DNA of 53,917 nt, taken from an uncultured Bacteroidia bacterium (lineage in GTDB: Bacteria > Bacteroidota > Bacteroidia > Bacteroidales > UBA932). The notes beneath the pieces were generated by a model. That model did not search any database, was not told where the DNA came from, and saw nothing but the letters and a program-made list of their open reading frames with translations. Where the stretch lies: contig CACYHC010000016.1 in the NCBI GenBank assembly GCA_902774145.1, forward strand, positions 1 through 53,917, read 5' to 3'. Both the position numbers and the translations under genes were made by a program. This document shows, piece by piece, positions 1 to 53,917 of the stretch (the first letter of the stretch is position 1; every line of letters begins with the position of its first letter).

Positions 1-141
1 GTTCCTGTCCACGCCCAGGTCATAGAAGAGCTGGATGTTGGTGGAACCGTTGAACATCGTGTTCTTCGCCTCTTTGTCCTTGGCGAAGGCGGAGCCGCAG
101 AGCATTGCCGCGGCAAGCATCACAAGAAAAACTTTTTTCAT
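1..141 (-). CDS. N-terminus of an exported protein, probably DUF5020/Tsx-like outer-membrane channel (partial)
   Basis: Only the first 47 codons lie in the window; the gene runs off the left edge. The start ATG is at 141. Residues 1-20 are a clear signal peptide: two lysines, a hydrophobic stretch and an SAFA cleavage site. The mature part begins with KDKEAKNT and includes NIQLFYDLG. That short motif recalls the N-terminus of DUF5020 proteins of Bacteroidota, which I associate with nucleoside-specific Tsx-type channels. This is recollection of the family, not a search result. The context fits, since adenine phosphoribosyltransferase and a uracil/xanthine permease lie directly upstream on the same strand. 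An outer-membrane nucleobase or nucleoside pore is therefore reasonable, but the body of the protein is not visible. Confidence 0.5.
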   Translation of the reverse strand, partial: MKKVFLVMLAAAMLCGSAFAKDKEAKNTMFNGSTNIQLFYDLGVDRN

Positions 142-162
142 CACTTGGATAAATTGATAGGT

Positions 163-702
163 TTACTTAGGATTTTCAATGACTTCCAGGACGGAGAACA
201 CCTCCGCCCCACTGCTGTAATCCGCCGCCCGCGGGCAGTCCACCAGGTCGATGAGGAAACTCACATAGACCTGTTTCGGGTGGAACTTCTGCACCAGCCG
301 CAGGCAGGCCGCCGTGGTACCGCCGGTGGCGAGCAGGTCGTCGTGAATCAGACAGACATCTTCTTCTGAAATCGCATCCTTGTGGATTTCCAGCGAATCC
401 GTGCCGTATTCCTTGGCGTAGGTCTCGGAGATGGTTTCCGCGGGCAGTTTGCCGGGCTTGCGCGCCATAATGAAGCCTGCGCCGAGCCGGGCGGCCAGGG
501 CGCCCCCGAGGATATAGCCCCGGGACTCGATGCCAATCACCTTGCTGATACCTTTATCTTTATATTGGGCATACAGCCGGTCCAGCAGCTCTTTCAGGCA
601 ATCCTTGTCCTTGAGCAGCGTGGTAATATCCTGGAACATAATGCCCTTTACGGGAAAATCGGGCACTACGCGAATGTGGGATTTGAGCTCTTCAGAAGTC
701 AT
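163..702 (-). CDS. apt: Adenine phosphoribosyltransferase
   Basis: This 179-residue cytoplasmic enzyme converts adenine and PRPP to AMP and pyrophosphate in purine salvage. The length is normal for the family. The diagnostic type I phosphoribosyltransferase PRPP loop is present near residue 120 (two acidic residues followed by LLATGGT), and the N-terminal part has the VPDFPVKGIMFQDIT segment typical of Apt. The start ATG at 702 lies 6 bases after the stop of the uracil/xanthine permease gene, so the two are co-transcribed. The putative outer-membrane channel follows 21 bases downstream of its stop, which suggests one nucleobase uptake and salvage unit. Nothing unusual was seen. Confidence 0.95.
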   Translation of the reverse strand: MTSEELKSHIRVVPDFPVKGIMFQDITTLLKDKDCLKELLDRLYAQYKDKGISKVIGIESRGYILGGALAARLGAGFIMARKPGKLPAETISETYAKEYGTDSLEIHKDAISEEDVCLIHDDLLATGGTTAACLRLVQKFHPKQVYVSFLIDLVDCPRAADYSSGAEVFSVLEVIENPK

Positions 703-708
703 CTTGCG

Positions 709-2109
709 CTACAGTTTGCTCAGGTCGGGACGTTCTTCACGCCAGTTGGGATTGCGGGTGGAACCGCCCAGGTTGACGGTGATGTCGCCGCGCAGGTTAG
801 TACCGAACTCATAGTCCTTGCCGGGCAGGAAGGCGTTGAGCAGGATGCCCACGAGGGCCGCCACGGCCAGGCCGGAAAGCGCAATCGTCGTGCTGCCGAC
901 GGTGAAGGCGATGCTGCCGGGACCGTAGTTGATACCGATGGCCAGCACCAGGATGACCGCCGCGACGATGAGGTTGCGCGAAATGGTCAGGTCCACCTTG
1001 TTCTCCACGAGGTTACGCACACCCACGGCGGAAATCATACCGTACAGCACCATCGACACACCGCCGATGGTGGACGCCGGCATCGCCGATACGATGGCCG
1101 AGAACTTCGGGCAGAAGGAGAAGAGGATGGCGAGGATGGCCGCGATGCGGATGACCCTCGGGTCGAAGACTTTGGTGAGGTTCAGCACGCCGGTATTCTC
1201 GCCGTAGGTGGTGTTGGCCGGAGCGCCGAACAGAGAGGCCAGTGCGGTGGCCAGGCCGTCGCCCATCAGGGTGCGGTGCAGGCCGGGGTCCTCGAGGTAG
1301 TTGAGGCCGGTGGTACTGGAGATGGCGCACATGTCGCCGATATGCTCCATCATCGTCGCGAGCGAAATCGGAAGAATGGTGATGATGGCGGTAATCACGA
1401 GCCCCCAGTTGGGATTCACGAGCACGTGGAAGGCGGTATTCTCCATCTGGACGGGAGACCCGATCCAGGCGGCCTCCCCTACCTTGGAGAAGTCCACCAG
1501 CCCGAAGCAGGCGGCCACGACATAGGAGCCGACGACACCCATCAACACCGGGATGATGCGGATCATCCCCTTGCCCCAGATGTTGCAGATCACGATGATT
1601 ACGATAGCCAGCAGCGCAATCCACCAGTTGGTGGTGCAGTTGTTGATGGCCGAGCCGGAGAGCGTCAGACCGATGGCGATGATGATCGGTCCCGTCACTA
1701 CGGGCGGGAAGTAACGCATCACCTTCTTGATGCCGAACGCCTTGATGAAACCGGCCAGGATGAAATACACCAACCCGGCGAAGAAGACACCGATACAGGC
1801 ATAGGGCAAAGAAGCAGCCTGGTCAAGACCCTGGGCTGCTCCTGTTGCGACGACGGCTGCGTATCCTCCGATAAAGGCGAATGACGACCCGAGGAATGCG
1901 GGGACCTTCATCTTGGTCAGCAGGTGGAACAGGAGGGTGCCGAGTCCGGCGAAGAGAAGTGTTGCGCTGACGGAGAGTCCGGTGAGCGCGGGGACCAGAA
2001 CGGTTGCGCCAAACATGGCGAACATGTGCTGGAACCCAAGGAGAAGCATTTTCGGACGGCCCAGTGTGCGGGCGTCGTAAATGGCTTGGGAACTTTGTAC
2101 CGTTGACAT
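709..2109 (-). CDS. uraA: Uracil/xanthine permease, NCS2 (UraA) family
   Basis: This is a 466-residue polytopic inner-membrane protein of the nucleobase:cation symporter 2 family, importing uracil or xanthine. The N-terminus has the family's FQHMFAMFGATVLVP segment. Many hydrophobic helices follow, with a MMEHIGDM stretch near residue 250 and an NTTYGENTGVL segment near residue 290; these carry the substrate-binding Glu and Gly/Asn residues of UraA-like carriers. Length matches the family (about 430-470). It is first in the minus-strand unit with apt. A weak -7-like box, TATCTTCG, lies at 2138-2145 on the minus strand, one mismatch from TAnnTTTG. Uracil specificity rather than xanthine is inferred from resemblance to bacterial UraA proteins. 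Confidence 0.9.
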   Translation of the reverse strand: MSTVQSSQAIYDARTLGRPKMLLLGFQHMFAMFGATVLVPALTGLSVSATLLFAGLGTLLFHLLTKMKVPAFLGSSFAFIGGYAAVVATGAAQGLDQAASLPYACIGVFFAGLVYFILAGFIKAFGIKKVMRYFPPVVTGPIIIAIGLTLSGSAINNCTTNWWIALLAIVIIVICNIWGKGMIRIIPVLMGVVGSYVVAACFGLVDFSKVGEAAWIGSPVQMENTAFHVLVNPNWGLVITAIITILPISLATMMEHIGDMCAISSTTGLNYLEDPGLHRTLMGDGLATALASLFGAPANTTYGENTGVLNLTKVFDPRVIRIAAILAILFSFCPKFSAIVSAMPASTIGGVSMVLYGMISAVGVRNLVENKVDLTISRNLIVAAVILVLAIGINYGPGSIAFTVGSTTIALSGLAVAALVGILLNAFLPGKDYEFGTNLRGDITVNLGGSTRNPNWREERPDLSKL

Positions 2110-2209
2110 TATGTTTGAGGTTAGAAATTTCCGCCTGCGAAGATAGGGATTATCCCGGGAAACTTATCAACAAGTTAGGAACAATGACCCATATCTGAAA
2201 CATAATTCG

Positions 2210-2217
2210 TAATTTTG
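2210..2217 (+). promoter_or_regulatory. -7 promoter box of the oad operon
   Basis: TAATTTTG is an exact match to the Bacteroidota TAnnTTTG box. It ends only 4 bases before the oadG ATG at 2222, so the transcript is probably leaderless. No clear TTG -33 element is visible at the usual distance. The 112-bp divergent region also holds a small palindrome, GGGATTATCCC, at 2146-2156. Confidence 0.6.
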
Positions 2218-2221
2218 CTTT

Positions 2222-2461
2222 ATGGAAAATTTAGGATTGGGTTTCTTGCTGATGGGTGTCGGAATGCTGACGGTGTTCTGCATCCTGCTGATTGTCATTT
2301 ATGGCAGCCGGCTGATGATTGGTCTGATTAACAAAATCGCGCCGGAAGCGCCGGCTCCTGCGCCCAGGCAGGCGGCTTTCAACGCTGCGCCGGTGCTGGA
2401 AGCGGCCGTCGCGCAACTGACCGGCGGCAAAGGTAGAATCGTAAAAATTACAGAACTCTGA
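2222..2461 (+). CDS. oadG: Oxaloacetate decarboxylase gamma chain (OadG family)
   Basis: This 79-residue protein has one N-terminal transmembrane helix (about residues 5-30), an Ala/Pro-rich linker (about 41-56) and a short C-terminal tail. It is the standard layout of OadG, the small subunit that anchors the biotin-carrying alpha subunit to the membrane beta subunit of Na+-translocating decarboxylases. The gene is first in an operon: oadA starts 1 base after its stop and oadB follows. The start codon is fixed by the promoter box ending 4 bases upstream. Family identity rests on size, topology and position, because OadG proteins share little sequence. It could equally be the delta subunit of a methylmalonyl-CoA decarboxylase. 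Confidence 0.85.
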   Translation: MENLGLGFLLMGVGMLTVFCILLIVIYGSRLMIGLINKIAPEAPAPAPRQAAFNAAPVLEAAVAQLTGGKGRIVKITEL

Positions 2462-2462
2462 T

Positions 2463-4301
2463 ATGGGAAGGGAAGTCAAATTCAGTCTCGTCTTCCGGGA
2501 CATGTGGCAGAGCGCGGGCAAGTATCAGCCGCGCGTGGACCAGTTGGTCAAGATTGCGCCGGTCATCGTGCGCATGGGTTGTTTCGACCGCGTGGAGACC
2601 AACGGCGGCGGTTTCGAACAGGTGAATCTCCTCTACGGCGAGAACCCCAACATCTCCGTACGCGAATGGACCAGGCCCTTCCACGAAGCGGGCATCCAGA
2701 CGCACATGCTGGACCGCGCGCTGAACGGGCTGCGGATGTCGCCCTGCGCGAAAGACCTGCGCAAACTCTTTTATAAGGTAAAGAAGGCGCAAGGCACCGA
2801 CATCACCCGCATTTTCTGCGGCCTCAACGACCCGCGCAACGTCATTCCGTCCATCGGCTATGCGCACGAAGCGGGCATGATCGCGCAGGCCTCCCTCTGC
2901 ATCACGCACTCTCCCGTCCATACCGTCGATTATTACCTCGCGCTCGCCAAGCAGTTCATCGATGCGGGCGCCGATGAAATCGCGCTCAAGGATATGGCGG
3001 GCATCGGCCGGCCGGTATCGCTGGGCAAAATCGTCGCGGGCATCAAAGCCTACCGCCCGGATATCGTCATCCAGTACCACTCGCACGCGGGTCCCGGCTT
3101 CTGCATGGCGTCGATTCTGGAAGTCTGTCAGGCGGGCTGCGACTACATCGACGTGGGCATGTCTCCCCTCTCCTGGGGCACCGGACACGCGGACGTGATT
3201 GCCGTGCAGGAGATGCTTAAGGATGCGGGCTTCCAGGTAAAGGACATCAATATGGAGGCCTATATGGAGGCGCGTACGCAGATCCAGGCGATGATGGACG
3301 ACTTCCTGGGCTACTATTGCCCGCCGCTCAACCGCGAGAACAATTCCCTGCTCATCAAGCCGGGTCTGCCCGGAGGGATGATGGGGTCGCTGATGACCGA
3401 CCTGGAGGACAACCTCGCGTCGCTCAACAAGTGGAAGGAGAAACACGGCGAGGCGCCGCTCACCACGGACCAGTTGCTCATCAAGCTCTTTGACGAGGTG
3501 GCCTATGTCTGGCCGAAGGTCGGATACCCCACGCTGGTGACGCCTTTCTCCCAGTATGTCAAGAACTTGTCCCTGATGAACGTGATCCAGATGGAGAAGG
3601 GCAAGGGCCGCTGGGAAATTTTCCCGGACACCATCTGGGACATGGTGCTGGGCAAGGCCGGCAAACTGCCCGCCGAGGTGGACGACGAAATCAAGGCGCT
3701 GGCGGCTTCCCAGGGACGCGAATTCCTGCAGACCGATCCCCAGCTCAACTATCCCGACTGCCTGGACGAATACCGCAAGCTAATGGCCGAAAAAGGCTGG
3801 GAGACAGGTCCGGACGACGAAGAACTCTTCGAATACGCGATGCACCCGGAGCAGTACGAGAACTTCCGCAGCGGCAAGGCGAAGGCTGAATTCGAGGCGG
3901 ACCTCGCGAAGCGCAAGGCGGCGAAGAACGCACCGGCCGCATCGGCTGCGTTGCCTTCGGTGATTACCGTTACCCTCGACGGAAAGAGTTATAAGCTGGA
4001 TGTGGCGTATGACGGGAAGGCTCCTGCGGCTTCTTCCGCGCCTTCCTCAGCCCCTGCCGGTGAAGGCGAAGACCTCGTCGCTCCCCTTTCGGGCAAGTTC
4101 TTCCTGACGAAGGATACGCAGGAGACAGCGCACAAGGTGGGCGACCGCGTACAGAAGGGCGAAACGCTCTGCTATATCGAGGCGATGAAGATCCAGAATG
4201 CCATCAGCGCGGAATTCGACGGCGTGATTACCGCCATCCTGCCCGCGAACGGCGACAGCGTGGAAGAAGACGATGTCATCCTGAAAATTGCGCGGAGTTA
4301 G
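2463..4301 (+). CDS. oadA: Biotin-dependent decarboxylase alpha subunit (oxaloacetate decarboxylase / pyruvate carboxylase subunit B type)
   Basis: This 612-residue protein combines a carboxyltransferase TIM barrel (about residues 5-300), the conserved carboxyltransferase domain (to about 470), an Ala/Pro/Ser-rich hinge (about 490-535) and a C-terminal biotinyl domain. Catalytic-domain landmarks include FRDMWQS near the N-terminus, the metal-binding ALKDMAG region near residue 178 and the HSHAG motif near 202. The biotin attachment sequence is EAMKIQ, with the lysine near residue 576; Ile replaces the more common Met. It transfers the carboxyl group of oxaloacetate (or a similar substrate) to biotin, and the beta subunit then decarboxylates carboxybiotin while pumping Na+. 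Substrate choice cannot be settled from sequence alone. Confidence 0.92.
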   Translation: MGREVKFSLVFRDMWQSAGKYQPRVDQLVKIAPVIVRMGCFDRVETNGGGFEQVNLLYGENPNISVREWTRPFHEAGIQTHMLDRALNGLRMSPCAKDLRKLFYKVKKAQGTDITRIFCGLNDPRNVIPSIGYAHEAGMIAQASLCITHSPVHTVDYYLALAKQFIDAGADEIALKDMAGIGRPVSLGKIVAGIKAYRPDIVIQYHSHAGPGFCMASILEVCQAGCDYIDVGMSPLSWGTGHADVIAVQEMLKDAGFQVKDINMEAYMEARTQIQAMMDDFLGYYCPPLNRENNSLLIKPGLPGGMMGSLMTDLEDNLASLNKWKEKHGEAPLTTDQLLIKLFDEVAYVWPKVGYPTLVTPFSQYVKNLSLMNVIQMEKGKGRWEIFPDTIWDMVLGKAGKLPAEVDDEIKALAASQGREFLQTDPQLNYPDCLDEYRKLMAEKGWETGPDDEELFEYAMHPEQYENFRSGKAKAEFEADLAKRKAAKNAPAASAALPSVITVTLDGKSYKLDVAYDGKAPAASSAPSSAPAGEGEDLVAPLSGKFFLTKDTQETAHKVGDRVQKGETLCYIEAMKIQNAISAEFDGVITAILPANGDSVEEDDVILKIARS

Positions 4302-4307
4302 GGGCTT

Positions 4308-5555
4308 ATGGAAGGATTCAACGACATTCTCTCGCGGCTCTATGAAATGACCGCCATCAGCACCCTCGCGGATACGCCCGCGTTCCTGCTGATGTACCTG
4401 ATTGCCTTCGGACTGTTGTACCTGGGCATCGTCAAGAAGTACGAACCCCTGCTGCTGGTGCCCATCGCCTTCGGCGTGCTGATTGCCAATTTCCCCGGCG
4501 GCGATATGGGGGTGGTGCAGGCGGATTCAGCGGGCTTCGTCACCCTGTCCGACGGCTCCCGGGAAGTGATTTGGGATATGCCCCTGCACAAGATTGCGCA
4601 CGAACTGGGGATTATGAACTACCTCTATTACGCGCTCATCAAGACGGGGCTGCTGCCGCCCATCATCTTTATGGGCGTGGGGGCGCTGACGGATTTCGGC
4701 CCGATGCTGCGCAACCTCAAGCTTGCGATTTTCGGCGCCGCTGCGCAGTTCGGTATCTTCGCCGTGCTCATTTGCAGCCTTCTGCTGGGCTTCACGCCCC
4801 AGGAAGCGGGGTCGCTGGGCATCATCGGCGGCGCCGACGGTCCTACGGCCATCTTTACGACCATCAAGCTGGCCCCGCATCTGCTGGGCCCCATCGCCAT
4901 CGCTGCGTACAGTTATATGGCGCTGGTGCCGGTGATCATCCCGCTGGTGGTCAAACTGATCTGCAGCCGCAAGGAGCTGATGATCAATATGAAGGAGCAG
5001 GATAAGCTGTATCCTGAGAAGCTGGAAATCAAGAATATGCGCGCGGTGAAGATCATCTTCCCCATCGCCGTGACGACGATTGTGGCCATCTTCGTGCCGA
5101 CCGCCGTTCCGCTCATCGGGATGCTGATGTTCGGTAATCTCGTGAAGGAAATCGGCGCCGACACGCACCGGCTCTTCGAGGTGGCGAGCAACGGTCTGAT
5201 GAATGCCGCGACCATTTTCCTCGGCCTCTGCGTAGGCGCCACGATGACGGCTTCAGCCTTCCTCAATCTCCAGACGCTGGGCATCGTCGTGGGCGGCTTC
5301 CTCGCTTTTGCGCTGAGCATCGCGAGCGGCATCCTGATGGTGAAGGTGTGGAACCTGTTCGCCCGCAAAAAGATTAACCCGCTGGTGGGCGCCACGGGCC
5401 TTTCCGCTGTGCCGATGGCCAGCCGCGTGTGTAATGGGATCAGCACGAAGTACGATCCGAAGAATCACGTGCTCAACTACTGTATGGCTTCGAACATCGC
5501 CGGCGTCATCGGCTCCGCCGTCGCCGCCGGTGTATTGATTTCGTTCCTCGGGTAA
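4308..5555 (+). CDS. oadB: Sodium-translocating decarboxylase beta subunit
   Basis: This 415-residue integral membrane protein is the Na+ pump of the complex. It decarboxylates carboxybiotin carried by the alpha subunit and exports Na+. Landmarks of OadB/MmdB are visible: a GVGALTDFGPML segment near residue 125, the GGADGPTAIFTT segment near residue 175 that holds the key Asp (D203 in the Klebsiella protein), and a GLCVGATMTA stretch near 305. Length matches the family. It starts 6 bases after oadA and closes the three-gene gamma-alpha-beta operon. The next gene is convergent, 26 bases away, with no obvious terminator between them. Confidence 0.95.
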   Translation: MEGFNDILSRLYEMTAISTLADTPAFLLMYLIAFGLLYLGIVKKYEPLLLVPIAFGVLIANFPGGDMGVVQADSAGFVTLSDGSREVIWDMPLHKIAHELGIMNYLYYALIKTGLLPPIIFMGVGALTDFGPMLRNLKLAIFGAAAQFGIFAVLICSLLLGFTPQEAGSLGIIGGADGPTAIFTTIKLAPHLLGPIAIAAYSYMALVPVIIPLVVKLICSRKELMINMKEQDKLYPEKLEIKNMRAVKIIFPIAVTTIVAIFVPTAVPLIGMLMFGNLVKEIGADTHRLFEVASNGLMNAATIFLGLCVGATMTASAFLNLQTLGIVVGGFLAFALSIASGILMVKVWNLFARKKINPLVGATGLSAVPMASRVCNGISTKYDPKNHVLNYCMASNIAGVIGSAVAAGVLISFLG

Positions 5556-5581
5556 ATGTGCCCTAACGTCGCAGGAAATTT

Positions 5582-6376
5582 TTATTTGAAATGTTCCCAA
5601 AGGAGGGTTTCGGCTTTTCCAGGAAAGAGGGCCAGGGCGGCGGGGAGCCAGACGTTCATCAGGCCCGGCCGCAGGACGCGGCGCTTGCGCGTCATTGCGC
5701 GCAGTGCCCGGTTCACCAGCCACTCCGGCGTATGGATGACGCCGATACGCACCCCGAACTTCAGTAAATCTTCCCGCAGGCCATAAAGCGGCGTCGCGAT
5801 AGCCGCCGGGCAGACCGTGGTCACGCCCACGCCGTAGGGCCGCATTTCGAAACTGAACGACTTCCCGAAACTCTTGAGGAAGGCCTTCGTGGCAGCGTAA
5901 ATGGTAATCCCCGGAGCGGGCAGTTTGGCCGCCATCGACGACATATTCAGGATATAGCCGTAACCGCGATGCTTCATCTCGTCGCCGAAAAGAATGGAGT
6001 TCTTGACCACCGTCAGGTTGTGCAGGTTCATCATCGTGCCCACGCGGGCGACATCCGCCGCCTCCAGTTCCTTGAAAAAGAACATTCCGGCGTTGTTGAT
6101 GAGGATATCGACGCAAATGCCTTCCGCCTGGCACCAGGCATAGAGTTGCTCCGCGGCATCCGGCGCGGCGAGGTCCTGGTAATGCGCAGTCACCTTCACC
6201 GGGAACTGCGCGGAAAGCGCATCAGCCGCCTCCTGCAACTCCTTTTCGCGATTACTGACAATAACGACGTCCAGCCCGGCCTCGGCGAGCTTGCGGGCAA
6301 AAATGAGCCCCATGCCGGAGCAGCCGCCCGTTACCAGCGCGGTCTTACAGTTCGCGTTCAGCCTTCTCAATTTCAT
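5582..6376 (-). CDS. Short-chain dehydrogenase/reductase (SDR)
   Basis: This classical SDR of 264 residues is an NAD(P)-dependent oxidoreductase of unknown substrate. The Rossmann motif TGGCSGMG lies near residue 15, NNAG near residue 95, and the catalytic Ser (NMSS) with the YAATK active site between about 140 and 160. The ATG at 6376 gives a normal N-terminus. The reading frame continues upstream, but that part lacks SDR character and lies inside the upstream gene. The start overlaps the end of the flavin oxidoreductase gene by 32 bases, so translation is probably coupled. The pairing suggests both reduce a common carbonyl or enoate substrate, though this is inference. Confidence 0.88.
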   Translation of the reverse strand: MKLRRLNANCKTALVTGGCSGMGLIFARKLAEAGLDVVIVSNREKELQEAADALSAQFPVKVTAHYQDLAAPDAAEQLYAWCQAEGICVDILINNAGMFFFKELEAADVARVGTMMNLHNLTVVKNSILFGDEMKHRGYGYILNMSSMAAKLPAPGITIYAATKAFLKSFGKSFSFEMRPYGVGVTTVCPAAIATPLYGLREDLLKFGVRIGVIHTPEWLVNRALRAMTRKRRVLRPGLMNVWLPAALALFPGKAETLLWEHFK

Positions 6377-7565
6377 TTCGTAAGGATTTGGGCAGGTTCT
6401 CCACGCAATGGTGGCAACGCATCTCCAGCGAGTACATACGCCCGATGCAGTAATTGGAGTGACGGCAGCCGCTGCGCTCGATTTCGCCGCGCTGGAGTTT
6501 GTTGATAAATTCCGTGTCGTGCACCAGCGCCCGTGCCATCTGCAGCCCCTGGAAGCCGGCCGCCAGCACTTCTTCCATTTTCTCGCGCGAGACCAGCCCG
6601 CCGACATAGATAAGCGGAAGTTTCAGTTCCGCCCGGAAGCGCTTCGCCTCCTCAAGGAAATAACCTTCCGTCCAGGGCACCGTCGGGATAATCTTCCGGC
6701 CGAACATCCGGATGCCCAGCTTCAGCCACCAGAAGCGCCAGAAATTCATATAATGCCCCAGCGTGCGCAGCGGCATCGCGCCCCGCATCACCTCCATCGG
6801 CGCCTTGCTGACGAATCCGGCCGTCAGTACGAGGGCGTGCACGCCGAGGCGTTCCAGCTCCTTCGCCACCTCCAGGCACTCTTCGGTCTGCATCCCGCCG
6901 CGGAAGCCGTCGTGCATATTGACTTTCACAATCACGCCGATATCGTCGCCAGCCGCCGCCATCACCTCCTTGATGACCATCCGCATAAAACGCATCCGGT
7001 TCTCCAGCGACCCGCCGAATTCATCGCGGCGCCGGTTGGTGTACGGCGAGAGGAACTGACTGATGAGGTAGCCGTGCCCCGCGTGAATCTCCACGCAGTC
7101 GAACCCGGCTTCGCGGGCCAGATTCACCGCCTTTCCGAAATCCTTGGCAATGGCCTCGATTTCGTGGCGTTTCAGTTTGCGATGAAAGGTCGGCGAATAA
7201 AGATTGAAGCCGCCGGAGGCACCCACCGGCATACCGCCGCAGGTCTGGCTGTGCGTCATGTTGCCGCAATGGCCCAGTTGAATCGACGCTTTGGCCCCAT
7301 AGGAATGAATCCCGTCCGTGAGTTTTTTCAGTTCTGGGACGATTTCTTCCCGCATCCAGAGCTGCCCGTCGAAGGACAGGCCGGAGCGGCATACGGCGGC
7401 ATAGGCCACGGTGGTCATGCCCACTCCCCCGCGCGCGACGGCGGTATGATAGTCATAGAGCGCCGGCGTCGGACGGTTGCCCTTGGCCATATTCTCAAAG
7501 GCCGCCGAACGGATGACGCGGTTGCGCAGCGTCACCGGACCTATCGTTACCGGAGTGAAAATCAT
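6345..7565 (-). CDS. NADH:flavin oxidoreductase, Old Yellow Enzyme family
   Basis: This 406-residue FMN enzyme of the OYE/2,4-dienoyl-CoA reductase type has a TIM barrel. FMN-site features are visible: the N-terminal LRNRVIRSA segment, QLGHCG near residue 110, EIHAGHGYLISQFLSPYTNRR near 170-190 (with the usual His-Gly-Tyr-Leu and Asn-Arg-Arg), and GGLVSR near 315. A C-terminal Cys set follows (CRHSNYC and then RCHHC). It recalls Fe-S-binding cysteines of the larger dienoyl-CoA reductases, although the FAD/NADH domains of those enzymes are absent. It overlaps the alarmone synthetase gene upstream by 4 bases and the SDR downstream by 32. The substrate is unknown; reduction of an activated C=C bond is expected. 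Confidence 0.88.
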   Translation of the reverse strand: MIFTPVTIGPVTLRNRVIRSAAFENMAKGNRPTPALYDYHTAVARGGVGMTTVAYAAVCRSGLSFDGQLWMREEIVPELKKLTDGIHSYGAKASIQLGHCGNMTHSQTCGGMPVGASGGFNLYSPTFHRKLKRHEIEAIAKDFGKAVNLAREAGFDCVEIHAGHGYLISQFLSPYTNRRRDEFGGSLENRMRFMRMVIKEVMAAAGDDIGVIVKVNMHDGFRGGMQTEECLEVAKELERLGVHALVLTAGFVSKAPMEVMRGAMPLRTLGHYMNFWRFWWLKLGIRMFGRKIIPTVPWTEGYFLEEAKRFRAELKLPLIYVGGLVSREKMEEVLAAGFQGLQMARALVHDTEFINKLQRGEIERSGCRHSNYCIGRMYSLEMRCHHCVENLPKSLRNEIEKAEREL

Positions 7566-8641
7566 TTCCTGAACTTGTCGATAAAGTCAATGATATTGCG
7601 TGCCCGCGACGCGTTGTACGGAGAAGGTCCGTTGATAGCATCGAACAGTTTCTCGAGTTCCAGCACGCTGCCGCCCCGGTCCACCAAACAAACAATGCAG
7701 ATGTTCTGGAGGGCCAGGGACGAGGAAATGATGTCCAGGTCCGTCTGGCCGATCTGGTGCACCGCCATCCGGTAAGCAAGGTCGGAATACTTGGTCCGGA
7801 GCCGCTCCACATCGCCAATGGTCTCGCAGCCCAGCAGGCGCAGGGCGCCCAGGTAAGGCGTCAGGGACACTTCCTGCACTTCCGCCTGGTTGATGGCGGC
7901 AATCTTTGCGGTCAGCGACGCGAAGGGGGCCAGCGCCAGGTAACTGTTGAAAGAATCGCCGCTGAGGGATACTTCGTCGAAGTTGCCGTCGCTCACCAGG
8001 GACTGCACCTTCCGGCGGTAGTCGTTGATACTGGCGCGCACGCGGCTGAATTCATCGTCGGCGAGTTCCAGGACACCGGCCAGGCGGTTTAGCATCCTCA
8101 GATGCTCCGGGGGCACTTCCAGGCCTGATTTATAGCCGGTATCGTGGTACATATTGGCCCAGACGTGCTGCAGGGCTGTCCGCATCTGGATTTCGAAGCG
8201 GACGTCGTTCAGTTCGGGCAGGGCGGAATCGCTGTAGAGCGCCTTGGGCAGACGGCATACATAATGCAGCGACATATAGCCGAAACTCTCGATGGTGTGC
8301 TGCTTGCGCTTGTCCACCGAATTGTCCCAGTCGACTTCGAAGGTCTTCTGCACCAGCGCGGAGATTTTGTCCACGTCGTCGCTGTAGAAGGTGATGACGC
8401 GCGCACCCACGATGTCCGTGATGTCCAGGATGGACGCGTACTTCGACCCTTTGAGGGCCAGTTTGCCCGCCAGGCTCTTCTCGGTCTTGACGCGCGATTC
8501 GATGGCTGTCACCAGAACGCGGGCCTCCTCGAGACTGCGCGAAATAAACTCCGGAACCAGCTCCCGAAGCCGTGTGTAGACGGGAGCCAACTGCCGGTAC
8601 TCACTGAGTATCGCCTGTCCGTGGAGGTCGAGATTAGACAA
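7562..8641 (-). CDS. RelA/SpoT-domain (p)ppGpp synthetase, single-domain type
   Basis: This protein of about 359 residues has one RelA/SpoT synthetase domain (about 30-200) and a C-terminal region of unknown fold. It has neither an HD hydrolase nor TGS/ACT domains. Synthetase motifs are present: DIVGARV, the G-loop GYMSLH, and EIQMRT followed by HVWAN. It should make (p)ppGpp or a related alarmone from ATP and GDP/GTP. No ATG exists near the N-terminus. I chose TTG at 8641, which overlaps the STAS stop by 8 bases; TTG at 8674 would add 11 residues. Either way translation is coupled to the STAS gene. The C-terminal 150 residues lack a recognisable domain and may be regulatory. Confidence 0.85.
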   Translation of the reverse strand: MSNLDLHGQAILSEYRQLAPVYTRLRELVPEFISRSLEEARVLVTAIESRVKTEKSLAGKLALKGSKYASILDITDIVGARVITFYSDDVDKISALVQKTFEVDWDNSVDKRKQHTIESFGYMSLHYVCRLPKALYSDSALPELNDVRFEIQMRTALQHVWANMYHDTGYKSGLEVPPEHLRMLNRLAGVLELADDEFSRVRASINDYRRKVQSLVSDGNFDEVSLSGDSFNSYLALAPFASLTAKIAAINQAEVQEVSLTPYLGALRLLGCETIGDVERLRTKYSDLAYRMAVHQIGQTDLDIISSSLALQNICIVCLVDRGGSVLELEKLFDAINGPSPYNASRARNIIDFIDKFRK

Positions 8642-8936
8642 TTTTGATGATGTTGCTGAAGCCGGTGATGTCAAAGACTTCCTTCACCTGCGGCGTCATA
8701 TTCTTCATCACCATATGTCCTCCGCGCGCATTGACGCTCTTCTGGAGCATCAGGAAAATACGGAGGCCCTGGCTGGAAGTATAAGTCATACCGCTGCAAT
8801 CTATCTCAATTTCAGGGGCTTCCCCCTCCATCAGCGGAGCCACGTCCTTCTGGAACTGGTCCGCGTTGGTCGTGTCCAGGCGGCCGTCCAGCACCACATC
8901 GTGCCGGTTTCCGGTCGTATTGATCTTGATATTCAT
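8634..8936 (-). CDS. STAS-domain protein (anti-sigma factor antagonist-like)
   Basis: This 100-residue protein consists of a single STAS domain resembling SpoIIAA/RsbV: a beta-strand start, DGRLDTTNAD near residue 17, and the CSGMTYTSSQGLRIFL segment in the middle. The Thr-Ser-Ser cluster there sits where antagonists are phosphorylated by an anti-sigma kinase. No kinase or phosphatase partner is encoded nearby. The start at ATG 8936 is supported by an exact promoter box ending 4 bases upstream; the frame continues upstream but lies in the thioredoxin gene. Its stop overlaps the alarmone synthetase start, which suggests a functional pair. The target sigma factor or enzyme is unknown. Confidence 0.85.
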   Translation of the reverse strand: MNIKINTTGNRHDVVLDGRLDTTNADQFQKDVAPLMEGEAPEIEIDCSGMTYTSSQGLRIFLMLQKSVNARGGHMVMKNMTPQVKEVFDITGFSNIIKIV

Positions 8937-8940
8937 ACTG

Positions 8941-8948
8941 CAAAGATA
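8941..8948 (-). promoter_or_regulatory. -7 promoter box of the STAS gene
   Basis: On the minus strand this reads TATCTTTG, an exact TAnnTTTG match, followed by CAGT and then the STAS ATG. It lies immediately after the stop of the upstream thioredoxin gene (8950), so the STAS-alarmone synthetase pair can be transcribed separately, probably as a leaderless message. Confidence 0.6.
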
Positions 8949-8949
8949 A

Positions 8950-9783
8950 TCATTTTCCGAGCGCTTTCGCCACGGCCTTCTCAATTTCTTCACCGCGAAG
9001 GTCACGGGCGACGATGACACCGTCCGGTCCGAAGAGGATAATGTGCGGGATGCCCTTGATACCATAGGCGTCCGTCGCCACCCGGTCCGTATTGACAATC
9101 TGGGACCAGACCACGCCGTGTTCCTTGGCCGCGGCGGCGGTATCCTCGGGCTTGTCCCAGACGGCGATGCTCAGCACGTCGAAGTCCTTCCCCTTGTATT
9201 TCTCGTACACCGACTTGATGTTCGGAATTTCGCGCTTGCAGGGGCCGCACCAGGACGCCCAGAAGTCCGCAAGGATGTATTTGCCCTTCCCGACGAAATC
9301 GGAGAGGCGGACGGTGTCGCCCTTGGCGGGATCTTCCACCACGGCAAAGTCCACGAACATCGCGCCAGGGGCCGTCGCCAGTTTGGCACGGGCTTCCGCG
9401 GCGAGCGAAACCACCGGCTCGGCGTTGCACCAGGACGAATCCATCTTTTCCACATAGCCCAGCACCTCTTCGGGCGCCATGTACCCGGCCACGTCCTGCA
9501 GGGCAATCACGGCCAGGCTGTCGTTCATATTGGCCTCGATGGTCTCCCGTCCCACGGTGAGAAGGCCTTCCACGGCCGCGTCATAGAGGTCCTCCTGGCG
9601 CTGCGCCACGACTTCGGGCTCCAGCCCTTCTTCCTCCTGGAGAGCGACAATGCCTTCTTTATAGGTGTTGACCACCGCATCCACGCGGTCATTGTATTCC
9701 GCAACGCGCTCGGAGAGCGGACGGGTTCCCTTGCAGGCCAGGGCGGCCAGCAGGAGCGCCGCCATCAAAAAGTACTTTTTCAT
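8950..9783 (-). CDS. Exported TlpA-like thioredoxin-fold disulfide reductase
   Basis: This is a 277-residue protein. The N-terminus is a signal peptide ending LLAALAC, an imperfect lipobox, so it is probably a lipoprotein. A helical region specific to Bacteroidota TlpA-type proteins follows (about 25-135). The C-terminal thioredoxin domain (about 140-277) holds the active site WCGPC in an FWASWCGPCKREIPN context and the cis-Pro segment GIKGIPHIILF. It likely reduces or resolves disulfides in periplasmic proteins. The flavodoxin lipoprotein gene lies 6 bases upstream in the same operon, so the two exported redox proteins may share an electron pathway. The partner substrate is unknown. Confidence 0.88.
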   Translation of the reverse strand: MKKYFLMAALLLAALACKGTRPLSERVAEYNDRVDAVVNTYKEGIVALQEEEGLEPEVVAQRQEDLYDAAVEGLLTVGRETIEANMNDSLAVIALQDVAGYMAPEEVLGYVEKMDSSWCNAEPVVSLAAEARAKLATAPGAMFVDFAVVEDPAKGDTVRLSDFVGKGKYILADFWASWCGPCKREIPNIKSVYEKYKGKDFDVLSIAVWDKPEDTAAAAKEHGVVWSQIVNTDRVATDAYGIKGIPHIILFGPDGVIVARDLRGEEIEKAVAKALGK

Positions 9784-9789
9784 CTTGTA

Positions 9790-10599
9790 TTATTCTTGAA
9801 TGTGTTCAACAGATTGCAGATAAGGGTCTTCCTCTCCTTTTTGCAGCACGAGCAACTCCACTTTGCGCGGTTCTCCGCCCCGCATCGAGGACTCGCAGAC
9901 GAAAATGCGGCTGCACGTCCCCGGCTCCTCGCGGACGGAGACCATCAGCGGAACCAGGTTCAGGTAGTCGTACCCTTCCGTCGCCTTGCGGAACACCGCC
10001 ATATCGCTGTCCGCGACGGGACGCGGTTCGCAGTAGCCTTCCGCATCGTCGCTTCCGCCATTCTCCAGCCCGCCGAGAAAATCCGCCACTTCCTGCGGGG
10101 CATAGGCCATCCGGCGCGCGGCGATGCCGAAACTGCCGAGGATACGCGTTTCGGGCAGGAGTTTCACGACGGCGCGCGTCGACGATTTCACCCCGCCGCT
10201 CCCGTAGGTACAGAAAAGCACGACATTCTTTCCGCCGAAGTCATTGTTGGACAGGAAAGTACGCACCGGCGGCGGCACCGTGCCGAACCAGACGGGATAG
10301 CCGAGGTAAACGGTGCGGTAGGCGTCCAGGTCGACGGGCGCATTCGAAATGGGCCGGCAGGTTCCCTCCTTCACCTCGGGACCGCTTTCCGCGATAACGG
10401 CTTCAAAGGAATCCGGATAAGGCGTTTCGCACGCAATCTGCAACAGCTCCCCGCCGGTCTGTTCCGCGAAAAGCTGCGCCAGCTGCTCCGTCGTGCCTGT
10501 CAGGGAAAAATACACCACCAGGTCCCTGGGGGCGGGTTTCCGGTTGCAGGCGCAAAGCAGGAGAGACAGCACGGCCAAAAGGAAATACCTGGGTTTCAT
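9790..10599 (-). CDS. Flavodoxin-fold protein with lipoprotein signal
   Basis: This 269-residue protein starts with a signal peptide and a convincing lipobox (LLCAC, Cys near residue 18). A flavodoxin domain follows: the FMN phosphate loop is FSLTGTTEQLA near residue 32, and the LGYPVWFGTVPPPV segment and the GSGG segment are typical of the long-chain flavodoxin/NAD(P)H oxidoreductase group common in Bacteroidota. The C-terminal 80 residues (after about 190) match no domain I recognise. A flavodoxin outside the cytoplasm would need a periplasmic flavin and electron source. It is co-transcribed with the thioredoxin-like gene. A near-consensus -7 box, TAATTTCG, ends 3 bases before its ATG at 10599. 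Confidence 0.82.
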   Translation of the reverse strand: MKPRYFLLAVLSLLLCACNRKPAPRDLVVYFSLTGTTEQLAQLFAEQTGGELLQIACETPYPDSFEAVIAESGPEVKEGTCRPISNAPVDLDAYRTVYLGYPVWFGTVPPPVRTFLSNNDFGGKNVVLFCTYGSGGVKSSTRAVVKLLPETRILGSFGIAARRMAYAPQEVADFLGGLENGGSDDAEGYCEPRPVADSDMAVFRKATEGYDYLNLVPLMVSVREEPGTCSRIFVCESSMRGGEPRKVELLVLQKGEEDPYLQSVEHIQE

Positions 10600-10607
10600 A
10601 GGCGAAA

Positions 10608-11237
10608 TTATTTGGTGCCGAAAATACGGTCGCCGGCATCGCCGAGTCCGGGAACGATGTAGGCGTCTTCATTGAGGTGGTCGTCCACCGCGGCGACGAA
10701 AATATCTACGTCCGGATGCATTTCCTGCACTTTGCGGATGCCTTCCGGGGCCGCCACGAGGCACATCAGGCGGATGTTCTCGCAACCGCGCTCCTTGAGG
10801 ATGCCTATCGCGTCGCAGGAAGAACCGCCGGTGGCGAGCATCGGGTCCGTCACGATGACTGTCCGCTGTTGGATGTCGAAAGGCAACTTGCAAAAATACA
10901 CCACAGGCTTGTGGGTCTCCTCGTTTCGGTACAGGCCGATATGGCCGACCTTGGCCACGGGCAGCAGGGAAAGCAGTCCGTCCACCATGCCCACGCCTGC
11001 GCGCAGAATGGGAACGATGGCCAGTTTCTTGCCGGAAATCCGGCGGGCGGTCATCTTGCAGATGGGCGTTTCAATCTCGATGGGCTCAAGGGGGAAATCG
11101 CGGGTGATTTCATACCCCATCAACATCGAAATCTCCGTAAGGAGCTGGCGGAAATCCTTGGAACCGGTCTCCTTGGAACGCATAATGCCCAGTTTGTGCT
11201 GGATCAGCGGATGGTCAAAAACAACGACTTTACTCAT
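10608..11237 (-). CDS. upp: Uracil phosphoribosyltransferase
   Basis: This 209-residue cytoplasmic enzyme joins uracil to PRPP giving UMP. The PRPP-binding loop is [15 protein letters not shown] near residue 125, and the C-terminal uracil-binding segment ends in [15 protein letters not shown], both characteristic of Upp. Length equals the family standard. It would use uracil brought in by the permease at 0.7-2.1 kb. The gene starts 2 bases after the radical SAM gene's stop, so it belongs to the nrdD-nrdG-radical SAM transcription unit, and it is followed 8 bases on by the flavodoxin gene. Pairing with ribonucleotide reductase makes sense as nucleotide supply. Confidence 0.96.
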
Positions 11238-11239
11238 AC

Positions 11240-11995
11240 TTATGCACGTATTTGAATGTTATATCCTTCATTGACAAGCGGTTGAACGAGTTCCTTCAGT
11301 TCAGCGGCGCTGAAGGCGGAAAGCCCTTCCAGAGGGGCGGGACGGTCCAGCGTATAGACCATCACCTGCCGGGGATGCAAGCGGCGGACGACGTCCATCC
11401 AGGGTAAAAGCACTTCCGGGGCCGCCGAATCGAAAAACGGCGCGCGCAGGAACATCGTCTGCAGGATGAAATCTCCGTCGAAGCGCTCCAACGCCTTCAC
11501 GACCGCCGCAGGGTCATAGCCCGGCGCAGGACGGTTGATCAGCGCGCAAAGGGCCTCCGTGGACGCATCCAGCTTCAGAATCGGCGCGTCCACCTTCCTT
11601 AGCGCCTGGAATACCGCGTCGATGTGCACGCGCGTCGCATTCGAAAGCACAGATACGGCCGCGCGGGGGTAAAAACGGTCGCGCAGCGCAATCGTATCGT
11701 CGACGATGCCGGGGAAATCGGGATGCAGGGTGGGTTCGCCGTCGCCGCTGAAGGTAATGGAATCGACGGGAATGCCCTCCGCGGCGAGGGCGGAAAGTTT
11801 CGCCTCGAGCTGCCGGCGCACCTCATCCCGGTCAGGAAGGCGCGTGTCTCCCCTGCCGTCGGCGTTCCAGCCACATTCGCAGTAGATGCAGTCGAAGTTG
11901 CACAGTTTGCCCTCCCGGGGAAGCAGGTTGATTCCCAGGGAATTGCCCAGTCTCCTGGAGCGGATGGGGCCGAATACCGTGTCTTCGCGCAACAT
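11240..11995 (-). CDS. Radical SAM protein
   Basis: This 251-residue protein has the radical SAM cluster motif [11 protein letters not shown] (CxxxCxxC) near residues 32-42 and the GDGEPTLHP segment near residue 88, typical of the group that includes wybutosine-like and glycine-radical-activase-like Fe-S oxidoreductases. The C-terminal part has no SPASM domain. The first ATG (11995) is 2 bases after the nrdG stop; a TTG two codons upstream is the alternative. Being in the nrdD-nrdG operon it might help mature the glycyl-radical enzyme, but the dedicated activase is already present, so its role is open. Confidence 0.85.
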
Positions 11996-11997
11996 AC

Positions 11998-12459
11998 TCA
12001 ACAGTCTTTCTTATGCCAAAAACGGTGCGTGATGTCCTCGCCGTGGTGGTAGAGGCGCTGGTTGGTGGTTTCGTGGTTGAGCGGGCCGCATTCCTCGCGG
12101 TAGGGTCCGGTCTTCACATAATCGAAGGCCTCGTGTAATTCCTCCTCTACTTCTTCGCGCCCGGAATAGAGCGCCAGTTCCATTTCCGGAAATTCCAGCC
12201 GCAGGCAGCGGGCCAGCGAAAGGAGCGCGGTGCGGTCGTTTCCCTCCCCCAGAAGGAGGAAACAGTTCACCCCGAAATTCTCCTTCACAAGCCGGCTGAC
12301 CACCGCCGGAGTGAGTTCCTCGCCGATATCCTTTTTCAGGAAGGGCGAATGGCACCCCTTGCAATTACCCTGGCAATTGGATATTTCAACTGCCAGGGTA
12401 AGTCTGCCGGGAATCTCCTCCAGCACGACCGAAGTCATTTCCGGAACGTACTTAATCAT
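11998..12459 (-). CDS. nrdG: Anaerobic ribonucleotide reductase activating protein
   Basis: This 153-residue radical SAM activase has the cluster motif CQGNCKGC near residues 29-36. It cleaves S-adenosylmethionine to generate the glycyl radical in NrdD. Length and the SNCQGNCKGCHSP context are typical of NrdG. Its ATG at 12459 overlaps the nrdD stop by 8 bases, so synthesis of the two partners is probably translationally coupled. Confidence 0.93.
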   Translation of the reverse strand: MIKYVPEMTSVVLEEIPGRLTLAVEISNCQGNCKGCHSPFLKKDIGEELTPAVVSRLVKENFGVNCFLLLGEGNDRTALLSLARCLRLEFPEMELALYSGREEVEEELHEAFDYVKTGPYREECGPLNHETTNQRLYHHGEDITHRFWHKKDC

Positions 12460-14644
12460 CGGCGCGCGGGGTGTAGAACCGCTTTCCCGCCTCTACCTGC
12501 CGGGGCTCCGCGAAGGAGGACACCCGTTTGAGGTAACCGATGACCCGGGTCAGGTAATCGAGGTTTTCGCTGCCGCACTTGGGACATTTCTTCAGCGTAT
12601 CCTTGGAAATGTAGCCGCAGTCGTTGCAGACGGTGTTGCGGCAGTTGAAGGTGAAGTAGTTGGTACCGTAGTGCGCGGCGGTCTTGAGAATCTGCCGGTA
12701 CTGCTCCTTGCTCAGGTGCTCCTGGATGTTCATATGGAGAGCCGAGCCGCCGTCCAGGTACTTCACAAAGTCCTCGCCGTGGAGCTTGAACTTGTCGATC
12801 ATCGAGAGGCTTTCGTCCTCGGGATTATAGAAATAGGAGCTGTAGAGGTTGTGCTTTTCGGAAACGAAATAGCCGTCCTTCTTGTCCCAGCTGTAGTTCT
12901 TGGCCGCGAGGTTCTCGGCGGGCACGAACTCGGTGTTGAACATCGCGTCCGGGGTGCGGTCCTTGCGGTTGGCGATGTTGATGGTCTCCAGGATCGTGTT
13001 CACGAAGGCGCCGTATTCGGGGTTCGGAGACACTTCCAGGCCCAGGAATTCCGCCGCTTCGGTCAGGCCGTTCACGCCGACGGTCAGGTACTGCTTCTTC
13101 ATATCGATGAAGCCCGCCTTGTACACGTCCAGCATCTCCGCCTTGAGGAAATCCTTGATGATCTCGTTGAAGGCAATCTGGTATTTGTGCACGCGCTCGG
13201 TCATCTCGCGGATGTCCTTGTCGATGTAGTTGACATAGAGGTCATCCTTGTCATAGAAGTTGGAGATGGGATTGAGCGGCTTGCCGTTTTCCAGCTGCAC
13301 GCCCCGGCGCTCCAGGAAATAGCGGCGCACCGCATCCTGGATCAGGCGGTTCAGGTTGATGGTCATCACGGACTTGGAGCCGGTGGCCACCGAAGCCGTA
13401 CCCATGGAATACTGGTGCGTGGTGTGGTTGTGGTTGTCCTCCTTCTGGATTTCGTTGCGCAGGCGGCAGCAACTCGAGAGGCTGTCCGGGCTGTTGGACA
13501 GGTAGCAGAAGAAACTGTGGCCTTTGGCCCACATCTCGGCGGTGAAATCGGCGTAATCCTTGTCAGCGAAATCGTCGCCGCCGTCGGTGAGCAGCGCCAT
13601 CGTCTCGACGGGGAAGGTCAGGATGTAGTGGTTGCGCTCCTCATTGAACCAATTCATAAAATGGCGCTGCAGCCAGTCCAGCGTCTCCCACTTGGGGGTG
13701 GTTCCGTCCGGGAAAACAAACTCCCCGAAGACGCCTTCGAAATAAGGCTTGTCAAAATAGCCGATGTTCCAGAACACGGTCTGGTAGCCACGGTTGCCGG
13801 CAGGCATATTCATCGAGTGTACCACCTGCTGGAAGCAGTTGTCGATGACCTTCTCCAGCGTGCGCTGCTTCCGGTTCTTCTCCACGACATCGTTCAGGTG
13901 CTCCAGGTAATCGTCCCCGTAGTCCTTGCGGATGAAATAATCCAGATACATCAAGAACTCCGGCGTTGCCACGGCACCCATGAACTGGGAGGAAACCGAA
14001 TAGACCAGGTTGATGAACTCGCCGCAGAAACTCTTGAGGTCGGTGGGGGCCACGGAGACGCCGCCCAGCTCCTTGAGACCGCTGATCAGGAAGGGATACA
14101 TCGTGATGGCCACGCAGTACGGGAAACCGGGGGTGCCGCTCTCGTCGTGCTTGTAGAGGATGTGCGACTCCAGGTCCTTGATGTACTGGTCCGCGAGCGC
14201 GCGTCCGTACAGGGCCTTGATCTTGTCCTGCATGATGTAGCGGTTCTGCTTGATGTTGTTCTCCTTGTAGAGTTCGTTGCCCAGGGTCACGATATTCTTG
14301 CGCGTGACATTGGCGTTGGCGTCGAACTTGGAGCCCGTGGCGGCGTTGGAAGCCTTGATGTATCCTTTGATGAAGTCCCGTTTCTTGCGCAGGTCGAGGT
14401 TGGCGTCGAACTTGTCGATGTAGGCGCGGGCCACCTTCTTGTTGATGCCCATCAGGGCCTCTTCCACCTGGCGGCGGATTTCGCGGCTGGTGATCTGCTC
14501 GTAGATGTACAGGTTGTTGATGATGCTGACGACAATGGCGTCGTCACAGTATTCGCCGGCCGATTTATAGGCCTCGTGAATACCCCGGGCCAATTTGGCC
14601 TTGTCGTATTCTTCAAAGGATCCGTTGGTTTTCCTTACATCCAT
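12452..14644 (-). CDS. nrdD: Anaerobic (class III) ribonucleoside-triphosphate reductase
   Basis: This 730-residue oxygen-sensitive glycyl-radical enzyme reduces ribonucleoside triphosphates to deoxyribonucleotides using formate. The N-terminal 90 residues form an ATP-cone allosteric domain. Near the C-terminus four cysteines in two pairs (CNDCG and CPKCG) form the zinc site. The glycyl radical motif follows as TRVIGYL about 25 residues before the end. The start at 14644 is the first ATG after the promoter and hairpin leader. It heads a unit with nrdG, the radical SAM gene, upp and possibly the redox lipoproteins. Confidence 0.95.
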   Translation of the reverse strand: MDVRKTNGSFEEYDKAKLARGIHEAYKSAGEYCDDAIVVSIINNLYIYEQITSREIRRQVEEALMGINKKVARAYIDKFDANLDLRKKRDFIKGYIKASNAATGSKFDANANVTRKNIVTLGNELYKENNIKQNRYIMQDKIKALYGRALADQYIKDLESHILYKHDESGTPGFPYCVAITMYPFLISGLKELGGVSVAPTDLKSFCGEFINLVYSVSSQFMGAVATPEFLMYLDYFIRKDYGDDYLEHLNDVVEKNRKQRTLEKVIDNCFQQVVHSMNMPAGNRGYQTVFWNIGYFDKPYFEGVFGEFVFPDGTTPKWETLDWLQRHFMNWFNEERNHYILTFPVETMALLTDGGDDFADKDYADFTAEMWAKGHSFFCYLSNSPDSLSSCCRLRNEIQKEDNHNHTTHQYSMGTASVATGSKSVMTINLNRLIQDAVRRYFLERRGVQLENGKPLNPISNFYDKDDLYVNYIDKDIREMTERVHKYQIAFNEIIKDFLKAEMLDVYKAGFIDMKKQYLTVGVNGLTEAAEFLGLEVSPNPEYGAFVNTILETINIANRKDRTPDAMFNTEFVPAENLAAKNYSWDKKDGYFVSEKHNLYSSYFYNPEDESLSMIDKFKLHGEDFVKYLDGGSALHMNIQEHLSKEQYRQILKTAAHYGTNYFTFNCRNTVCNDCGYISKDTLKKCPKCGSENLDYLTRVIGYLKRVSSFAEPRQVEAGKRFYTPRADD

Positions 14645-14682
14645 ATAGGTTAAATTTTTAGTATTCCGGTTTCGGTTGATGC

Positions 14683-14715
14683 GAAAAAAATCCGCACAGT
14701 GTTTGTAGTGCGGAT
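14683..14715 (-). promoter_or_regulatory. Hairpin followed by T-run in the nrdD leader (possible attenuator or operator)
   Basis: On the minus strand a perfect 8-bp inverted repeat, ATCCGCAC and GTGCGGAT (14708-14715 and 14690-14697), encloses a 10-base loop and runs straight into a T-run of seven. Taken alone this is a rho-independent terminator. It begins 2 bases after the nrdD -7 box and ends about 40 bases before the nrdD ATG, so it would form at the very 5' end of the message. It may be an attenuator or 5' stabiliser, or the palindrome may be the DNA site of a repressor. The motif is not a clear NrdR box. Confidence 0.6.
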
Positions 14716-14717
14716 AG

Positions 14718-14725
14718 CAAAGTTA
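14718..14725 (-). promoter_or_regulatory. -7 promoter box of nrdD
   Basis: The minus strand reads TAACTTTG, an exact TAnnTTTG match, 73 bases upstream of the nrdD ATG. The expected transcription start falls at or just inside the first arm of the downstream hairpin. Confidence 0.55.
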
Positions 14726-14810
14726 GACATATTGCCAGAGGAAAAACGAAGGACGCGGCGAAAGTTTTTAACAAAATTATAAACACTGCCCCACACTGCC
14801 GGAAAATTCG

Positions 14811-14818
14811 TATTTTTG
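14811..14818 (+). promoter_or_regulatory. -7 promoter box of the HerA-like gene
   Basis: TATTTTTG matches TAnnTTTG exactly and ends 22 bases before the ATG at 14841. It overlaps the left arm of the inverted repeat described at 14812-14840. Confidence 0.55.
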
Positions 14819-14840
14819 TCACGTAAAACACGACAAAAAT
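14812..14840 (+). repeat. Perfect 9-bp inverted repeat between promoter and start codon
   Basis: ATTTTTGTC (14812-14820) and GACAAAAAT (14832-14840) are exact reverse complements separated by 11 bases. The left arm overlaps the -7 box and the right arm touches the ATG. The structure could be an operator that blocks the promoter, or a hairpin that hides the start codon. Confidence 0.5.
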
Positions 14841-16391
14841 ATGTTCGACTCTACACGGGGCTTATATGTAGCCAATGCGGCGGGGATGCCGCTTTCGATT
14901 TGCGGAAAAATGGCCAACCGCCACGGACTGGTGGCCGGCGCCACGGGAACAGGAAAGACCGTCACGCTCCAGGTGCTGGCGGAAACCTTCTGCCAGGCGG
15001 GTGTCCCCTGCTTCATGGCGGATATGAAAGGAGACCTGAGCGGCATCGCCAAGGCTGGCCGGATGACCTCCTATATAGAAAAGGTAAAGGACGGCTTCGG
15101 CATTCCGGAACCGGAATTCGCCCCCTGCCCGGTGATTTTCTACGATGTTTTCGGCGAGCAGGGCCACCCGATGCGCACCACCATCTCCAACATGGGGCCG
15201 CAACTCCTGTCGCGCCTGATGGGCCTCAACGACACCCAAGCCGGCGTACTTGAGATCGTCTTCCGCGTAGCCGACGAGCGGGGTCTCCTCCTCATCGACA
15301 TCAAGGACCTGCGCGCGATGCTCAACTTCGTCAGCGAGCACGCGTCGGAACTGCAGACCAGCTACGGCAACGTCAGTCCGGCCTCCGTCGGCGCCATTCA
15401 GCGAGCGATTCTTGCCCTCGAAAGCCAGGGGGCGGACAAATTCTTCGCCGAGCCGGCCTTCGACATCTTCGACCTGCTGCGCGTACAGGGCGGCAAGGGT
15501 GTCATGAGCGTGCTCGCGGCGGACAAGCTGATGCAGCAGCCCAAGCTCTACTCGAGTTTCCTGCTCTGGCTGCTCAGCGAACTCTACTCCACACTCCCCG
15601 AGGTCGGCGACATGGACCTTCCCAAAATGGTCTTCTTCTTCGACGAAGCACACACCCTCTTCGAAGACACCTCCCCTGCGCTGACCACCAAAATCGAACA
15701 GGTCATCCGCCTGATCCGGAGCAAGGGCGTAGGCATCTATTTCGTAACGCAGAACCCCGCCGATATTCCCGACGCCATCCTCGGCCAGCTGGGCAACCGC
15801 GTACAGCACGCCCTGCGGGCCTATACGCCCCGGGACCAGAAGGCCGTCCGCAGCGCCGCCGAAACCTTCCGGCCAAATCCCGCCTTCAAGACCGCCGATG
15901 TCATCACGACGCTCGGCACCGGCGAAGCCCTGGTCTCCTTCCTCGACGAGAAAGGCACGCCCGGCATGGTGGAGCAGGCCAAAATCCTCTTCCCGATGAG
16001 CCAGATCGGTGCCCTGACGGAAGCGGAGCGTGCGGAGCTCATCCGCCGCTCCCCCATCGCCGGAAGATATGATACGATGATTGACCGGCACAGTGCCTTC
16101 GAAGCGCTGCTGGAAGATGAGGAGAAGGCCGCGCAGGAACAGGAAGCGCAGCGGCAGGAGGTGGAGAAGCGCAAGGAAAAGACCGGCGGATTCGGCGCGC
16201 TGTTCAAGAAAGTGGCCGTGACGGCAGGAACCGCCTTCCTCACCTCTCTCGCGAGCAATGCGGTCAGCAATATGACCGGCGGAAAGAAAAGCAAGAGCAA
16301 GACCAGCGCCGGGCAGAAGGCGCTCAAGAGCGCGACGACCCGTGCCACGAGCACCCTGGTGCGCGGTACGCTCGGAAACCTGATGAAATGA
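14841..16391 (+). CDS. HerA-like ATPase, DUF853 (YjgR) family
   Basis: This 516-residue cytoplasmic ATPase has Walker A GATGTGKT at residues 33-40 and Walker B MVFFFDEAH near residue 265, with ATPase-core segments such as RLIRSKGVGIYFVTQNPADIP between. That last region is typical of DUF853 proteins, which resemble the HerA/FtsK DNA-translocase family. The C-terminal 100 residues are charged (about 425-450, coiled-coil-like) and then rich in Lys, Ser and Ala. The precise role is unknown. It starts a plus-strand unit and its stop overlaps the next start by 4 bases (ATGA-type overlap). Confidence 0.88.
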   Translation: MFDSTRGLYVANAAGMPLSICGKMANRHGLVAGATGTGKTVTLQVLAETFCQAGVPCFMADMKGDLSGIAKAGRMTSYIEKVKDGFGIPEPEFAPCPVIFYDVFGEQGHPMRTTISNMGPQLLSRLMGLNDTQAGVLEIVFRVADERGLLLIDIKDLRAMLNFVSEHASELQTSYGNVSPASVGAIQRAILALESQGADKFFAEPAFDIFDLLRVQGGKGVMSVLAADKLMQQPKLYSSFLLWLLSELYSTLPEVGDMDLPKMVFFFDEAHTLFEDTSPALTTKIEQVIRLIRSKGVGIYFVTQNPADIPDAILGQLGNRVQHALRAYTPRDQKAVRSAAETFRPNPAFKTADVITTLGTGEALVSFLDEKGTPGMVEQAKILFPMSQIGALTEAERAELIRRSPIAGRYDTMIDRHSAFEALLEDEEKAAQEQEAQRQEVEKRKEKTGGFGALFKKVAVTAGTAFLTSLASNAVSNMTGGKKSKSKTSAGQKALKSATTRATSTLVRGTLGNLMK

Positions 16392-17665
16392 AGCGACTGA
16401 CCGCCGCACTGCTTCTGGCGTGCTTCTGCATCGCCGCAGGAGCAAAGGAAAAGGAGAAACTGGACCGGAAAGGCTTTTTCGGTATCCCCTTTCCCATTAT
16501 CAGCTACAACTCGGACCTGGGCTTCAATACCGGTGTCTGCGGCGACCTGCTGGACTACGGCCAGGGCGGCATTTATCCCGACTACCGGCAAAAACTGCAC
16601 TTTGAGGTTTCCTGGTTCACAAAGGGCAAACTCATCCTGCACGCCGACTACGATTCGAAGGACCTGCTTCCCTCCGTCCGCTTTTTTGCCTCGGCCACCT
16701 GGGACCGCGACCCGATGTGCAATTTCTACGGCCTGAACGGCAGCCTGTCGCCCTACGACCGGAACCTGGACCGCAAGGGCGGCGTAGCGATGTACAATTT
16801 CAACCGGCAGATGATCCGGGTCCTGGGCAACGCCTCCGGACGCATCGTGGGCCCGCTCAACTGGACGGCGGGCTTCAACTGGCGCTACTACATCACCCGG
16901 GACATCGACATGAAAGGCTATGACCCGCTGCAGACCGTCTATCACGATTATGTAGAGAAGGGCATCCTCTCCGACAAGGAAGCCGGCGGCGGGCAGCACC
17001 TGGACCTGCGGGCCGGCATCGAATTCGACACCCGGGACTACGAGCCCAATCCCGCCAAAGGCATCTGGGCGGAAATGATGTTCATCGGCTCCCCGGACGT
17101 CACCGGCGGCCCCTGGTCCTATCTCCAGCTGGCCCTGCGCTGGCGGCAGTACATTTCCCTGCTCAAGGAGGGACGCCTGACACTGGCCTACCAGCTGGGC
17201 TGGCAGCAGAAACTCTGGGGCGAAATGCCCTTCTATCTGTACCAGGAAATGGGTACGCTCCGCTTCAAACAGGCCATTACGGAAGGCCTTGGCGGAATGA
17301 CCACCCTGCGCGGCGTCCTGGCGAACCGCCTGCTGGGCGACGGCTACGCCTGGACCAACATCGAACTGCGCAGCCGCATTTTCAGTTTCCGGGCCTTCAA
17401 GCGCTTTGACGTGGACATCGGCCTCAATCCCTTCTGCGACCTGGGCTGGATTACCGCGCCGGCCCGCGTGGGCGTCTTCTCCGCCCTGACCGGAATGACC
17501 GAAGCGGAGGTCCGCCGCGAGACCTGCCGTACGCACGGCGACGCGGGCGTCGGCTTCAAGCTCACCCTGAACGGCAGTTACATCGTTTCCCTGGAATGGG
17601 GTATGCCCTTCCGCAAGGACGACGGCGACTACGGCCTCTTCGTTTCGATGAATTATATTTTTTAG
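16388..17665 (+). CDS. BamA/Omp85-type outer-membrane beta-barrel protein
   Basis: This 425-residue protein has a signal peptide (about 1-19, ending AAGA). The rest shows alternating aromatic and polar strands and ends in F (NYIF), the usual beta-barrel terminus. Segments such as GIEFDTRDYEPNPAKGIW near residue 215 and the GGMTTLRGV segment near 300 recall the Omp85 barrel, including a degenerate form of its VRGY-type loop. It lacks POTRA domains, so it is a barrel-only member of the surface-antigen (Bac_surface_Ag) group of Bacteroidota. The ATG at 16388 overlaps the preceding stop by 4 bases. Function is unknown; outer-membrane transport or assembly is possible. Confidence 0.8.
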   Translation: MKRLTAALLLACFCIAAGAKEKEKLDRKGFFGIPFPIISYNSDLGFNTGVCGDLLDYGQGGIYPDYRQKLHFEVSWFTKGKLILHADYDSKDLLPSVRFFASATWDRDPMCNFYGLNGSLSPYDRNLDRKGGVAMYNFNRQMIRVLGNASGRIVGPLNWTAGFNWRYYITRDIDMKGYDPLQTVYHDYVEKGILSDKEAGGGQHLDLRAGIEFDTRDYEPNPAKGIWAEMMFIGSPDVTGGPWSYLQLALRWRQYISLLKEGRLTLAYQLGWQQKLWGEMPFYLYQEMGTLRFKQAITEGLGGMTTLRGVLANRLLGDGYAWTNIELRSRIFSFRAFKRFDVDIGLNPFCDLGWITAPARVGVFSALTGMTEAEVRRETCRTHGDAGVGFKLTLNGSYIVSLEWGMPFRKDDGDYGLFVSMNYIF

Positions 17666-17696
17666 CAAATTTTTCTTACCTTGCGTCGTTTTTGCG

Positions 17697-18083
17697 ATGA
17701 AGCCATATTCGAAAGAAATCAAGAATGTCCGGAGCTGGCTCGAGGAACTTTCCAAAGTCCGCGAGCTGATGGAGGATTTGCAGGACGGGGTCGTTGCGAT
17801 TGAAAACGAACTCAACCGGCTGGACGCCTCGCTGCCCGGGGATGCGGAGATTGCCGCGATGCCCGACAGTCCCGCCAAACAACAGTTGCTCAAGCTCCTG
17901 GACCTGCTGAACGAGGCTTACAACGAAGTGGACGACCTGGTCGGCGCCCCCGAGGACGAATTGACGGGACAGCCCCTGGGAACGGCCTTCTCGCCCGAAG
18001 CGCGCGGCAATTCCGCCAACGACCTCTCCCTGGACGAGCTGATGCGCCAGATTCAGCACTTCCGCAGCAAAACCGCAAGCTGA
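17697..18083 (+). CDS. Small predicted helical protein of unknown function
   Basis: This 128-residue protein has no recognised family. Residues 1-50 and 60-80 have heptad-like hydrophobic spacing and charged residues, suggesting a helical hairpin or coiled coil. The middle (about 84-105) is flexible, Gly/Pro/Asp rich. There is no signal peptide, so it is cytoplasmic. It sits 31 bases after the barrel protein and 5 before the polyprenyl synthase. A candidate, imperfect -7 box (TACCTTGC) lies about 15 bases upstream of its start. Confidence 0.7.
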   Translation: MKPYSKEIKNVRSWLEELSKVRELMEDLQDGVVAIENELNRLDASLPGDAEIAAMPDSPAKQQLLKLLDLLNEAYNEVDDLVGAPEDELTGQPLGTAFSPEARGNSANDLSLDELMRQIQHFRSKTAS

Positions 18084-18088
18084 CAGCG

Positions 18089-19039
18089 ATGGAAAAGTAC
18101 ATCGCCCTGCTCGGCAATCTCTGGCCCGAATTCCGCCAAACCCTCCGCGAACAAATCGCAACGGACATTTCCCTGCTCGACGAAATCGACGAAAAACTGC
18201 TTTCGAACGCCGGGAAAATGCTTCGTCCCCTGCTGGCGCTGCTCATTGCCCGTGCCGCCGGTGCCACCAATACCGCCGACAGCGTACACGTAGCCGCCGC
18301 ATCGGAAATCCTGCACAACGCCACGCTGCTGCACGACGACGTCGCCGACGCCAGCGCCTTGCGCCGCGGTGCGCCCACGCTCTTTTCCCTGATGGGCGCG
18401 GGTCCGGCGGTTATGGTGGGCGACTTCTGGCTCGCCTCCGCCGTGCGCTGCGTAATGGACATCTCGGTGCGCGACCGCATCATTCCCCTGTATGCCAGCG
18501 TCCTGCGCTTCCTGAGCGAGGGACAGTTGCTGGAACTGGCCAAAAGCCAGGCCCCCGACGGGAACGAAGCGGACTACCTGCGCATCATCTACTGCAAGAC
18601 CGCGTCCCTGTTCGAGACCACCTGCCAGTCGGCGGCCATTGCGGCCGGAGCCACGCAGGCGCAGACCGAAGCCGCTGCTACCTACGGCAACGCCCTGGGC
18701 ATGGCCTTCCAGATTCGCGACGACATTTTCGATTACGCCGACGACGGGGCCGCCATCGGCAAACCCGTCGGTATCGACCTCCGGGAAGGGAAAGTGACGC
18801 TCCCGCTGATTGGCGCGCTCAAACGCAGCGGCAAGTCCGCCGAAGAACTGCTCGCGCAAGCAGAAAACGAAGCCGCCGTGCAGGCCTTCGTGCGGGAAAA
18901 CGGCGGACTGGACTACGCCCGCGAGCGGATGGACGCCTACATCGCCGACGCCGTCCGGGCCCTGGACGCCTTCCCGGCGTCGGAATACCGGGACGCCCTG
19001 AGCGAAATCGCGCAGTTCGTCGGCTCCCGCCGGCGGTAA
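18089..19039 (+). CDS. All-trans polyprenyl diphosphate synthase
   Basis: This 316-residue enzyme adds isopentenyl units to an allylic diphosphate to make long-chain isoprenoids, most likely the quinone side chain. The first aspartate-rich motif DDVAD lies near residue 82 within a LLHDDVAD context and the second, DDIFD, near residue 211 (FQIRDDIFDY). Both bind Mg-diphosphate. Lysine and Arg residues at the N-terminus (GKMLRP) match the substrate site. Chain length cannot be predicted with certainty; octaprenyl/solanesyl-type (IspB-like) is the usual annotation in Bacteroidota. Its stop abuts the stop of the convergent acyl-CoA synthetase gene with no gap. Confidence 0.92.
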   Translation: MEKYIALLGNLWPEFRQTLREQIATDISLLDEIDEKLLSNAGKMLRPLLALLIARAAGATNTADSVHVAAASEILHNATLLHDDVADASALRRGAPTLFSLMGAGPAVMVGDFWLASAVRCVMDISVRDRIIPLYASVLRFLSEGQLLELAKSQAPDGNEADYLRIIYCKTASLFETTCQSAAIAAGATQAQTEAAATYGNALGMAFQIRDDIFDYADDGAAIGKPVGIDLREGKVTLPLIGALKRSGKSAEELLAQAENEAAVQAFVRENGGLDYARERMDAYIADAVRALDAFPASEYRDALSEIAQFVGSRRR

Positions 19040-20620
19040 TTATTTCTTCTCCCGATACAGGAAACGGCGGATTTTCTGGGTGGCGGTTTTCTTGAAGGCT
19101 TCCTTGACGAATTCCACCCGGGCGAGCGCACTGTTCTTGCGGACGCGCTCATTCACGTAGGTCTTGATTTTCTCCCCCAGGGCCGTCAGCGCTTCCACCC
19201 CTTCTTCCAACTTGACGAGGGCCACCAGCTTCTTGTCCCGCTCCACGACGAGCGACTCGCTCACGGAAGGATAGTTGTTGAGCACTTCCTCGATTTCCTC
19301 GGGATAGATGTTCTCGCCGTTGGCGCCCAGGATGACATTCCCCAGACGGCCGCGGATGTAGTAGCGGCCTTTTTTGTCGCAGACGGCGAGGTCTCCGGTA
19401 TGGAACCAGCCGTCCGGCTCCATGACGGAAGCCGTGCGCTCCGGATCCTTGTAATAGCCCAGCATTACGTTCGGGCCGCGGGCGATGATTTCGCCCTCTC
19501 CGGTCTGCGGATTGACATTGTCCAGCCGCACTTCCACCCCGTAAGCCGGTACGCCGATGGAGCCGACCGCCGTCTTTCCCACGCAGGCGTTGGTAATCAG
19601 GGGCGAGGTCTCCGTCAGGCCGTAGCCGATGGCATAGTTGAAGCCGGAACGGTGCAGGAAGCGCTCCACTTCGGGATTCAACTTCGCCCCGCCGATGCCG
19701 AAAAACTTGATTTTTCCGCCCAGGTTCTTGTTCAGCTCCCGGCCCAGCAGTTTGTCCAGCAGCCAGGGCGTGTGCGCGTCCATCCAGGTCAGCAACGGTT
19801 TTTCGGCCACCTTCTTGCGCATCACCTTGTGAATCTTCTCGATGATGAGCGGAACGGAACAGATGAGCGCCGGGCGCACCTTGCGCATCGCATCCAGGAG
19901 GATACGCGGCGTGGGCAGGCCGTGGATGTAATAGACCGAGGCCCCCGCGTAAATCGGGTACAGCATGCCGAAGGCCATTTCGTAGGCGTGCGCCATCGGC
20001 AGGATGGACATCCAGCGGTCCTTGTGCGTGGCTTTCTGCGCGTGCCAGGCCTCCAGCACGCTGTGCGAGAGGTTCCCGTGGCTGAGCATCACCCCTTTCG
20101 CCTGACCGGAAGTGCCTGAGGTATAGATAATGGTCGCCAGCGTATTCCGTTCGGGGAGCGCATCGGTCCCGGGCGCTGGCGCATCGCCGGAAGTGGCGAT
20201 AAAATGGAAATCTTCGATGTCGATGACCGCCGCAAGGCGCGTGCGGTCCGCTTCCGAGAGCTTCGGAAGCTGGGATTGGGAAATGATGAGTACCTTGGCC
20301 TCGGAGTGAGCTAGGATTTTTTCGAGTTCCGCCGCCGAGCAGCCGGCAAGCAGCGGCACAGCCACCGCGCCGAAGCGCACGCAGGCAAAGAAGGAGACGG
20401 TCCAGTGGGGCATATTCTCGGCGAGAATCGCCACTTTGTCCCCCGCCCCCACGCCGCAGCGCTGCAACTGGTCGTGCAGGGAGAAAACTTTGTCCTTAAA
20501 ACTATTATAGGTATAGTATTGTCCTCCGTCCACGAACTGGGCAAAGGGCTCATCTTTCCACATTTGCGTCGCCTCGTCGAACAAGGCGGCAAGCGTTTCA
20601 AAGGAATAAAATTTTTGCAT
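19040..20620 (-). CDS. Long-chain acyl-CoA synthetase (AMP-forming)
   Basis: This 526-residue adenylate-forming enzyme activates fatty acids with ATP and CoA. The P-loop-like motif YTSGTSGQAKGVMLSH lies near residue 165; GYGLTETSP near 330 and the GDLAVCDKKGRYYIRGR segment near 405 are the adenylation core motifs. The final Lys-rich stretch (TQKIRR) holds the expected catalytic Lys. Length is somewhat short for FadD-type enzymes but usual for Bacteroidota long-chain-fatty-acid-CoA ligases. The ATG at 20620 is chosen because an exact -7 box ends 6 bases upstream; a TTG at 20638 lies upstream of that box. Confidence 0.92.
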   Translation of the reverse strand: MQKFYSFETLAALFDEATQMWKDEPFAQFVDGGQYYTYNSFKDKVFSLHDQLQRCGVGAGDKVAILAENMPHWTVSFFACVRFGAVAVPLLAGCSAAELEKILAHSEAKVLIISQSQLPKLSEADRTRLAAVIDIEDFHFIATSGDAPAPGTDALPERNTLATIIYTSGTSGQAKGVMLSHGNLSHSVLEAWHAQKATHKDRWMSILPMAHAYEMAFGMLYPIYAGASVYYIHGLPTPRILLDAMRKVRPALICSVPLIIEKIHKVMRKKVAEKPLLTWMDAHTPWLLDKLLGRELNKNLGGKIKFFGIGGAKLNPEVERFLHRSGFNYAIGYGLTETSPLITNACVGKTAVGSIGVPAYGVEVRLDNVNPQTGEGEIIARGPNVMLGYYKDPERTASVMEPDGWFHTGDLAVCDKKGRYYIRGRLGNVILGANGENIYPEEIEEVLNNYPSVSESLVVERDKKLVALVKLEEGVEALTALGEKIKTYVNERVRKNSALARVEFVKEAFKKTATQKIRRFLYREKK

Positions 20621-20626
20621 AGCGGG

Positions 20627-20634
20627 CAAAGGTA
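20627..20634 (-). promoter_or_regulatory. -7 promoter box of the acyl-CoA synthetase gene
   Basis: The minus strand reads TACCTTTG, an exact TAnnTTTG box, followed by 6 bases and the ATG. The message would be leaderless or nearly so. The box lies 21 bases from the oppositely directed thiamine promoter, so the two polymerase sites overlap. Confidence 0.6.
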
Positions 20635-20655
20635 ACAATTTCCCGCGATTTTATG

Positions 20656-20663
20656 TAAATTTG
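20656..20663 (+). promoter_or_regulatory. -7 promoter box of the thiamine uptake operon
   Basis: TAAATTTG matches TAnnTTTG exactly and sits just upstream of the TPP riboswitch, so transcription should begin near 20668-20671. Confidence 0.6.
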
Positions 20664-20669
20664 CGTCTT

Positions 20670-20748
20670 GAACCCATAGGGGTGCCCCGCCGGACGCGGG
20701 GCTGAGAACATACCCTCGAACCTGATACGGATTATACCGGCGTAGGAA
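20670..20748 (+). promoter_or_regulatory. TPP riboswitch (thi box)
   Basis: The conserved thi-box elements appear in order: GGGGTGCC at 20679-20686, a 7-bp P3 hairpin (GCCCCGC/GCGGGGC, 20684-20690 and 20696-20702, loop CGGAC), CTGAGA at 20702-20707, GAACCTGAT at 20718-20726, and CGTAGGAAA at 20741-20749 running into the start codon of the receptor gene. TPP binding would sequester the ribosome site, so control is probably at translation initiation. No terminator hairpin lies between the riboswitch and the gene. Identity of the element is highly secure. Confidence 0.95.
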
Positions 20749-23007
20749 ATGAAAAAATGCCTGATTTTCGCGGCTGCAGCCCTGTTGGGGCTTGCTGCAA
20801 ACGGCCCTGCAAAAGCACAGGAGGCCGATTCCCTGAAAACCGAACAACTGGAGGCCGCGGTCGTCGCTGCCAGCGGCACGCCGCGCAGCGCCCCGTTTGC
20901 GGTTTCAAAAATCTCAAAGACGGAACTGGAACAGTTCGCCGCCACGGTGAAGGAACTCCCCTACCTCTTCAGCCAGACGCCCGGCGTCATCGCAAGCAGC
21001 GACAACGGCCTGGGCAGCGGCACCACCTACCTGCGCATCCGCGGTTCCGGCGACTCCCGCATCAACGTCACCCTGGACGGCGTCCCGCTCAATTCGCCGG
21101 AGGACCAGTGCGTCTTCTGGGCGAACCTCAACAGTTATGCGTCTTTCCTGGGCGGCGTGACCCTCCAGCGCGGCGTGGGCGCATCGAGCAACGGTGACGG
21201 CGCCTTCGGCGGAACGGTAGCCCTGCGCTCGAAAATGCCTTCCACGGCCTTCGAAGCCCGCATCGACGTTTCCTACGGCAGTTACAACAGCGGCCGCGTC
21301 GGCGCTTCCGTTTCCTCCGGGCTACTGGGCGGGAAATGGGCGATCGACGGCACTTTCCACCACAGTTTCACCGACGGTTACATCCACGGAACCCCCGGGC
21401 AGGGCGGCAGCTGGATGGCCGGGGTGACCTTCTTCGCCACGCCGTGGCTGTTGCTCCGCTACCGCAACATCGGCAATTACGAACGCACGGGACAGGCCTG
21501 GAACGGCGTAGAAACGCACGGGGAATTCGCTTCCTACGCCGAGATGTACGCCGCCGGCCTGGGCCGCTACAACAGCCTCTGCGAAGAGCGCTACAAGGAC
21601 GAAAAGGGGCACTGGTACTTCCGTCCCTATCCGCAGATCACCACCGACAATTTCCTGCAGGACCATAACCTCCTGACCGCCGATTTCCGCCTGGGCAGCC
21701 GCTGGAAGCTTTCCACCACGCTGCACTACACCTGGGGCAGCGGCTACTACAGCAACTTCCAGCACAACGCCAAACTCTCCAAATTCGGCCTGCAGCCCGT
21801 TCCCCTCGAAGACGGCAACACCCTGACAAAATGCGATTTCGTGCGCAAGAAAGGACTGACACAGCACCACGGCGGACTGGTGGTCAGCGCCAACCGGCGT
21901 TCTGAAAAACTGGACCTCTTCCTGGGTCTGAACGTTGCGTATTTTTCCGGCGTCCACTACGGCGACCTGACCTATATCGGCAACGAAGTCCTGCGCGCGC
22001 TGATTTCGCAGGACGGCGCGCCGTACCGCTACTATTTCTCCGACGCGCAGAAAAACGACGAAAGCGTCTATGCCAAGGCATCCTGGAAACTGGGCGCAGG
22101 CTTTTCGCTCTACGGGGACCTGCAGTTCCGTCTGGTGCACTACCGCCTGGGCGCGCCCTACAATGTCACTAGGATTTATCCCTTCTTCAACCCCAAGGCC
22201 GGCGTAGAATGGCGTAGGGGCGCACATTCGGCCTTCGCCTCCTTTGCCATGGCGAACCGCGAGCCGGAGCGCAACAACTTCACCGACAACGGCAGTTACG
22301 GTCCGCCGCGCCCCGAACGGCTCTTCGACTACGAACTGGGCTACAGTTTCGACGGGAAAATCTTCCGCGGCGGGCTTACCTTATACTATATGGACTACAA
22401 GGACCAGTTCGTGCAGACGGGGGCGGTCAGCGACATCGGCGAGGCGCTGACCACCAATATCGCCCGCTCTTACCGGACGGGCGCGGAACTGAGCCTGAGC
22501 GTCAGCGCGACTTCCTGGCTGGATATCGAGGCGGACGGCGCCTTCAGCCTGAACCGCCTGCGGGAATTCCGCGAGGTCGTGGACAACTGGGACGGGGACC
22601 CCATAGAAGTCCTTTACACCGACGCCCCGCTCGCCTACTCCCCCGGCATCGTGGCCGGCGGCGGCTTCCGGGCGCACTGGAACGACATCTACGCCCGCTG
22701 GCGGACGTCCTATGTGTCCCGGCAATACCTGGACAACACCGGCTGCGCGGAACGCAGCATCCCGGGCTACACGACCTCCGACCTGGAGGCGGGCTACACC
22801 TTCCGTCCCGGCGTCAAGGCGCTCAAAGGCATCAAATTCGGCCTGCTGCTCGGCAATCTCTTCGATTCCCACCACGCCACCGGCGGCTGGGTCTATTCGG
22901 CGGTCAGCGAGTCGGCGGGTTACACCCTGGACCACCGGTATATGGAAGCGGGCTACACCGCAACGGCGGGCTTCTCCCTGCTCGGCACCGTCAGCATCCT
23001 CTTCTGA
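20749..23007 (+). CDS. TonB-dependent outer-membrane receptor for thiamine
   Basis: This 752-residue receptor has a signal peptide (about 1-23, ending AKAQ). A plug domain (about 45-160) includes the TTYLRIRGSGDSRINVTLDG stretch typical of TonB receptors, and a long beta-barrel ends in a terminal Phe (VSILF). No N-terminal carboxypeptidase-like domain is present. It is the first gene after the TPP riboswitch and pnuT follows 1 base later, so the substrate is thiamine or a phosphorylated form. The ATG (AAA AAA context) touches the riboswitch. This two-gene layout is known in Bacteroides thiamine uptake; the usual thiamine pyrophosphokinase gene is absent here. Confidence 0.92.
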   Translation: MKKCLIFAAAALLGLAANGPAKAQEADSLKTEQLEAAVVAASGTPRSAPFAVSKISKTELEQFAATVKELPYLFSQTPGVIASSDNGLGSGTTYLRIRGSGDSRINVTLDGVPLNSPEDQCVFWANLNSYASFLGGVTLQRGVGASSNGDGAFGGTVALRSKMPSTAFEARIDVSYGSYNSGRVGASVSSGLLGGKWAIDGTFHHSFTDGYIHGTPGQGGSWMAGVTFFATPWLLLRYRNIGNYERTGQAWNGVETHGEFASYAEMYAAGLGRYNSLCEERYKDEKGHWYFRPYPQITTDNFLQDHNLLTADFRLGSRWKLSTTLHYTWGSGYYSNFQHNAKLSKFGLQPVPLEDGNTLTKCDFVRKKGLTQHHGGLVVSANRRSEKLDLFLGLNVAYFSGVHYGDLTYIGNEVLRALISQDGAPYRYYFSDAQKNDESVYAKASWKLGAGFSLYGDLQFRLVHYRLGAPYNVTRIYPFFNPKAGVEWRRGAHSAFASFAMANREPERNNFTDNGSYGPPRPERLFDYELGYSFDGKIFRGGLTLYYMDYKDQFVQTGAVSDIGEALTTNIARSYRTGAELSLSVSATSWLDIEADGAFSLNRLREFREVVDNWDGDPIEVLYTDAPLAYSPGIVAGGGFRAHWNDIYARWRTSYVSRQYLDNTGCAERSIPGYTTSDLEAGYTFRPGVKALKGIKFGLLLGNLFDSHHATGGWVYSAVSESAGYTLDHRYMEAGYTATAGFSLLGTVSILF

Positions 23008-23008
23008 A

Positions 23009-23590
23009 ATGGGCGGATTCCTCAGCGCACACGGCCTGGAAATCGCCGGGGTCATCCTCGGGCTGATTTACCTTGTCCAGGAACTGCGGGCCAGTCCGGC
23101 AATGTGGGTGACGGGCATCATTATGCCCTGCATTTCGCTCTTCGTCTATTATCGCGCCGGCCTGTACGCCGACTTCGGCATCGACATCTACTACATCCTT
23201 GCGGCAATCTACGGCTTCATCGTCTGGAAACGCGGCGGGCGGAACAAAGCACCGCTGCCCATCTCGCATATGCCGCTGCGGTGGGTACCGCCCTTCATCC
23301 TGCTCTTCGCAGCAGTCTACGCCCTCATCGCCTTCGTCCTGGTCCGCTGGACCGACAGCACCGTACCCTACGCCGATGCGTTCACCACGGCACTAAGCAT
23401 CGTCGCCCTGCTGATGCTCGCCCGCAAATGGATTGAACAATGGTGGGCCTGGGCCGTCGTAGACGCCGTCAGCGCCGCCCTCTACCTCTACAAAGACATC
23501 CCCTTCTACGCCGCCCTCTACCTCCTCTACACCCTTCTTGCCTTATACGGCTATCGTAAATGGAACGATATTTGGAGAGCAAATCATTGA
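23009..23590 (+). CDS. pnuT: PnuC-family thiamine transporter (PnuT)
   Basis: This 193-residue inner-membrane protein has about seven hydrophobic helices. The FVYYRAGLYADFGIDIYY segment near residue 45 and the WKRGG and WIEQWWAW segments are typical of PnuC-family facilitators; the WxxW-type aromatic motifs contribute to the substrate site. PnuT members carry thiamine, which is trapped by phosphorylation in the cytoplasm. The position downstream of a TPP riboswitch and thiamine receptor supports that assignment over nicotinamide riboside. The ATG at 23009 follows the receptor's stop by 1 base. Confidence 0.92.
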   Translation: MGGFLSAHGLEIAGVILGLIYLVQELRASPAMWVTGIIMPCISLFVYYRAGLYADFGIDIYYILAAIYGFIVWKRGGRNKAPLPISHMPLRWVPPFILLFAAVYALIAFVLVRWTDSTVPYADAFTTALSIVALLMLARKWIEQWWAWAVVDAVSAALYLYKDIPFYAALYLLYTLLALYGYRKWNDIWRANH

Positions 23591-23637
23591 TGTTTCCATG
23601 AAAAAGGCTATATTTACAACGATAAAAACCGAGTTCC

Positions 23638-25242
23638 ATGAAACGATTTGCCATCCTCACCGCACTCCTTTGTGTCACAGCCTCTTTCGCGCATTCCGCC
23701 GAAAAATCCGCCGTCGCCCGCATCGATGAAGCGACGGTCTACTACAAGGGCGCAGTCCTCTCCTATAGCGCCAGCGCCGCCCTGCCCAAAGGCACCGGCA
23801 CGCTGGAAATCACCGGCCTCGCCCCCAGCATCGACCGCTCCAGCCTCAAGGTCCAGGCGAACGCAGGGGTCCTGATTTCCTCCGCCGAATTCGCCTCCGG
23901 CCGCTTCAAGGACCCGGAAGGGCTGAAACGCGTCGCCGCAATGCGCGACTCCCTGACGCTGCTGCAAAAACAACTGCAGGAAAGCGGAAACCGCCTGGAA
24001 ATCGCGCAGAAGATGCTGTCGCTGCTGACCGAGGGCGTCGAGCACAACCTCAAGGGCCGCACGGGCGCCAGCACCGCCGCGGAACTCACCGCCAACATCG
24101 AACTCTACCACAAGACCGCCGATACCTATTATAAGAACATCGACGCCGAGCAGGCGAAATTCGACAAACTTTCCGAACAGGCGGCGGACTTGGAAGCCCG
24201 CATCAAGGAAGCCGAGGCACAAGCCGACAAGAAATGCGGCGTGCTGAAACTCAGTTACAGCGCTCCGGCAGCCGCCACCGTCAAGTTCAATCTTTCCTTC
24301 TATACCAGCGCCGCCGCCTGGACCCCCATTTACGAAGTGAATGTCCCGTCGACGGACAAGCCCGTATCCCTGAAGGCGAAGGGCCAGGTGCGCCAGACCA
24401 CCGGCCTGGACTGGAAGCAGCTGCGCCTGCATCTCTCCAGCGGCCGCCCGGACCGGACGAATGTCGCACCGGTCATCGGCCCCTGGCGGCTCGGCTTCAA
24501 GAAAGAATATGTCCGCAGCAACGTGACGCTGATGGCCAAGAGCGCGGCGCAGGAAGCGGCCGTCGTCGAAGAAGCGTACGCCGAAGCCGCGACGATGGAC
24601 AGCTATGTAGAAGTCTCCGACGCGGGGCTGGAAACCTGCTATGACATCGCCCTTCCCTACGACATCGCGGGAGACGGTTCCATCGCCGGTATCGAACTGA
24701 AGAACTATGCGATGCCCGCCCGCTATGAGCATTTTGCCGCGCCGAGGCAGTCGACGCAGGTATTCCTGACCGCCGTGGTAAGCGATTGGGACAGCTACCG
24801 CCTGCTGCCCGGAGAAGCGACCGTCACCTACGCCGGAGCCTATGCGGGCAAGACCAGCCTGGGCAGCGCCGGCAAGGACGGCACGGTCCGTCTGACCCTG
24901 GGCGTAGATCCTTCCGTCACCGTTACACGCGAACGCAGCGAGGAAATGAAGGCCCCCGCCGCCATCGGGAACAGCATCACCGTCAGCAGCGGCTGGCGCA
25001 ACATCATCCGCAACGCCGGAGGCAAAACCGTCAACCTGAAGGTCAAGGACCAGCTTCCGCTGAGCAGCGAGAAGGAAATCGAGATCAAGAAGGCCAAATT
25101 CGTCCCGGAGAGCGGGTCCCTCAATGAAAACAACGGCGTCATTACCTGGGAATTCACCCTTGCGCCCGGTGCCACCCAGGAGACGGTGGTTTCCTACCAG
25201 GTCAAATATCCTTCCGACAAGACCCTCGACAGCACGCTGTAA
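23638..25242 (+). CDS. Exported DUF4140/DUF4139 (MuiA-like) protein
   Basis: This 534-residue protein has a signal peptide (about 1-20, ending AHSA). The N-terminal beta domain (about 25-95) resembles DUF4140, followed by a coiled coil (about 95-200, rich in Lys, Glu, Gln and Leu). The rest matches the DUF4139 beta-sandwich, including the SAAAWTPIYEV segment near residue 222 and the DWKQLRLHLSSGRP segment near 262. In other bacteria such proteins are called mucoidy inhibitor-like, but the biochemical role is unknown. It ends 3 bases before the AddB gene, so it may be co-transcribed with DNA-repair genes without a functional link. Confidence 0.85.
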   Translation: MKRFAILTALLCVTASFAHSAEKSAVARIDEATVYYKGAVLSYSASAALPKGTGTLEITGLAPSIDRSSLKVQANAGVLISSAEFASGRFKDPEGLKRVAAMRDSLTLLQKQLQESGNRLEIAQKMLSLLTEGVEHNLKGRTGASTAAELTANIELYHKTADTYYKNIDAEQAKFDKLSEQAADLEARIKEAEAQADKKCGVLKLSYSAPAAATVKFNLSFYTSAAAWTPIYEVNVPSTDKPVSLKAKGQVRQTTGLDWKQLRLHLSSGRPDRTNVAPVIGPWRLGFKKEYVRSNVTLMAKSAAQEAAVVEEAYAEAATMDSYVEVSDAGLETCYDIALPYDIAGDGSIAGIELKNYAMPARYEHFAAPRQSTQVFLTAVVSDWDSYRLLPGEATVTYAGAYAGKTSLGSAGKDGTVRLTLGVDPSVTVTRERSEEMKAPAAIGNSITVSSGWRNIIRNAGGKTVNLKVKDQLPLSSEKEIEIKKAKFVPESGSLNENNGVITWEFTLAPGATQETVVSYQVKYPSDKTLDSTL

Positions 25243-25245
25243 ACG

Positions 25246-28068
25246 ATGACCCCCTTCCTGCAGCAGGTAGCCCGGAATTACGCCGCATCGGCGGACAGTT
25301 CCGCCCTTGTCTTCGTGTTCCCGAACCGGCGTTCGATGATTTTCTTCAAGAAATGGTTCGTCCGGGAAAGCGCAAGCACCGGGGGCGTCCGGATGCTGCC
25401 GCGGATGGTGACGATGGCGGATTTCTTCGCTGCGCTGAGCGGCACGAAAGCCTGCGACCGCATCACGCAGCTGCTCCTGCTCTATGAAGACTACAAGCAA
25501 CTGAATCCCAAGGCCGAAAGCCTGGACGACTTCATCTATTGGGGCGATGTCATCCTGCGCGACTTCGACGACATCGACAAATACCTGGTGGACGCGCGGG
25601 CGCTGTTTGCCAATATCGGCGATTTGCGTGAAATCGGCGGAAGCGTCACCGACTATGCCGACAAGGGGCAGCTCGAAGCGATTTCGCGGCTGCTCGGGCA
25701 TTTTTCCGAAAAGGTGCTCGCCGCCGAAGGGGAAAAAGGGAAGGAAGTCAAGGAGCGTTTCCGCTCGCTCTGGGACCTGCTCTATCCGCTCTATACCGCG
25801 TTCCGCGCACACCTGAGCGCGGAGGGGCTCGCCTATGAAGGGATGATTTACCGGCATGTGGCCGAAGCGCTCGCCAAGGGAGATACGTCCGCCGTGGATG
25901 TGACCGAACGCGTTTACGGCCCGGGCTGCCGTTTCGTTTTTACGGGCCTGAATGCCCTGAACGCCTGCGAACGGAAGGTGATGCTGAAACTACGCGACGC
26001 GCGCATCGCCGAGTTCTGCTGGGACTGGGGGCATCCGATGCTGACGGACAAGGACAATATCGCATCGGCGCTGATGCGGGAGAATCTTGCCGATTTTCCC
26101 CAGGCGTTCGAAGTGGGATGGGAACAGCAGCGGCCCGAGGTGCACGTCTGCGGTGTTCCGTCGGGCGTCGGTCAGACGCGCCTGCTGCCCGAAATCATCC
26201 GCCGCTGCGGCTATGATGGCAGCGAAACGGATTTTGCCCTGGTGCTGCCGGACGAAAGCCTGCTCGGCGAATCGCTGCAGGCCATTCCCGCCTCGGTCGA
26301 GAAAATCAATGTCACGATGGGCGCGCCGCTCTCCACTTCCGAATGGAACGCGCTGATGCGGTCGCTGCTGGAACTGCAACTGCATTTGCGCCGGAGCGGC
26401 GACAAATGGCATTTCTATCATAAGCCCGTCGCCGACGTGCTCAGTTCCGGCATCCTGCGCAACATTATGGACGAAGAGGAAAAGGCAGCGGCCTCCGCTC
26501 TTCTCGGGGAACTGCGCTACTACTACCCCGCCGACGGCTTCGGCGGTTCGCCCCTGTTCGCCACGTTGTTCAGGCCGGTGGTCCAAGACGCCACCGTCGC
26601 CGATGCGGAGCAAATCCGCGCGCTTGCCGCCTGGCAGAAGGCCTGCGTGGAAGCCATTGCGCCCCGGCTGGGCGAAGGCGCTGAACTGCAGCGCGAGTTC
26701 GCTCAGCAATACTACCAGTGCCTGACCCGCCTTTCCGATTTTTCGCTTTCCGTCCTCCCCAGGACCTGGGCGCGGCTTCTGGACCGCCTGACCGCGGTAC
26801 TCACCGTTCCCTTCGAGGGCGAACCGCTTTCCGGGCTGCAGCTGATGGGCCCGCTGGAGACGCGCGCGCTGGATTTCAAGGAGGTCGTCATCCTGAGTGC
26901 GTCGGAAGGGAGTTTTCCCGCGCGGGGCGCGACGCCCAGTTTCGTTCCGCCGGAATTGCGGCTGGCCTTCGGCCTGCCCACCTACCGCAGCAAAGACGCA
27001 ATCTGGGCCTACTATTTCTTCCGGCTGATTGCGCGTGCAGAGCAGGTCTGGATGATTTACGATGCCCGCACGGAAGGCCTGACCACCGGCGAAGAAAGCC
27101 GCTACATCAAGCAGTTGCGCTATTCCTATGACGGCAAGTACGTCGATTTGAAGGAATATACCGTCCGCGCCGATGTCTCCGTTTCTCCGGAAGACACGGA
27201 TAGTATTCCCAAGACGGCGGAAGACCTGGAAATCATCCGCAAGATGACCTTTTCCGCCTCCTCCCTCCAGGCGTACATCGCCTGCCCCGCCCGTTTCTAC
27301 TATGCGAAAATAAAGCGGATCGAACTGCCCAAAGAAGTGGGGAAAGGACTGGACGACAGTCAGTTCGGGACAATTGGGCACGCGGTGCTCAAGGAACTCT
27401 ATCCCAAAGGTATGACGATTACCGCCGCTTACCTACAGGGCAAACTGAAGGATGAACAGGGCATCCGGGAAAAGGTCTATGCGCTCATTTGCGAGGAACG
27501 GAAGACCCTGGAAGTGGAAGGCAGTGACCTGATTGAGGCAGAAGCCCTCGTCGCCTACATTAAGAAGGTCCTGGAGCGGGACCTGGAACGGCTTTCCGGC
27601 GGAAAGACGCTGACCATCGAATCGACGGAAGAGGGCTATAACTGCGAGATTTGCGGCCACAGGTTCTACGGCGTGATCGATCGGCTGGACTGCCCCGGAG
27701 ACAATGTCCTTCGGGTTGTGGACTACAAGACCGGGAAGGATGACCCCGATGTCCTCACACTATCCAATGCTTCTGAGGTCTTTGCCGGGAAGAAAAAGGC
27801 GGCCCTGCAGTTCTATATCTATGACCGTCTGGTAGAGCCCCTGCGCAAGGGAAGACGCCTCGTCAACGCGATGTATGCCAAGAACAGCCTCTTCGCCGGA
27901 CCTGTGCAGGATTATGAAGCTGACGGGGATTTTATGCAGGGAACGGAAAAAGAATTGGACCGGCTTTTCGCGGAAATGGAAGACCCGCAGACCGATTTTG
28001 CCCGGAATACGGATCATTGTACCTATTGTGATTTCAAACGCCTGTGCGGGGTAACGGAGAAGGAATAA
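25246..28068 (+). CDS. addB: AddB-like PD-(D/E)XK nuclease subunit
   Basis: This 940-residue protein resembles the AddB subunit of the AddAB helicase-nuclease that processes double-strand breaks for recombination. The N-terminus has the VFPNRRSMIFF segment seen in this family. The C-terminal nuclease domain has a GVIDRLD segment and the catalytic VVDYKTG near residue 825. Four cysteines, one in the ACPARFYY segment near residue 680 and three in CTYCDFKRLCG at the C-terminus, form the Fe-S staple typical of AddB. The helicase-like core is inactive-looking (no Walker A), as in AddB. The stop overlaps the next start (TAATG), so AddA is translationally coupled. Confidence 0.9.
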   Translation: MTPFLQQVARNYAASADSSALVFVFPNRRSMIFFKKWFVRESASTGGVRMLPRMVTMADFFAALSGTKACDRITQLLLLYEDYKQLNPKAESLDDFIYWGDVILRDFDDIDKYLVDARALFANIGDLREIGGSVTDYADKGQLEAISRLLGHFSEKVLAAEGEKGKEVKERFRSLWDLLYPLYTAFRAHLSAEGLAYEGMIYRHVAEALAKGDTSAVDVTERVYGPGCRFVFTGLNALNACERKVMLKLRDARIAEFCWDWGHPMLTDKDNIASALMRENLADFPQAFEVGWEQQRPEVHVCGVPSGVGQTRLLPEIIRRCGYDGSETDFALVLPDESLLGESLQAIPASVEKINVTMGAPLSTSEWNALMRSLLELQLHLRRSGDKWHFYHKPVADVLSSGILRNIMDEEEKAAASALLGELRYYYPADGFGGSPLFATLFRPVVQDATVADAEQIRALAAWQKACVEAIAPRLGEGAELQREFAQQYYQCLTRLSDFSLSVLPRTWARLLDRLTAVLTVPFEGEPLSGLQLMGPLETRALDFKEVVILSASEGSFPARGATPSFVPPELRLAFGLPTYRSKDAIWAYYFFRLIARAEQVWMIYDARTEGLTTGEESRYIKQLRYSYDGKYVDLKEYTVRADVSVSPEDTDSIPKTAEDLEIIRKMTFSASSLQAYIACPARFYYAKIKRIELPKEVGKGLDDSQFGTIGHAVLKELYPKGMTITAAYLQGKLKDEQGIREKVYALICEERKTLEVEGSDLIEAEALVAYIKKVLERDLERLSGGKTLTIESTEEGYNCEICGHRFYGVIDRLDCPGDNVLRVVDYKTGKDDPDVLTLSNASEVFAGKKKAALQFYIYDRLVEPLRKGRRLVNAMYAKNSLFAGPVQDYEADGDFMQGTEKELDRLFAEMEDPQTDFARNTDHCTYCDFKRLCGVTEKE

Positions 28069-31000
28069 TGGAGAATGTCAATGAAATTATGAAGGCGTCG
28101 GCCGGCTCCGGGAAAACCTACAACCTGGCGCTGCGCTACATCACACTGCTCCTGCTCGATGGCGGCTTGTACCCGCACCGGCATATCCTCGCGGTCACCT
28201 TTACCAACAAGGCGACCGCCGAGATGAAGAAGCGCATCCTGGATGAATTGCACATCCTGGCGACGAACCCCGCGGCCTCCGACTACCTCGATGCGTTGAA
28301 AGCAGAACTGAAAGTCGATGAAACAAAACTGCGTGAGCGGGCGAAGCGCGTGCTGGGCGAAATCCTTTCCGACTACGGCTCTTTTGCCGTCAGCACCATT
28401 GACCGTTTCTTCCAGCAGGTACTCCGCGCTTTCTCCCGCGAAATCGGACAGGTGGCCGAATACCAGGTGGAACTGGACCGGCAAAGTCTTGTCGACGAGG
28501 CCGTAGACCGTGTACTGGAAGCGCTCTCCGAAGAAGGCAATCCCCTGCGGAAAGCCCTGACCGCGCACGCGCTGGGCAGATTGAGCGGCGGCGAGAAATT
28601 TCACATCGAGGCGATGGTCAAGGAGTTCGCGCAGGCCTATTTCCAGGAACAGTTCGGAGAGAAGGTTCGTCATCGGCAGATAGACGAGGAAAAGGTCTTT
28701 TCCGAAGAGAATATCCGCACGCTGACGGATGCCTGCCAGAGGAGTATCACGGCGTTTGACAACGCCTACAAAGCCGCGGCGGAAGCGGCGAAGGTTGTGC
28801 TGAACGGTTATCCGGAAGAAGACCTGAAATCGAAAGACCAGGTTTTGAAATTTACAGATTGCGCTACGGATAAATTTGACCGTAGTCACATCAAGACCTG
28901 GCAGAAGATACTTAATGACGGCAGTTGCATTTTTTATGCAAAGGCCGCAAAGAAATACGGTCCTTCGGATGCAGCGGCCATTTCCGAAGCCTGCTGGCGC
29001 CTGGAAAAGCTGATGACAGACCGCTTCCCCGAACGCAAGACCGCCGCACTGCTGCTCGAGCAGGCGCCCCTCTTCCGCACCGCTTCTGCGCTGAAGGCGG
29101 CTTTTACGGATGTCCTGCGCGACCGCGGGGTGCTCAGCATCGACGATACCAACCAAATTCTGCACGAAATCATCGGCGAGACATCTACGCCCTTTGTGTA
29201 CGAGAAGGTGGGCGTGCGCTACTGGCATTTCCTGTTGGACGAGTTCCAGGACACTTCGACGGTGCAGTGGGAAAATTTCCTTCCGTTGCTGAAGAACCCT
29301 ACGGGAGAGCGGCTGTACAATCTGCTGGTGGGCGATGTCAAGCAGAGCATCTACCGCTGGCGGAGCGCCCGCTGGGACATCCTGAAGAATGAGGTGGGCA
29401 CCGCCCTGCAGAATATCAAGAAAAATCCCCTGGAGGTCAACTGGCGCAGTGCGGAAGCCATCGTCAGTTTCAACAACGCCTTTTTCAAGCACTTCGCATC
29501 CTCTCTGGACGCCAGTTACAGCGCAGCGGTCGGCCGCCCCAATGACGGCCTGATTGCCTCTCTGTATGCCGACGTGGAGCAGAAAGTGGGCAAAAAAGCC
29601 CTGAAGGGCAGCGTAGAATTTAGTTTCGGCACTGACGAAAATGCGGACGAACTTGACAAAACCGCCGCGGCCGTCCGGGATGCACAGCAGCGGGGGTTCT
29701 CGCTGCGCGACATCGCCGTGCTGGTGAGGACGAACGCTGTCGGGTCCAGGGTTGCAGCCCGTTTGCTGCAAGAAGGCATTCCTGTCGTTTCCAACGATTC
29801 CCTGAAAATCATTTCCTGCCCGCTGGTGCGGCGTCTTGCCGCCCGGCTCGCCCTGCTGGACAATCCCAAAGACATGCTCAGCCGCTATGAGGCGGGCGAA
29901 GACTTTGATGCGGCCGCATTCCACGCAGGCTTTTCGTTGGGAGATCTGGCGCAGCGCCTCCTTGCGCTCGAAGACAAGGAGGAAGTCAATGCGGCCACGC
30001 CCTACCTGCTGGCCTTCCTGGACCGGATTCGGGACTATGTCGCCTGCGGGGGCAATTCCCTGCACGGTTTTCTGGAAGACTGGAAGACGAGCGGCGTCAA
30101 GGCGGCCATTGCCTCGCCCGAGGGCGGCGACGCCGTCACCATCATCACGATTCACAAGTCCAAAGGCCTGGACTTCCCCTTCGTGATTCTGCCTATTTCC
30201 AAGAAAATCACCTACATCAATAACGACAGCCATTCCTGGGAATTTCCGGACATTCAGGACGGTTCGCCGCTACAGCAGGCCGCGCCTTCCGTTTACAACG
30301 TTCCCACGGCATCGCTCGCCGATACGCTCTTCCGCGACAGCTACGAGCGGGAACTGCAGCTCTCGATGATAGACGACATCAACACCTGGTATGTCGCCAT
30401 GACACGCGCCACCACGGCGATGCACGTCATCGTACCTAAGATCCAGGAGGGAAAGATATCGGGAGAACTCCTCGACTTTCTTGTAAAAAGCGACAAGGCC
30501 GTCAAACTGGACGAAGCGCATTTCCTCTGGGGCGCCTCGGAATCCGTGCACAAGGCAGCGGATAAAAAGCCTAAGCCAAAGCCGGAAGAACTTCCCCTTC
30601 GCTTCCTGGACCCTTCCGTCGATGCTTCCGCCCCCCGCCGGCTCGCCGTCCGTCACAGTGCCGAGGACTTTTTCAAGCGCGAAGCGGGCCTCGAGAATGC
30701 GCGGGTGCGCGGTATCGTCCTGCACCATATTCTGGAAAACGTGCGCACGGCGGAGGACCTTGCCGCTTCGGTAGACGCCGCACAGCGCGAAGGCCTGCTG
30801 GACGAAGCCGAAGCGCAGGATGCGCTGCATATGCTCTCGCAGGCGCTGAACAGCGTATCGCCGCGGGGCTGGTTCACGGCGGACAGCGCACAGGTGCTCG
30901 ACGAGCGCGACCTTTGCGACGAAGAGGGGAACATTCACCGGCCGGACCGTGTGGTCATCCGGGACGGACGTGTGGAAATCATCGACTACAAATTCGGCGC

Positions 31001-31121
31001 GCAGGATAAGGATCACCATTCCCAGGTGGAGCGCTACAAGCAGCTTTACGGGGAGCTTGGTTACGGCGACGTGCGCGGTTACCTCTGGTATGTTACTGAC
31101 AATCAAATTATATCCGTTTAA
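28068..31121 (+). CDS. addA: AddA-like UvrD-family helicase-nuclease
   Basis: This protein of about 1017 residues is the motor and second nuclease of the AddAB complex. Walker A SAGSGKT is near residue 12, the SF1 motif II is LLDEFQDTS near 390, with motif III QSIYRWR near 430 and IHKSKGLDFPFVI near 700. AMTRATTAMHV is motif VI. The C-terminal RecB-like nuclease has the DYKFG segment near 973 (IIDYK). The ATG at 28068 overlaps the AddB stop by 1 base, behind an AAGGA sequence that can serve as ribosome site. Together with AddB it should degrade DNA ends to a recombination hotspot or 3' overhang. Confidence 0.93.
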   Translation: MENVNEIMKASAGSGKTYNLALRYITLLLLDGGLYPHRHILAVTFTNKATAEMKKRILDELHILATNPAASDYLDALKAELKVDETKLRERAKRVLGEILSDYGSFAVSTIDRFFQQVLRAFSREIGQVAEYQVELDRQSLVDEAVDRVLEALSEEGNPLRKALTAHALGRLSGGEKFHIEAMVKEFAQAYFQEQFGEKVRHRQIDEEKVFSEENIRTLTDACQRSITAFDNAYKAAAEAAKVVLNGYPEEDLKSKDQVLKFTDCATDKFDRSHIKTWQKILNDGSCIFYAKAAKKYGPSDAAAISEACWRLEKLMTDRFPERKTAALLLEQAPLFRTASALKAAFTDVLRDRGVLSIDDTNQILHEIIGETSTPFVYEKVGVRYWHFLLDEFQDTSTVQWENFLPLLKNPTGERLYNLLVGDVKQSIYRWRSARWDILKNEVGTALQNIKKNPLEVNWRSAEAIVSFNNAFFKHFASSLDASYSAAVGRPNDGLIASLYADVEQKVGKKALKGSVEFSFGTDENADELDKTAAAVRDAQQRGFSLRDIAVLVRTNAVGSRVAARLLQEGIPVVSNDSLKIISCPLVRRLAARLALLDNPKDMLSRYEAGEDFDAAAFHAGFSLGDLAQRLLALEDKEEVNAATPYLLAFLDRIRDYVACGGNSLHGFLEDWKTSGVKAAIASPEGGDAVTIITIHKSKGLDFPFVILPISKKITYINNDSHSWEFPDIQDGSPLQQAAPSVYNVPTASLADTLFRDSYERELQLSMIDDINTWYVAMTRATTAMHVIVPKIQEGKISGELLDFLVKSDKAVKLDEAHFLWGASESVHKAADKKPKPKPEELPLRFLDPSVDASAPRRLAVRHSAEDFFKREAGLENARVRGIVLHHILENVRTAEDLAASVDAAQREGLLDEAEAQDALHMLSQALNSVSPRGWFTADSAQVLDERDLCDEEGNIHRPDRVVIRDGRVEIIDYKFGAQDKDHHSQVERYKQLYGELGYGDVRGYLWYVTDNQIISV

Positions 31122-31140
31122 CTTTTAAAAACAACAAGTT

Positions 31141-31623
31141 ATGAAAGCACTGAAAGTACTTCTCATCGCGGCCCTTGCGGCCATCTTCTCCTCCAATGTC
31201 CAGGCGGCAAGCCTGACCAGCAGCAACGGCCTCAAGGCTGGCAGCGCCCTCCTTTCCCTGTACACCCAGTACAAGACCACCGGCAAGCTGGACCTGACCG
31301 ATGCCAACAACATCAACAGCCTGCTCTCCCTGGCCTCCAACATCAAAGGTCTGGACAAGATTGCCGACAAAGCATCCTTCCTGACCGGTCTCATCTCCGG
31401 TTCCAAGAACCTGGTCAACAAAAAGAACTCGAATACGGCGCTCACCAGCCTGACCCAGCTTGCCGGCCTGGATTTCTCCGGCCTGACCACCAGTGCAGCG
31501 TCTTCCGCCGTAGGTGGGGCCCTTTCGAAGATTGCCGGCGGCGCAACCAAGACCACGGACACGACGTCTTCCGTCACGTCCGCCGCCACGTCCATCCTGA
31601 CCGGGCTGTTCAAGAAGCTCTGA
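31141..31623 (+). CDS. Small exported protein of low complexity
   Basis: This 160-residue protein has a clear signal peptide (about 1-22, ending VQAA). The mature part is very rich in Ser, Thr, Ala, Leu and Gly, with helix-forming blocks such as SLLSLASNIKGLDKIADKA and a Thr/Ser-rich stretch near 138-150. No cysteine, lipobox or recognised domain is visible. It is located 19 bases after AddA, with a possible AACTT/AAGTT inverted repeat in the gap, and 4 bases before the TetR regulator. Its role is unknown; a periplasmic or surface location is inferred from the signal peptide. Confidence 0.65.
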   Translation: MKALKVLLIAALAAIFSSNVQAASLTSSNGLKAGSALLSLYTQYKTTGKLDLTDANNINSLLSLASNIKGLDKIADKASFLTGLISGSKNLVNKKNSNTALTSLTQLAGLDFSGLTTSAASSAVGGALSKIAGGATKTTDTTSSVTSAATSILTGLFKKL

Positions 31624-31627
31624 TGGA

Positions 31628-32179
31628 ATGTACCGGATCAAGAACGACAAACGCATTGAAAAGTCCGTCGCAGCCATCTGCGACGGACTTTATCAGTGCT
31701 TGAAAGAGAAATCCTTCAGCAGCCTTACCGTCAATGAAATCACGGAGGCTGCGGGCGTGAGCCGCGCCACCTTCTACCGGATTTTCGACTCGCCGCAAGA
31801 CATCCTTTCCTATCTTTGCGAGCAGTTGATCAGCGACGTGGTTACCTTCCTGATGTCCTCCCTGAACGCCAGCGCCGCTGAAATCCGGGAAGGGTCCCTG
31901 CAGATGTGGCTGGACAAGGCGGACCTGATTTCCGCCATTTACAACTCCGGAAACCCGGCCATCTTGAGCGATTCCCTGCAGAAATACCTCAAGAGCAGCT
32001 ATTTTACGGGAATGGGGGTCATTACCCAGGACGAGATGGACTACCTGCAGGAAACGCTGTCCACCATTCTGGACACCGTTCTCCGCGTCTGGCTGCGGCA
32101 CAACAAAAAAGAGAGCGCAAAGGACATCCTTGCGCTCTACAGCAAAATCGCTTCGATTATCGGTATTATCTTCAATTAG
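31628..32179 (+). CDS. TetR/AcrR-family transcriptional regulator
   Basis: This 183-residue protein has an N-terminal TetR helix-turn-helix (about 8-60); the segment LTVNEITEAAGVSRATFYRIF is the classic recognition region. The C-terminal all-helical ligand domain (about 60-183) has no specific similarity that I recognise. It follows the small exported protein gene by 4 bases, so these may form one unit that it regulates. Its stop overlaps that of the convergent YegP-like gene by 4 bases. The ligand is unknown. Confidence 0.88.
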   Translation: MYRIKNDKRIEKSVAAICDGLYQCLKEKSFSSLTVNEITEAAGVSRATFYRIFDSPQDILSYLCEQLISDVVTFLMSSLNASAAEIREGSLQMWLDKADLISAIYNSGNPAILSDSLQKYLKSSYFTGMGVITQDEMDYLQETLSTILDTVLRVWLRHNKKESAKDILALYSKIASIIGIIFN

Positions 32180-32505
32180 ATTTCCTCGACAATCTCGGCC
32201 TCGGGGGCGTTCTTCATCACGGACGCAATCCCGGCGTCGCGGGATTTCTCGGAAGCATACATCTGGCTCTGGCCGATAACCTGGCCGTTCGTGGCCTTCA
32301 GGGCGAAATACGGCTTGCCGTTCTTGGCAACCAATTTCTCAAAACGCTTCTCTTCAGGAGCGTTTTTCTTTACGGACTCGATGCCGTTCATGCACGCCGT
32401 CTTGGTCGTATAGCCTTCGCTGGAAAGGATAACCTGGCCATTGGTGGCCAGCAGGTTGAACTGGAACTCACCGTTCTTCCGAACCGTTACTTTGAATTTT
32501 CCCAT
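32176..32505 (-). CDS. YegP-like protein with two DUF1508 repeats
   Basis: This 109-residue protein is made of two similar DUF1508 units (about 1-52 and 53-105). Each has an F-x-L/A-x-A-x-NGQVI core followed by an S-x-x-Y segment and then a GI-S-V-KNAPE ending. Such proteins are small beta/alpha domains of unknown function, common in Proteobacteria and Bacteroidota. No signal peptide is present. Its stop overlaps the TetR gene's stop by 4 bases. The 29-base gap upstream separates it from the flavodiiron gene, so they may be co-transcribed. Confidence 0.88.
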   Translation of the reverse strand: MGKFKVTVRKNGEFQFNLLATNGQVILSSEGYTTKTACMNGIESVKKNAPEEKRFEKLVAKNGKPYFALKATNGQVIGQSQMYASEKSRDAGIASVMKNAPEAEIVEEI

Positions 32506-32534
32506 GGTTTTTAGTAATAATGAATTAGGTTAAA

Positions 32535-33722
32535 CTATAAAAGAATCTGCTCCGCAAGGTTTTCAAGGAGCGGAATATCTGCAGTTTTCAGGCGGCTTCG
32601 CAAGGTGACGACCGGCTCTACGAGCGTAATGTCCTTCATCGCGCCGAACATCTCCTTCATCACGCGGCCGGCGCTGGGCGCCCAGGAACCGTTCTCCACA
32701 AGGGCGACTTTCTTTTTGCTCCAGCCCTTGATCTGGAGGCGGTGCAGGAACTGGTGCATCGGCGTAAAGAGGCCCGCATCGTAAGAAGAGGCCATGGCCA
32801 CCATCTTCGGATAGCGGAACGCATCTTCGACGTTTTCCGCAAAATCGGAGCGGCAAAGGTCGCTCAGCACCACCTTCGGCGCCCCTTTTTCAAGCAGGAT
32901 GCGCTTGAGTTCCTCCGCCGCGGCGAGCGTGCCTCCGTGAATCGACGCGCAGGCAATGAAAACGCCTTCGGTTTCCGCTTCGTAGCGGCTCCAGGTATCG
33001 TAGAGGGAGAGGTATTCGTTCAGGTTGTCCTCCAGCAGCGGCCCGTGCAGCGGACGGATGGCCTTGATCGGGAGTTTGGCGGCTTTGGCGAGCAGCGCCT
33101 GCACCTGGGCGCCGTATTTGCCCACGATATTGAAATAGTAGCGGCGTGCCTCGCAGGCCCAGTCGTCATCGTCGCGGCCATAGAAACCGCATTTCGAAAG
33201 GGCGCCGAACTTGCCGAAACCGTCGGCGCTGTACAGGACGCCGTCCGCTTCGTCGAAGGAAACCATGACCTCCGGCCAGTGCACCATCGGCGCGGCGATA
33301 AACTGCAGCCGGTGCTTCCCCAGCGCGAGCACGTCCCCTTCCTTTACCGCCTGCGTACGGCCCTCGATCGCGATGCCCTCGAAGAACTGCGGCAGCATCT
33401 GCAGGGCCTTGGCGCTGGCGACGAGCGTGAGCCCCGGATACAGGTCCAGCATCCGGGCAATCAGCGCGGAATGGTCCGGCTCCATATGATGTACGACGAG
33501 GTAATCCGGCTGCCGGCCCTCCAGCGCCTCAGTGAGATTGGCGAGCCACTGCTCCCCTACCCGCGCATCGGCGGTATCCAGCACCGCAAATTTCTCATCT
33601 TTAATCAGATAGGAATTGTAGGCCATCCCCTCCGGGACAATATACTGGCTTTCAAACAGGTCAAGATTCAGGTCGTCCGCTCCGATATAGGTGACATCCG
33701 CACTCAATTTTCTAACGCTCAT
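32535..33722 (-). CDS. Flavodiiron protein (A-type flavoprotein, FprA family)
   Basis: This 395-residue enzyme has a metallo-beta-lactamase-like diiron domain (about 1-250) and a flavodoxin domain (about 255-395). The diiron ligands H79, E81 and D83 with H84 appear in the HHMEPDH motif, with further His residues near 148 (MVHWPEVM) and 225 (LHGPL). The flavodoxin FMN loop reads SIHGGT near 260. Such proteins reduce oxygen to water or nitric oxide to nitrous oxide and protect anaerobes. No rubredoxin domain is fused, so electrons come from a separate donor. A promoter box lies 20 bases upstream. Confidence 0.93.
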   Translation of the reverse strand: MSVRKLSADVTYIGADDLNLDLFESQYIVPEGMAYNSYLIKDEKFAVLDTADARVGEQWLANLTEALEGRQPDYLVVHHMEPDHSALIARMLDLYPGLTLVASAKALQMLPQFFEGIAIEGRTQAVKEGDVLALGKHRLQFIAAPMVHWPEVMVSFDEADGVLYSADGFGKFGALSKCGFYGRDDDDWACEARRYYFNIVGKYGAQVQALLAKAAKLPIKAIRPLHGPLLEDNLNEYLSLYDTWSRYEAETEGVFIACASIHGGTLAAAEELKRILLEKGAPKVVLSDLCRSDFAENVEDAFRYPKMVAMASSYDAGLFTPMHQFLHRLQIKGWSKKKVALVENGSWAPSAGRVMKEMFGAMKDITLVEPVVTLRSRLKTADIPLLENLAEQILL

Positions 33723-33742
33723 AATGTTTATCGATGTTCCAG

Positions 33743-33750
33743 CAAATATA
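33743..33750 (-). promoter_or_regulatory. -7 promoter box of the flavodiiron gene
   Basis: The minus strand reads TATATTTG, an exact TAnnTTTG match, ending 20 bases before the flavodiiron ATG at 33722, just inside the gap after the stop of the 786-residue gene (33769). Confidence 0.5.
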
Positions 33751-33768
33751 GCGAATATTTCGCAATTA

Positions 33769-36129
33769 TCAGTCCTTCGGTCCCAGGCGGCAATGGCGGG
33801 AGAAGGGGCGGCCGTCGGCGGTCATTCCCTCGATGCGGACGACATAGGGGAAATTCCCGAGGTCCGTGTTGCAGAACGCGAAATCCGCCTTGCCCCTGGA
33901 AAGTTTCAGCGAAGGTGACCACCACACGGTGCTGCGCTTGTCCGACATCCGGCTCTCTCCGCGGTCATAGCGCGGCGATTCGAAATACTGCGCAATCTGG
34001 TAGCCCAGCGGCACGAAATAAAGCAGCGACGGATCCCGGTAGGTATCCTGCGGCGTCGTGCCGGGCTTGATGCTGATGGAAACGGCGTCGTGCGAGATTT
34101 CGATGCTGCGGAGGTCCTCGACGTGGACCATATCGTAACTCCACCAGGGCTCTTCCGTACCGTTGACGAAAAGTTTGACCGCGCCGCGCGGCGGGTCCAT
34201 GCCGTCGGTGGGGACGGGGAAACCCTCCTCGTCCGTCTCCTGCTGCACCACTTGCGCGCCCACGAGGCCGGAGCGGTTGACCATATGGTCGCCGTCATAG
34301 GAGAAAGACGCCTTCTTCATCTGGACATACTCGATGAGCGTCATCATCTTGTAGTGCGAGAGGTCGTCGTAGCGCTTGGCGTCGAAGGAAAGGATGTCGC
34401 TGCGCCCCGCATCGGCGACGACCACGGCCGCCTGGAGGGTGTCGGTGGTGCCGCCGAGCGAGAGGTCGAACCCGCCGCGCGCATCCTTCCAATACCCCGC
34501 CGGATGCCGGTAAATGTAGGACGGCGCCAGCACGTCCCCATCCCACTTCGGGATGTAGTTCAAACCGATACGGGAGCGTCCGATTTTGATAACGAAGCCC
34601 GTATTCTCCTCGAAATCAATACTGTCGATGATATAGGAGTCCGCCTGGTCCACATCCAGCGTCGTGTAGTACTTGAGTTTGGGAATCAGCAGGGAGAAAT
34701 TGAATTTCTTCGGCATTTTTCCGGACAAGCGCCGGCGGATGCGCCCGCGCACCGTCTGCGTGATTTCCTTGCTTTGTTTCAGGACGATTTTCCCGCCGGC
34801 GGGATTGAGGATCTGGTCCAGGTCATAGAAGCGCCAGCCCTGGATGAGCATCAGCAGGTCCATCGACGCGGTCCGGTCTGCGGCGGAGACGCTTTCGTCA
34901 AAATACCAGTCGGGGTTGTTGACGGGGCCGCGCAGCTCGGAAGTCAGTCCCATATAAGAGAGGATACCGTCCGTCTGCTGCCAGTCCTCCAGCAGGCCGC
35001 GGACCACAGAGACCGAGCAGTTGCCGTCCAGCGGCCGCCCGTCGGCGTCCTTCAGCAGGATTTTGCCCTGCACCAGCCCCCGCGGCTGCGCACTGAACTG
35101 CGTCGTTTCCACGGTACAGCGCGGGAGGCTGTCGTCGAAGATAAAGAAAAGGCGTTCCGCGAGGATGACGCCCCGCTCGCTAACCGCCAGCAGGTGGTTG
35201 ATGCCGGGGCGGAAGCAGTCCTTTGGCGCCCGGACGGTCTGGACATCGCCGTTGCAGCGGAAATTGGCCAGCGGCATCAGGCCGTCGGCATCGCGCAGCA
35301 GCAGGCTCGCCTGTCCCCCGCCCTGTCCGGCCAGGGAGATGTACCAGCTGTCCGCCATCAAGCGGAAACGGATGACGGCGCCTTCCTGTGCGGGGGCAGG
35401 CAGCGGAAAGCGTTTGCCGGCGGAGGTCTCGACGAAATAGGATTTATCCCGTTCCGGCGTGAATTCGAAGGCTCCCATTCCGTCGTGGCGGGAGGCGAAG
35501 AGCGTGACGATGTTGCCGTCGCCGTCCGTAACGCGTCCGCTGAAATCGACGCTGCGGCCCGCGCGGTCCGTCGCCTTTACGGCGATAACGCTATGAACCC
35601 CGGCGAAATAGCGGCCGCTTTCCGGATAGAAGGAGAGGCGGATATCGTCGGGCGAAGTCTTCGGCGGACGGATGCGCTGTTTCTTCTCGCCTATCACGCG
35701 GATGCGCTGGTGAAAAAGGTATTCCGTTTTGCCGTTCAGCTGCCAGAGCGTGTAGGCCCGGAAGGTGTAGAAACCGGTCTCCAGACTCCAGGGAAGTTCG
35801 AGGTAGCCGGGGAATCCGCCGCCCTTGTCTTCCTTGATTTTCGCGTGACAGACCGCGGTCCCCTTCGCGTCCAGCACCTCTACATAGATGTACCGGCTCA
35901 TAGGCAGTTGGTTTTGGCGCGACGAGGCGGCGAGCCAGCCCCGCAGCCAGATCATCTCCCCCGCCGTGTAGCAGGTCCGGTCCATATGGACGTATAGTTT
36001 CTCCGGCGTGCACCACTGCACATAGGTCCCGTAACGGTACATCAGCGTATCCGTCAGCGTCGCCTCCCCCTTGAGCGAGAGGGGCAGCAGGAGCGCAAAG
36101 AGCGCCGTAAGGAGAACGCGTCTGAACAT
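33769..36129 (-). CDS. Large exported MG2-domain protein of Bacteroidota type
   Basis: This 786-residue protein has a signal peptide (about 1-22). Near residue 45 the segment EKLYVHMDRTCYTAGEMIWL matches the MG2 (macroglobulin-like) domain seen in large Bacteroidota surface proteins. Several beta-sandwich regions follow. A plug-like stretch, VEDLRSIEIS near residue 680, recalls the carboxy part of TonB-plug-bearing relatives, but no barrel follows. No protease motif is visible. I chose the ATG at 36129 because the upstream ATG at 36141 lies inside the -7 box TATGTTTG (36135-36142), so it cannot be transcribed. Its function is unknown; an envelope role is likely. Confidence 0.75.
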   Translation of the reverse strand: MFRRVLLTALFALLLPLSLKGEATLTDTLMYRYGTYVQWCTPEKLYVHMDRTCYTAGEMIWLRGWLAASSRQNQLPMSRYIYVEVLDAKGTAVCHAKIKEDKGGGFPGYLELPWSLETGFYTFRAYTLWQLNGKTEYLFHQRIRVIGEKKQRIRPPKTSPDDIRLSFYPESGRYFAGVHSVIAVKATDRAGRSVDFSGRVTDGDGNIVTLFASRHDGMGAFEFTPERDKSYFVETSAGKRFPLPAPAQEGAVIRFRLMADSWYISLAGQGGGQASLLLRDADGLMPLANFRCNGDVQTVRAPKDCFRPGINHLLAVSERGVILAERLFFIFDDSLPRCTVETTQFSAQPRGLVQGKILLKDADGRPLDGNCSVSVVRGLLEDWQQTDGILSYMGLTSELRGPVNNPDWYFDESVSAADRTASMDLLMLIQGWRFYDLDQILNPAGGKIVLKQSKEITQTVRGRIRRRLSGKMPKKFNFSLLIPKLKYYTTLDVDQADSYIIDSIDFEENTGFVIKIGRSRIGLNYIPKWDGDVLAPSYIYRHPAGYWKDARGGFDLSLGGTTDTLQAAVVVADAGRSDILSFDAKRYDDLSHYKMMTLIEYVQMKKASFSYDGDHMVNRSGLVGAQVVQQETDEEGFPVPTDGMDPPRGAVKLFVNGTEEPWWSYDMVHVEDLRSIEISHDAVSISIKPGTTPQDTYRDPSLLYFVPLGYQIAQYFESPRYDRGESRMSDKRSTVWWSPSLKLSRGKADFAFCNTDLGNFPYVVRIEGMTADGRPFSRHCRLGPKD

Positions 36130-36134
36130 TAATA

Positions 36135-36181
36135 CAAACATACGGATAATTTTAATAATCCGGAATTTTTCCTTATGTTTG
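36135..36181. promoter_or_regulatory. Divergent promoters flanking a near-perfect palindrome
   Basis: Two exact -7 boxes, both TATGTTTG, face apart: 36135-36142 on the minus strand (5 bases from the 786-residue gene's ATG) and 36174-36181 on the plus strand (29 bases from the TM2 gene's ATG). Between them lies the inverted repeat CGGATAATT-TT-AATAATCCG (36143-36162) with a single mismatch in 9-bp arms. This layout suggests an operator for a shared regulator. Confidence 0.6.
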
Positions 36182-36210
36182 CGTGTTGTAAATTTAATAC
36201 TTTATTGCCT

Positions 36211-36549
36211 ATGAAACCGGAGTTGGTACAAGCTTTTATGCTGAAAAACGGCGAGTGCTTTGACATGATGACCGTACAGGATGTCCAGAACAAGCTGGCG
36301 GAAATTGACGACGCCAAAGCGGCTCCCATGATCAGCCTCAACCTCCAGAAGCCGACGCTGATGCTGATTATCGCCATTCTGCTGGGCTGGGAGCGTTTCT
36401 TCCTGGATGATATCGGCCTGGGCGTGGTCAAGGTGATTACCTGCTACGGCTGTGGTATCTGGTGGCTCATCGACATTTTCTCCGCGCAAAAGAGGACCTA
36501 CGCGTACAACTACAAGAAGTTCTGTGAAGCCTATATGCTTTGCAAGTAA
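36211..36549 (+). CDS. TM2-domain membrane protein
   Basis: This 112-residue protein has an N-terminal soluble helix region (about 1-50) and a C-terminal TM2 domain. The first membrane helix (about 51-64) is followed by GWERFFLDDIGLGVVKV, the second by GCGIWWLIDIF, which is the TM2 signature of a small loop between two helices. Start ATG 36211 fits a promoter box 29 bases upstream. Its start region has no signal peptide. TM2 proteins are of mixed unknown function. The next gene, DUF2752, overlaps it by 26 bases. Confidence 0.85.
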   Translation: MKPELVQAFMLKNGECFDMMTVQDVQNKLAEIDDAKAAPMISLNLQKPTLMLIIAILLGWERFFLDDIGLGVVKVITCYGCGIWWLIDIFSAQKRTYAYNYKKFCEAYMLCK

Positions 36550-36916
36550 CAAGACGGCGCGGCTGGGGCTGCTGATCGGCCTGGTCTGCGCCGCCCTCTT
36601 GATTTACGCATGCTTCGACCCTGAAAGGACATTTTTTCCGAAATGTCCTTTTTATGCGTTGACCGGTTGGAAGTGCCCGGGCTGCGGAACCCAACGGGCG
36701 GTGCATCAACTGCTGCATCTCCATATCGGCGCGGCCTTCCGGTACAACGCCGCACTGGTCCTGTCCCTCCCCCTGCTCGCTTTCCTGCTGTTGGTGGGGA
36801 GACTCCGGCTCCGTTACCCAAAACTCTACGCCGCCACCCGCAGCAGGTATCTTTCGTGGGCCCTTATCGTTCTGCTGCTCCTCTGGTGGATCTTGCGGAA
36901 TGTATGTGGGTGGTAA
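36524..36916 (+). CDS. DUF2752 membrane protein
   Basis: This protein of about 130 residues has the DUF2752 core: FFPKCPFYALTGWKCPGCG, then TQRAVHQLLHLHIGAAF, flanked by three hydrophobic helices. Two short Cys motifs (KCP and CPGCG) are conserved in the family. The start is uncertain because there is no in-frame ATG close to the core. I chose GTG at 36524, overlapping the TM2 gene by 26 bases; an ATG at 36452 would extend it with residues lacking the family character. The pairing of TM2 with DUF2752 recurs in many bacteria, but the joint role is unknown. Its end is 3 bases from the convergent DUF4143 gene. Confidence 0.8.
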   Translation: MKPICFASNKTARLGLLIGLVCAALLIYACFDPERTFFPKCPFYALTGWKCPGCGTQRAVHQLLHLHIGAAFRYNAALVLSLPLLAFLLLVGRLRLRYPKLYAATRSRYLSWALIVLLLLWWILRNVCGW

Positions 36917-36919
36917 GGC

Positions 36920-38272
36920 TTATTGCACCGGATGGCCGGCCTCTTTCAGGAAGCGTTTCAGCAGAAAGGCAAGGAAATACGGGAAGGTGTAGAACTTTCC
37001 GCCCCAACCAATATTTTTATACCCGAATTTTACTCCATAACAGATATCGGGGTAGGATGACCAATTGATAAGATGGTTCAGGGATGCCGTAGCGCCGTCT
37101 TTTGCCTTTACCTCGACAGGAATCAACGAGTCCGCATCGCGGACAAAGAAATCCATCTCAAGGGCCGGCTTGTCCTTCTTATAATAATACAATTGTTCAT
37201 AGCCTGACTTGCGCAGCATCTCGCCCACGATGTTTTCGTAGATGGCGCCTTTGTAGGTACCAAAGTTCCTGTTGGCCCGGAGGTCATCCTGGGCTTCCTC
37301 ATCCAGAGAAGCAATGAGCAGGCCGGTATCGTGATAATACACTTTGTAGGTATCGGCGTCATAATTGCCCTTCAGCGGAAGTTCCGGATTACCGAGGCAA
37401 TAACAGACATTCACTACCCCGGCATTTTCCAGCCACTCCACCGCGCCGATATATTCGCGGCTCCTTGCCCCTTTGGCAATCTTGCTGATCTGGTACTTTT
37501 TGCTGGTCTTGGCAAGGAAGGTCGATATATGTCTATAGACCGCCAGAATCTTGGCTTTGTCCGACTCCCTGGCGTATTTCGTAATGTCTTCCTCATAGTC
37601 AAGGAGCAGCTGCCGGAGCAATTCCAGCGTACCGCCAAAATGACCATTATCGACATACTTTTTCACCACCTCCGGCATACCGCCGATGGTCATATAGTCC
37701 CGGAATACGTCCATATAAGTGGATAGCTCCAGTTCCGAGAAGGGCGTCAGGCTCGCCATATGGGTATAGAGGTCTTCTACCTGGGATTCGGAATATCCCC
37801 TGGCCCAAAGGAACTCCTCGAAATCCATCGAGTGCATCTCGTAGTCTTCCTTGTTGCCCACGGCATTGGACTCAATCTCTTCGTAGTAGATGCCCATCAG
37901 GGACCCGGAGCAAATCACATCGTAACGACGGTCCTCGTTGAATGATTTCAAGGAGGTTGCGCAATCCGGACATTTCTGCAACTCATCAAAGAAAATGAGC
38001 GTCTTGTGGGGAATGAACTTCAAAGAGGGTTCCATCAAGGAGATGTTCTTAATGATGGTATCTACCTCATAGCCGTTGTCGAAGATGGAACGGAACTTCT
38101 TCTGAAGCACGAAGTTGATTTCTATGACAGACTCATAGTTCTTCTTGCCGAATGCGCGAATCGATTCGGTCTTTCCAATCTGCCTTGCCCCTTTTACGAT
38201 AAGCGGTTTTCGCTCGGGATTCTCCTTCCATTGCGCAAGGAATCTATCTATCTTTCTTTTAAGCAGTTGCAT
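36920..38272 (-). CDS. AAA ATPase with DUF4143 domain
   Basis: This 450-residue protein has a P-loop ATPase domain (about 20-200) with Walker A GARQIGKT near residue 29 and Walker B LIFFDELQKC near 97. A DUF4143 domain follows (about 200-400), containing the VYYHDTGLLIASL segment and the FFVRDADSLIPVEVKA segment, which resembles a PD-(D/E)XK nuclease fold. Such ATPases are numerous in anaerobes and of unknown function, often in accessory regions. ATG 38272 is preferred over 38308 because a -7 box lies between them (38296-38303). The promoter carries three spaced copies of a 14-bp repeat. Confidence 0.85.
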   Translation of the reverse strand: MQLLKRKIDRFLAQWKENPERKPLIVKGARQIGKTESIRAFGKKNYESVIEINFVLQKKFRSIFDNGYEVDTIIKNISLMEPSLKFIPHKTLIFFDELQKCPDCATSLKSFNEDRRYDVICSGSLMGIYYEEIESNAVGNKEDYEMHSMDFEEFLWARGYSESQVEDLYTHMASLTPFSELELSTYMDVFRDYMTIGGMPEVVKKYVDNGHFGGTLELLRQLLLDYEEDITKYARESDKAKILAVYRHISTFLAKTSKKYQISKIAKGARSREYIGAVEWLENAGVVNVCYCLGNPELPLKGNYDADTYKVYYHDTGLLIASLDEEAQDDLRANRNFGTYKGAIYENIVGEMLRKSGYEQLYYYKKDKPALEMDFFVRDADSLIPVEVKAKDGATASLNHLINWSSYPDICYGVKFGYKNIGWGGKFYTFPYFLAFLLKRFLKEAGHPVQ

Positions 38273-38276
38273 AGAT

Positions 38277-38354
38277 AAAATCACATTTTCAGCATCAAAA
38301 ATAAGCAAAAAATCACATTTTCGGCATATTTTTTCCGCGAAAAATCACATTTTC
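38277..38354 (-). repeat. Three 14-bp direct repeats at 32-bp spacing over the DUF4143 promoter
   Basis: The plus strand has AAAATCACATTTTC at 38277-38290, 38309-38322 and 38341-38354, all identical; starts are 32 bases apart, about three helical turns. On the minus strand each reads GAAAATGTGATTTT, with AAAAT/ATTTT arms around GTG. One copy covers the predicted transcription start, one lies just upstream of the -7 box, and one lies beyond. The 18-bp intervals are AT-rich and unrelated. The gap between hipT and the ATPase gene holds nothing else. Confidence 0.85.
38296..38303 (-). promoter_or_regulatory. -7 promoter box of the DUF4143 gene
   Basis: The minus strand reads TATTTTTG, an exact TAnnTTTG match 23 bases upstream of the ATG. 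It is flanked at 5-6 bases on each side by identical 14-bp repeats, so any protein bound to those would block polymerase. Confidence 0.6.
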
Positions 38355-38376
38355 CGGATTTTTCGGCAAAAATGGA

Positions 38377-39372
38377 TTAACTCCGCGTAAAACGGGCAAT
38401 GCGCTCGCGGACGATGCGTAGGTAACTTCGTTTCATTTTGTCACCCAGAAAACTGCGGCCGATAAGCGATATCGCCTCGGCAGGCAGTTCCATATAGCGG
38501 TCCAGAATCTTTTCCGCACGGCTTCCGAGAAGTCCGATGCCTTCCGCGAATCGCGCGAAATCCTGGCGACAAGGGTGGCCGCTGCGAACATAGGCATCGC
38601 TTTTCTCCAAGCCGGGAGACAGCGCATCATCAAGTCCAAAGTCATCCCCGTTCACGTGAAGACTAGTATTCAGGAGGTCATAAGCCGGTGCAAGACGGTA
38701 ATCCGCCCCCTGCCGTATCAACGAGAAATTCTTCAGGTGGGCATCGCCGTTGGCATATATATAATTGAACACAACCAGGTCGAAGAAGCGTTCCATATCC
38801 ACCATCCACGCCTGGACATTCTTTCGGATGGCCGCCGCAATATCCGCATAACAGCCGCTGTATTTGAACATCTTCCCTCCATCCTGCTCATTCCGTCCGA
38901 GGATAGACGCGATATCTTCCATAGGGCACTTTTCGCCTTCGGCAAGGATGTCAAAGCGTTTCGTAATGTATACCATCTGCCCCTTCGGGGTAAAACACAG
39001 TCCGTTGGCCGCAGTGAGGATGCCATATACCTGGGAGGCAATCTGCATCGTCAAGTGCTCATTGGCGGGAATCTGCTTTCGTGCCTGAAGCGTCGGGTCC
39101 CAGGGAGCCGGCTTGAGGATGTGCGTTGAGCGCTCATCGTCGCCGGAAAGCCTGATTCTCCCGTCGCGCACGAGCGCAGGGAATTTCTCCTGAACGCCGG
39201 AAACGGAGATTCGCTGCATCGCGGCAGCAATCTCTCCCCCATTCCTGAATTCATCGATATCGAAGTCCAGGAAAGGACTGGTCTTCTGCCCGTCAAACAG
39301 TCGCTTGATTGCCTTGGGACAGTAGTTTTCATAACCCTGGGCAAGCAGAGAAGGGCAATTCCTGATATCCAT
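38377..39372 (-). CDS. hipT: HipT-like kinase toxin (HipA C-terminal type)
   Basis: This 331-residue protein has the HipA kinase core without the HipA N-terminal domain. The Gly-rich loop is ISVSGVQEK near residue 55-63; its Ser-Val-Ser corresponds to the autophosphorylation-type serines of HipT/HipA. The catalytic loop is NGDAHLKNFSL near residue 210, and the metal-binding Asp lies in APAYDLLNT near 233. HipT of E. coli O127 phosphorylates tryptophanyl-tRNA synthetase; a similar target is possible but unproven. The ATG at 39372 overlaps the hipS stop (TGATG). The order hipB-hipS-hipT equals that of tripartite HipBST systems. Confidence 0.88.
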   Translation of the reverse strand: MDIRNCPSLLAQGYENYCPKAIKRLFDGQKTSPFLDFDIDEFRNGGEIAAAMQRISVSGVQEKFPALVRDGRIRLSGDDERSTHILKPAPWDPTLQARKQIPANEHLTMQIASQVYGILTAANGLCFTPKGQMVYITKRFDILAEGEKCPMEDIASILGRNEQDGGKMFKYSGCYADIAAAIRKNVQAWMVDMERFFDLVVFNYIYANGDAHLKNFSLIRQGADYRLAPAYDLLNTSLHVNGDDFGLDDALSPGLEKSDAYVRSGHPCRQDFARFAEGIGLLGSRAEKILDRYMELPAEAISLIGRSFLGDKMKRSYLRIVRERIARFTRS

Positions 39373-39701
39373 CACGCTGTAGGTGTTTTAATATTTACCG
39401 CACCGATAAAGTCCTTGCCGGCCATCGCCGCAAGCATCCCGAAAAAATCGCTCTCGTCTATTTTTAATGAACGGCAAATGATGCTGCGATTGGCCCCTTC
39501 CGGGAGCATATTGGTAAAGAACGGGAACAACGAATCAGACTCGAAGGGCTCCTTCCTTTTTGGCAAAGTCACGGATACCGGCGGCAGGCCGGATGTCAGG
39601 TACGCATCATCATAAACAAACGAATAACCCTTGCCAGGATGCTGTTCTTTGAGTATACCAGCCTTGCAGCCATTCATATAAACATCCAGTTGTCTCATCA
39701 T
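39372..39701 (-). CDS. hipS: HipS-like protein (HipA N-terminal domain), likely antitoxin
   Basis: This 109-residue protein is equivalent to the HipA N-terminal subdomain as a separate gene. It shows the LPPVSVTLPKR segment and the FFTNMLPEGANR segment typical of that domain. In HipBST systems the small HipS protein neutralises the HipT kinase, which is the reverse of the usual HipB antitoxin role. The start at 39701 (tandem ATG) overlaps the hipB stop by 4 bases, and its stop overlaps hipT by 1. It is a complete domain rather than a broken hipA, because the starts and stops are tightly coupled. Confidence 0.85.
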   Translation of the reverse strand: MMRQLDVYMNGCKAGILKEQHPGKGYSFVYDDAYLTSGLPPVSVTLPKRKEPFESDSLFPFFTNMLPEGANRSIICRSLKIDESDFFGMLAAMAGKDFIGAVNIKTPTA

Positions 39702-39901
39702 TCAACGGTGTTACGAACCCTAAATTGCATCTCCATTCCCAATACGTCCAGCAGTTTGGTAACGGTAGAGAAGGACGGATTGCCTTTGCCCCGCTCAATA
39801 TCCTTTACGGTAGCCACCCCAACACCAGCCATCTCTGCCAAATCCGGCTGCGATACGGCAAGTGTTTTGCGGCGCGATTTCAAAACTTCTCGAAGGTTCA
39901 T
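39698..39901 (-). CDS. hipB: HipB-like XRE-family DNA-binding protein
   Basis: This 67-residue protein is a single helix-turn-helix of the XRE/Cro type: segments VSQPDLAEMAGVGVATVKDIE and GKGNPSFSTVTKLLDVLG are the recognition region. It is too small for a full HipB tail. As the first gene of the hipB-hipS-hipT operon it should repress the operon. A -7 box lies 27 bases upstream, flanked by repeated 14-bp candidate operators. Confidence 0.9.
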   Translation of the reverse strand: MNLREVLKSRRKTLAVSQPDLAEMAGVGVATVKDIERGKGNPSFSTVTKLLDVLGMEMQFRVRNTVE

Positions 39902-39910
39902 AAGTACAAT

Positions 39911-39986
39911 AAATCATACTATTTTCCGCAAAAATAAGGTAAAACTTTCATTTTTGCAAGAAAAAGTCGATTAAATCATACTATTT
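39911..39986 (-). promoter_or_regulatory. hipBST promoter with two repeat operators
   Basis: The -7 box TATTTTTG (minus strand) lies at 39929-39936. AAATCATACTATTT occurs exactly at 39911-39924 and again at 39973-39986, once just downstream of the box and once 37 bases upstream. On the minus strand it reads AAATAGTATGATTT, with AAAT/ATTT arms. The two copies probably bind HipB (or HipB-HipS-HipT) to repress the operon. Confidence 0.6.
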
Positions 39987-40067
39987 CATTTTGTTGACTA
40001 TATTGAACAACATGAAAAATTTTTGAATTTTGTTCAGTGTATTTATCGTTTTGTTCTACCAGGGATC

Positions 40068-40118
40068 TGTTTATTCCAATAAACAATTTTTGGCCAAATT
40101 TGTTTATTGCGATAAACA
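40068..40118. repeat. Two orphan palindromes in the 240-bp gap upstream of hipB
   Basis: TGTTTATTCCAATAAACA (40068-40085) and TGTTTATTGCGATAAACA (40101-40118) share perfect arms of at least 7 bp around a short centre, 33 bases apart. They resemble paired operators of a small helix-turn-helix repressor. No gene with a matching start is adjacent: the region 39902-40141 lies between the hipB start and the stop of the TerB-like gene. A further TGAACAA/TTGTTCA inverted repeat lies at about 40003-40036. No coding sequence was seen in this gap. Confidence 0.65.
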
Positions 40119-40141
40119 CGGAGAAAAATTCAATGTCACTA

Positions 40142-41554
40142 TCAGCCTAAAAGCTTAAGATACGCCTTATAAATAGAAGACTCAAGTAAGGGGGTTGAGC
40201 CTTCTCGGCTGATTATAGTAACATTTTCTGGATTAATGGGTATGTAGTATGAATTTTTCCCTGTTTTTGTAGGTGTAAAGAGGTGAAGTTCACCCTTGAT
40301 TCCACACTCTTCCAAACCTTTCATTACTTTTGTTTTGATAGGCCGAAATGTAGATGAACTCGTTATATCCGGAATCTTCTCTCGATTACTAACCAAATGA
40401 TATGCTTCTACGAATTGAGCCTGAACCTTTTTACTCAGTTCTCTTTCATAATCGAAATCAATTCCTCTTTGAGGGCTACTGGCAGAGCCACAGAGCAACA
40501 GTAGATAAAAGGCTGCTTCACGCCCGTTGATTAGGACAGGATACTTTGCATCACCTTTACAAATTTCTATAGAAAATTTATGTCCCGGTTCAGATAGGTC
40601 AATTACTGGATTTCTCCCAGCACGAGTATAAACTCTGACCTCCCATGTTTCAACCTTATCGGCAGCTATGACATCTAGTAGGGCCTTATGAAATCCGCCA
40701 TACAAGAAGTCTTTTGCTTGATCAGCATGATGGTTGACATGTACCACATATGGCCCCTGACGCCTATTCAGCCCTTCTATAAATGTTATTAGTTGCCCCT
40801 TTATGTCATCCATATTAACATCGTAGCAAAGATAATTCGCATAATCATTACCACTTACCACACTATTAGGAAGTCCAATTAGCCAGGACGGCCGTTGCAT
40901 GGTTAGGCCCATCTGAAGCTTACCGTTTAGCACCTGTAGAAAAAAATACCGTGAATCCATATCCTGCAGGGCTCTCGTTTTGTTCAAAAACGCTCTTTCA
41001 CTCAACGTAGGGTTTACGAGAGAGATAAGCCTCACTAAATCTTTGACTTTCTTCATTACTTTAAAATCCATCGCAACCCTGGGGATATAGATGAGTTCTA
41101 GTCCTGCCATTTCGACTATTCTTCTCAACTCCTCGTAATTACGATCCAGGTCGTTTTTCCTGGGATTGTAAGTCGAATCAACATAGACAATCTGCGAAGG
41201 CAGAATTGGACGGTTTTTCAGAGGCATAGAGAGAATTCGGCCTTTACCAGAATTAACGATTTCAATGGAACTGATTAATAGTGCTTCTTCTCGACAACAT
41301 TCACCATCTTTAAGAGCAAGATTTTCCATCAAATCAACAATCTTCTCTCTAACATGCATCTTCTGATCAGCAAGACAAACGGCCGCTTCAGCCAAGGAAA
41401 TCTCATAACTTGCAACATAGCATTCCTTAGTAAGTTCATAGAATTTCGCTGCTTCCTCAAGGATGTCCATCTCATCTACCGATATGACATTGTCAGATTT
41501 TACTAGATCTGCAAGTATCCTACATAAACTATTCTTAAGTTCAATACTAGCCAT
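40142..41554 (-). CDS. Protein with TerB-like N-terminal region, function unknown
   Basis: This 470-residue cytoplasmic protein has an N-terminal helical region (about 1-95) that resembles TerB/DjlA-type domains: the repeated pattern SDNVISVDEMDIL and LALKDGECCREEALL is the acidic metal-binding helix pair of that fold. The rest (about 120-470) has no domain I recognise; the C-terminal segment IKGELHLFTPTKTGKNSYYIP looks like a compact DNA- or nucleotide-binding end, but this is guesswork. There is no signal peptide. It is divergent from the AlbA-WYL regulator and AT-richer than the chromosome around it, so horizontal acquisition is likely. A defence role is only suggested by its neighbours. 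Confidence 0.6.
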   Translation of the reverse strand: MASIELKNSLCRILADLVKSDNVISVDEMDILEEAAKFYELTKECYVASYEISLAEAAVCLADQKMHVREKIVDLMENLALKDGECCREEALLISSIEIVNSGKGRILSMPLKNRPILPSQIVYVDSTYNPRKNDLDRNYEELRRIVEMAGLELIYIPRVAMDFKVMKKVKDLVRLISLVNPTLSERAFLNKTRALQDMDSRYFFLQVLNGKLQMGLTMQRPSWLIGLPNSVVSGNDYANYLCYDVNMDDIKGQLITFIEGLNRRQGPYVVHVNHHADQAKDFLYGGFHKALLDVIAADKVETWEVRVYTRAGRNPVIDLSEPGHKFSIEICKGDAKYPVLINGREAAFYLLLLCGSASSPQRGIDFDYERELSKKVQAQFVEAYHLVSNREKIPDITSSSTFRPIKTKVMKGLEECGIKGELHLFTPTKTGKNSYYIPINPENVTIISREGSTPLLESSIYKAYLKLLG

Positions 41555-41573
41555 ATGAAAATTTTTATCGCAA

Positions 41574-41581
41574 CAAATTTA
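41574..41581 (-). promoter_or_regulatory. -7 promoter box of the TerB-like gene
   Basis: The minus strand reads TAAATTTG, an exact TAnnTTTG match, ending 19 bases before the ATG at 41554. The 240-bp divergent gap 41555-41794 is very AT-rich with no gene seen in it. Confidence 0.5.
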
Positions 41582-41743
41582 TGAAAATCATCGGAATGCC
41601 GCAAATCGACAGATATGATAGCAAGAAATTTATGTCAAAAATAATTCTTATATACTTAATCATCATATATTTACTATACTTAAACTGAAATTGCAACAAA
41701 TATTTAATCGTTCTCAGTTTTTTTGTTTTACTAATAAAGTCCT

Positions 41744-41751
41744 CACCTTTG
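41744..41751 (+). promoter_or_regulatory. Probable promoter of the AlbA-WYL regulator gene
   Basis: CACCTTTG differs from TAnnTTTG at one base, and a TTG element lies 18 bases upstream (41723-41725), close to the usual -33 spacing. The start codon is 43 bases downstream. No other candidate is closer. Confidence 0.4.
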
Positions 41752-41794
41752 TCCCAGAGAAACAGGCACACGGATAATATTAAAATTTAAGCAT

Positions 41795-43000
41795 ATGAAC
41801 ACAACTACCAAAATCAATTACGGACACGAAGGGCAAAACTGTGAATTTAAAACATCCTTCGTTATTTCTGCCGGCAACCACGGTGAAGATCAGCGGTTTG
41901 TTGTATTTAAAGCAGCATGCGCAATGATGAACGCCGAAGGTGGAGACATATATATTGGCGTAAAAGATAACGGGGAGGTTGCTATCGGTCCCCATTTCGG
42001 AATTCGTGGGGATATCGAGAAGATGCCAAAAATCTGCACGAATGACGCTTATGCCCGTCATATTAATGCACAAATCGACAAATACTTCGATGATGCGAGG
42101 TATGTGCGAGGCATTATGTTCGCCGAAGAAGATAAAGATTCTGAACATGTTATTCGTATTCATGTAAAAAAAGCAGATAGAGTGGTATACATGCATAAGT
42201 TAGGCTCTGATGAGCGCATTACTTTTCGCCGCGAAGGTGCCTCATCCCATGAGATGAACAAAGCGATGATTGCCCAGAGAGAGCGTGTGCTTTCCGAGGA
42301 AAAGGCCAAGTACAGTACCGATGGAAAGAGGGAAACTATTCGTCTGCGTATCCAAGAAGCGATTGAACGCAAGCAGAAGATAGTAATTTATGGCTATAGT
42401 TCCAGTCATAGCGATAGTAAGACCAACAGAATCGTAGAACCTATAGGTTTTATCTGTAACGGTCGCAGTATCTGGGCTTATGAAGAAGCCAAAGAAGGTC
42501 GTGATCCTCTTCGTCAGTTCAGACTGGGACGAATTGAGAACGTTGAGGTACTTCCTGAGGCTTGCAACCACGAAGAGAGTTACAAGCCCGCCTGTGTAGA
42601 TGTTTTTGAGTGGGCAAGGCCTATCAAGCCCGCCATTCATATTACCATTATGATTGGACCTTCTGCAAAAAACCGCCTTGTAGAAGAGTGCCCCAGTGCC
42701 GTGGAACACTTAACCGAACAACGTGATGGTCAGTGGTTATTAATGGCTGATGTGCACGAAATCGCCCCAGTGAAGCGTTTCTGCCAGGAATTCAAGGATT
42801 CTATTACGGTCTATGCTCCGGAAGAACTAAAGTCTGCCTTGGGACTTATTGAGCAAGTCGAGGATAAGCAGGAAAGCAAAACTACTGAGGATACTGACGC
42901 CAAGGAGAAAAACCTTATGGAAAGAATCAAACTGGCATTTGCTATCTTGATGCCCAAGATGTCTAAAAAACTCAGTTTTAGTTATGCAGGAAACAATTGA
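41795..43000 (+). CDS. AlbA_2/Schlafen-domain protein fused to WYL domain (putative regulator)
   Basis: This 401-residue protein has an N-terminal AlbA_2 (Schlafen) domain (about 10-150), including the EFKTSFVIS and GGDIYIGVKDNGEV segments, which are core motifs of that nucleic-acid-binding fold. A WYL domain follows (about 175-255): IRLRIQEAIERKQKIVIYGYSS, then RIVEPIGFICNGRSIWAYEEA and QFRLGRIENVEVL match the ligand-sensing core. A WCX-like C-terminal extension and a charged tail complete it. WYL proteins regulate defence genes in many islands, usually with a winged helix rather than AlbA_2. The divergent TerB-like gene may be its target. Confidence 0.82.
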   Translation: MNTTTKINYGHEGQNCEFKTSFVISAGNHGEDQRFVVFKAACAMMNAEGGDIYIGVKDNGEVAIGPHFGIRGDIEKMPKICTNDAYARHINAQIDKYFDDARYVRGIMFAEEDKDSEHVIRIHVKKADRVVYMHKLGSDERITFRREGASSHEMNKAMIAQRERVLSEEKAKYSTDGKRETIRLRIQEAIERKQKIVIYGYSSSHSDSKTNRIVEPIGFICNGRSIWAYEEAKEGRDPLRQFRLGRIENVEVLPEACNHEESYKPACVDVFEWARPIKPAIHITIMIGPSAKNRLVEECPSAVEHLTEQRDGQWLLMADVHEIAPVKRFCQEFKDSITVYAPEELKSALGLIEQVEDKQESKTTEDTDAKEKNLMERIKLAFAILMPKMSKKLSFSYAGNN

Positions 43001-43160
43001 AATCGAATTAATTGATATCATTAATGTCCACTAATGGCGTAGCCTTCCCTGTTTGGAGAAGTACACAGCGATATAGTTCTATTCTCGGCTAAATCAAAAG
43101 TCTGTATTTAACAACAAATAATTTTCATCAGCACTTGTAAGAAACATCAAGAATTAAGTA

Positions 43161-43168
43161 TATATTTG
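43161..43168 (+). promoter_or_regulatory. -7 promoter box upstream of the sigma-factor gene
   Basis: TATATTTG is an exact TAnnTTTG match 141 bases upstream of the sigma-factor ATG. It would give a leader of about 135 bases containing a terminator-like hairpin. The 43001-43309 gap also holds ATATAGTTCT at 43071-43080 and 43199-43208. No protein gene was seen in it. Confidence 0.5.
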
Positions 43169-43260
43169 TGCATCCGAAGAAGGCAATAGTTCTTTGACAT
43201 ATAGTTCTGGACACGCTTGAGTGTTAGACGGCGTCGCTAAACCGACTTTTTTCTAAGCGG

Positions 43261-43282
43261 ATGGCGGGAAACCGCCATTTTT
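43261..43282 (+). terminator. Hairpin with T-run in the leader of the sigma-factor gene
   Basis: ATGGCGG and CCGCCAT form a perfect 7-bp stem around a GAAA tetraloop, followed by five T bases. It sits 28 bases before the sigma-factor start and after the promoter, so it is either an attenuator or the 3' end of a short RNA. A second partial hairpin (TTAG..CTAA around GACGGCGTC, from about 43224) lies just upstream. Confidence 0.65.
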
Positions 43283-43309
43283 CCATCAACTCTCAATCTT
43301 TCACGCGCT

Positions 43310-43900
43310 ATGTCCCAGAACTTTTCACCTTCAAGCGATTCATCTATCGGCAAAAACCTATCGCTGTTCAACCCTGACGTCATTAAGTCAATTTCCGACA
43401 CCGTTCGGTTCACTTTAATGAAGAACGCCAGTTCCTGGGTGAAGAAGGGGTATATAGATGTTGATGACTTCATTCAGAGTGCCAATCTGCACATCCTGAA
43501 CCGAAGCGCTTCCTATGATCCGGATCACGGAACCCCCTTCAAGTCTTGGGTTTGTGTTGTTGCCCGGAATTACACTATCAGTGAGTCGAAGAAACTGAAA
43601 AAGATAATTACGGCCAAGACGCGGTTTAACGTTTTTGAGGGAATGGATTTAGAAGACGGATCAATCCTGGAACCATTCCAGCATGCAGAAGAGTTATCTG
43701 AATCTACGGACCGGCTGACGCAGCTCACTGGATTCCTCTCAACGCTGAACGATAGTGACAAGCTTTTGCTTGAGATGATGAAGGATGGTTTATCGAAGGG
43801 GCAGATGATGGAAATTATGCATAAAAGCGGTGGCAACATTGACACTTGCAAATCGCGGCTTCGTCAGAAAATCCTTCGGTATGTAAAGTCTCTTTACTGA
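43310..43900 (+). CDS. Sigma-70-family RNA polymerase sigma factor
   Basis: This 196-residue protein has a region 2-like segment (about 30-100) with DVDDFIQSANLHILNRSASYDPDHG and FKSWVCVVARNY, which are the core-binding and promoter-melting signatures of ECF-type sigma factors. The C-terminal region 4-like helix-turn-helix (about 135-190) has LSKGQMMEIMHKSGGNIDTCKSRLR. No anti-sigma gene is adjacent. Its place in the AT-rich block and its odd leader suggest that it belongs to a mobile or island regulon rather than housekeeping control. Confidence 0.85.
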   Translation: MSQNFSPSSDSSIGKNLSLFNPDVIKSISDTVRFTLMKNASSWVKKGYIDVDDFIQSANLHILNRSASYDPDHGTPFKSWVCVVARNYTISESKKLKKIITAKTRFNVFEGMDLEDGSILEPFQHAEELSESTDRLTQLTGFLSTLNDSDKLLLEMMKDGLSKGQMMEIMHKSGGNIDTCKSRLRQKILRYVKSLY

Positions 43901-43919
43901 TAAACCATGCGCAAATTTA

Positions 43920-43959
43920 GCCGCCGAAACCAATAAATAGTGGTCTCGGCGGCATTTTT
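43920..43959 (+). terminator. Rho-independent terminator after the sigma-factor gene
   Basis: GCCGCCGA (43920-43927) pairs perfectly with TCGGCGGC (43946-43953), with extra pairing inside (ACCA/TGGT), followed by A and five T bases. It begins 20 bases after the sigma-factor stop. Confidence 0.85.
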
Positions 43960-44007
43960 GTGCGACTTTCGGGTAAGATGGTGTAAGAATCCCTTATAGT
44001 CGTGTAT

Positions 44008-44031
44008 TAATAAGTGAAAACGAACTTATTA
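44008..44031 (+). repeat. 8-bp inverted repeat just upstream of the 66-residue gene
   Basis: TAATAAGT (44008-44015) and ACTTATTA (44024-44031) are exact reverse complements around an 8-base loop, ending 4 bases before the ATG at 44036. It could be an operator or a translation-control hairpin. Confidence 0.5.
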
Positions 44032-44035
44032 TGTT

Positions 44036-44236
44036 ATGGACAAGAAAGATACAATTGTTACGGACGTCGTTATTCAAGCTTTGAGGATGGATGACACCAT
44101 CAAGAGACAAGAGGTCATTATTGAAAGATTAAAATCAGACAATAATGAACTCCATCTAATAATTTCAAGACTGAAAGAACTCCTCAATCGATATGTCCCA
44201 GAATCTGTTGAACAGATGGATCTTTTGGGCATCTAA
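44036..44236 (+). CDS. Small coiled-coil protein of unknown function
   Basis: This 66-residue protein is nearly all helical with heptad-like Ile, Leu and Val spacing (about 8-50), so a short coiled coil or dimerisation helix is likely. There is no signal peptide, no Cys and no recognised family. It follows the sigma-factor gene's terminator and an inverted repeat, so it is likely transcribed on its own. Its neighbour downstream is convergent, 7 bases away. Small charged coiled-coil proteins of this kind can be antitoxins or phage-type accessory proteins, but nothing here proves that. Confidence 0.55.
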   Translation: MDKKDTIVTDVVIQALRMDDTIKRQEVIIERLKSDNNELHLIISRLKELLNRYVPESVEQMDLLGI

Positions 44237-44243
44237 TATACCC

Positions 44244-44540
44244 CTATAGCTCAAAGGTTTCTATGGAAACTTTTGTATAGCCATATCCATCTATTCGATT
44301 CTTCCAAAATGTATCTTCTGAGTCTATATCAGTATCAGGAATCACGCCAGTTGATAAAATTAAAGAAAATGGCCAGCCTTCCCCAGGCCATGATAACATG
44401 TCCCTCTCTTCATGAAATCGTTTTCGAGCCGAATCTATATCGGTATATACACCTAAGAGCTCATGGCCTTCGCCCTTATAACAGAGGTCCTTGATATTTT
44501 CGTCAAAATACCAGCTGGAAATAACTACATAAAGTTTCAT
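44244..44540 (-). CDS. Small protein of unknown function, DUF7336-like
   Basis: This 98-residue protein begins with a KLYVVISSWYF strand and a HELLGVYTDIDSARKRF segment. That pattern of strand, GVYTD turn and helix recalls small DUF7336-type domains of Bacteroidota and phages that report on sequence-specific tasks not yet known. No signal peptide or metal motif is visible. Its gene is in the AT-rich block, and its start lies 21 bases from the probable end of the DUF1848 gene on the same strand, so it may be the last member of that operon. Confidence 0.5.
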   Translation of the reverse strand: MKLYVVISSWYFDENIKDLCYKGEGHELLGVYTDIDSARKRFHEERDMLSWPGEGWPFSLILSTGVIPDTDIDSEDTFWKNRIDGYGYTKVSIETFEL

Positions 44541-44560
44541 TATAGTGCAATAAAAGTCAA

Positions 44561-45594
44561 CTAATCTATGATGCTTTCAGATTTTTCACTATGACTATAC
44601 TTGTTATTAAGAACAGTATTTTTGCTGGTATTTGCATAACAGTATACGCAGAAATGGCGGCAAGTATTATACATGCCGATATCTTTGCTGATCATGCACC
44701 CACACACCTTACGCTGACCTTTATCCTTGAGATTCTTCCTATCCGTTGGGATTTCTGGAATGCCACCGAATAAGTCTGGCTCCGGGAGTTTGCCGGTATG
44801 AAGGTAACATCAGCAAAGAGTTTTTCCATCAATTCACCATCGATACAGCGGTTATGCTCGATGCGATATTTATCCAGATCAATACTTTCTCCACAGGTGG
44901 CCAATGTTAGATTCCAGCCTTCTTCTTTCCAGTGGTCCCGCAACTTGGCAAGTCCATCGACCAACTCAGTCAAATATGCTCCCGAGGGCTCTGCCGACTC
45001 GACGGTCTCACGGGTATAATATGGCGTCTCTTTTACGAGATTGTTTTGGACCTTACGGTATGCCTTTACGTCGATAAAACTGAACACCAGTTTGTCCGTA
45101 TAACCCTTCAACTGGTTTCCAACGTGGAAAACCTTCGTCAGTAGCTGTCTGGCTGTCAGGTTTGGCGTAACGATAAGTGGATCAAATCTCCATATAACCT
45201 TCTCTTTGCCGATAGTTTCAGAGAGTCGTTTGAACACGTCAATGCGCTGGGCAACCGGACCGACATTGGGCTCAAAGCCTTCGTCGACGTAGTCGTTCAG
45301 CGTTACCTGAAAATAGTAATGAATTCCCATCCTGTCCAGTTCCGGCAGATGCTTCAGCATCGGCTCCGGATTCTTGGTCCAGAATACGACAACTTTCGTT
45401 TTCGCGAAGGATATGTACAACGGTTTTTGGTTGAAAGGGTTGTACCAAACGCAATACCCAGCACGAAGCCGGTTCATGAACCAGTCCGCATAAAAGGCGG
45501 GGATGTCGGTGGAGCGACTGGCGGATATAATCACCGGTGCAACTCCTTCGACAACCTCTCCGTTATCGCGACGTATTTCAACCTTAGATTCCAA
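44561..45594 (-). pseudogene. DUF1848 protein gene with a 1-base frameshift near its 3' end
   Basis: The first 265 or so codons (45594 down to about 44800) encode a clear DUF1848 protein: ISASRSTDIPAFYADWFMNRL near residue 23, VVFWTKNPEPMLK near 68, VIWRFDPLI near 133. After FIP the frame runs into an atypical tail that stops at 44692. In the -1 frame the family's conserved end continues from about 44794: GKLPEPDLFGGIPEIPTDRK, then CGCMISKDIGMYNTC, and CRHFCVYCYAN, stopping at 44561. One lost base near 44794-44797 (a short C run on the coding strand) explains it. It is a real mutation or a base-call error. The Cys motif suggests an Fe-S protein; no function is known. It overlaps the preceding 776-residue gene by 11 bases. 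Confidence 0.85.
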
Positions 45595-47914
45595 AGTACT
45601 GTTTTAATTCCCGTTCAATTCTATCCGCCAAGTCTCCTACAAATACACCTCGAAGATCATGATACCTTCCCATTTCTCCACGCCCTTCTTTTCTGGCAAC
45701 TGAAATGAAATAGTGAACGTGACCTCTTATCTCGGGTTCACTCTTGCCTGTAAAGTCCCAGATGTTATTCAGGCGCTTTATGACCACAGCACTAAGATTT
45801 CTTGTACTTGGCAAACTTTCCACTACGGTAGGATTTGCCATCCGGAACACGCTATTCTCTTCATCTTCTTTCTGCTTTATCAGTTTCCGGATTCTTCCTT
45901 TTGCCTTATTCCAGGCACTCGTGGCACATGATACCGGGATAGCCTCTATACCATTAAGTATTGCAATAAGGTTTTCGTTCTTTTCAAACACTCTGTCAAC
46001 GGCTGTAGAATATGTGCTTTTATACTCCTTGACTTCCTTTTTCTTCGGCGTCTCTTCTTCGATAATCTGGAGGGCTTTATCCCACACCTCAGTATAAGGA
46101 TGACCTTCCAGCGATTGCCGGGCATAGTTTTCTTCTTTTACAACCGATTCCGTTGAGAAAGTAGTTTCAGGGATAGAAATTTCTTTGCCTGCACCGAAAT
46201 CTGGCATATCTTCCTCTACGCTGGAGGCTGGCAAACTGCCTGTTGGAATAACGTCCGGGGGGAGGTCATCCATTTCATCCAGGTTAAGAACCGGTTCCGC
46301 AAGAGTTGAAGGTTTTTCCTCATTGGTGGTGATGTCATCGTTATCTTTTGTCGAGAAAATCTCGGTGACAGATTCAACCGCGCCTTTTAATAAACTACCG
46401 ATTCCTTTACCTTTCTTCTGAGGTTGTGTAGGAGTCTCGACGATTGCTTTCATACCAAAGCCATTTACGGCTTCATAAACGGCCGAATTCAAGAGTTCCC
46501 ACAGCGCTTTGTTATCCCGATAGTTCAGAAGGATATTGGTGAAATCCTTGGGAAGGTTGGCAAATCCATTTACTATTCCATAAAATGCGAAAGGCGTAGC
46601 CTGATTCTGAATACCTTTCGATATTAAGAACAAACGCAGACCATCCCAGGTGTCACCTTTCATCAAGACAGCTGCAAGAGCCGAAAGGACATCCTCGCTC
46701 CATTTTTCGGTGAACTCCTCTCCATTAAGATTCCTTCTCAATGCATTGAGGAAAGGCTTAGCAGAAGAATTCTCCCAACCGTCTTTATATACATTATCCC
46801 TCACAGACTTGGTTAACTCCGTAGCAAGATCCAAGCGATAAGAGGCTAGGCTACCTTTGTATTTATTGTCCGCAAGTTCACCATTGATCCATAATTCAGC
46901 AACTGCTTTATCTTCGGGCCTCCCAGCAAGCACCGGCATTTCAATTACGTTCTTTGGTAAAATGGCTATGTCCTTGGCGCTTTCCGGCCATATCCGGGTA
47001 CCAGCGGGATCAAGAATTCGGTGAATCTCCGAAGTAAGATAGTTGATTGCCTGCTCCTGCGTCTTGGGGCTAAGAATCATTGAATATAGATTAAACACGC
47101 CTCGGTCCGGAGAATTAGACGCCGGCTCCCAGCGACACTGATTGAAAACATCATCAATGAGCGAGGCAACCGAATTCGCATCAAGATTCGTCTTGTCCAA
47201 TAGTAAGCGAGCAAGAGATGATTCCTGAAGAACGGTTTGTTGCAGTTGGAGTTTCTGCTGGGGGGTCGGTTTCTTATCTATGCTGCCGTAAATAGCTGAA
47301 GCGAGGTCGAGCAGCGTTTGAGTGGTCTTGACACGGAATCCCTGTTCCTTGGAAACTGACAGAAGATTTCCGATATGGTATCCATAGATGAACCCCTTGA
47401 CTTTGTTAATACGAACAGATTTCGCCAATTCATCCCTATTGAGTTCGGCGTCGGGGACTTGAGGCGCAACATAATTGCCACCGACACGCTCTACACGTAT
47501 CTTTCTGTTGTAAATCCGTACCAGTTTAGTCTCCAAACTACCTTCTGCTTTTGACAGGACAATATCTTTTTGCTGTTCGCTAAAGAACACAAATCCGGTG
47601 GTCTTGGGGTTGAAATACAAAGTCCCATCATACAGATATGCTCCGCTTTTATCTTTGCGGAATAATTCTTCGACCTCTTTGTCATTAAGGCAAACCTCGA
47701 TCACCAGCGGATAATCATCAAATCCCTCATTGGGCCTCTGGAAATACCTTAGTTCATCGTATAGGACGATAAGGTTTTCGTAAGGATTCTCCGGAATGCT
47801 ATGCCACTTGCTGTACCCGAAGCCTCTTTCTCCATAGAAAGACTTTGGAGAAATGCTTTCTTCGGAAAACAGGCAGTTGAAATTCCTGCTACTTGTCGGA
47901 ATATAAAGTCTCAT
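45584..47914 (-). CDS. 776-residue protein of unknown family in NERD/helicase operon
   Basis: No domain was recognised. The N-terminal 130 residues form an alpha/beta segment (RLYIPTSSRNFNCLF, then GERGFGYSKWHSIPEN) that faintly recalls sensor or ADP-ribosyltransferase-like N-termini, but without a conserved catalytic set. Helical regions follow (about 140-500), then a low-complexity acidic linker rich in Pro, Ser, Asp and Glu (about 515-610), and a C-terminal helical part with Lys-rich segments (about 630-776). There is no signal peptide. It starts 2 bases after the helicase gene and overlaps the DUF1848 start, so it is a coupled member of the operon and may be its sensor or scaffold. Confidence 0.65.
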   Translation of the reverse strand: MRLYIPTSSRNFNCLFSEESISPKSFYGERGFGYSKWHSIPENPYENLIVLYDELRYFQRPNEGFDDYPLVIEVCLNDKEVEELFRKDKSGAYLYDGTLYFNPKTTGFVFFSEQQKDIVLSKAEGSLETKLVRIYNRKIRVERVGGNYVAPQVPDAELNRDELAKSVRINKVKGFIYGYHIGNLLSVSKEQGFRVKTTQTLLDLASAIYGSIDKKPTPQQKLQLQQTVLQESSLARLLLDKTNLDANSVASLIDDVFNQCRWEPASNSPDRGVFNLYSMILSPKTQEQAINYLTSEIHRILDPAGTRIWPESAKDIAILPKNVIEMPVLAGRPEDKAVAELWINGELADNKYKGSLASYRLDLATELTKSVRDNVYKDGWENSSAKPFLNALRRNLNGEEFTEKWSEDVLSALAAVLMKGDTWDGLRLFLISKGIQNQATPFAFYGIVNGFANLPKDFTNILLNYRDNKALWELLNSAVYEAVNGFGMKAIVETPTQPQKKGKGIGSLLKGAVESVTEIFSTKDNDDITTNEEKPSTLAEPVLNLDEMDDLPPDVIPTGSLPASSVEEDMPDFGAGKEISIPETTFSTESVVKEENYARQSLEGHPYTEVWDKALQIIEEETPKKKEVKEYKSTYSTAVDRVFEKNENLIAILNGIEAIPVSCATSAWNKAKGRIRKLIKQKEDEENSVFRMANPTVVESLPSTRNLSAVVIKRLNNIWDFTGKSEPEIRGHVHYFISVARKEGRGEMGRYHDLRGVFVGDLADRIERELKQYFGI

Positions 47915-47916
47915 GA

Positions 47917-48966
47917 TTACAATTCTTCAATAGTGTCAGTTTCACTCGAAATATAAAGATCCGACGGGACGCTTGAAAGCGGAGACGGCATAGAATAGTT
48001 GCTGTACATAACGTACAAATTCCGGTATGTTCTGGTCATAGCAACGTATAAGGACTTTCTTAAATCATCGGAATCAGCAGACTCGACGAAAGGCAGGAAG
48101 ACCGTTTCAAATTGCAGGCCCTTTGCACTGTGATACGTCATCAACTTCGGATTTGTTGAATTGAAGTTCAACGTATCGACATTGTTGTGATAATCGTCTT
48201 TATCGTTATATCGAATCTCGTGGTTGATTCCCTGGCCATTAAGCAGTTGACTCATCTTGGGAATAGCCTCATTATGGGGAACTAAAATGCCCACATCGGT
48301 AAGGTTCCTTGCCTTGATAATCCTTGCGATGGCTTTTATCTGGTCCTCTCCTGAAGAGTACCTGATAAAACGAGGCTTCTGGTTTTCTGTACTTTTATAT
48401 GTCCTTTCCCTGTACGGGTCGACACCTACGCCTATGTAGGTCTGAGTGACTCTTGCAATGGGTTTAGGAAGCCTGTAATTGAAATACAGGGGCACAGCAT
48501 CCGCGTTAGGGAGCATACTTCCAATCTCACGCATCGAAAGCGTGGTTTTCAGTCCGCCATATATAGACTGGGCTGTGTCTCCAAAGAAGAAGATGTTTTT
48601 TCTCGCGCTATCGATGAACTCCTGAATCTCTTCCCGCGTGAAGTCCTGAGCCTCATCGACGATTACATAATCTGCCTTGGGCATACCACGACGGTTTTTC
48701 CAATCCCAGTGATAGTAAAATGCATCATTCAAACCCAATTCCTGACGACCTGCCTGCATATAATCCTTCAGCGCCTTCGTAAAGACGATCACAGTATAAT
48801 CTCTCCCTTTTTCTGCCTGAATACGTTTCGCTTTCTGAAGGGCGATAACGGACTTTCCGCTTCCTGCACATCCAGAAACCACCAGTGAACGGTCAAGCGT
48901 CCTGTCTAACAAGTCCATTTGATAATCATCAAGCATGGATTCTTTTACCATGAAATCCCTAGGCAT
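47917..48966 (-). CDS. Compact SF1 (UvrD/DUF2075-like) helicase
   Basis: This 349-residue protein has a full set of SF1 motifs in unusually small form: Walker A GCAGSGKS at 32-39, VDEAQD at 103-108, FGDTAQSIY at 128-136, NYR near 163, YHSAKGLQFETVFLP at 278-292 and LYVAMTRTYRNLYV at 306-319. It lacks the large 1B and 2B inserts of Rep/UvrD, so it resembles small NERD-associated helicases. It starts 10 bases after the NERD gene stop and ends 2 bases before the 776-residue gene start. The likely role is a DNA or RNA translocase acting with the NERD nuclease. Confidence 0.88.
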   Translation of the reverse strand: MPRDFMVKESMLDDYQMDLLDRTLDRSLVVSGCAGSGKSVIALQKAKRIQAEKGRDYTVIVFTKALKDYMQAGRQELGLNDAFYYHWDWKNRRGMPKADYVIVDEAQDFTREEIQEFIDSARKNIFFFGDTAQSIYGGLKTTLSMREIGSMLPNADAVPLYFNYRLPKPIARVTQTYIGVGVDPYRERTYKSTENQKPRFIRYSSGEDQIKAIARIIKARNLTDVGILVPHNEAIPKMSQLLNGQGINHEIRYNDKDDYHNNVDTLNFNSTNPKLMTYHSAKGLQFETVFLPFVESADSDDLRKSLYVAMTRTYRNLYVMYSNYSMPSPLSSVPSDLYISSETDTIEEL

Positions 48967-48976
48967 ACTCTACTCC

Positions 48977-50722
48977 TTATTTGTTTTGTGTTAATTCAAA
49001 TGCATTCACAATGTTTTGCCCCCGACACTGCTTGCAGGTATCGGAGTTGACCGCACTCACGACATAAGTGTTTCCTTCAGGGGAAAGGTGACGTGTGATG
49101 TCATCCACAAATACACGATGGCCCAACAACCGGTACGCCACCTTGCTGACATCGTTTGATTTTCCCCGATGAGATACCGAGAATACTTGCTGAGTGTAGC
49201 AAGGCGTATTACACTCGCGCTCCTTGAAACGACAAGAAAGAGGTAAGATGCTGCTGAACGAACCATCCTCGGAAATGAAGCGGTTTACTTGGTCGTTAAG
49301 GATTTGAGGATAGAAGATTCCAGTCCCTTCATCCTTCATCGTGATATCAAGTATACAGAGCACCCCAGAAAGGTTCAGCAAAGGAGCCAGCACACTACAG
49401 ATGTCTTTGTAGACCGTTTTCATTCCTTGACGGAGCAGTTCAGATCCGGCCTTGTCGAACAATATAATATCATACGGGAAATACTCGTTGATGGGCTGGG
49501 CAAGAATATCATTGACAGACAGAATACGGCAACGGATACACTTGCACTCAATTGTCACATAAGGATACTGCTTCCGGCACTCTTGGATGAAATACCGAAG
49601 CGAATTGATTGAAGACTCACAAGCTTCAATCACCGTAATCAAAAGAGTTTTTAACCTCTTCGAATTCTGCAGGCACGCAGTTATCGTCCCCATCAAATCG
49701 CCACCGCCGCCTGAACAAATATTCAGAATGGCTATGGTATCCAAGTTGGAATACACCGACTGGAAACGACCGCTTTTATAGAGATTGCCAAAAATAGTAT
49801 TCAGCTCGACGAAACTTCTGGGAAAGTAGGTGCCTAAATACTTTCGTTGGTCCTCATCTGACAGGTCAAGGTTATCTGAGAAGCGACGCCAATCAGGTTC
49901 GTAGCGAGCCTTCAGAGTGTCAAATAAGAAGGATTCTATCCATACAGGTAATGTAGAGGCCGGAGCCGAACTGACCTCGACCGGCTCAACTTTCACAACG
50001 GCCGCTTGGGCCTCTATCTCATCGAAGATATTCATTCCTGTATCGTCCGAGGGTGCGTGCTCTTCTTCAGCAGGTTCTTCCTCTGCACTTTCCTCATTTA
50101 CGTTAATCAATACTTCAGGATTTGAATATCTTACACAAAGCCAGTCAGGATCTAAGTTCAAACGTTCAATAATCCTGGCAAAATCCCCTTCTTGTAAGTC
50201 ACACTCAGGGGTTACTATTAAATCCAATTCGTCGATAAACCCTTTTTCATCGCACACGCGAAGCCACTTAATGCGAGGGCTGATCTGATTGTTTATTGAA
50301 GCTGGGTGGTGGAACACTATCAAGGACGAGAGGCGCTCTACCTGTTTGGCTGTCAAAGCTCCTGTCTCCACAAGAACAGGCCGACAAGAATTGCGGTTTA
50401 TCTTTGCCTGGAGGTAGGGATTCTTCCGGCCCGATCCGCCTCGAATAACGGATTTGATACCATCCGTTTCTGCCGTCCAGTCGCCATTTTCTGTGGCTGT
50501 AATATTCCCGCCGAAGTCTTTGAACTCTACGAGAACAACTCCTTCATTCTTAATGATGATGCCATCAAGCTCAACATCGCCAATATTGTAGTTTCCGATA
50601 AAGATGCACATCTCGTCTGGAGAGGATGAAAACCTCTCCTTAAGAAGGACGCACAGATTTCTGAACTGCTCACGTTCATGTGTCTGATCGTAGTTCCTTG
50701 GCCTGTATACGAGTAATGGCAT
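48977..50722 (-). CDS. NERD nuclease domain fused to a methyltransferase-like Cys4 domain
   Basis: This 581-residue protein begins with a NERD (nuclease-related) domain (about 15-140). The PD-(D/E)XK residues are D53 in VELDGI and E66 and K68 in VLVEFKDF. An acidic linker follows (about 210-250). From about 265 to 545 there is a Rossmann-type methyltransferase-like domain: the YLGTYFPRSFVEL segment, the glycine-rich NICSGGGGDLMG loop at 334-345, and a YDIILFDKAG strand near 417. Four cysteines in CNTPC (504-508) and CKQC (563-566) could bind Zn or Fe-S, as in Rsm22/METTL17-like proteins. The fusion is unusual and its substrate is unknown. It is first in the operon. Confidence 0.72.
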   Translation of the reverse strand: MPLLVYRPRNYDQTHEREQFRNLCVLLKERFSSSPDEMCIFIGNYNIGDVELDGIIIKNEGVVLVEFKDFGGNITATENGDWTAETDGIKSVIRGGSGRKNPYLQAKINRNSCRPVLVETGALTAKQVERLSSLIVFHHPASINNQISPRIKWLRVCDEKGFIDELDLIVTPECDLQEGDFARIIERLNLDPDWLCVRYSNPEVLINVNEESAEEEPAEEEHAPSDDTGMNIFDEIEAQAAVVKVEPVEVSSAPASTLPVWIESFLFDTLKARYEPDWRRFSDNLDLSDEDQRKYLGTYFPRSFVELNTIFGNLYKSGRFQSVYSNLDTIAILNICSGGGGDLMGTITACLQNSKRLKTLLITVIEACESSINSLRYFIQECRKQYPYVTIECKCIRCRILSVNDILAQPINEYFPYDIILFDKAGSELLRQGMKTVYKDICSVLAPLLNLSGVLCILDITMKDEGTGIFYPQILNDQVNRFISEDGSFSSILPLSCRFKERECNTPCYTQQVFSVSHRGKSNDVSKVAYRLLGHRVFVDDITRHLSPEGNTYVVSAVNSDTCKQCRGQNIVNAFELTQNK

Positions 50723-50746
50723 CTACTATTTAATGAAGTGATTATG

Positions 50747-50754
50747 CAAATTTA
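50747..50754 (-). promoter_or_regulatory. -7 promoter box of the NERD operon
   Basis: The minus strand reads TAAATTTG, an exact TAnnTTTG match 24 bases upstream of the ATG at 50722. No repeat or palindrome is visible around it. The 157-bp gap 50723-50879 separates the operon from the divergent TPR gene and has no other gene. Confidence 0.55.
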
Positions 50755-50879
50755 CCAATTTTATTTTATACAGTAAACCGAAATATACTTTTTCTGCTTC
50801 TATTGTAAGAATCCGGGTAAAACGAGTATTAACCTTTGACTTGAAACCCGAAACAATCAACAAATAACTTTCACGCAAA

Positions 50880-52940
50880 ATGAAACGATTATTTTCCATT
50901 TTTGCAGCAATACTGCTGACTGCCCTGAGCGTAAATGTTTACGCTCAGAAGAACAAAACCGAGAACGACTACAACCTCAAGAAGGCCTACGAGGTCCTGA
51001 ACAAGGAGAAGGACGAGGCCAAGGCTTTGGACCTTGTGAACAAGCAGCTGCGGGAGACGCCGGACAATGTGGACGCATTGATTCTTCGGACACGCCTCCT
51101 CCGCCGCAAGCATGAGTTCGGCCAGGCACTCCAGGACATCAACCATGCTCTGAAGGTCAACAAGCCGAAGAAGTCAGGGACTGCCATGTCCACGATTCAT
51201 TGGTGGAAAGCCTACATCTATCAGGATATGGGTGACTGGGAGAATACTGCTTCATCGCTCAAGACAGCGTATGAGCTGGCCCAGAAGGACGATAAGGACA
51301 ACCTGCAGAGCATATCGTTCGATTATGCCCAGGCTCTCTACAGTTTGAAAGACTACGACGGTGCCGATGTCATCTATCGTAAGATGCTCGCTATCGATGA
51401 AGCGGATCAGGCGGCCATGATTGGCCTTGCTCGTAACATGGTTACGCGTGAGCAATATAAGGAGGCTTTGGATCTGCTGGAAAAATGCCGGAAGTACGAT
51501 GCCGAATATGCTGAAATCTACCGCTTCAAGATGCAGGCTTATGACAAGCTTGAGGAGACGAATAAAGCCATCGACGCCGGTTTGGACTGGTTTGACAAAG
51601 ATGATGATGCCAATACGGAGTCTATCCTGCAGGTTCTGAAAAAGCGGCCGAACTACGCTGAGGCCAGCCTGAAATCCCGCGCCAAGAAGAGCGAGAGCCC
51701 CTTCCAGTGGAAGGCATTCCTGTGCCAGTTCTACGAGACGACGCATCAGTATGCAGAGGCCGTGAGGGCGTATGATGACCTGGAAGCCGAGTTTGGCCAT
51801 TATGACCAGATTAATTTCTACAGGAGTGACTGCTACAGTGAGTTGGGGCTCAATGAGCTCGCCATCGCCGACATCTCCAAAGCAATGGAGAAAGACCCGA
51901 GTTGGCGCAGTCTCTGCCAGCGTGGTGACTATTACCGGCTCTCCGGTGATATCGATGCTGCTATCGCGGACTTCACCGCCGCCATTGAGGAGGTCCCTGA
52001 CGGAGCCTATGCCTACTACAAGCGTGGATGGTGCTATGAGATGAAGGGAGATCGTAAGAAGGCACTTGAGGATTATAACCTGGGCCTTGAGATGACCGAG
52101 GACTATCCATACCTCTATCTTATGCGTGGCAAGCTCCTGCTGTTGGATGGTAATATAGTCGAAGCGGATGCTGATTTTGAGGTGGTCATCCAGAAGGATA
52201 CCATTGCCGAGGATGGGAGCTGCCGCCAGTATGCCCTGCACTTCCTGGGCCGTGACAAAGAAGCAGAGGAGTGGATGGAGAAGATCATTGCTTCCGATCA
52301 GGAGGATGCAGGCCACTATTATGACCAAGCCTGCCTCTACTCCAGGATGGGTCGTCTGGAGGAGTCCATTGCAGCTCTCCGCAAGTCTTTCGAGAAAGGC
52401 TACCGCAGCTTCTCTCACATCCGTCTGGATGATGATATGGATGCCGTACGCGAATTGCCAAAGTTCAAGGCCCTGATGGAGGAGTATGAGGCCAAACACG
52501 CTGAGTATCTGAAGCAGTTTGAACTGTCGATGCCAGAGAAGGAGGAGACAGTTACCGAAATTGCCGTCAAGCGCAATCCCGGCGGCACCTTCGAGATTCC
52601 TTGCGACATCAACGGCCTTGCCCTGCAGATGATTTTTGACACTGGGGCCTCTGATGTCACCATATCATCTGTGGAAGCCAACTTCATGTTCAAAAATGGC
52701 TATCTTTCTGACAAAGACATAAAGGGAAAGCGCTATTATCAGGTGGCCAACGGCCAGATCAATGAGGGCACCGTTATCACCCTGCGCGAGGTCAAGATTG
52801 GCGACGCAGTGCTTCATAACGTGGATGCCTCGGTGGTGAAGAGCCAGAAGGCACCGCTTCTCCTGGGGCAAAGTGCAATGGAGCGTTTTGGGACTATCAC
52901 GATTGACAACCAGAACAACAGGCTCATCATCAAACACTAG
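50880..52940 (+). CDS. Exported TPR protein with C-terminal retropepsin-like aspartic protease domain
   Basis: This 686-residue protein has a signal peptide (about 1-22, ending VYAQ). Multiple tetratricopeptide repeats fill about 28-530, with units such as AIADISKAMEKDPSWRSLCQRG and AIADFTAAIEEVPDGAYAYYKRG. The C-terminal domain (about 555-686) is a clan AA single-lobe protease: active-site FDTGASDVTIS near residue 587, and LLLGQSAMERFG near 662, matching the paired hydrophobic-Gly motif. It needs a dimer for activity. The TPR part may supply that or bind a substrate. The protein sits in the periplasm. The next gene starts 6 bases later. Confidence 0.88.
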   Translation: MKRLFSIFAAILLTALSVNVYAQKNKTENDYNLKKAYEVLNKEKDEAKALDLVNKQLRETPDNVDALILRTRLLRRKHEFGQALQDINHALKVNKPKKSGTAMSTIHWWKAYIYQDMGDWENTASSLKTAYELAQKDDKDNLQSISFDYAQALYSLKDYDGADVIYRKMLAIDEADQAAMIGLARNMVTREQYKEALDLLEKCRKYDAEYAEIYRFKMQAYDKLEETNKAIDAGLDWFDKDDDANTESILQVLKKRPNYAEASLKSRAKKSESPFQWKAFLCQFYETTHQYAEAVRAYDDLEAEFGHYDQINFYRSDCYSELGLNELAIADISKAMEKDPSWRSLCQRGDYYRLSGDIDAAIADFTAAIEEVPDGAYAYYKRGWCYEMKGDRKKALEDYNLGLEMTEDYPYLYLMRGKLLLLDGNIVEADADFEVVIQKDTIAEDGSCRQYALHFLGRDKEAEEWMEKIIASDQEDAGHYYDQACLYSRMGRLEESIAALRKSFEKGYRSFSHIRLDDDMDAVRELPKFKALMEEYEAKHAEYLKQFELSMPEKEETVTEIAVKRNPGGTFEIPCDINGLALQMIFDTGASDVTISSVEANFMFKNGYLSDKDIKGKRYYQVANGQINEGTVITLREVKIGDAVLHNVDASVVKSQKAPLLLGQSAMERFGTITIDNQNNRLIIKH

Positions 52941-52946
52941 ATCATT

Positions 52947-53582
52947 ATGTTGGGATTTACCATTTTTCTTGGAGTTATCAATGCGATATTCATCCTAGCC
53001 CTGCACTTCCTAGGCAATAAAAACATGAAACTCACTGTCGAAAGCAGCCTAATGAAAGACCGTATGGAGGCGTTGCTGCAAAGAATTGCCGAGAAGGAGG
53101 CCGTCGCGCCTCAAGATCCCCTTACGGTAGACGGGATAGAAGAAGCCATCAGGCACGCAGGCTATGTGCCTGAGCGGGAGGAAAACTGGATTCGATTTAT
53201 GGTTGCCGGAGAGCCATTTTATGTGGAGGCGGGAAGGCTTCCTTCCGTCTTCGTTTTTCGTCATTACCGTGTCGATACAAAGGAATGGGAAATGGACCTG
53301 CTTAGACAGGCAGCCCACCTTATGTCCGATGAACTGATTATGATCAAGGCGACTTTCGATGAGGACAAAGACGATACGGGCCTCAATTTCTTCATTGCGG
53401 CGCTTGATGCCAATAATGCCAGTTTCCGGGAGAATCTGTGCAGATACATCGGGATTATTGAGGATGGTAGTCAGAGGATGAATGAGATTTACGATCAGTT
53501 GGTGAAGGAGAAGCGCGATGCGGCATTGGCGCTCAATCCATTTATCCCTGAAAATCCAAGTGAAAAGAAAGTGCTGTCGTAA
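52947..53582 (+). CDS. Membrane-anchored protein of unknown function
   Basis: This 211-residue protein has an N-terminal membrane helix (about 3-23) followed by a charged coiled-coil-like part (about 28-55), and then a soluble alpha/beta domain (about 65-190). The segment RHAGYVPEREENWIRFMVAGEPFYVEAGRLPSVFV has a strand-rich look but matches no family I know. The mature part is Glu/Lys-rich with no Cys motif. It is 6 bases downstream of the TPR-protease gene, so co-expression is likely. It may be an inner-membrane partner for that protein. The ATG at 52947 is the first after the stop. Confidence 0.6.
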   Translation: MLGFTIFLGVINAIFILALHFLGNKNMKLTVESSLMKDRMEALLQRIAEKEAVAPQDPLTVDGIEEAIRHAGYVPEREENWIRFMVAGEPFYVEAGRLPSVFVFRHYRVDTKEWEMDLLRQAAHLMSDELIMIKATFDEDKDDTGLNFFIAALDANNASFRENLCRYIGIIEDGSQRMNEIYDQLVKEKRDAALALNPFIPENPSEKKVLS

Positions 53583-53593
53583 ATGACTTATAA

Positions 53594-53917
53594 TGGTAAC
53601 GAAAATGAAAACGACTAAGAAAATTCTGATTGGACTCTTTGTCCTCTTTGTGGTTGTCTTTGTAAACGGACTAATCTATACGTTTCACGGACAGGAAAAA
53701 TCGTGGGACAAAGTGTGTAAGGGACAAGCGCTGAACGTCTATGAGTGTGCATCGATTTACACGATGCACACTGCTCTCTGGATGTTTTGCTGGCCGGCCT
53801 CCCCTGCCGCCGCCAACAAAGTGTTTCTGATGCAGTTCACGGGCCCCCGGGTGGATACCGTCAGGCACAGGTGCCGCTTCATAAGAAACAGCGTGTTGAG
53901 CGAAAGGGTGGTCAAAA
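53594..53917 (+). CDS. N-terminus of a membrane-anchored protein (partial)
   Basis: The open frame of 108 codons runs off the right edge. It starts at ATG 53594, with a second in-frame ATG 12 bases on that is equally plausible. A strongly hydrophobic helix near residues 11-28 (KKILIGLFVLFVVVFVNGL) is a signal anchor or signal peptide. The part after it has three Cys, an MHTALWMFCWPASPAAANKVF segment and a basic stretch. No family was recognised. It follows the previous gene by 11 bases and is probably in the same operon. Confidence 0.55.

Follow-up and report, generated by a model that had tools for sequence, protein, structure and literature searches.

Introduction

The closest described relatives of the locus studied here are the Pfam families 2CompART (PF22546) and 2CompARG (PF22545), for which literature searches by family name and by description found no paper. 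In both of the 2CompART loci that we found, an SF1 helicase gene lies directly upstream, which is a feature of these two loci and is outside Pfam's definition. Both also have a gene for an AlkB-like 2OG oxygenase, and one has a methyltransferase-like gene. Among defence systems, Gabija comprises GajB, whose models are about 500-650 aa long, and GajA, which has an OLD/TOPRIM nuclease domain. By PADLOC's names, families of DUF1848 proteins, SF1 helicases and NERD-helicases (RTasDUF1848, RTasHel and RTasNERD-Hel) adjoin defence reverse transcriptases (DRT) as accessory genes; a full-text literature search for DUF1848 found no paper. PADLOC also contains PDC-M16A, a candidate defence protein. The Rsm22/METTL17 proteins have a class I methyltransferase fold and a four-cysteine [4Fe-4S]-type motif. 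Here, we analysed a window of 53,917 nucleotides (the whole stretch of DNA considered) from an uncultured Bacteroidia bacterium, in which four genes bring together a NERD nuclease, a methyltransferase-like domain, an SF1 helicase, a large protein similar to 2CompART and a DUF1848 protein. Judged from its sequences, this gene set is likely to have a defence role.

Results

The locus consists of four minus-strand open reading frames in the order A-B-C-D, at the place where a sequence-only reading of the window had put them:

48977..50722, minus strand: gene A (581 aa), which joins a NERD nuclease domain to a class I SAM-dependent methyltransferase-like domain
47917..48966, minus strand: gene B, 349 aa, minimal SF1 (UvrD/HelD-like) helicase
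45584..47914, minus strand: gene C, 776 aa, constant partner of helicase B, probably a distant 2CompART relative
44692..45594, minus strand: gene D, DUF1848 protein, 300 aa in this frame, TTG start
50747..50754, minus strand: box TAAATTTG, possible -7 box, 24 bases upstream of the ATG of A

The tight spacing described in that reading was confirmed, with 10 bases between A and B, 2 bases between B and C, and an overlap of 11 bases between C and D. Its AT-rich base use also differs from the surroundings, as had been claimed: GC is 0.452 across 44561-50722 and 0.567-0.618 in 308 segments of 6162 bases (sampled within 1-36900). However, the low-GC tract (36901-50800, 13.9 kb, GC 0.444 vs 0.592) is larger than the operon. 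The proposed promoter box TAAATTTG, possibly a Bacteroidota-type -7 box (pattern TAnnTTTG), is indeed present upstream of A, but a single copy carries little weight because the window holds 33 matches to this type of pattern where 16.75 are expected. In three same-genus genomes examined, the gene that neighbours the operon on the right stands without the four genes beside it.

Protein A can be described as composed of two parts:

50312..50611, minus strand: NERD domain, aa 38-137 (PF08378, E 5.5e-8), with the PD-(D/E)XK-type motif ELD...EFK
49094..49954, minus strand: methyltransferase-like domain, about aa 257-543, with a conserved YLGTYFPRS and a glycine-rich motif (alignment A10)

The fusion that the sequence-only reading had recognised is supported. 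PF08378 scores 33.7 bits on A (Pfam cut-off 22.1), and Methyltransf_12 is matched by seven of the eight A members. The member without a match is the window's own A, whose glycine motif (SAM-binding) deviates from the family consensus. The AlphaFold model of A, made from 3 rows, has pLDDT values mostly of 75-91 over aa 257-490, and its fold search returned many class I methyltransferases, with NNMT ranked first. Chain 7 of 8css, 8csr and 8csp (human mitoribosome assembly), presumably METTL17, appeared at ranks 28, 41 and 42 with E about 1e-6. PF09243 (Rsm22/METTL17) was absent among the 25 families listed, of 26 matched by the eight A members at E<=10, and it had no match at E<=0.001 in the window's own genome. 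The earlier proposal that A is kin to Rsm22/METTL17 is not supported by these searches, and no known housekeeping family was found for this 581-residue protein. As for the four cysteines that had been ascribed to A, a three-cysteine pattern, C-x6/7-C-x3-C, is present in five of the eight members, that of the window included, but the cysteines are absent in the other three. The PADLOC model PDC-M16A matches A in its N-terminal NERD region, with E 4.7e-29 over aa 1-192; the match is limited to positions 1-191 of 917, and the remainder of A is methyltransferase.

The nuclease part varies among the relatives of A, being NERD, PIN or none recognised; in locus L045 the relative aligns over its full length, NERD part included. 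The pairing of a NERD nuclease with an SF1 helicase that had been pointed out is thus real in the window but is not constant. A search with the A profile in genomes of the order gave matches in 6 of 295. The window's own genome, G386, G402 and G561 also have C; in G005 the match is a stretch of 42 aa, and in G307 A and then D stand at the start of a contig, with neither B nor C present.

Protein B has a UvrD_C match (6e-13, Pfam), together with a Walker A motif (GCAGSGKS), a Walker B motif (DEAQDF) and a motif VI (YVAMTR). The solved structures nearest to it include UvrD, PcrA and HelD, and structures of GajB were matched as well. B resembles GajB also at the level of models (best 5.8e-17) but, at 349 aa, it is shorter, and A, C and D have no OLD-type GajA domain. 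B matches RTasHel and RTasNERD-Hel, and D matches RTasDUF1848 (2.2e-29); however, none of the four genes has a reverse transcriptase. No PglZ or PglX match was obtained among the ten window proteins scanned.

Gene D was identified by a DUF1848 match of 7e-72 (Pfam), in agreement with the sequence-only reading, but the gene is not intact. Its frame ends at 44692 and lacks the conserved tail, and the tail CGCMISKDIGMYNTCRHFCVYCYANTS is found out of frame:

44561..44809, minus strand: open stretch of another frame that holds the missing DUF1848 tail (CGC...CX3CX2C)

D is therefore frameshifted in this assembly. The C-terminal CX3CX2C, a radical-SAM-like motif, is present in eight of eight DUF1848 relatives and missing from the 300-aa frame of the window. 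Position 44561, which had been given as the left limit of the operon, is the stop of this tail and not the end of D.

For the window's C, Pfam gave a single match, which is not credible (E 0.08). Two segments were compared with the 2CompART loci:

47657..47914, minus strand: putative ART-like N-terminus of C, aa 1-86, aligned by hhalign with two 2CompART proteins
46547..46603, minus strand: second conserved C motif, QATPFAFYGIVNGFANLPK, aa 438-456, aligned with the 2CompARG region of L075

The N-terminal alignment spans 73 columns with E 4.9e-4 and an hhalign probability of 32%, and its score was equalled by 0 of 200 shuffles and by 0 of 215 real-sequence decoys, the latter being random pairs plus segments of the alignments of A, B and D, which overlap one another. 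The two groups have in common the N-terminal pattern N-x11-P-x2-[FY]-x3-R and a G-x3-G-[FY] motif. The second motif aligned over 21 columns (score 19.88, probability 9%), and none of 150 shuffles was as good. When C was aligned with one 2CompART protein, only the second motif was found (probability 1.9%), and full-length C against the 2CompART proteins gave 2.9%. A middle C motif aligned with the start of 2CompARG was dropped, with 44 of 150 shuffles as good.

C lies below both Pfam cut-offs. That of 2CompART (27 bits) is reached by no C; the C genes of G265 and G094 score 16.6 and 15.4 bits, and at E<=10 one of 18 C members was matched (E 0.044; L049 not included). Across 13 genomes there were ten weak 2CompART matches, two of them on C N-termini near the start of the profile and the other eight, the best one included, elsewhere; 2CompARG had no match on any C gene of these genomes at E<=10. 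Conversely, 2CompART proteins were absent among the 45 matches listed from a search with the HMM of C itself. Neither C nor D gave a credible match in PDB profile searches, and the AlphaFold model of C, made from 5 rows, has a pLDDT of 38.9. Residue E19, constant in the 18 rows of the C alignment (A7), is replaced by Gly in L049 and the 2CompART proteins, and no catalytic residues of the ART type were identified in C. From the N-terminal alignment, this part of C is probably an ADP-ribosyltransferase-like (ART-like) domain, and the balance leans towards common descent of C and the 2CompART proteins.

The recurrence of the four genes, on which their reading as one system depended, was confirmed. 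Relatives of C were found in 19 distinct loci, and in all of them B is directly upstream, as the SF1 helicase is in the 2CompART loci. Both A and D are present in nine of the 19 (in one, L038, A is a fragment), and ten have neither. Repeats were dropped before counting (L048=L045, L050=L046, L072=L049, L043=L016 and L044=L013, and the short loci L001-L010 and L017-L034). Of 23 helicase loci, L049 is counted here, L050 repeats L046, and most of the remaining 21 are short matches; no C was seen in the four of the 21 that were inspected (L051, L056, L061 and L070). C-type loci are sparse, with 6 of 299, 7 of 393 and 4 of 395 genomes (overlapping samples, the window's own genome counted each time). 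The B+C core is spread over several families of the class to which the window belongs, and occurs also in phage-type contigs and a Bacteroides MAG. In a plasmid collection, neither the three C queries nor the 2CompART protein had a match, and a phage collection gave one record for two C queries and none for the 2CompART protein. Viral scans returned only the L045 contig with A and only itself with the C of L049; those with the C of L016 and with L073 had no match.

The AlkB-like gene of the 2CompART loci has DUF1848 as its counterpart in the A-bearing C loci, and NERD or PIN fusions are a feature of the C loci. No kinship could be recognised between A and the L074 methyltransferase (probability 7%, E 0.0048); the likeness of the two gene sets is thus one of kind, with no orthology shown.

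Several C loci lie among defence-type or mobile genes. One locus (L041) is inside BREX, between PglX and PglZ, and another (L040) adjoins HsdR/S/M, a type I restriction-modification system. Nearby genes include a HamB-like gene (L042), a reverse transcriptase (the two-gene locus L036), PDC-M01A/B (L047) and TmtA (L016). Integrases, confirmed by Pfam, are found near L047 and L049; mobilisation-like genes in L045, and Xre-type and ImmA-like genes directly before B+C in L042, were read by eye. In 14 of the 19 loci, at least one neighbour was scanned with PADLOC. A match with E<=1e-50 lies beside seven of the 14, a figure that counts candidate families and refers to neighbours selected by eye, with no control set for comparison. 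Some of the loci would fit the expected recurrence in defence islands; seven of the 14 have no strong match.

Discussion

We regard it as an even chance that the operon is a modular anti-invader system, with a core of helicase B and the ART-like C, and an accessory pair of A and a radical-SAM-like D. From the gene sets, their recurrence and context, the domains and motifs, and the similarity of C to 2CompART, we infer catalytic steps, targets and an order of events. By engaging or remodelling DNA or RNA that is foreign or abnormal, B would direct or license C. C might then add ADP-ribose to nucleic acid or to a bound protein, or serve as an ADP-ribose-dependent switch. The role of A and D would be to mark or edit that same target, or to reverse the modification on self, and in 2CompART loci the AlkB-like genes may play a similar undoing role. 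The nuclease fused to A would be an exchangeable effector, because NERD and PIN swap among A relatives. A defence role is likely, and shared descent of C with the 2CompART proteins somewhat more likely than not; the full scheme is much less so.

An alternative is a repair or stress cassette that acts on the cell's own damaged DNA or RNA and has no anti-invader role. The radical-SAM-like motif in the relatives of D and the AlkB-like oxygenase of the 2CompART loci are both partner types that suit repair, and UvrD, PcrA and HelD are among the nearest structures to B; yet the sparse presence in the three overlapping genome samples, the loci inside BREX and beside type I restriction-modification genes, the integrase-side settings and the exchange of NERD for PIN make this unlikely. 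A module that maintains mobile elements, in the manner of a toxin-antitoxin pair, would have a toxic ART-like C restrained by its partners. The resemblance of C to an ART family, the integrases and mobilisation-like genes, and the Xre-type and ImmA-like genes before B+C fit such a module, but its set of several large enzymes, helicase included, and the insertion among BREX genes and beside restriction-modification genes do not, and an informal look noticed no small gene that the loci share; we consider it rather improbable.

The sequence-only reading had A as an Rsm22/METTL17-type enzyme that, together with the helicase and the nuclease, targets the ribosome or its RNA in a translation-directed defence. 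Despite the mitoribosome-assembly chains in the fold search and the cysteine motif in five A members, this is very improbable, given the absence of PF09243 among the families listed, the higher rank of NNMT and other class I methyltransferases, the three members without cysteines and the ten B+C loci without A. The operon in this genome could also be a decaying, functionless remnant, and here the frameshifted D, the off-consensus glycine motif of the only A without Methyltransf_12, and the fragment of A in L038 count in favour. Against it, the frames of A, B and C are long and open and retain the helicase and NERD motifs, B+C recurs elsewhere as a unit by itself, and an error in the assembly may account for the frameshift. 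Such decay has a small chance of being the explanation; the window copy may nonetheless be impaired.

If the modular defence system is real, it would provide a two-gene core of an SF1 helicase and an ART-like protein with plug-in enzyme modules, assign DUF1848, as a putative radical-SAM enzyme, to immunity, and tie the 2CompART/2CompARG pair to defence. Its extension to a layered immunity is a doubtful proposal. There, a helicase-guided ART-like enzyme would ADP-ribosylate invader nucleic acid and the methyltransferase would add a second mark. The radical-SAM DUF1848, or the AlkB-type oxygenase in relatives, would strip the modification from self, and NERD or PIN would be a last-resort killer. 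Self and non-self would then be told apart by a logic of modification and repair, and not by sequence-specific restriction. The two-gene core, the frameshift in DUF1848 and the link of C to 2CompART are additions to the sequence-only reading, from which they were absent.

The operon and its site

The four genes A, B, C and D are a candidate for a modular helicase-effector defence system, distantly related to the gene set that Pfam names 2CompART (PF22546). In the window, they form a minus-strand cluster with spacings of 10 and 2 bases and then an 11-base overlap, at the coordinates and with the layout that the sequence-only reading had described.

Genes of the operon in the window
A, minus strand, ORF of 581 aa: NERD and methyltransferase-like protein
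B, minus strand, ORF of 349 aa: SF1 helicase
C, minus strand, ORF of 776 aa: partner of B
D, minus strand, ORF of 300 aa: DUF1848 protein

The AT-rich base use noticed earlier corresponds to a 13.9-kb tract of low GC [36901-50800] that holds the operon and has a GC of 0.444, versus 0.592 for the adjoining chromosome [1-36900], where the minimum among 308 sampled windows of operon length was 0.567. The right-hand neighbour gene [50880-52940] is present in 7 of the 81 genomes of the genus, its own genome counted. In three of the six other genomes (loci L084, L085 and L086, the last with just 4.4 kb visible on the relevant side), A to D do not adjoin the homologue of this gene, and the position of the operon therefore looks like a variable site.

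Other genes seen in the tract
38377-39375: HipA-like protein, weak NCBIfam YjjJ match (5.9e-5)
40142-41554: 470-aa protein, with a 31% relative at L084 10660-12153, which has the same neighbour gene and is of the same genus
43310-43900: Sigma-70-like factor adjoining the operon
44244-44540: small protein near the operon, DUF7336 match below the cut-off

Recurrence of the genes

Among genomes of the family, 6 of 299 have a relative of C; the figures for the order and the phylum are 7 of 393 and 4 of 395, with the genome of the window in every count and with overlap between the samples. Further loci are L011, two viral contigs and one viral contig reached via B, and a relative also occurs in the faecal record MT835661, which is unverified and labelled 'Bacteriophage sp.'. 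After repeats were dropped, 19 distinct C loci were obtained, and B lies immediately upstream of C in all 19. The full four-gene set, whose recurrence in defence islands the sequence-only reading had named as support for a defence role, is found in nine: the window, L045, L012, L011, L037, L039, L040, L047 and L038 (counted as A-bearing, though its A is a 94-aa fragment). Both A and D are absent from the other ten (L041, L042, L049, L046, L013, L014, L015, L016, L035 and L036), as judged by BLAST to known A and D within the stretch read per locus. The gene order is A-B-C-D, except in L040, where it is A-D-B-C; in L039, a 273-aa gene separates C and D. Of 295 genomes from the order, 6 had a match to the A profile, and four of these also have C. 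Genome G307, in which no C was found, has A then D on a contig that begins 29 bases before A.

These distributions give a picture of two modules, B+C and A+D. In the helicase tree, the four-gene label needs 2 changes, compared with a mean of 7.1 for shuffled labels. The two-gene loci L041, L049 and L042 fall among the four-gene rows, at weakly supported forks, which fits joint gain or loss of A and D.

By eye, locus L094 [30-11830] has A and D at the contig start, followed by STAND-type ATPase-, trypsin- and MoxR-like ATPase-like genes. In L012, the four genes lie between transposase-like pieces [4977-5474 and 12404-13243], also identified by eye, as if they had inserted into a transposase gene.

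Genomic neighbourhood and novelty

Neighbour proteins were picked by eye and without a control set (six beside the operon in the window, 28 from other C loci and two from the 2CompART locus L074). The scan covered one or more neighbours in 14 C loci, and in 7 of these the hand-picked proteins included a PADLOC match at E<=1e-50; the scan left out L011, L012, L013, L014 and L046.

PADLOC matches beside C loci (PDC- names are candidate defence families)
L041: BrxC, PglX and PglZ around B+C
L040: HsdR/S/M beside the operon
L042: HamB-like, 6.4e-77 (the scan covered HamB only)
L016: TmtA, 2.4e-104
L036: RT, retron-type models, 2.4e-100
L047: PDC-M01A, 3.6e-122
Window 36920-38308: ATPase-like, PDC-S01 (candidate family only), 2.7e-151, where the low-GC tract begins on the left

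The scanned neighbours in L015, L035, L037, L038, L039, L045 and L049 gave no match at this threshold. The window [41795-43000], L036 and L041 have nearby genes with a WYL domain; that of the window encodes an AlbA_2 (Schlafen-type) and WYL protein on the strand opposite to the operon. This AlbA_2/WYL protein is a possible regulator of the island. WYL regulators are reported beside defence systems in PMC9122601. Locus L047 is bordered on one side by a tyrosine recombinase gene, confirmed with Pfam, and on the other by a gene that looks similar by eye; a phage integrase gene (Pfam) lies close to L049.

The four genes jointly match no single PADLOC 2.0.0 system, in agreement with the earlier statement that no named system with this set is known. 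Excerpts of PMC9503650, PMC10853773 and PMC12839542 describe no such gene set. Within the openly licensed literature, full-text search found no paper on DUF1848 and, among the papers listed for its name or for descriptions of it, none on 2CompART, an absence that is not proof.

Genes A, B and D

The N-terminus of A in the window matches NERD above the Pfam cut-off and has the motif ELD...EFK; a class I-type methyltransferase-like domain follows, so that the fusion proposed earlier is borne out. The A protein of L045 has the same composition by alignment and motif, while that of L012 is a methyltransferase-PIN protein (PIN_4, E 9e-21). A methyltransferase with no recognised nuclease is found in L011 and, as short proteins of 268-279 aa, in L037 and L039; the A proteins of L040 and L047 have short N-terminal extensions. 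Judged by these domains, the nuclease attached to A would be exchangeable (NERD, PIN or none recognised). Conflict systems typically swap their killing domains, and the exchange in A would fit such a system.

Methyltransf_12 is matched by seven of eight A members (best 6e-5), that of the window being the one without a match. The AlphaFold model of A, made with 3 rows, is good for the methyltransferase alone (about residues 257-490). Foldseek aligned it to class I methyltransferases, with nicotinamide N-methyltransferase at the top of the list; ranks 28, 41 and 42 (E near 1e-6) went to structures of human mitoribosome assembly, in each case to chain 7, which we take to be METTL17. The superpositions are loose, with RMSD mostly of 7-11 Å and TM-scores by target mostly <0.5. 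The motif C-x6/7-C-x3-C is present in five of the eight members. The assignment of A as a class I methyltransferase is supported. The Rsm22/METTL17-like identity suggested earlier is not supported: PF09243 (Rsm22) is not among the families listed for A members (25 of 26), and other class I methyltransferases rank higher.

Protein B, an SF1 helicase, carries the Walker A, Walker B and VI motifs, and its nearest solved structures by profile are HelD, UvrD, PcrA and GajB. In the two-gene locus L013 [3269-4978], the helicase has, by eye, an inserted cysteine-rich stretch.

Protein D of the window matches DUF1848 (E 7e-72). In the eight other D proteins from these operons, the C-terminus has CGC...CX3CX2C followed by YAN (D of L038 was counted from a late ORF start, 283 aa). 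This cysteine spacing resembles that of radical-SAM enzymes; the Pfam Radical_SAM model gave just E 0.2 on the cysteine loop of D from L012, the sole intact D scanned. In the window, the frame stops before the motif and the missing tail lies in another frame, so D is broken in this assembly. The left limit of 44561 set by the sequence-only reading is indeed a stop, but it belongs to this out-of-frame tail.

Gene C and the 2CompART proteins

Protein C has no credible match in Pfam, PADLOC (no model in version 2.0.0), NCBIfam, PHROGs or PDB sequences. The Pfam 2CompART model matched one C protein, that of L015, weakly (E 0.044), and true 2CompART genes were therefore searched for. They were found in 1 of 198 genomes sampled from the phylum and in 2 of 296 from a single order, with one genome common to both. 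For both genes, the next gene upstream codes for an SF1 helicase that is related to B by BLAST (E 2e-10 and 3e-16). In one locus, they are followed by genes for a methyltransferase-like protein, called from a motif by eye with no Pfam match, and an AlkB-like oxygenase (PF13532, 1.8e-19); in the other, an AlkB-like gene (PF13532, 3.3e-28) lies just before the helicase. Pfam divides the 2CompART protein of L075 into an ADP-ribosyltransferase (ART) domain and, after it, a 2CompARG (PF22545, ADP-ribose glycohydrolase) domain.

A profile of the C N-termini from 18 loci (L049 was left out) aligned to the two 2CompART N-termini over 73 columns from C residue 1, with an E of 4.9e-4, a probability of 32% and a score of 28.84, versus 22.47 for the best of 200 column shuffles and 20.55 for the top-scoring decoy among 215 drawn from the alignments of A, B and D. 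The full-length comparison returned the same stretch (E 0.015, probability 2.9%). A second C motif (GIVNGFANLPK in the window) scored 19.88 against the 2CompARG region, where the best shuffle reached 16.76 (0/150). In 13 genomes with C, two of ten weak 2CompART matches fall at C gene starts (G265, E 0.009; G094, E 0.036); the remaining eight lie elsewhere, the best of the ten (E 0.0015) among them. The genome of L015 gave none. On the other side stand the facts that no C reaches the Pfam 2CompART cut-off, that 2CompARG has no match on C, that the alignment of the middle part of C is not significant, that the structure model of C failed and that no catalytic residues could be named. Weighing these alignments, we lean towards shared descent of C and the 2CompART proteins as the likelier reading, with C as a putative ART.

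Proposed mechanism

From the observed gene sets, motifs, context and similarity of C, we infer every step that follows. B would bind or unwind foreign or abnormal nucleic acid, and C would add ADP-ribose to nucleic acid or bound protein or, alternatively, would act as an ADP-ribose-dependent switch. A would methylate and D would edit or reverse, with the nuclease as an optional effector. The AlkB-like gene of the 2CompART loci and the radical-SAM-like D may mean that both sets need a second enzyme that alters bases or adducts; the parallel is one of kind only.

By eye, ADP-ribosylglycohydrolase-like genes lie near two C loci, L011 [11331-12125] and L016 [8697-9203 and 12994-13971], and would be of interest if C is an ART. 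In the 2CompART locus L074 [3116-18673], two proteins of >1000 aa, one with a weak DRT match (6.5e-8), flank the helicase, ART, methyltransferase-like and AlkB-like genes.
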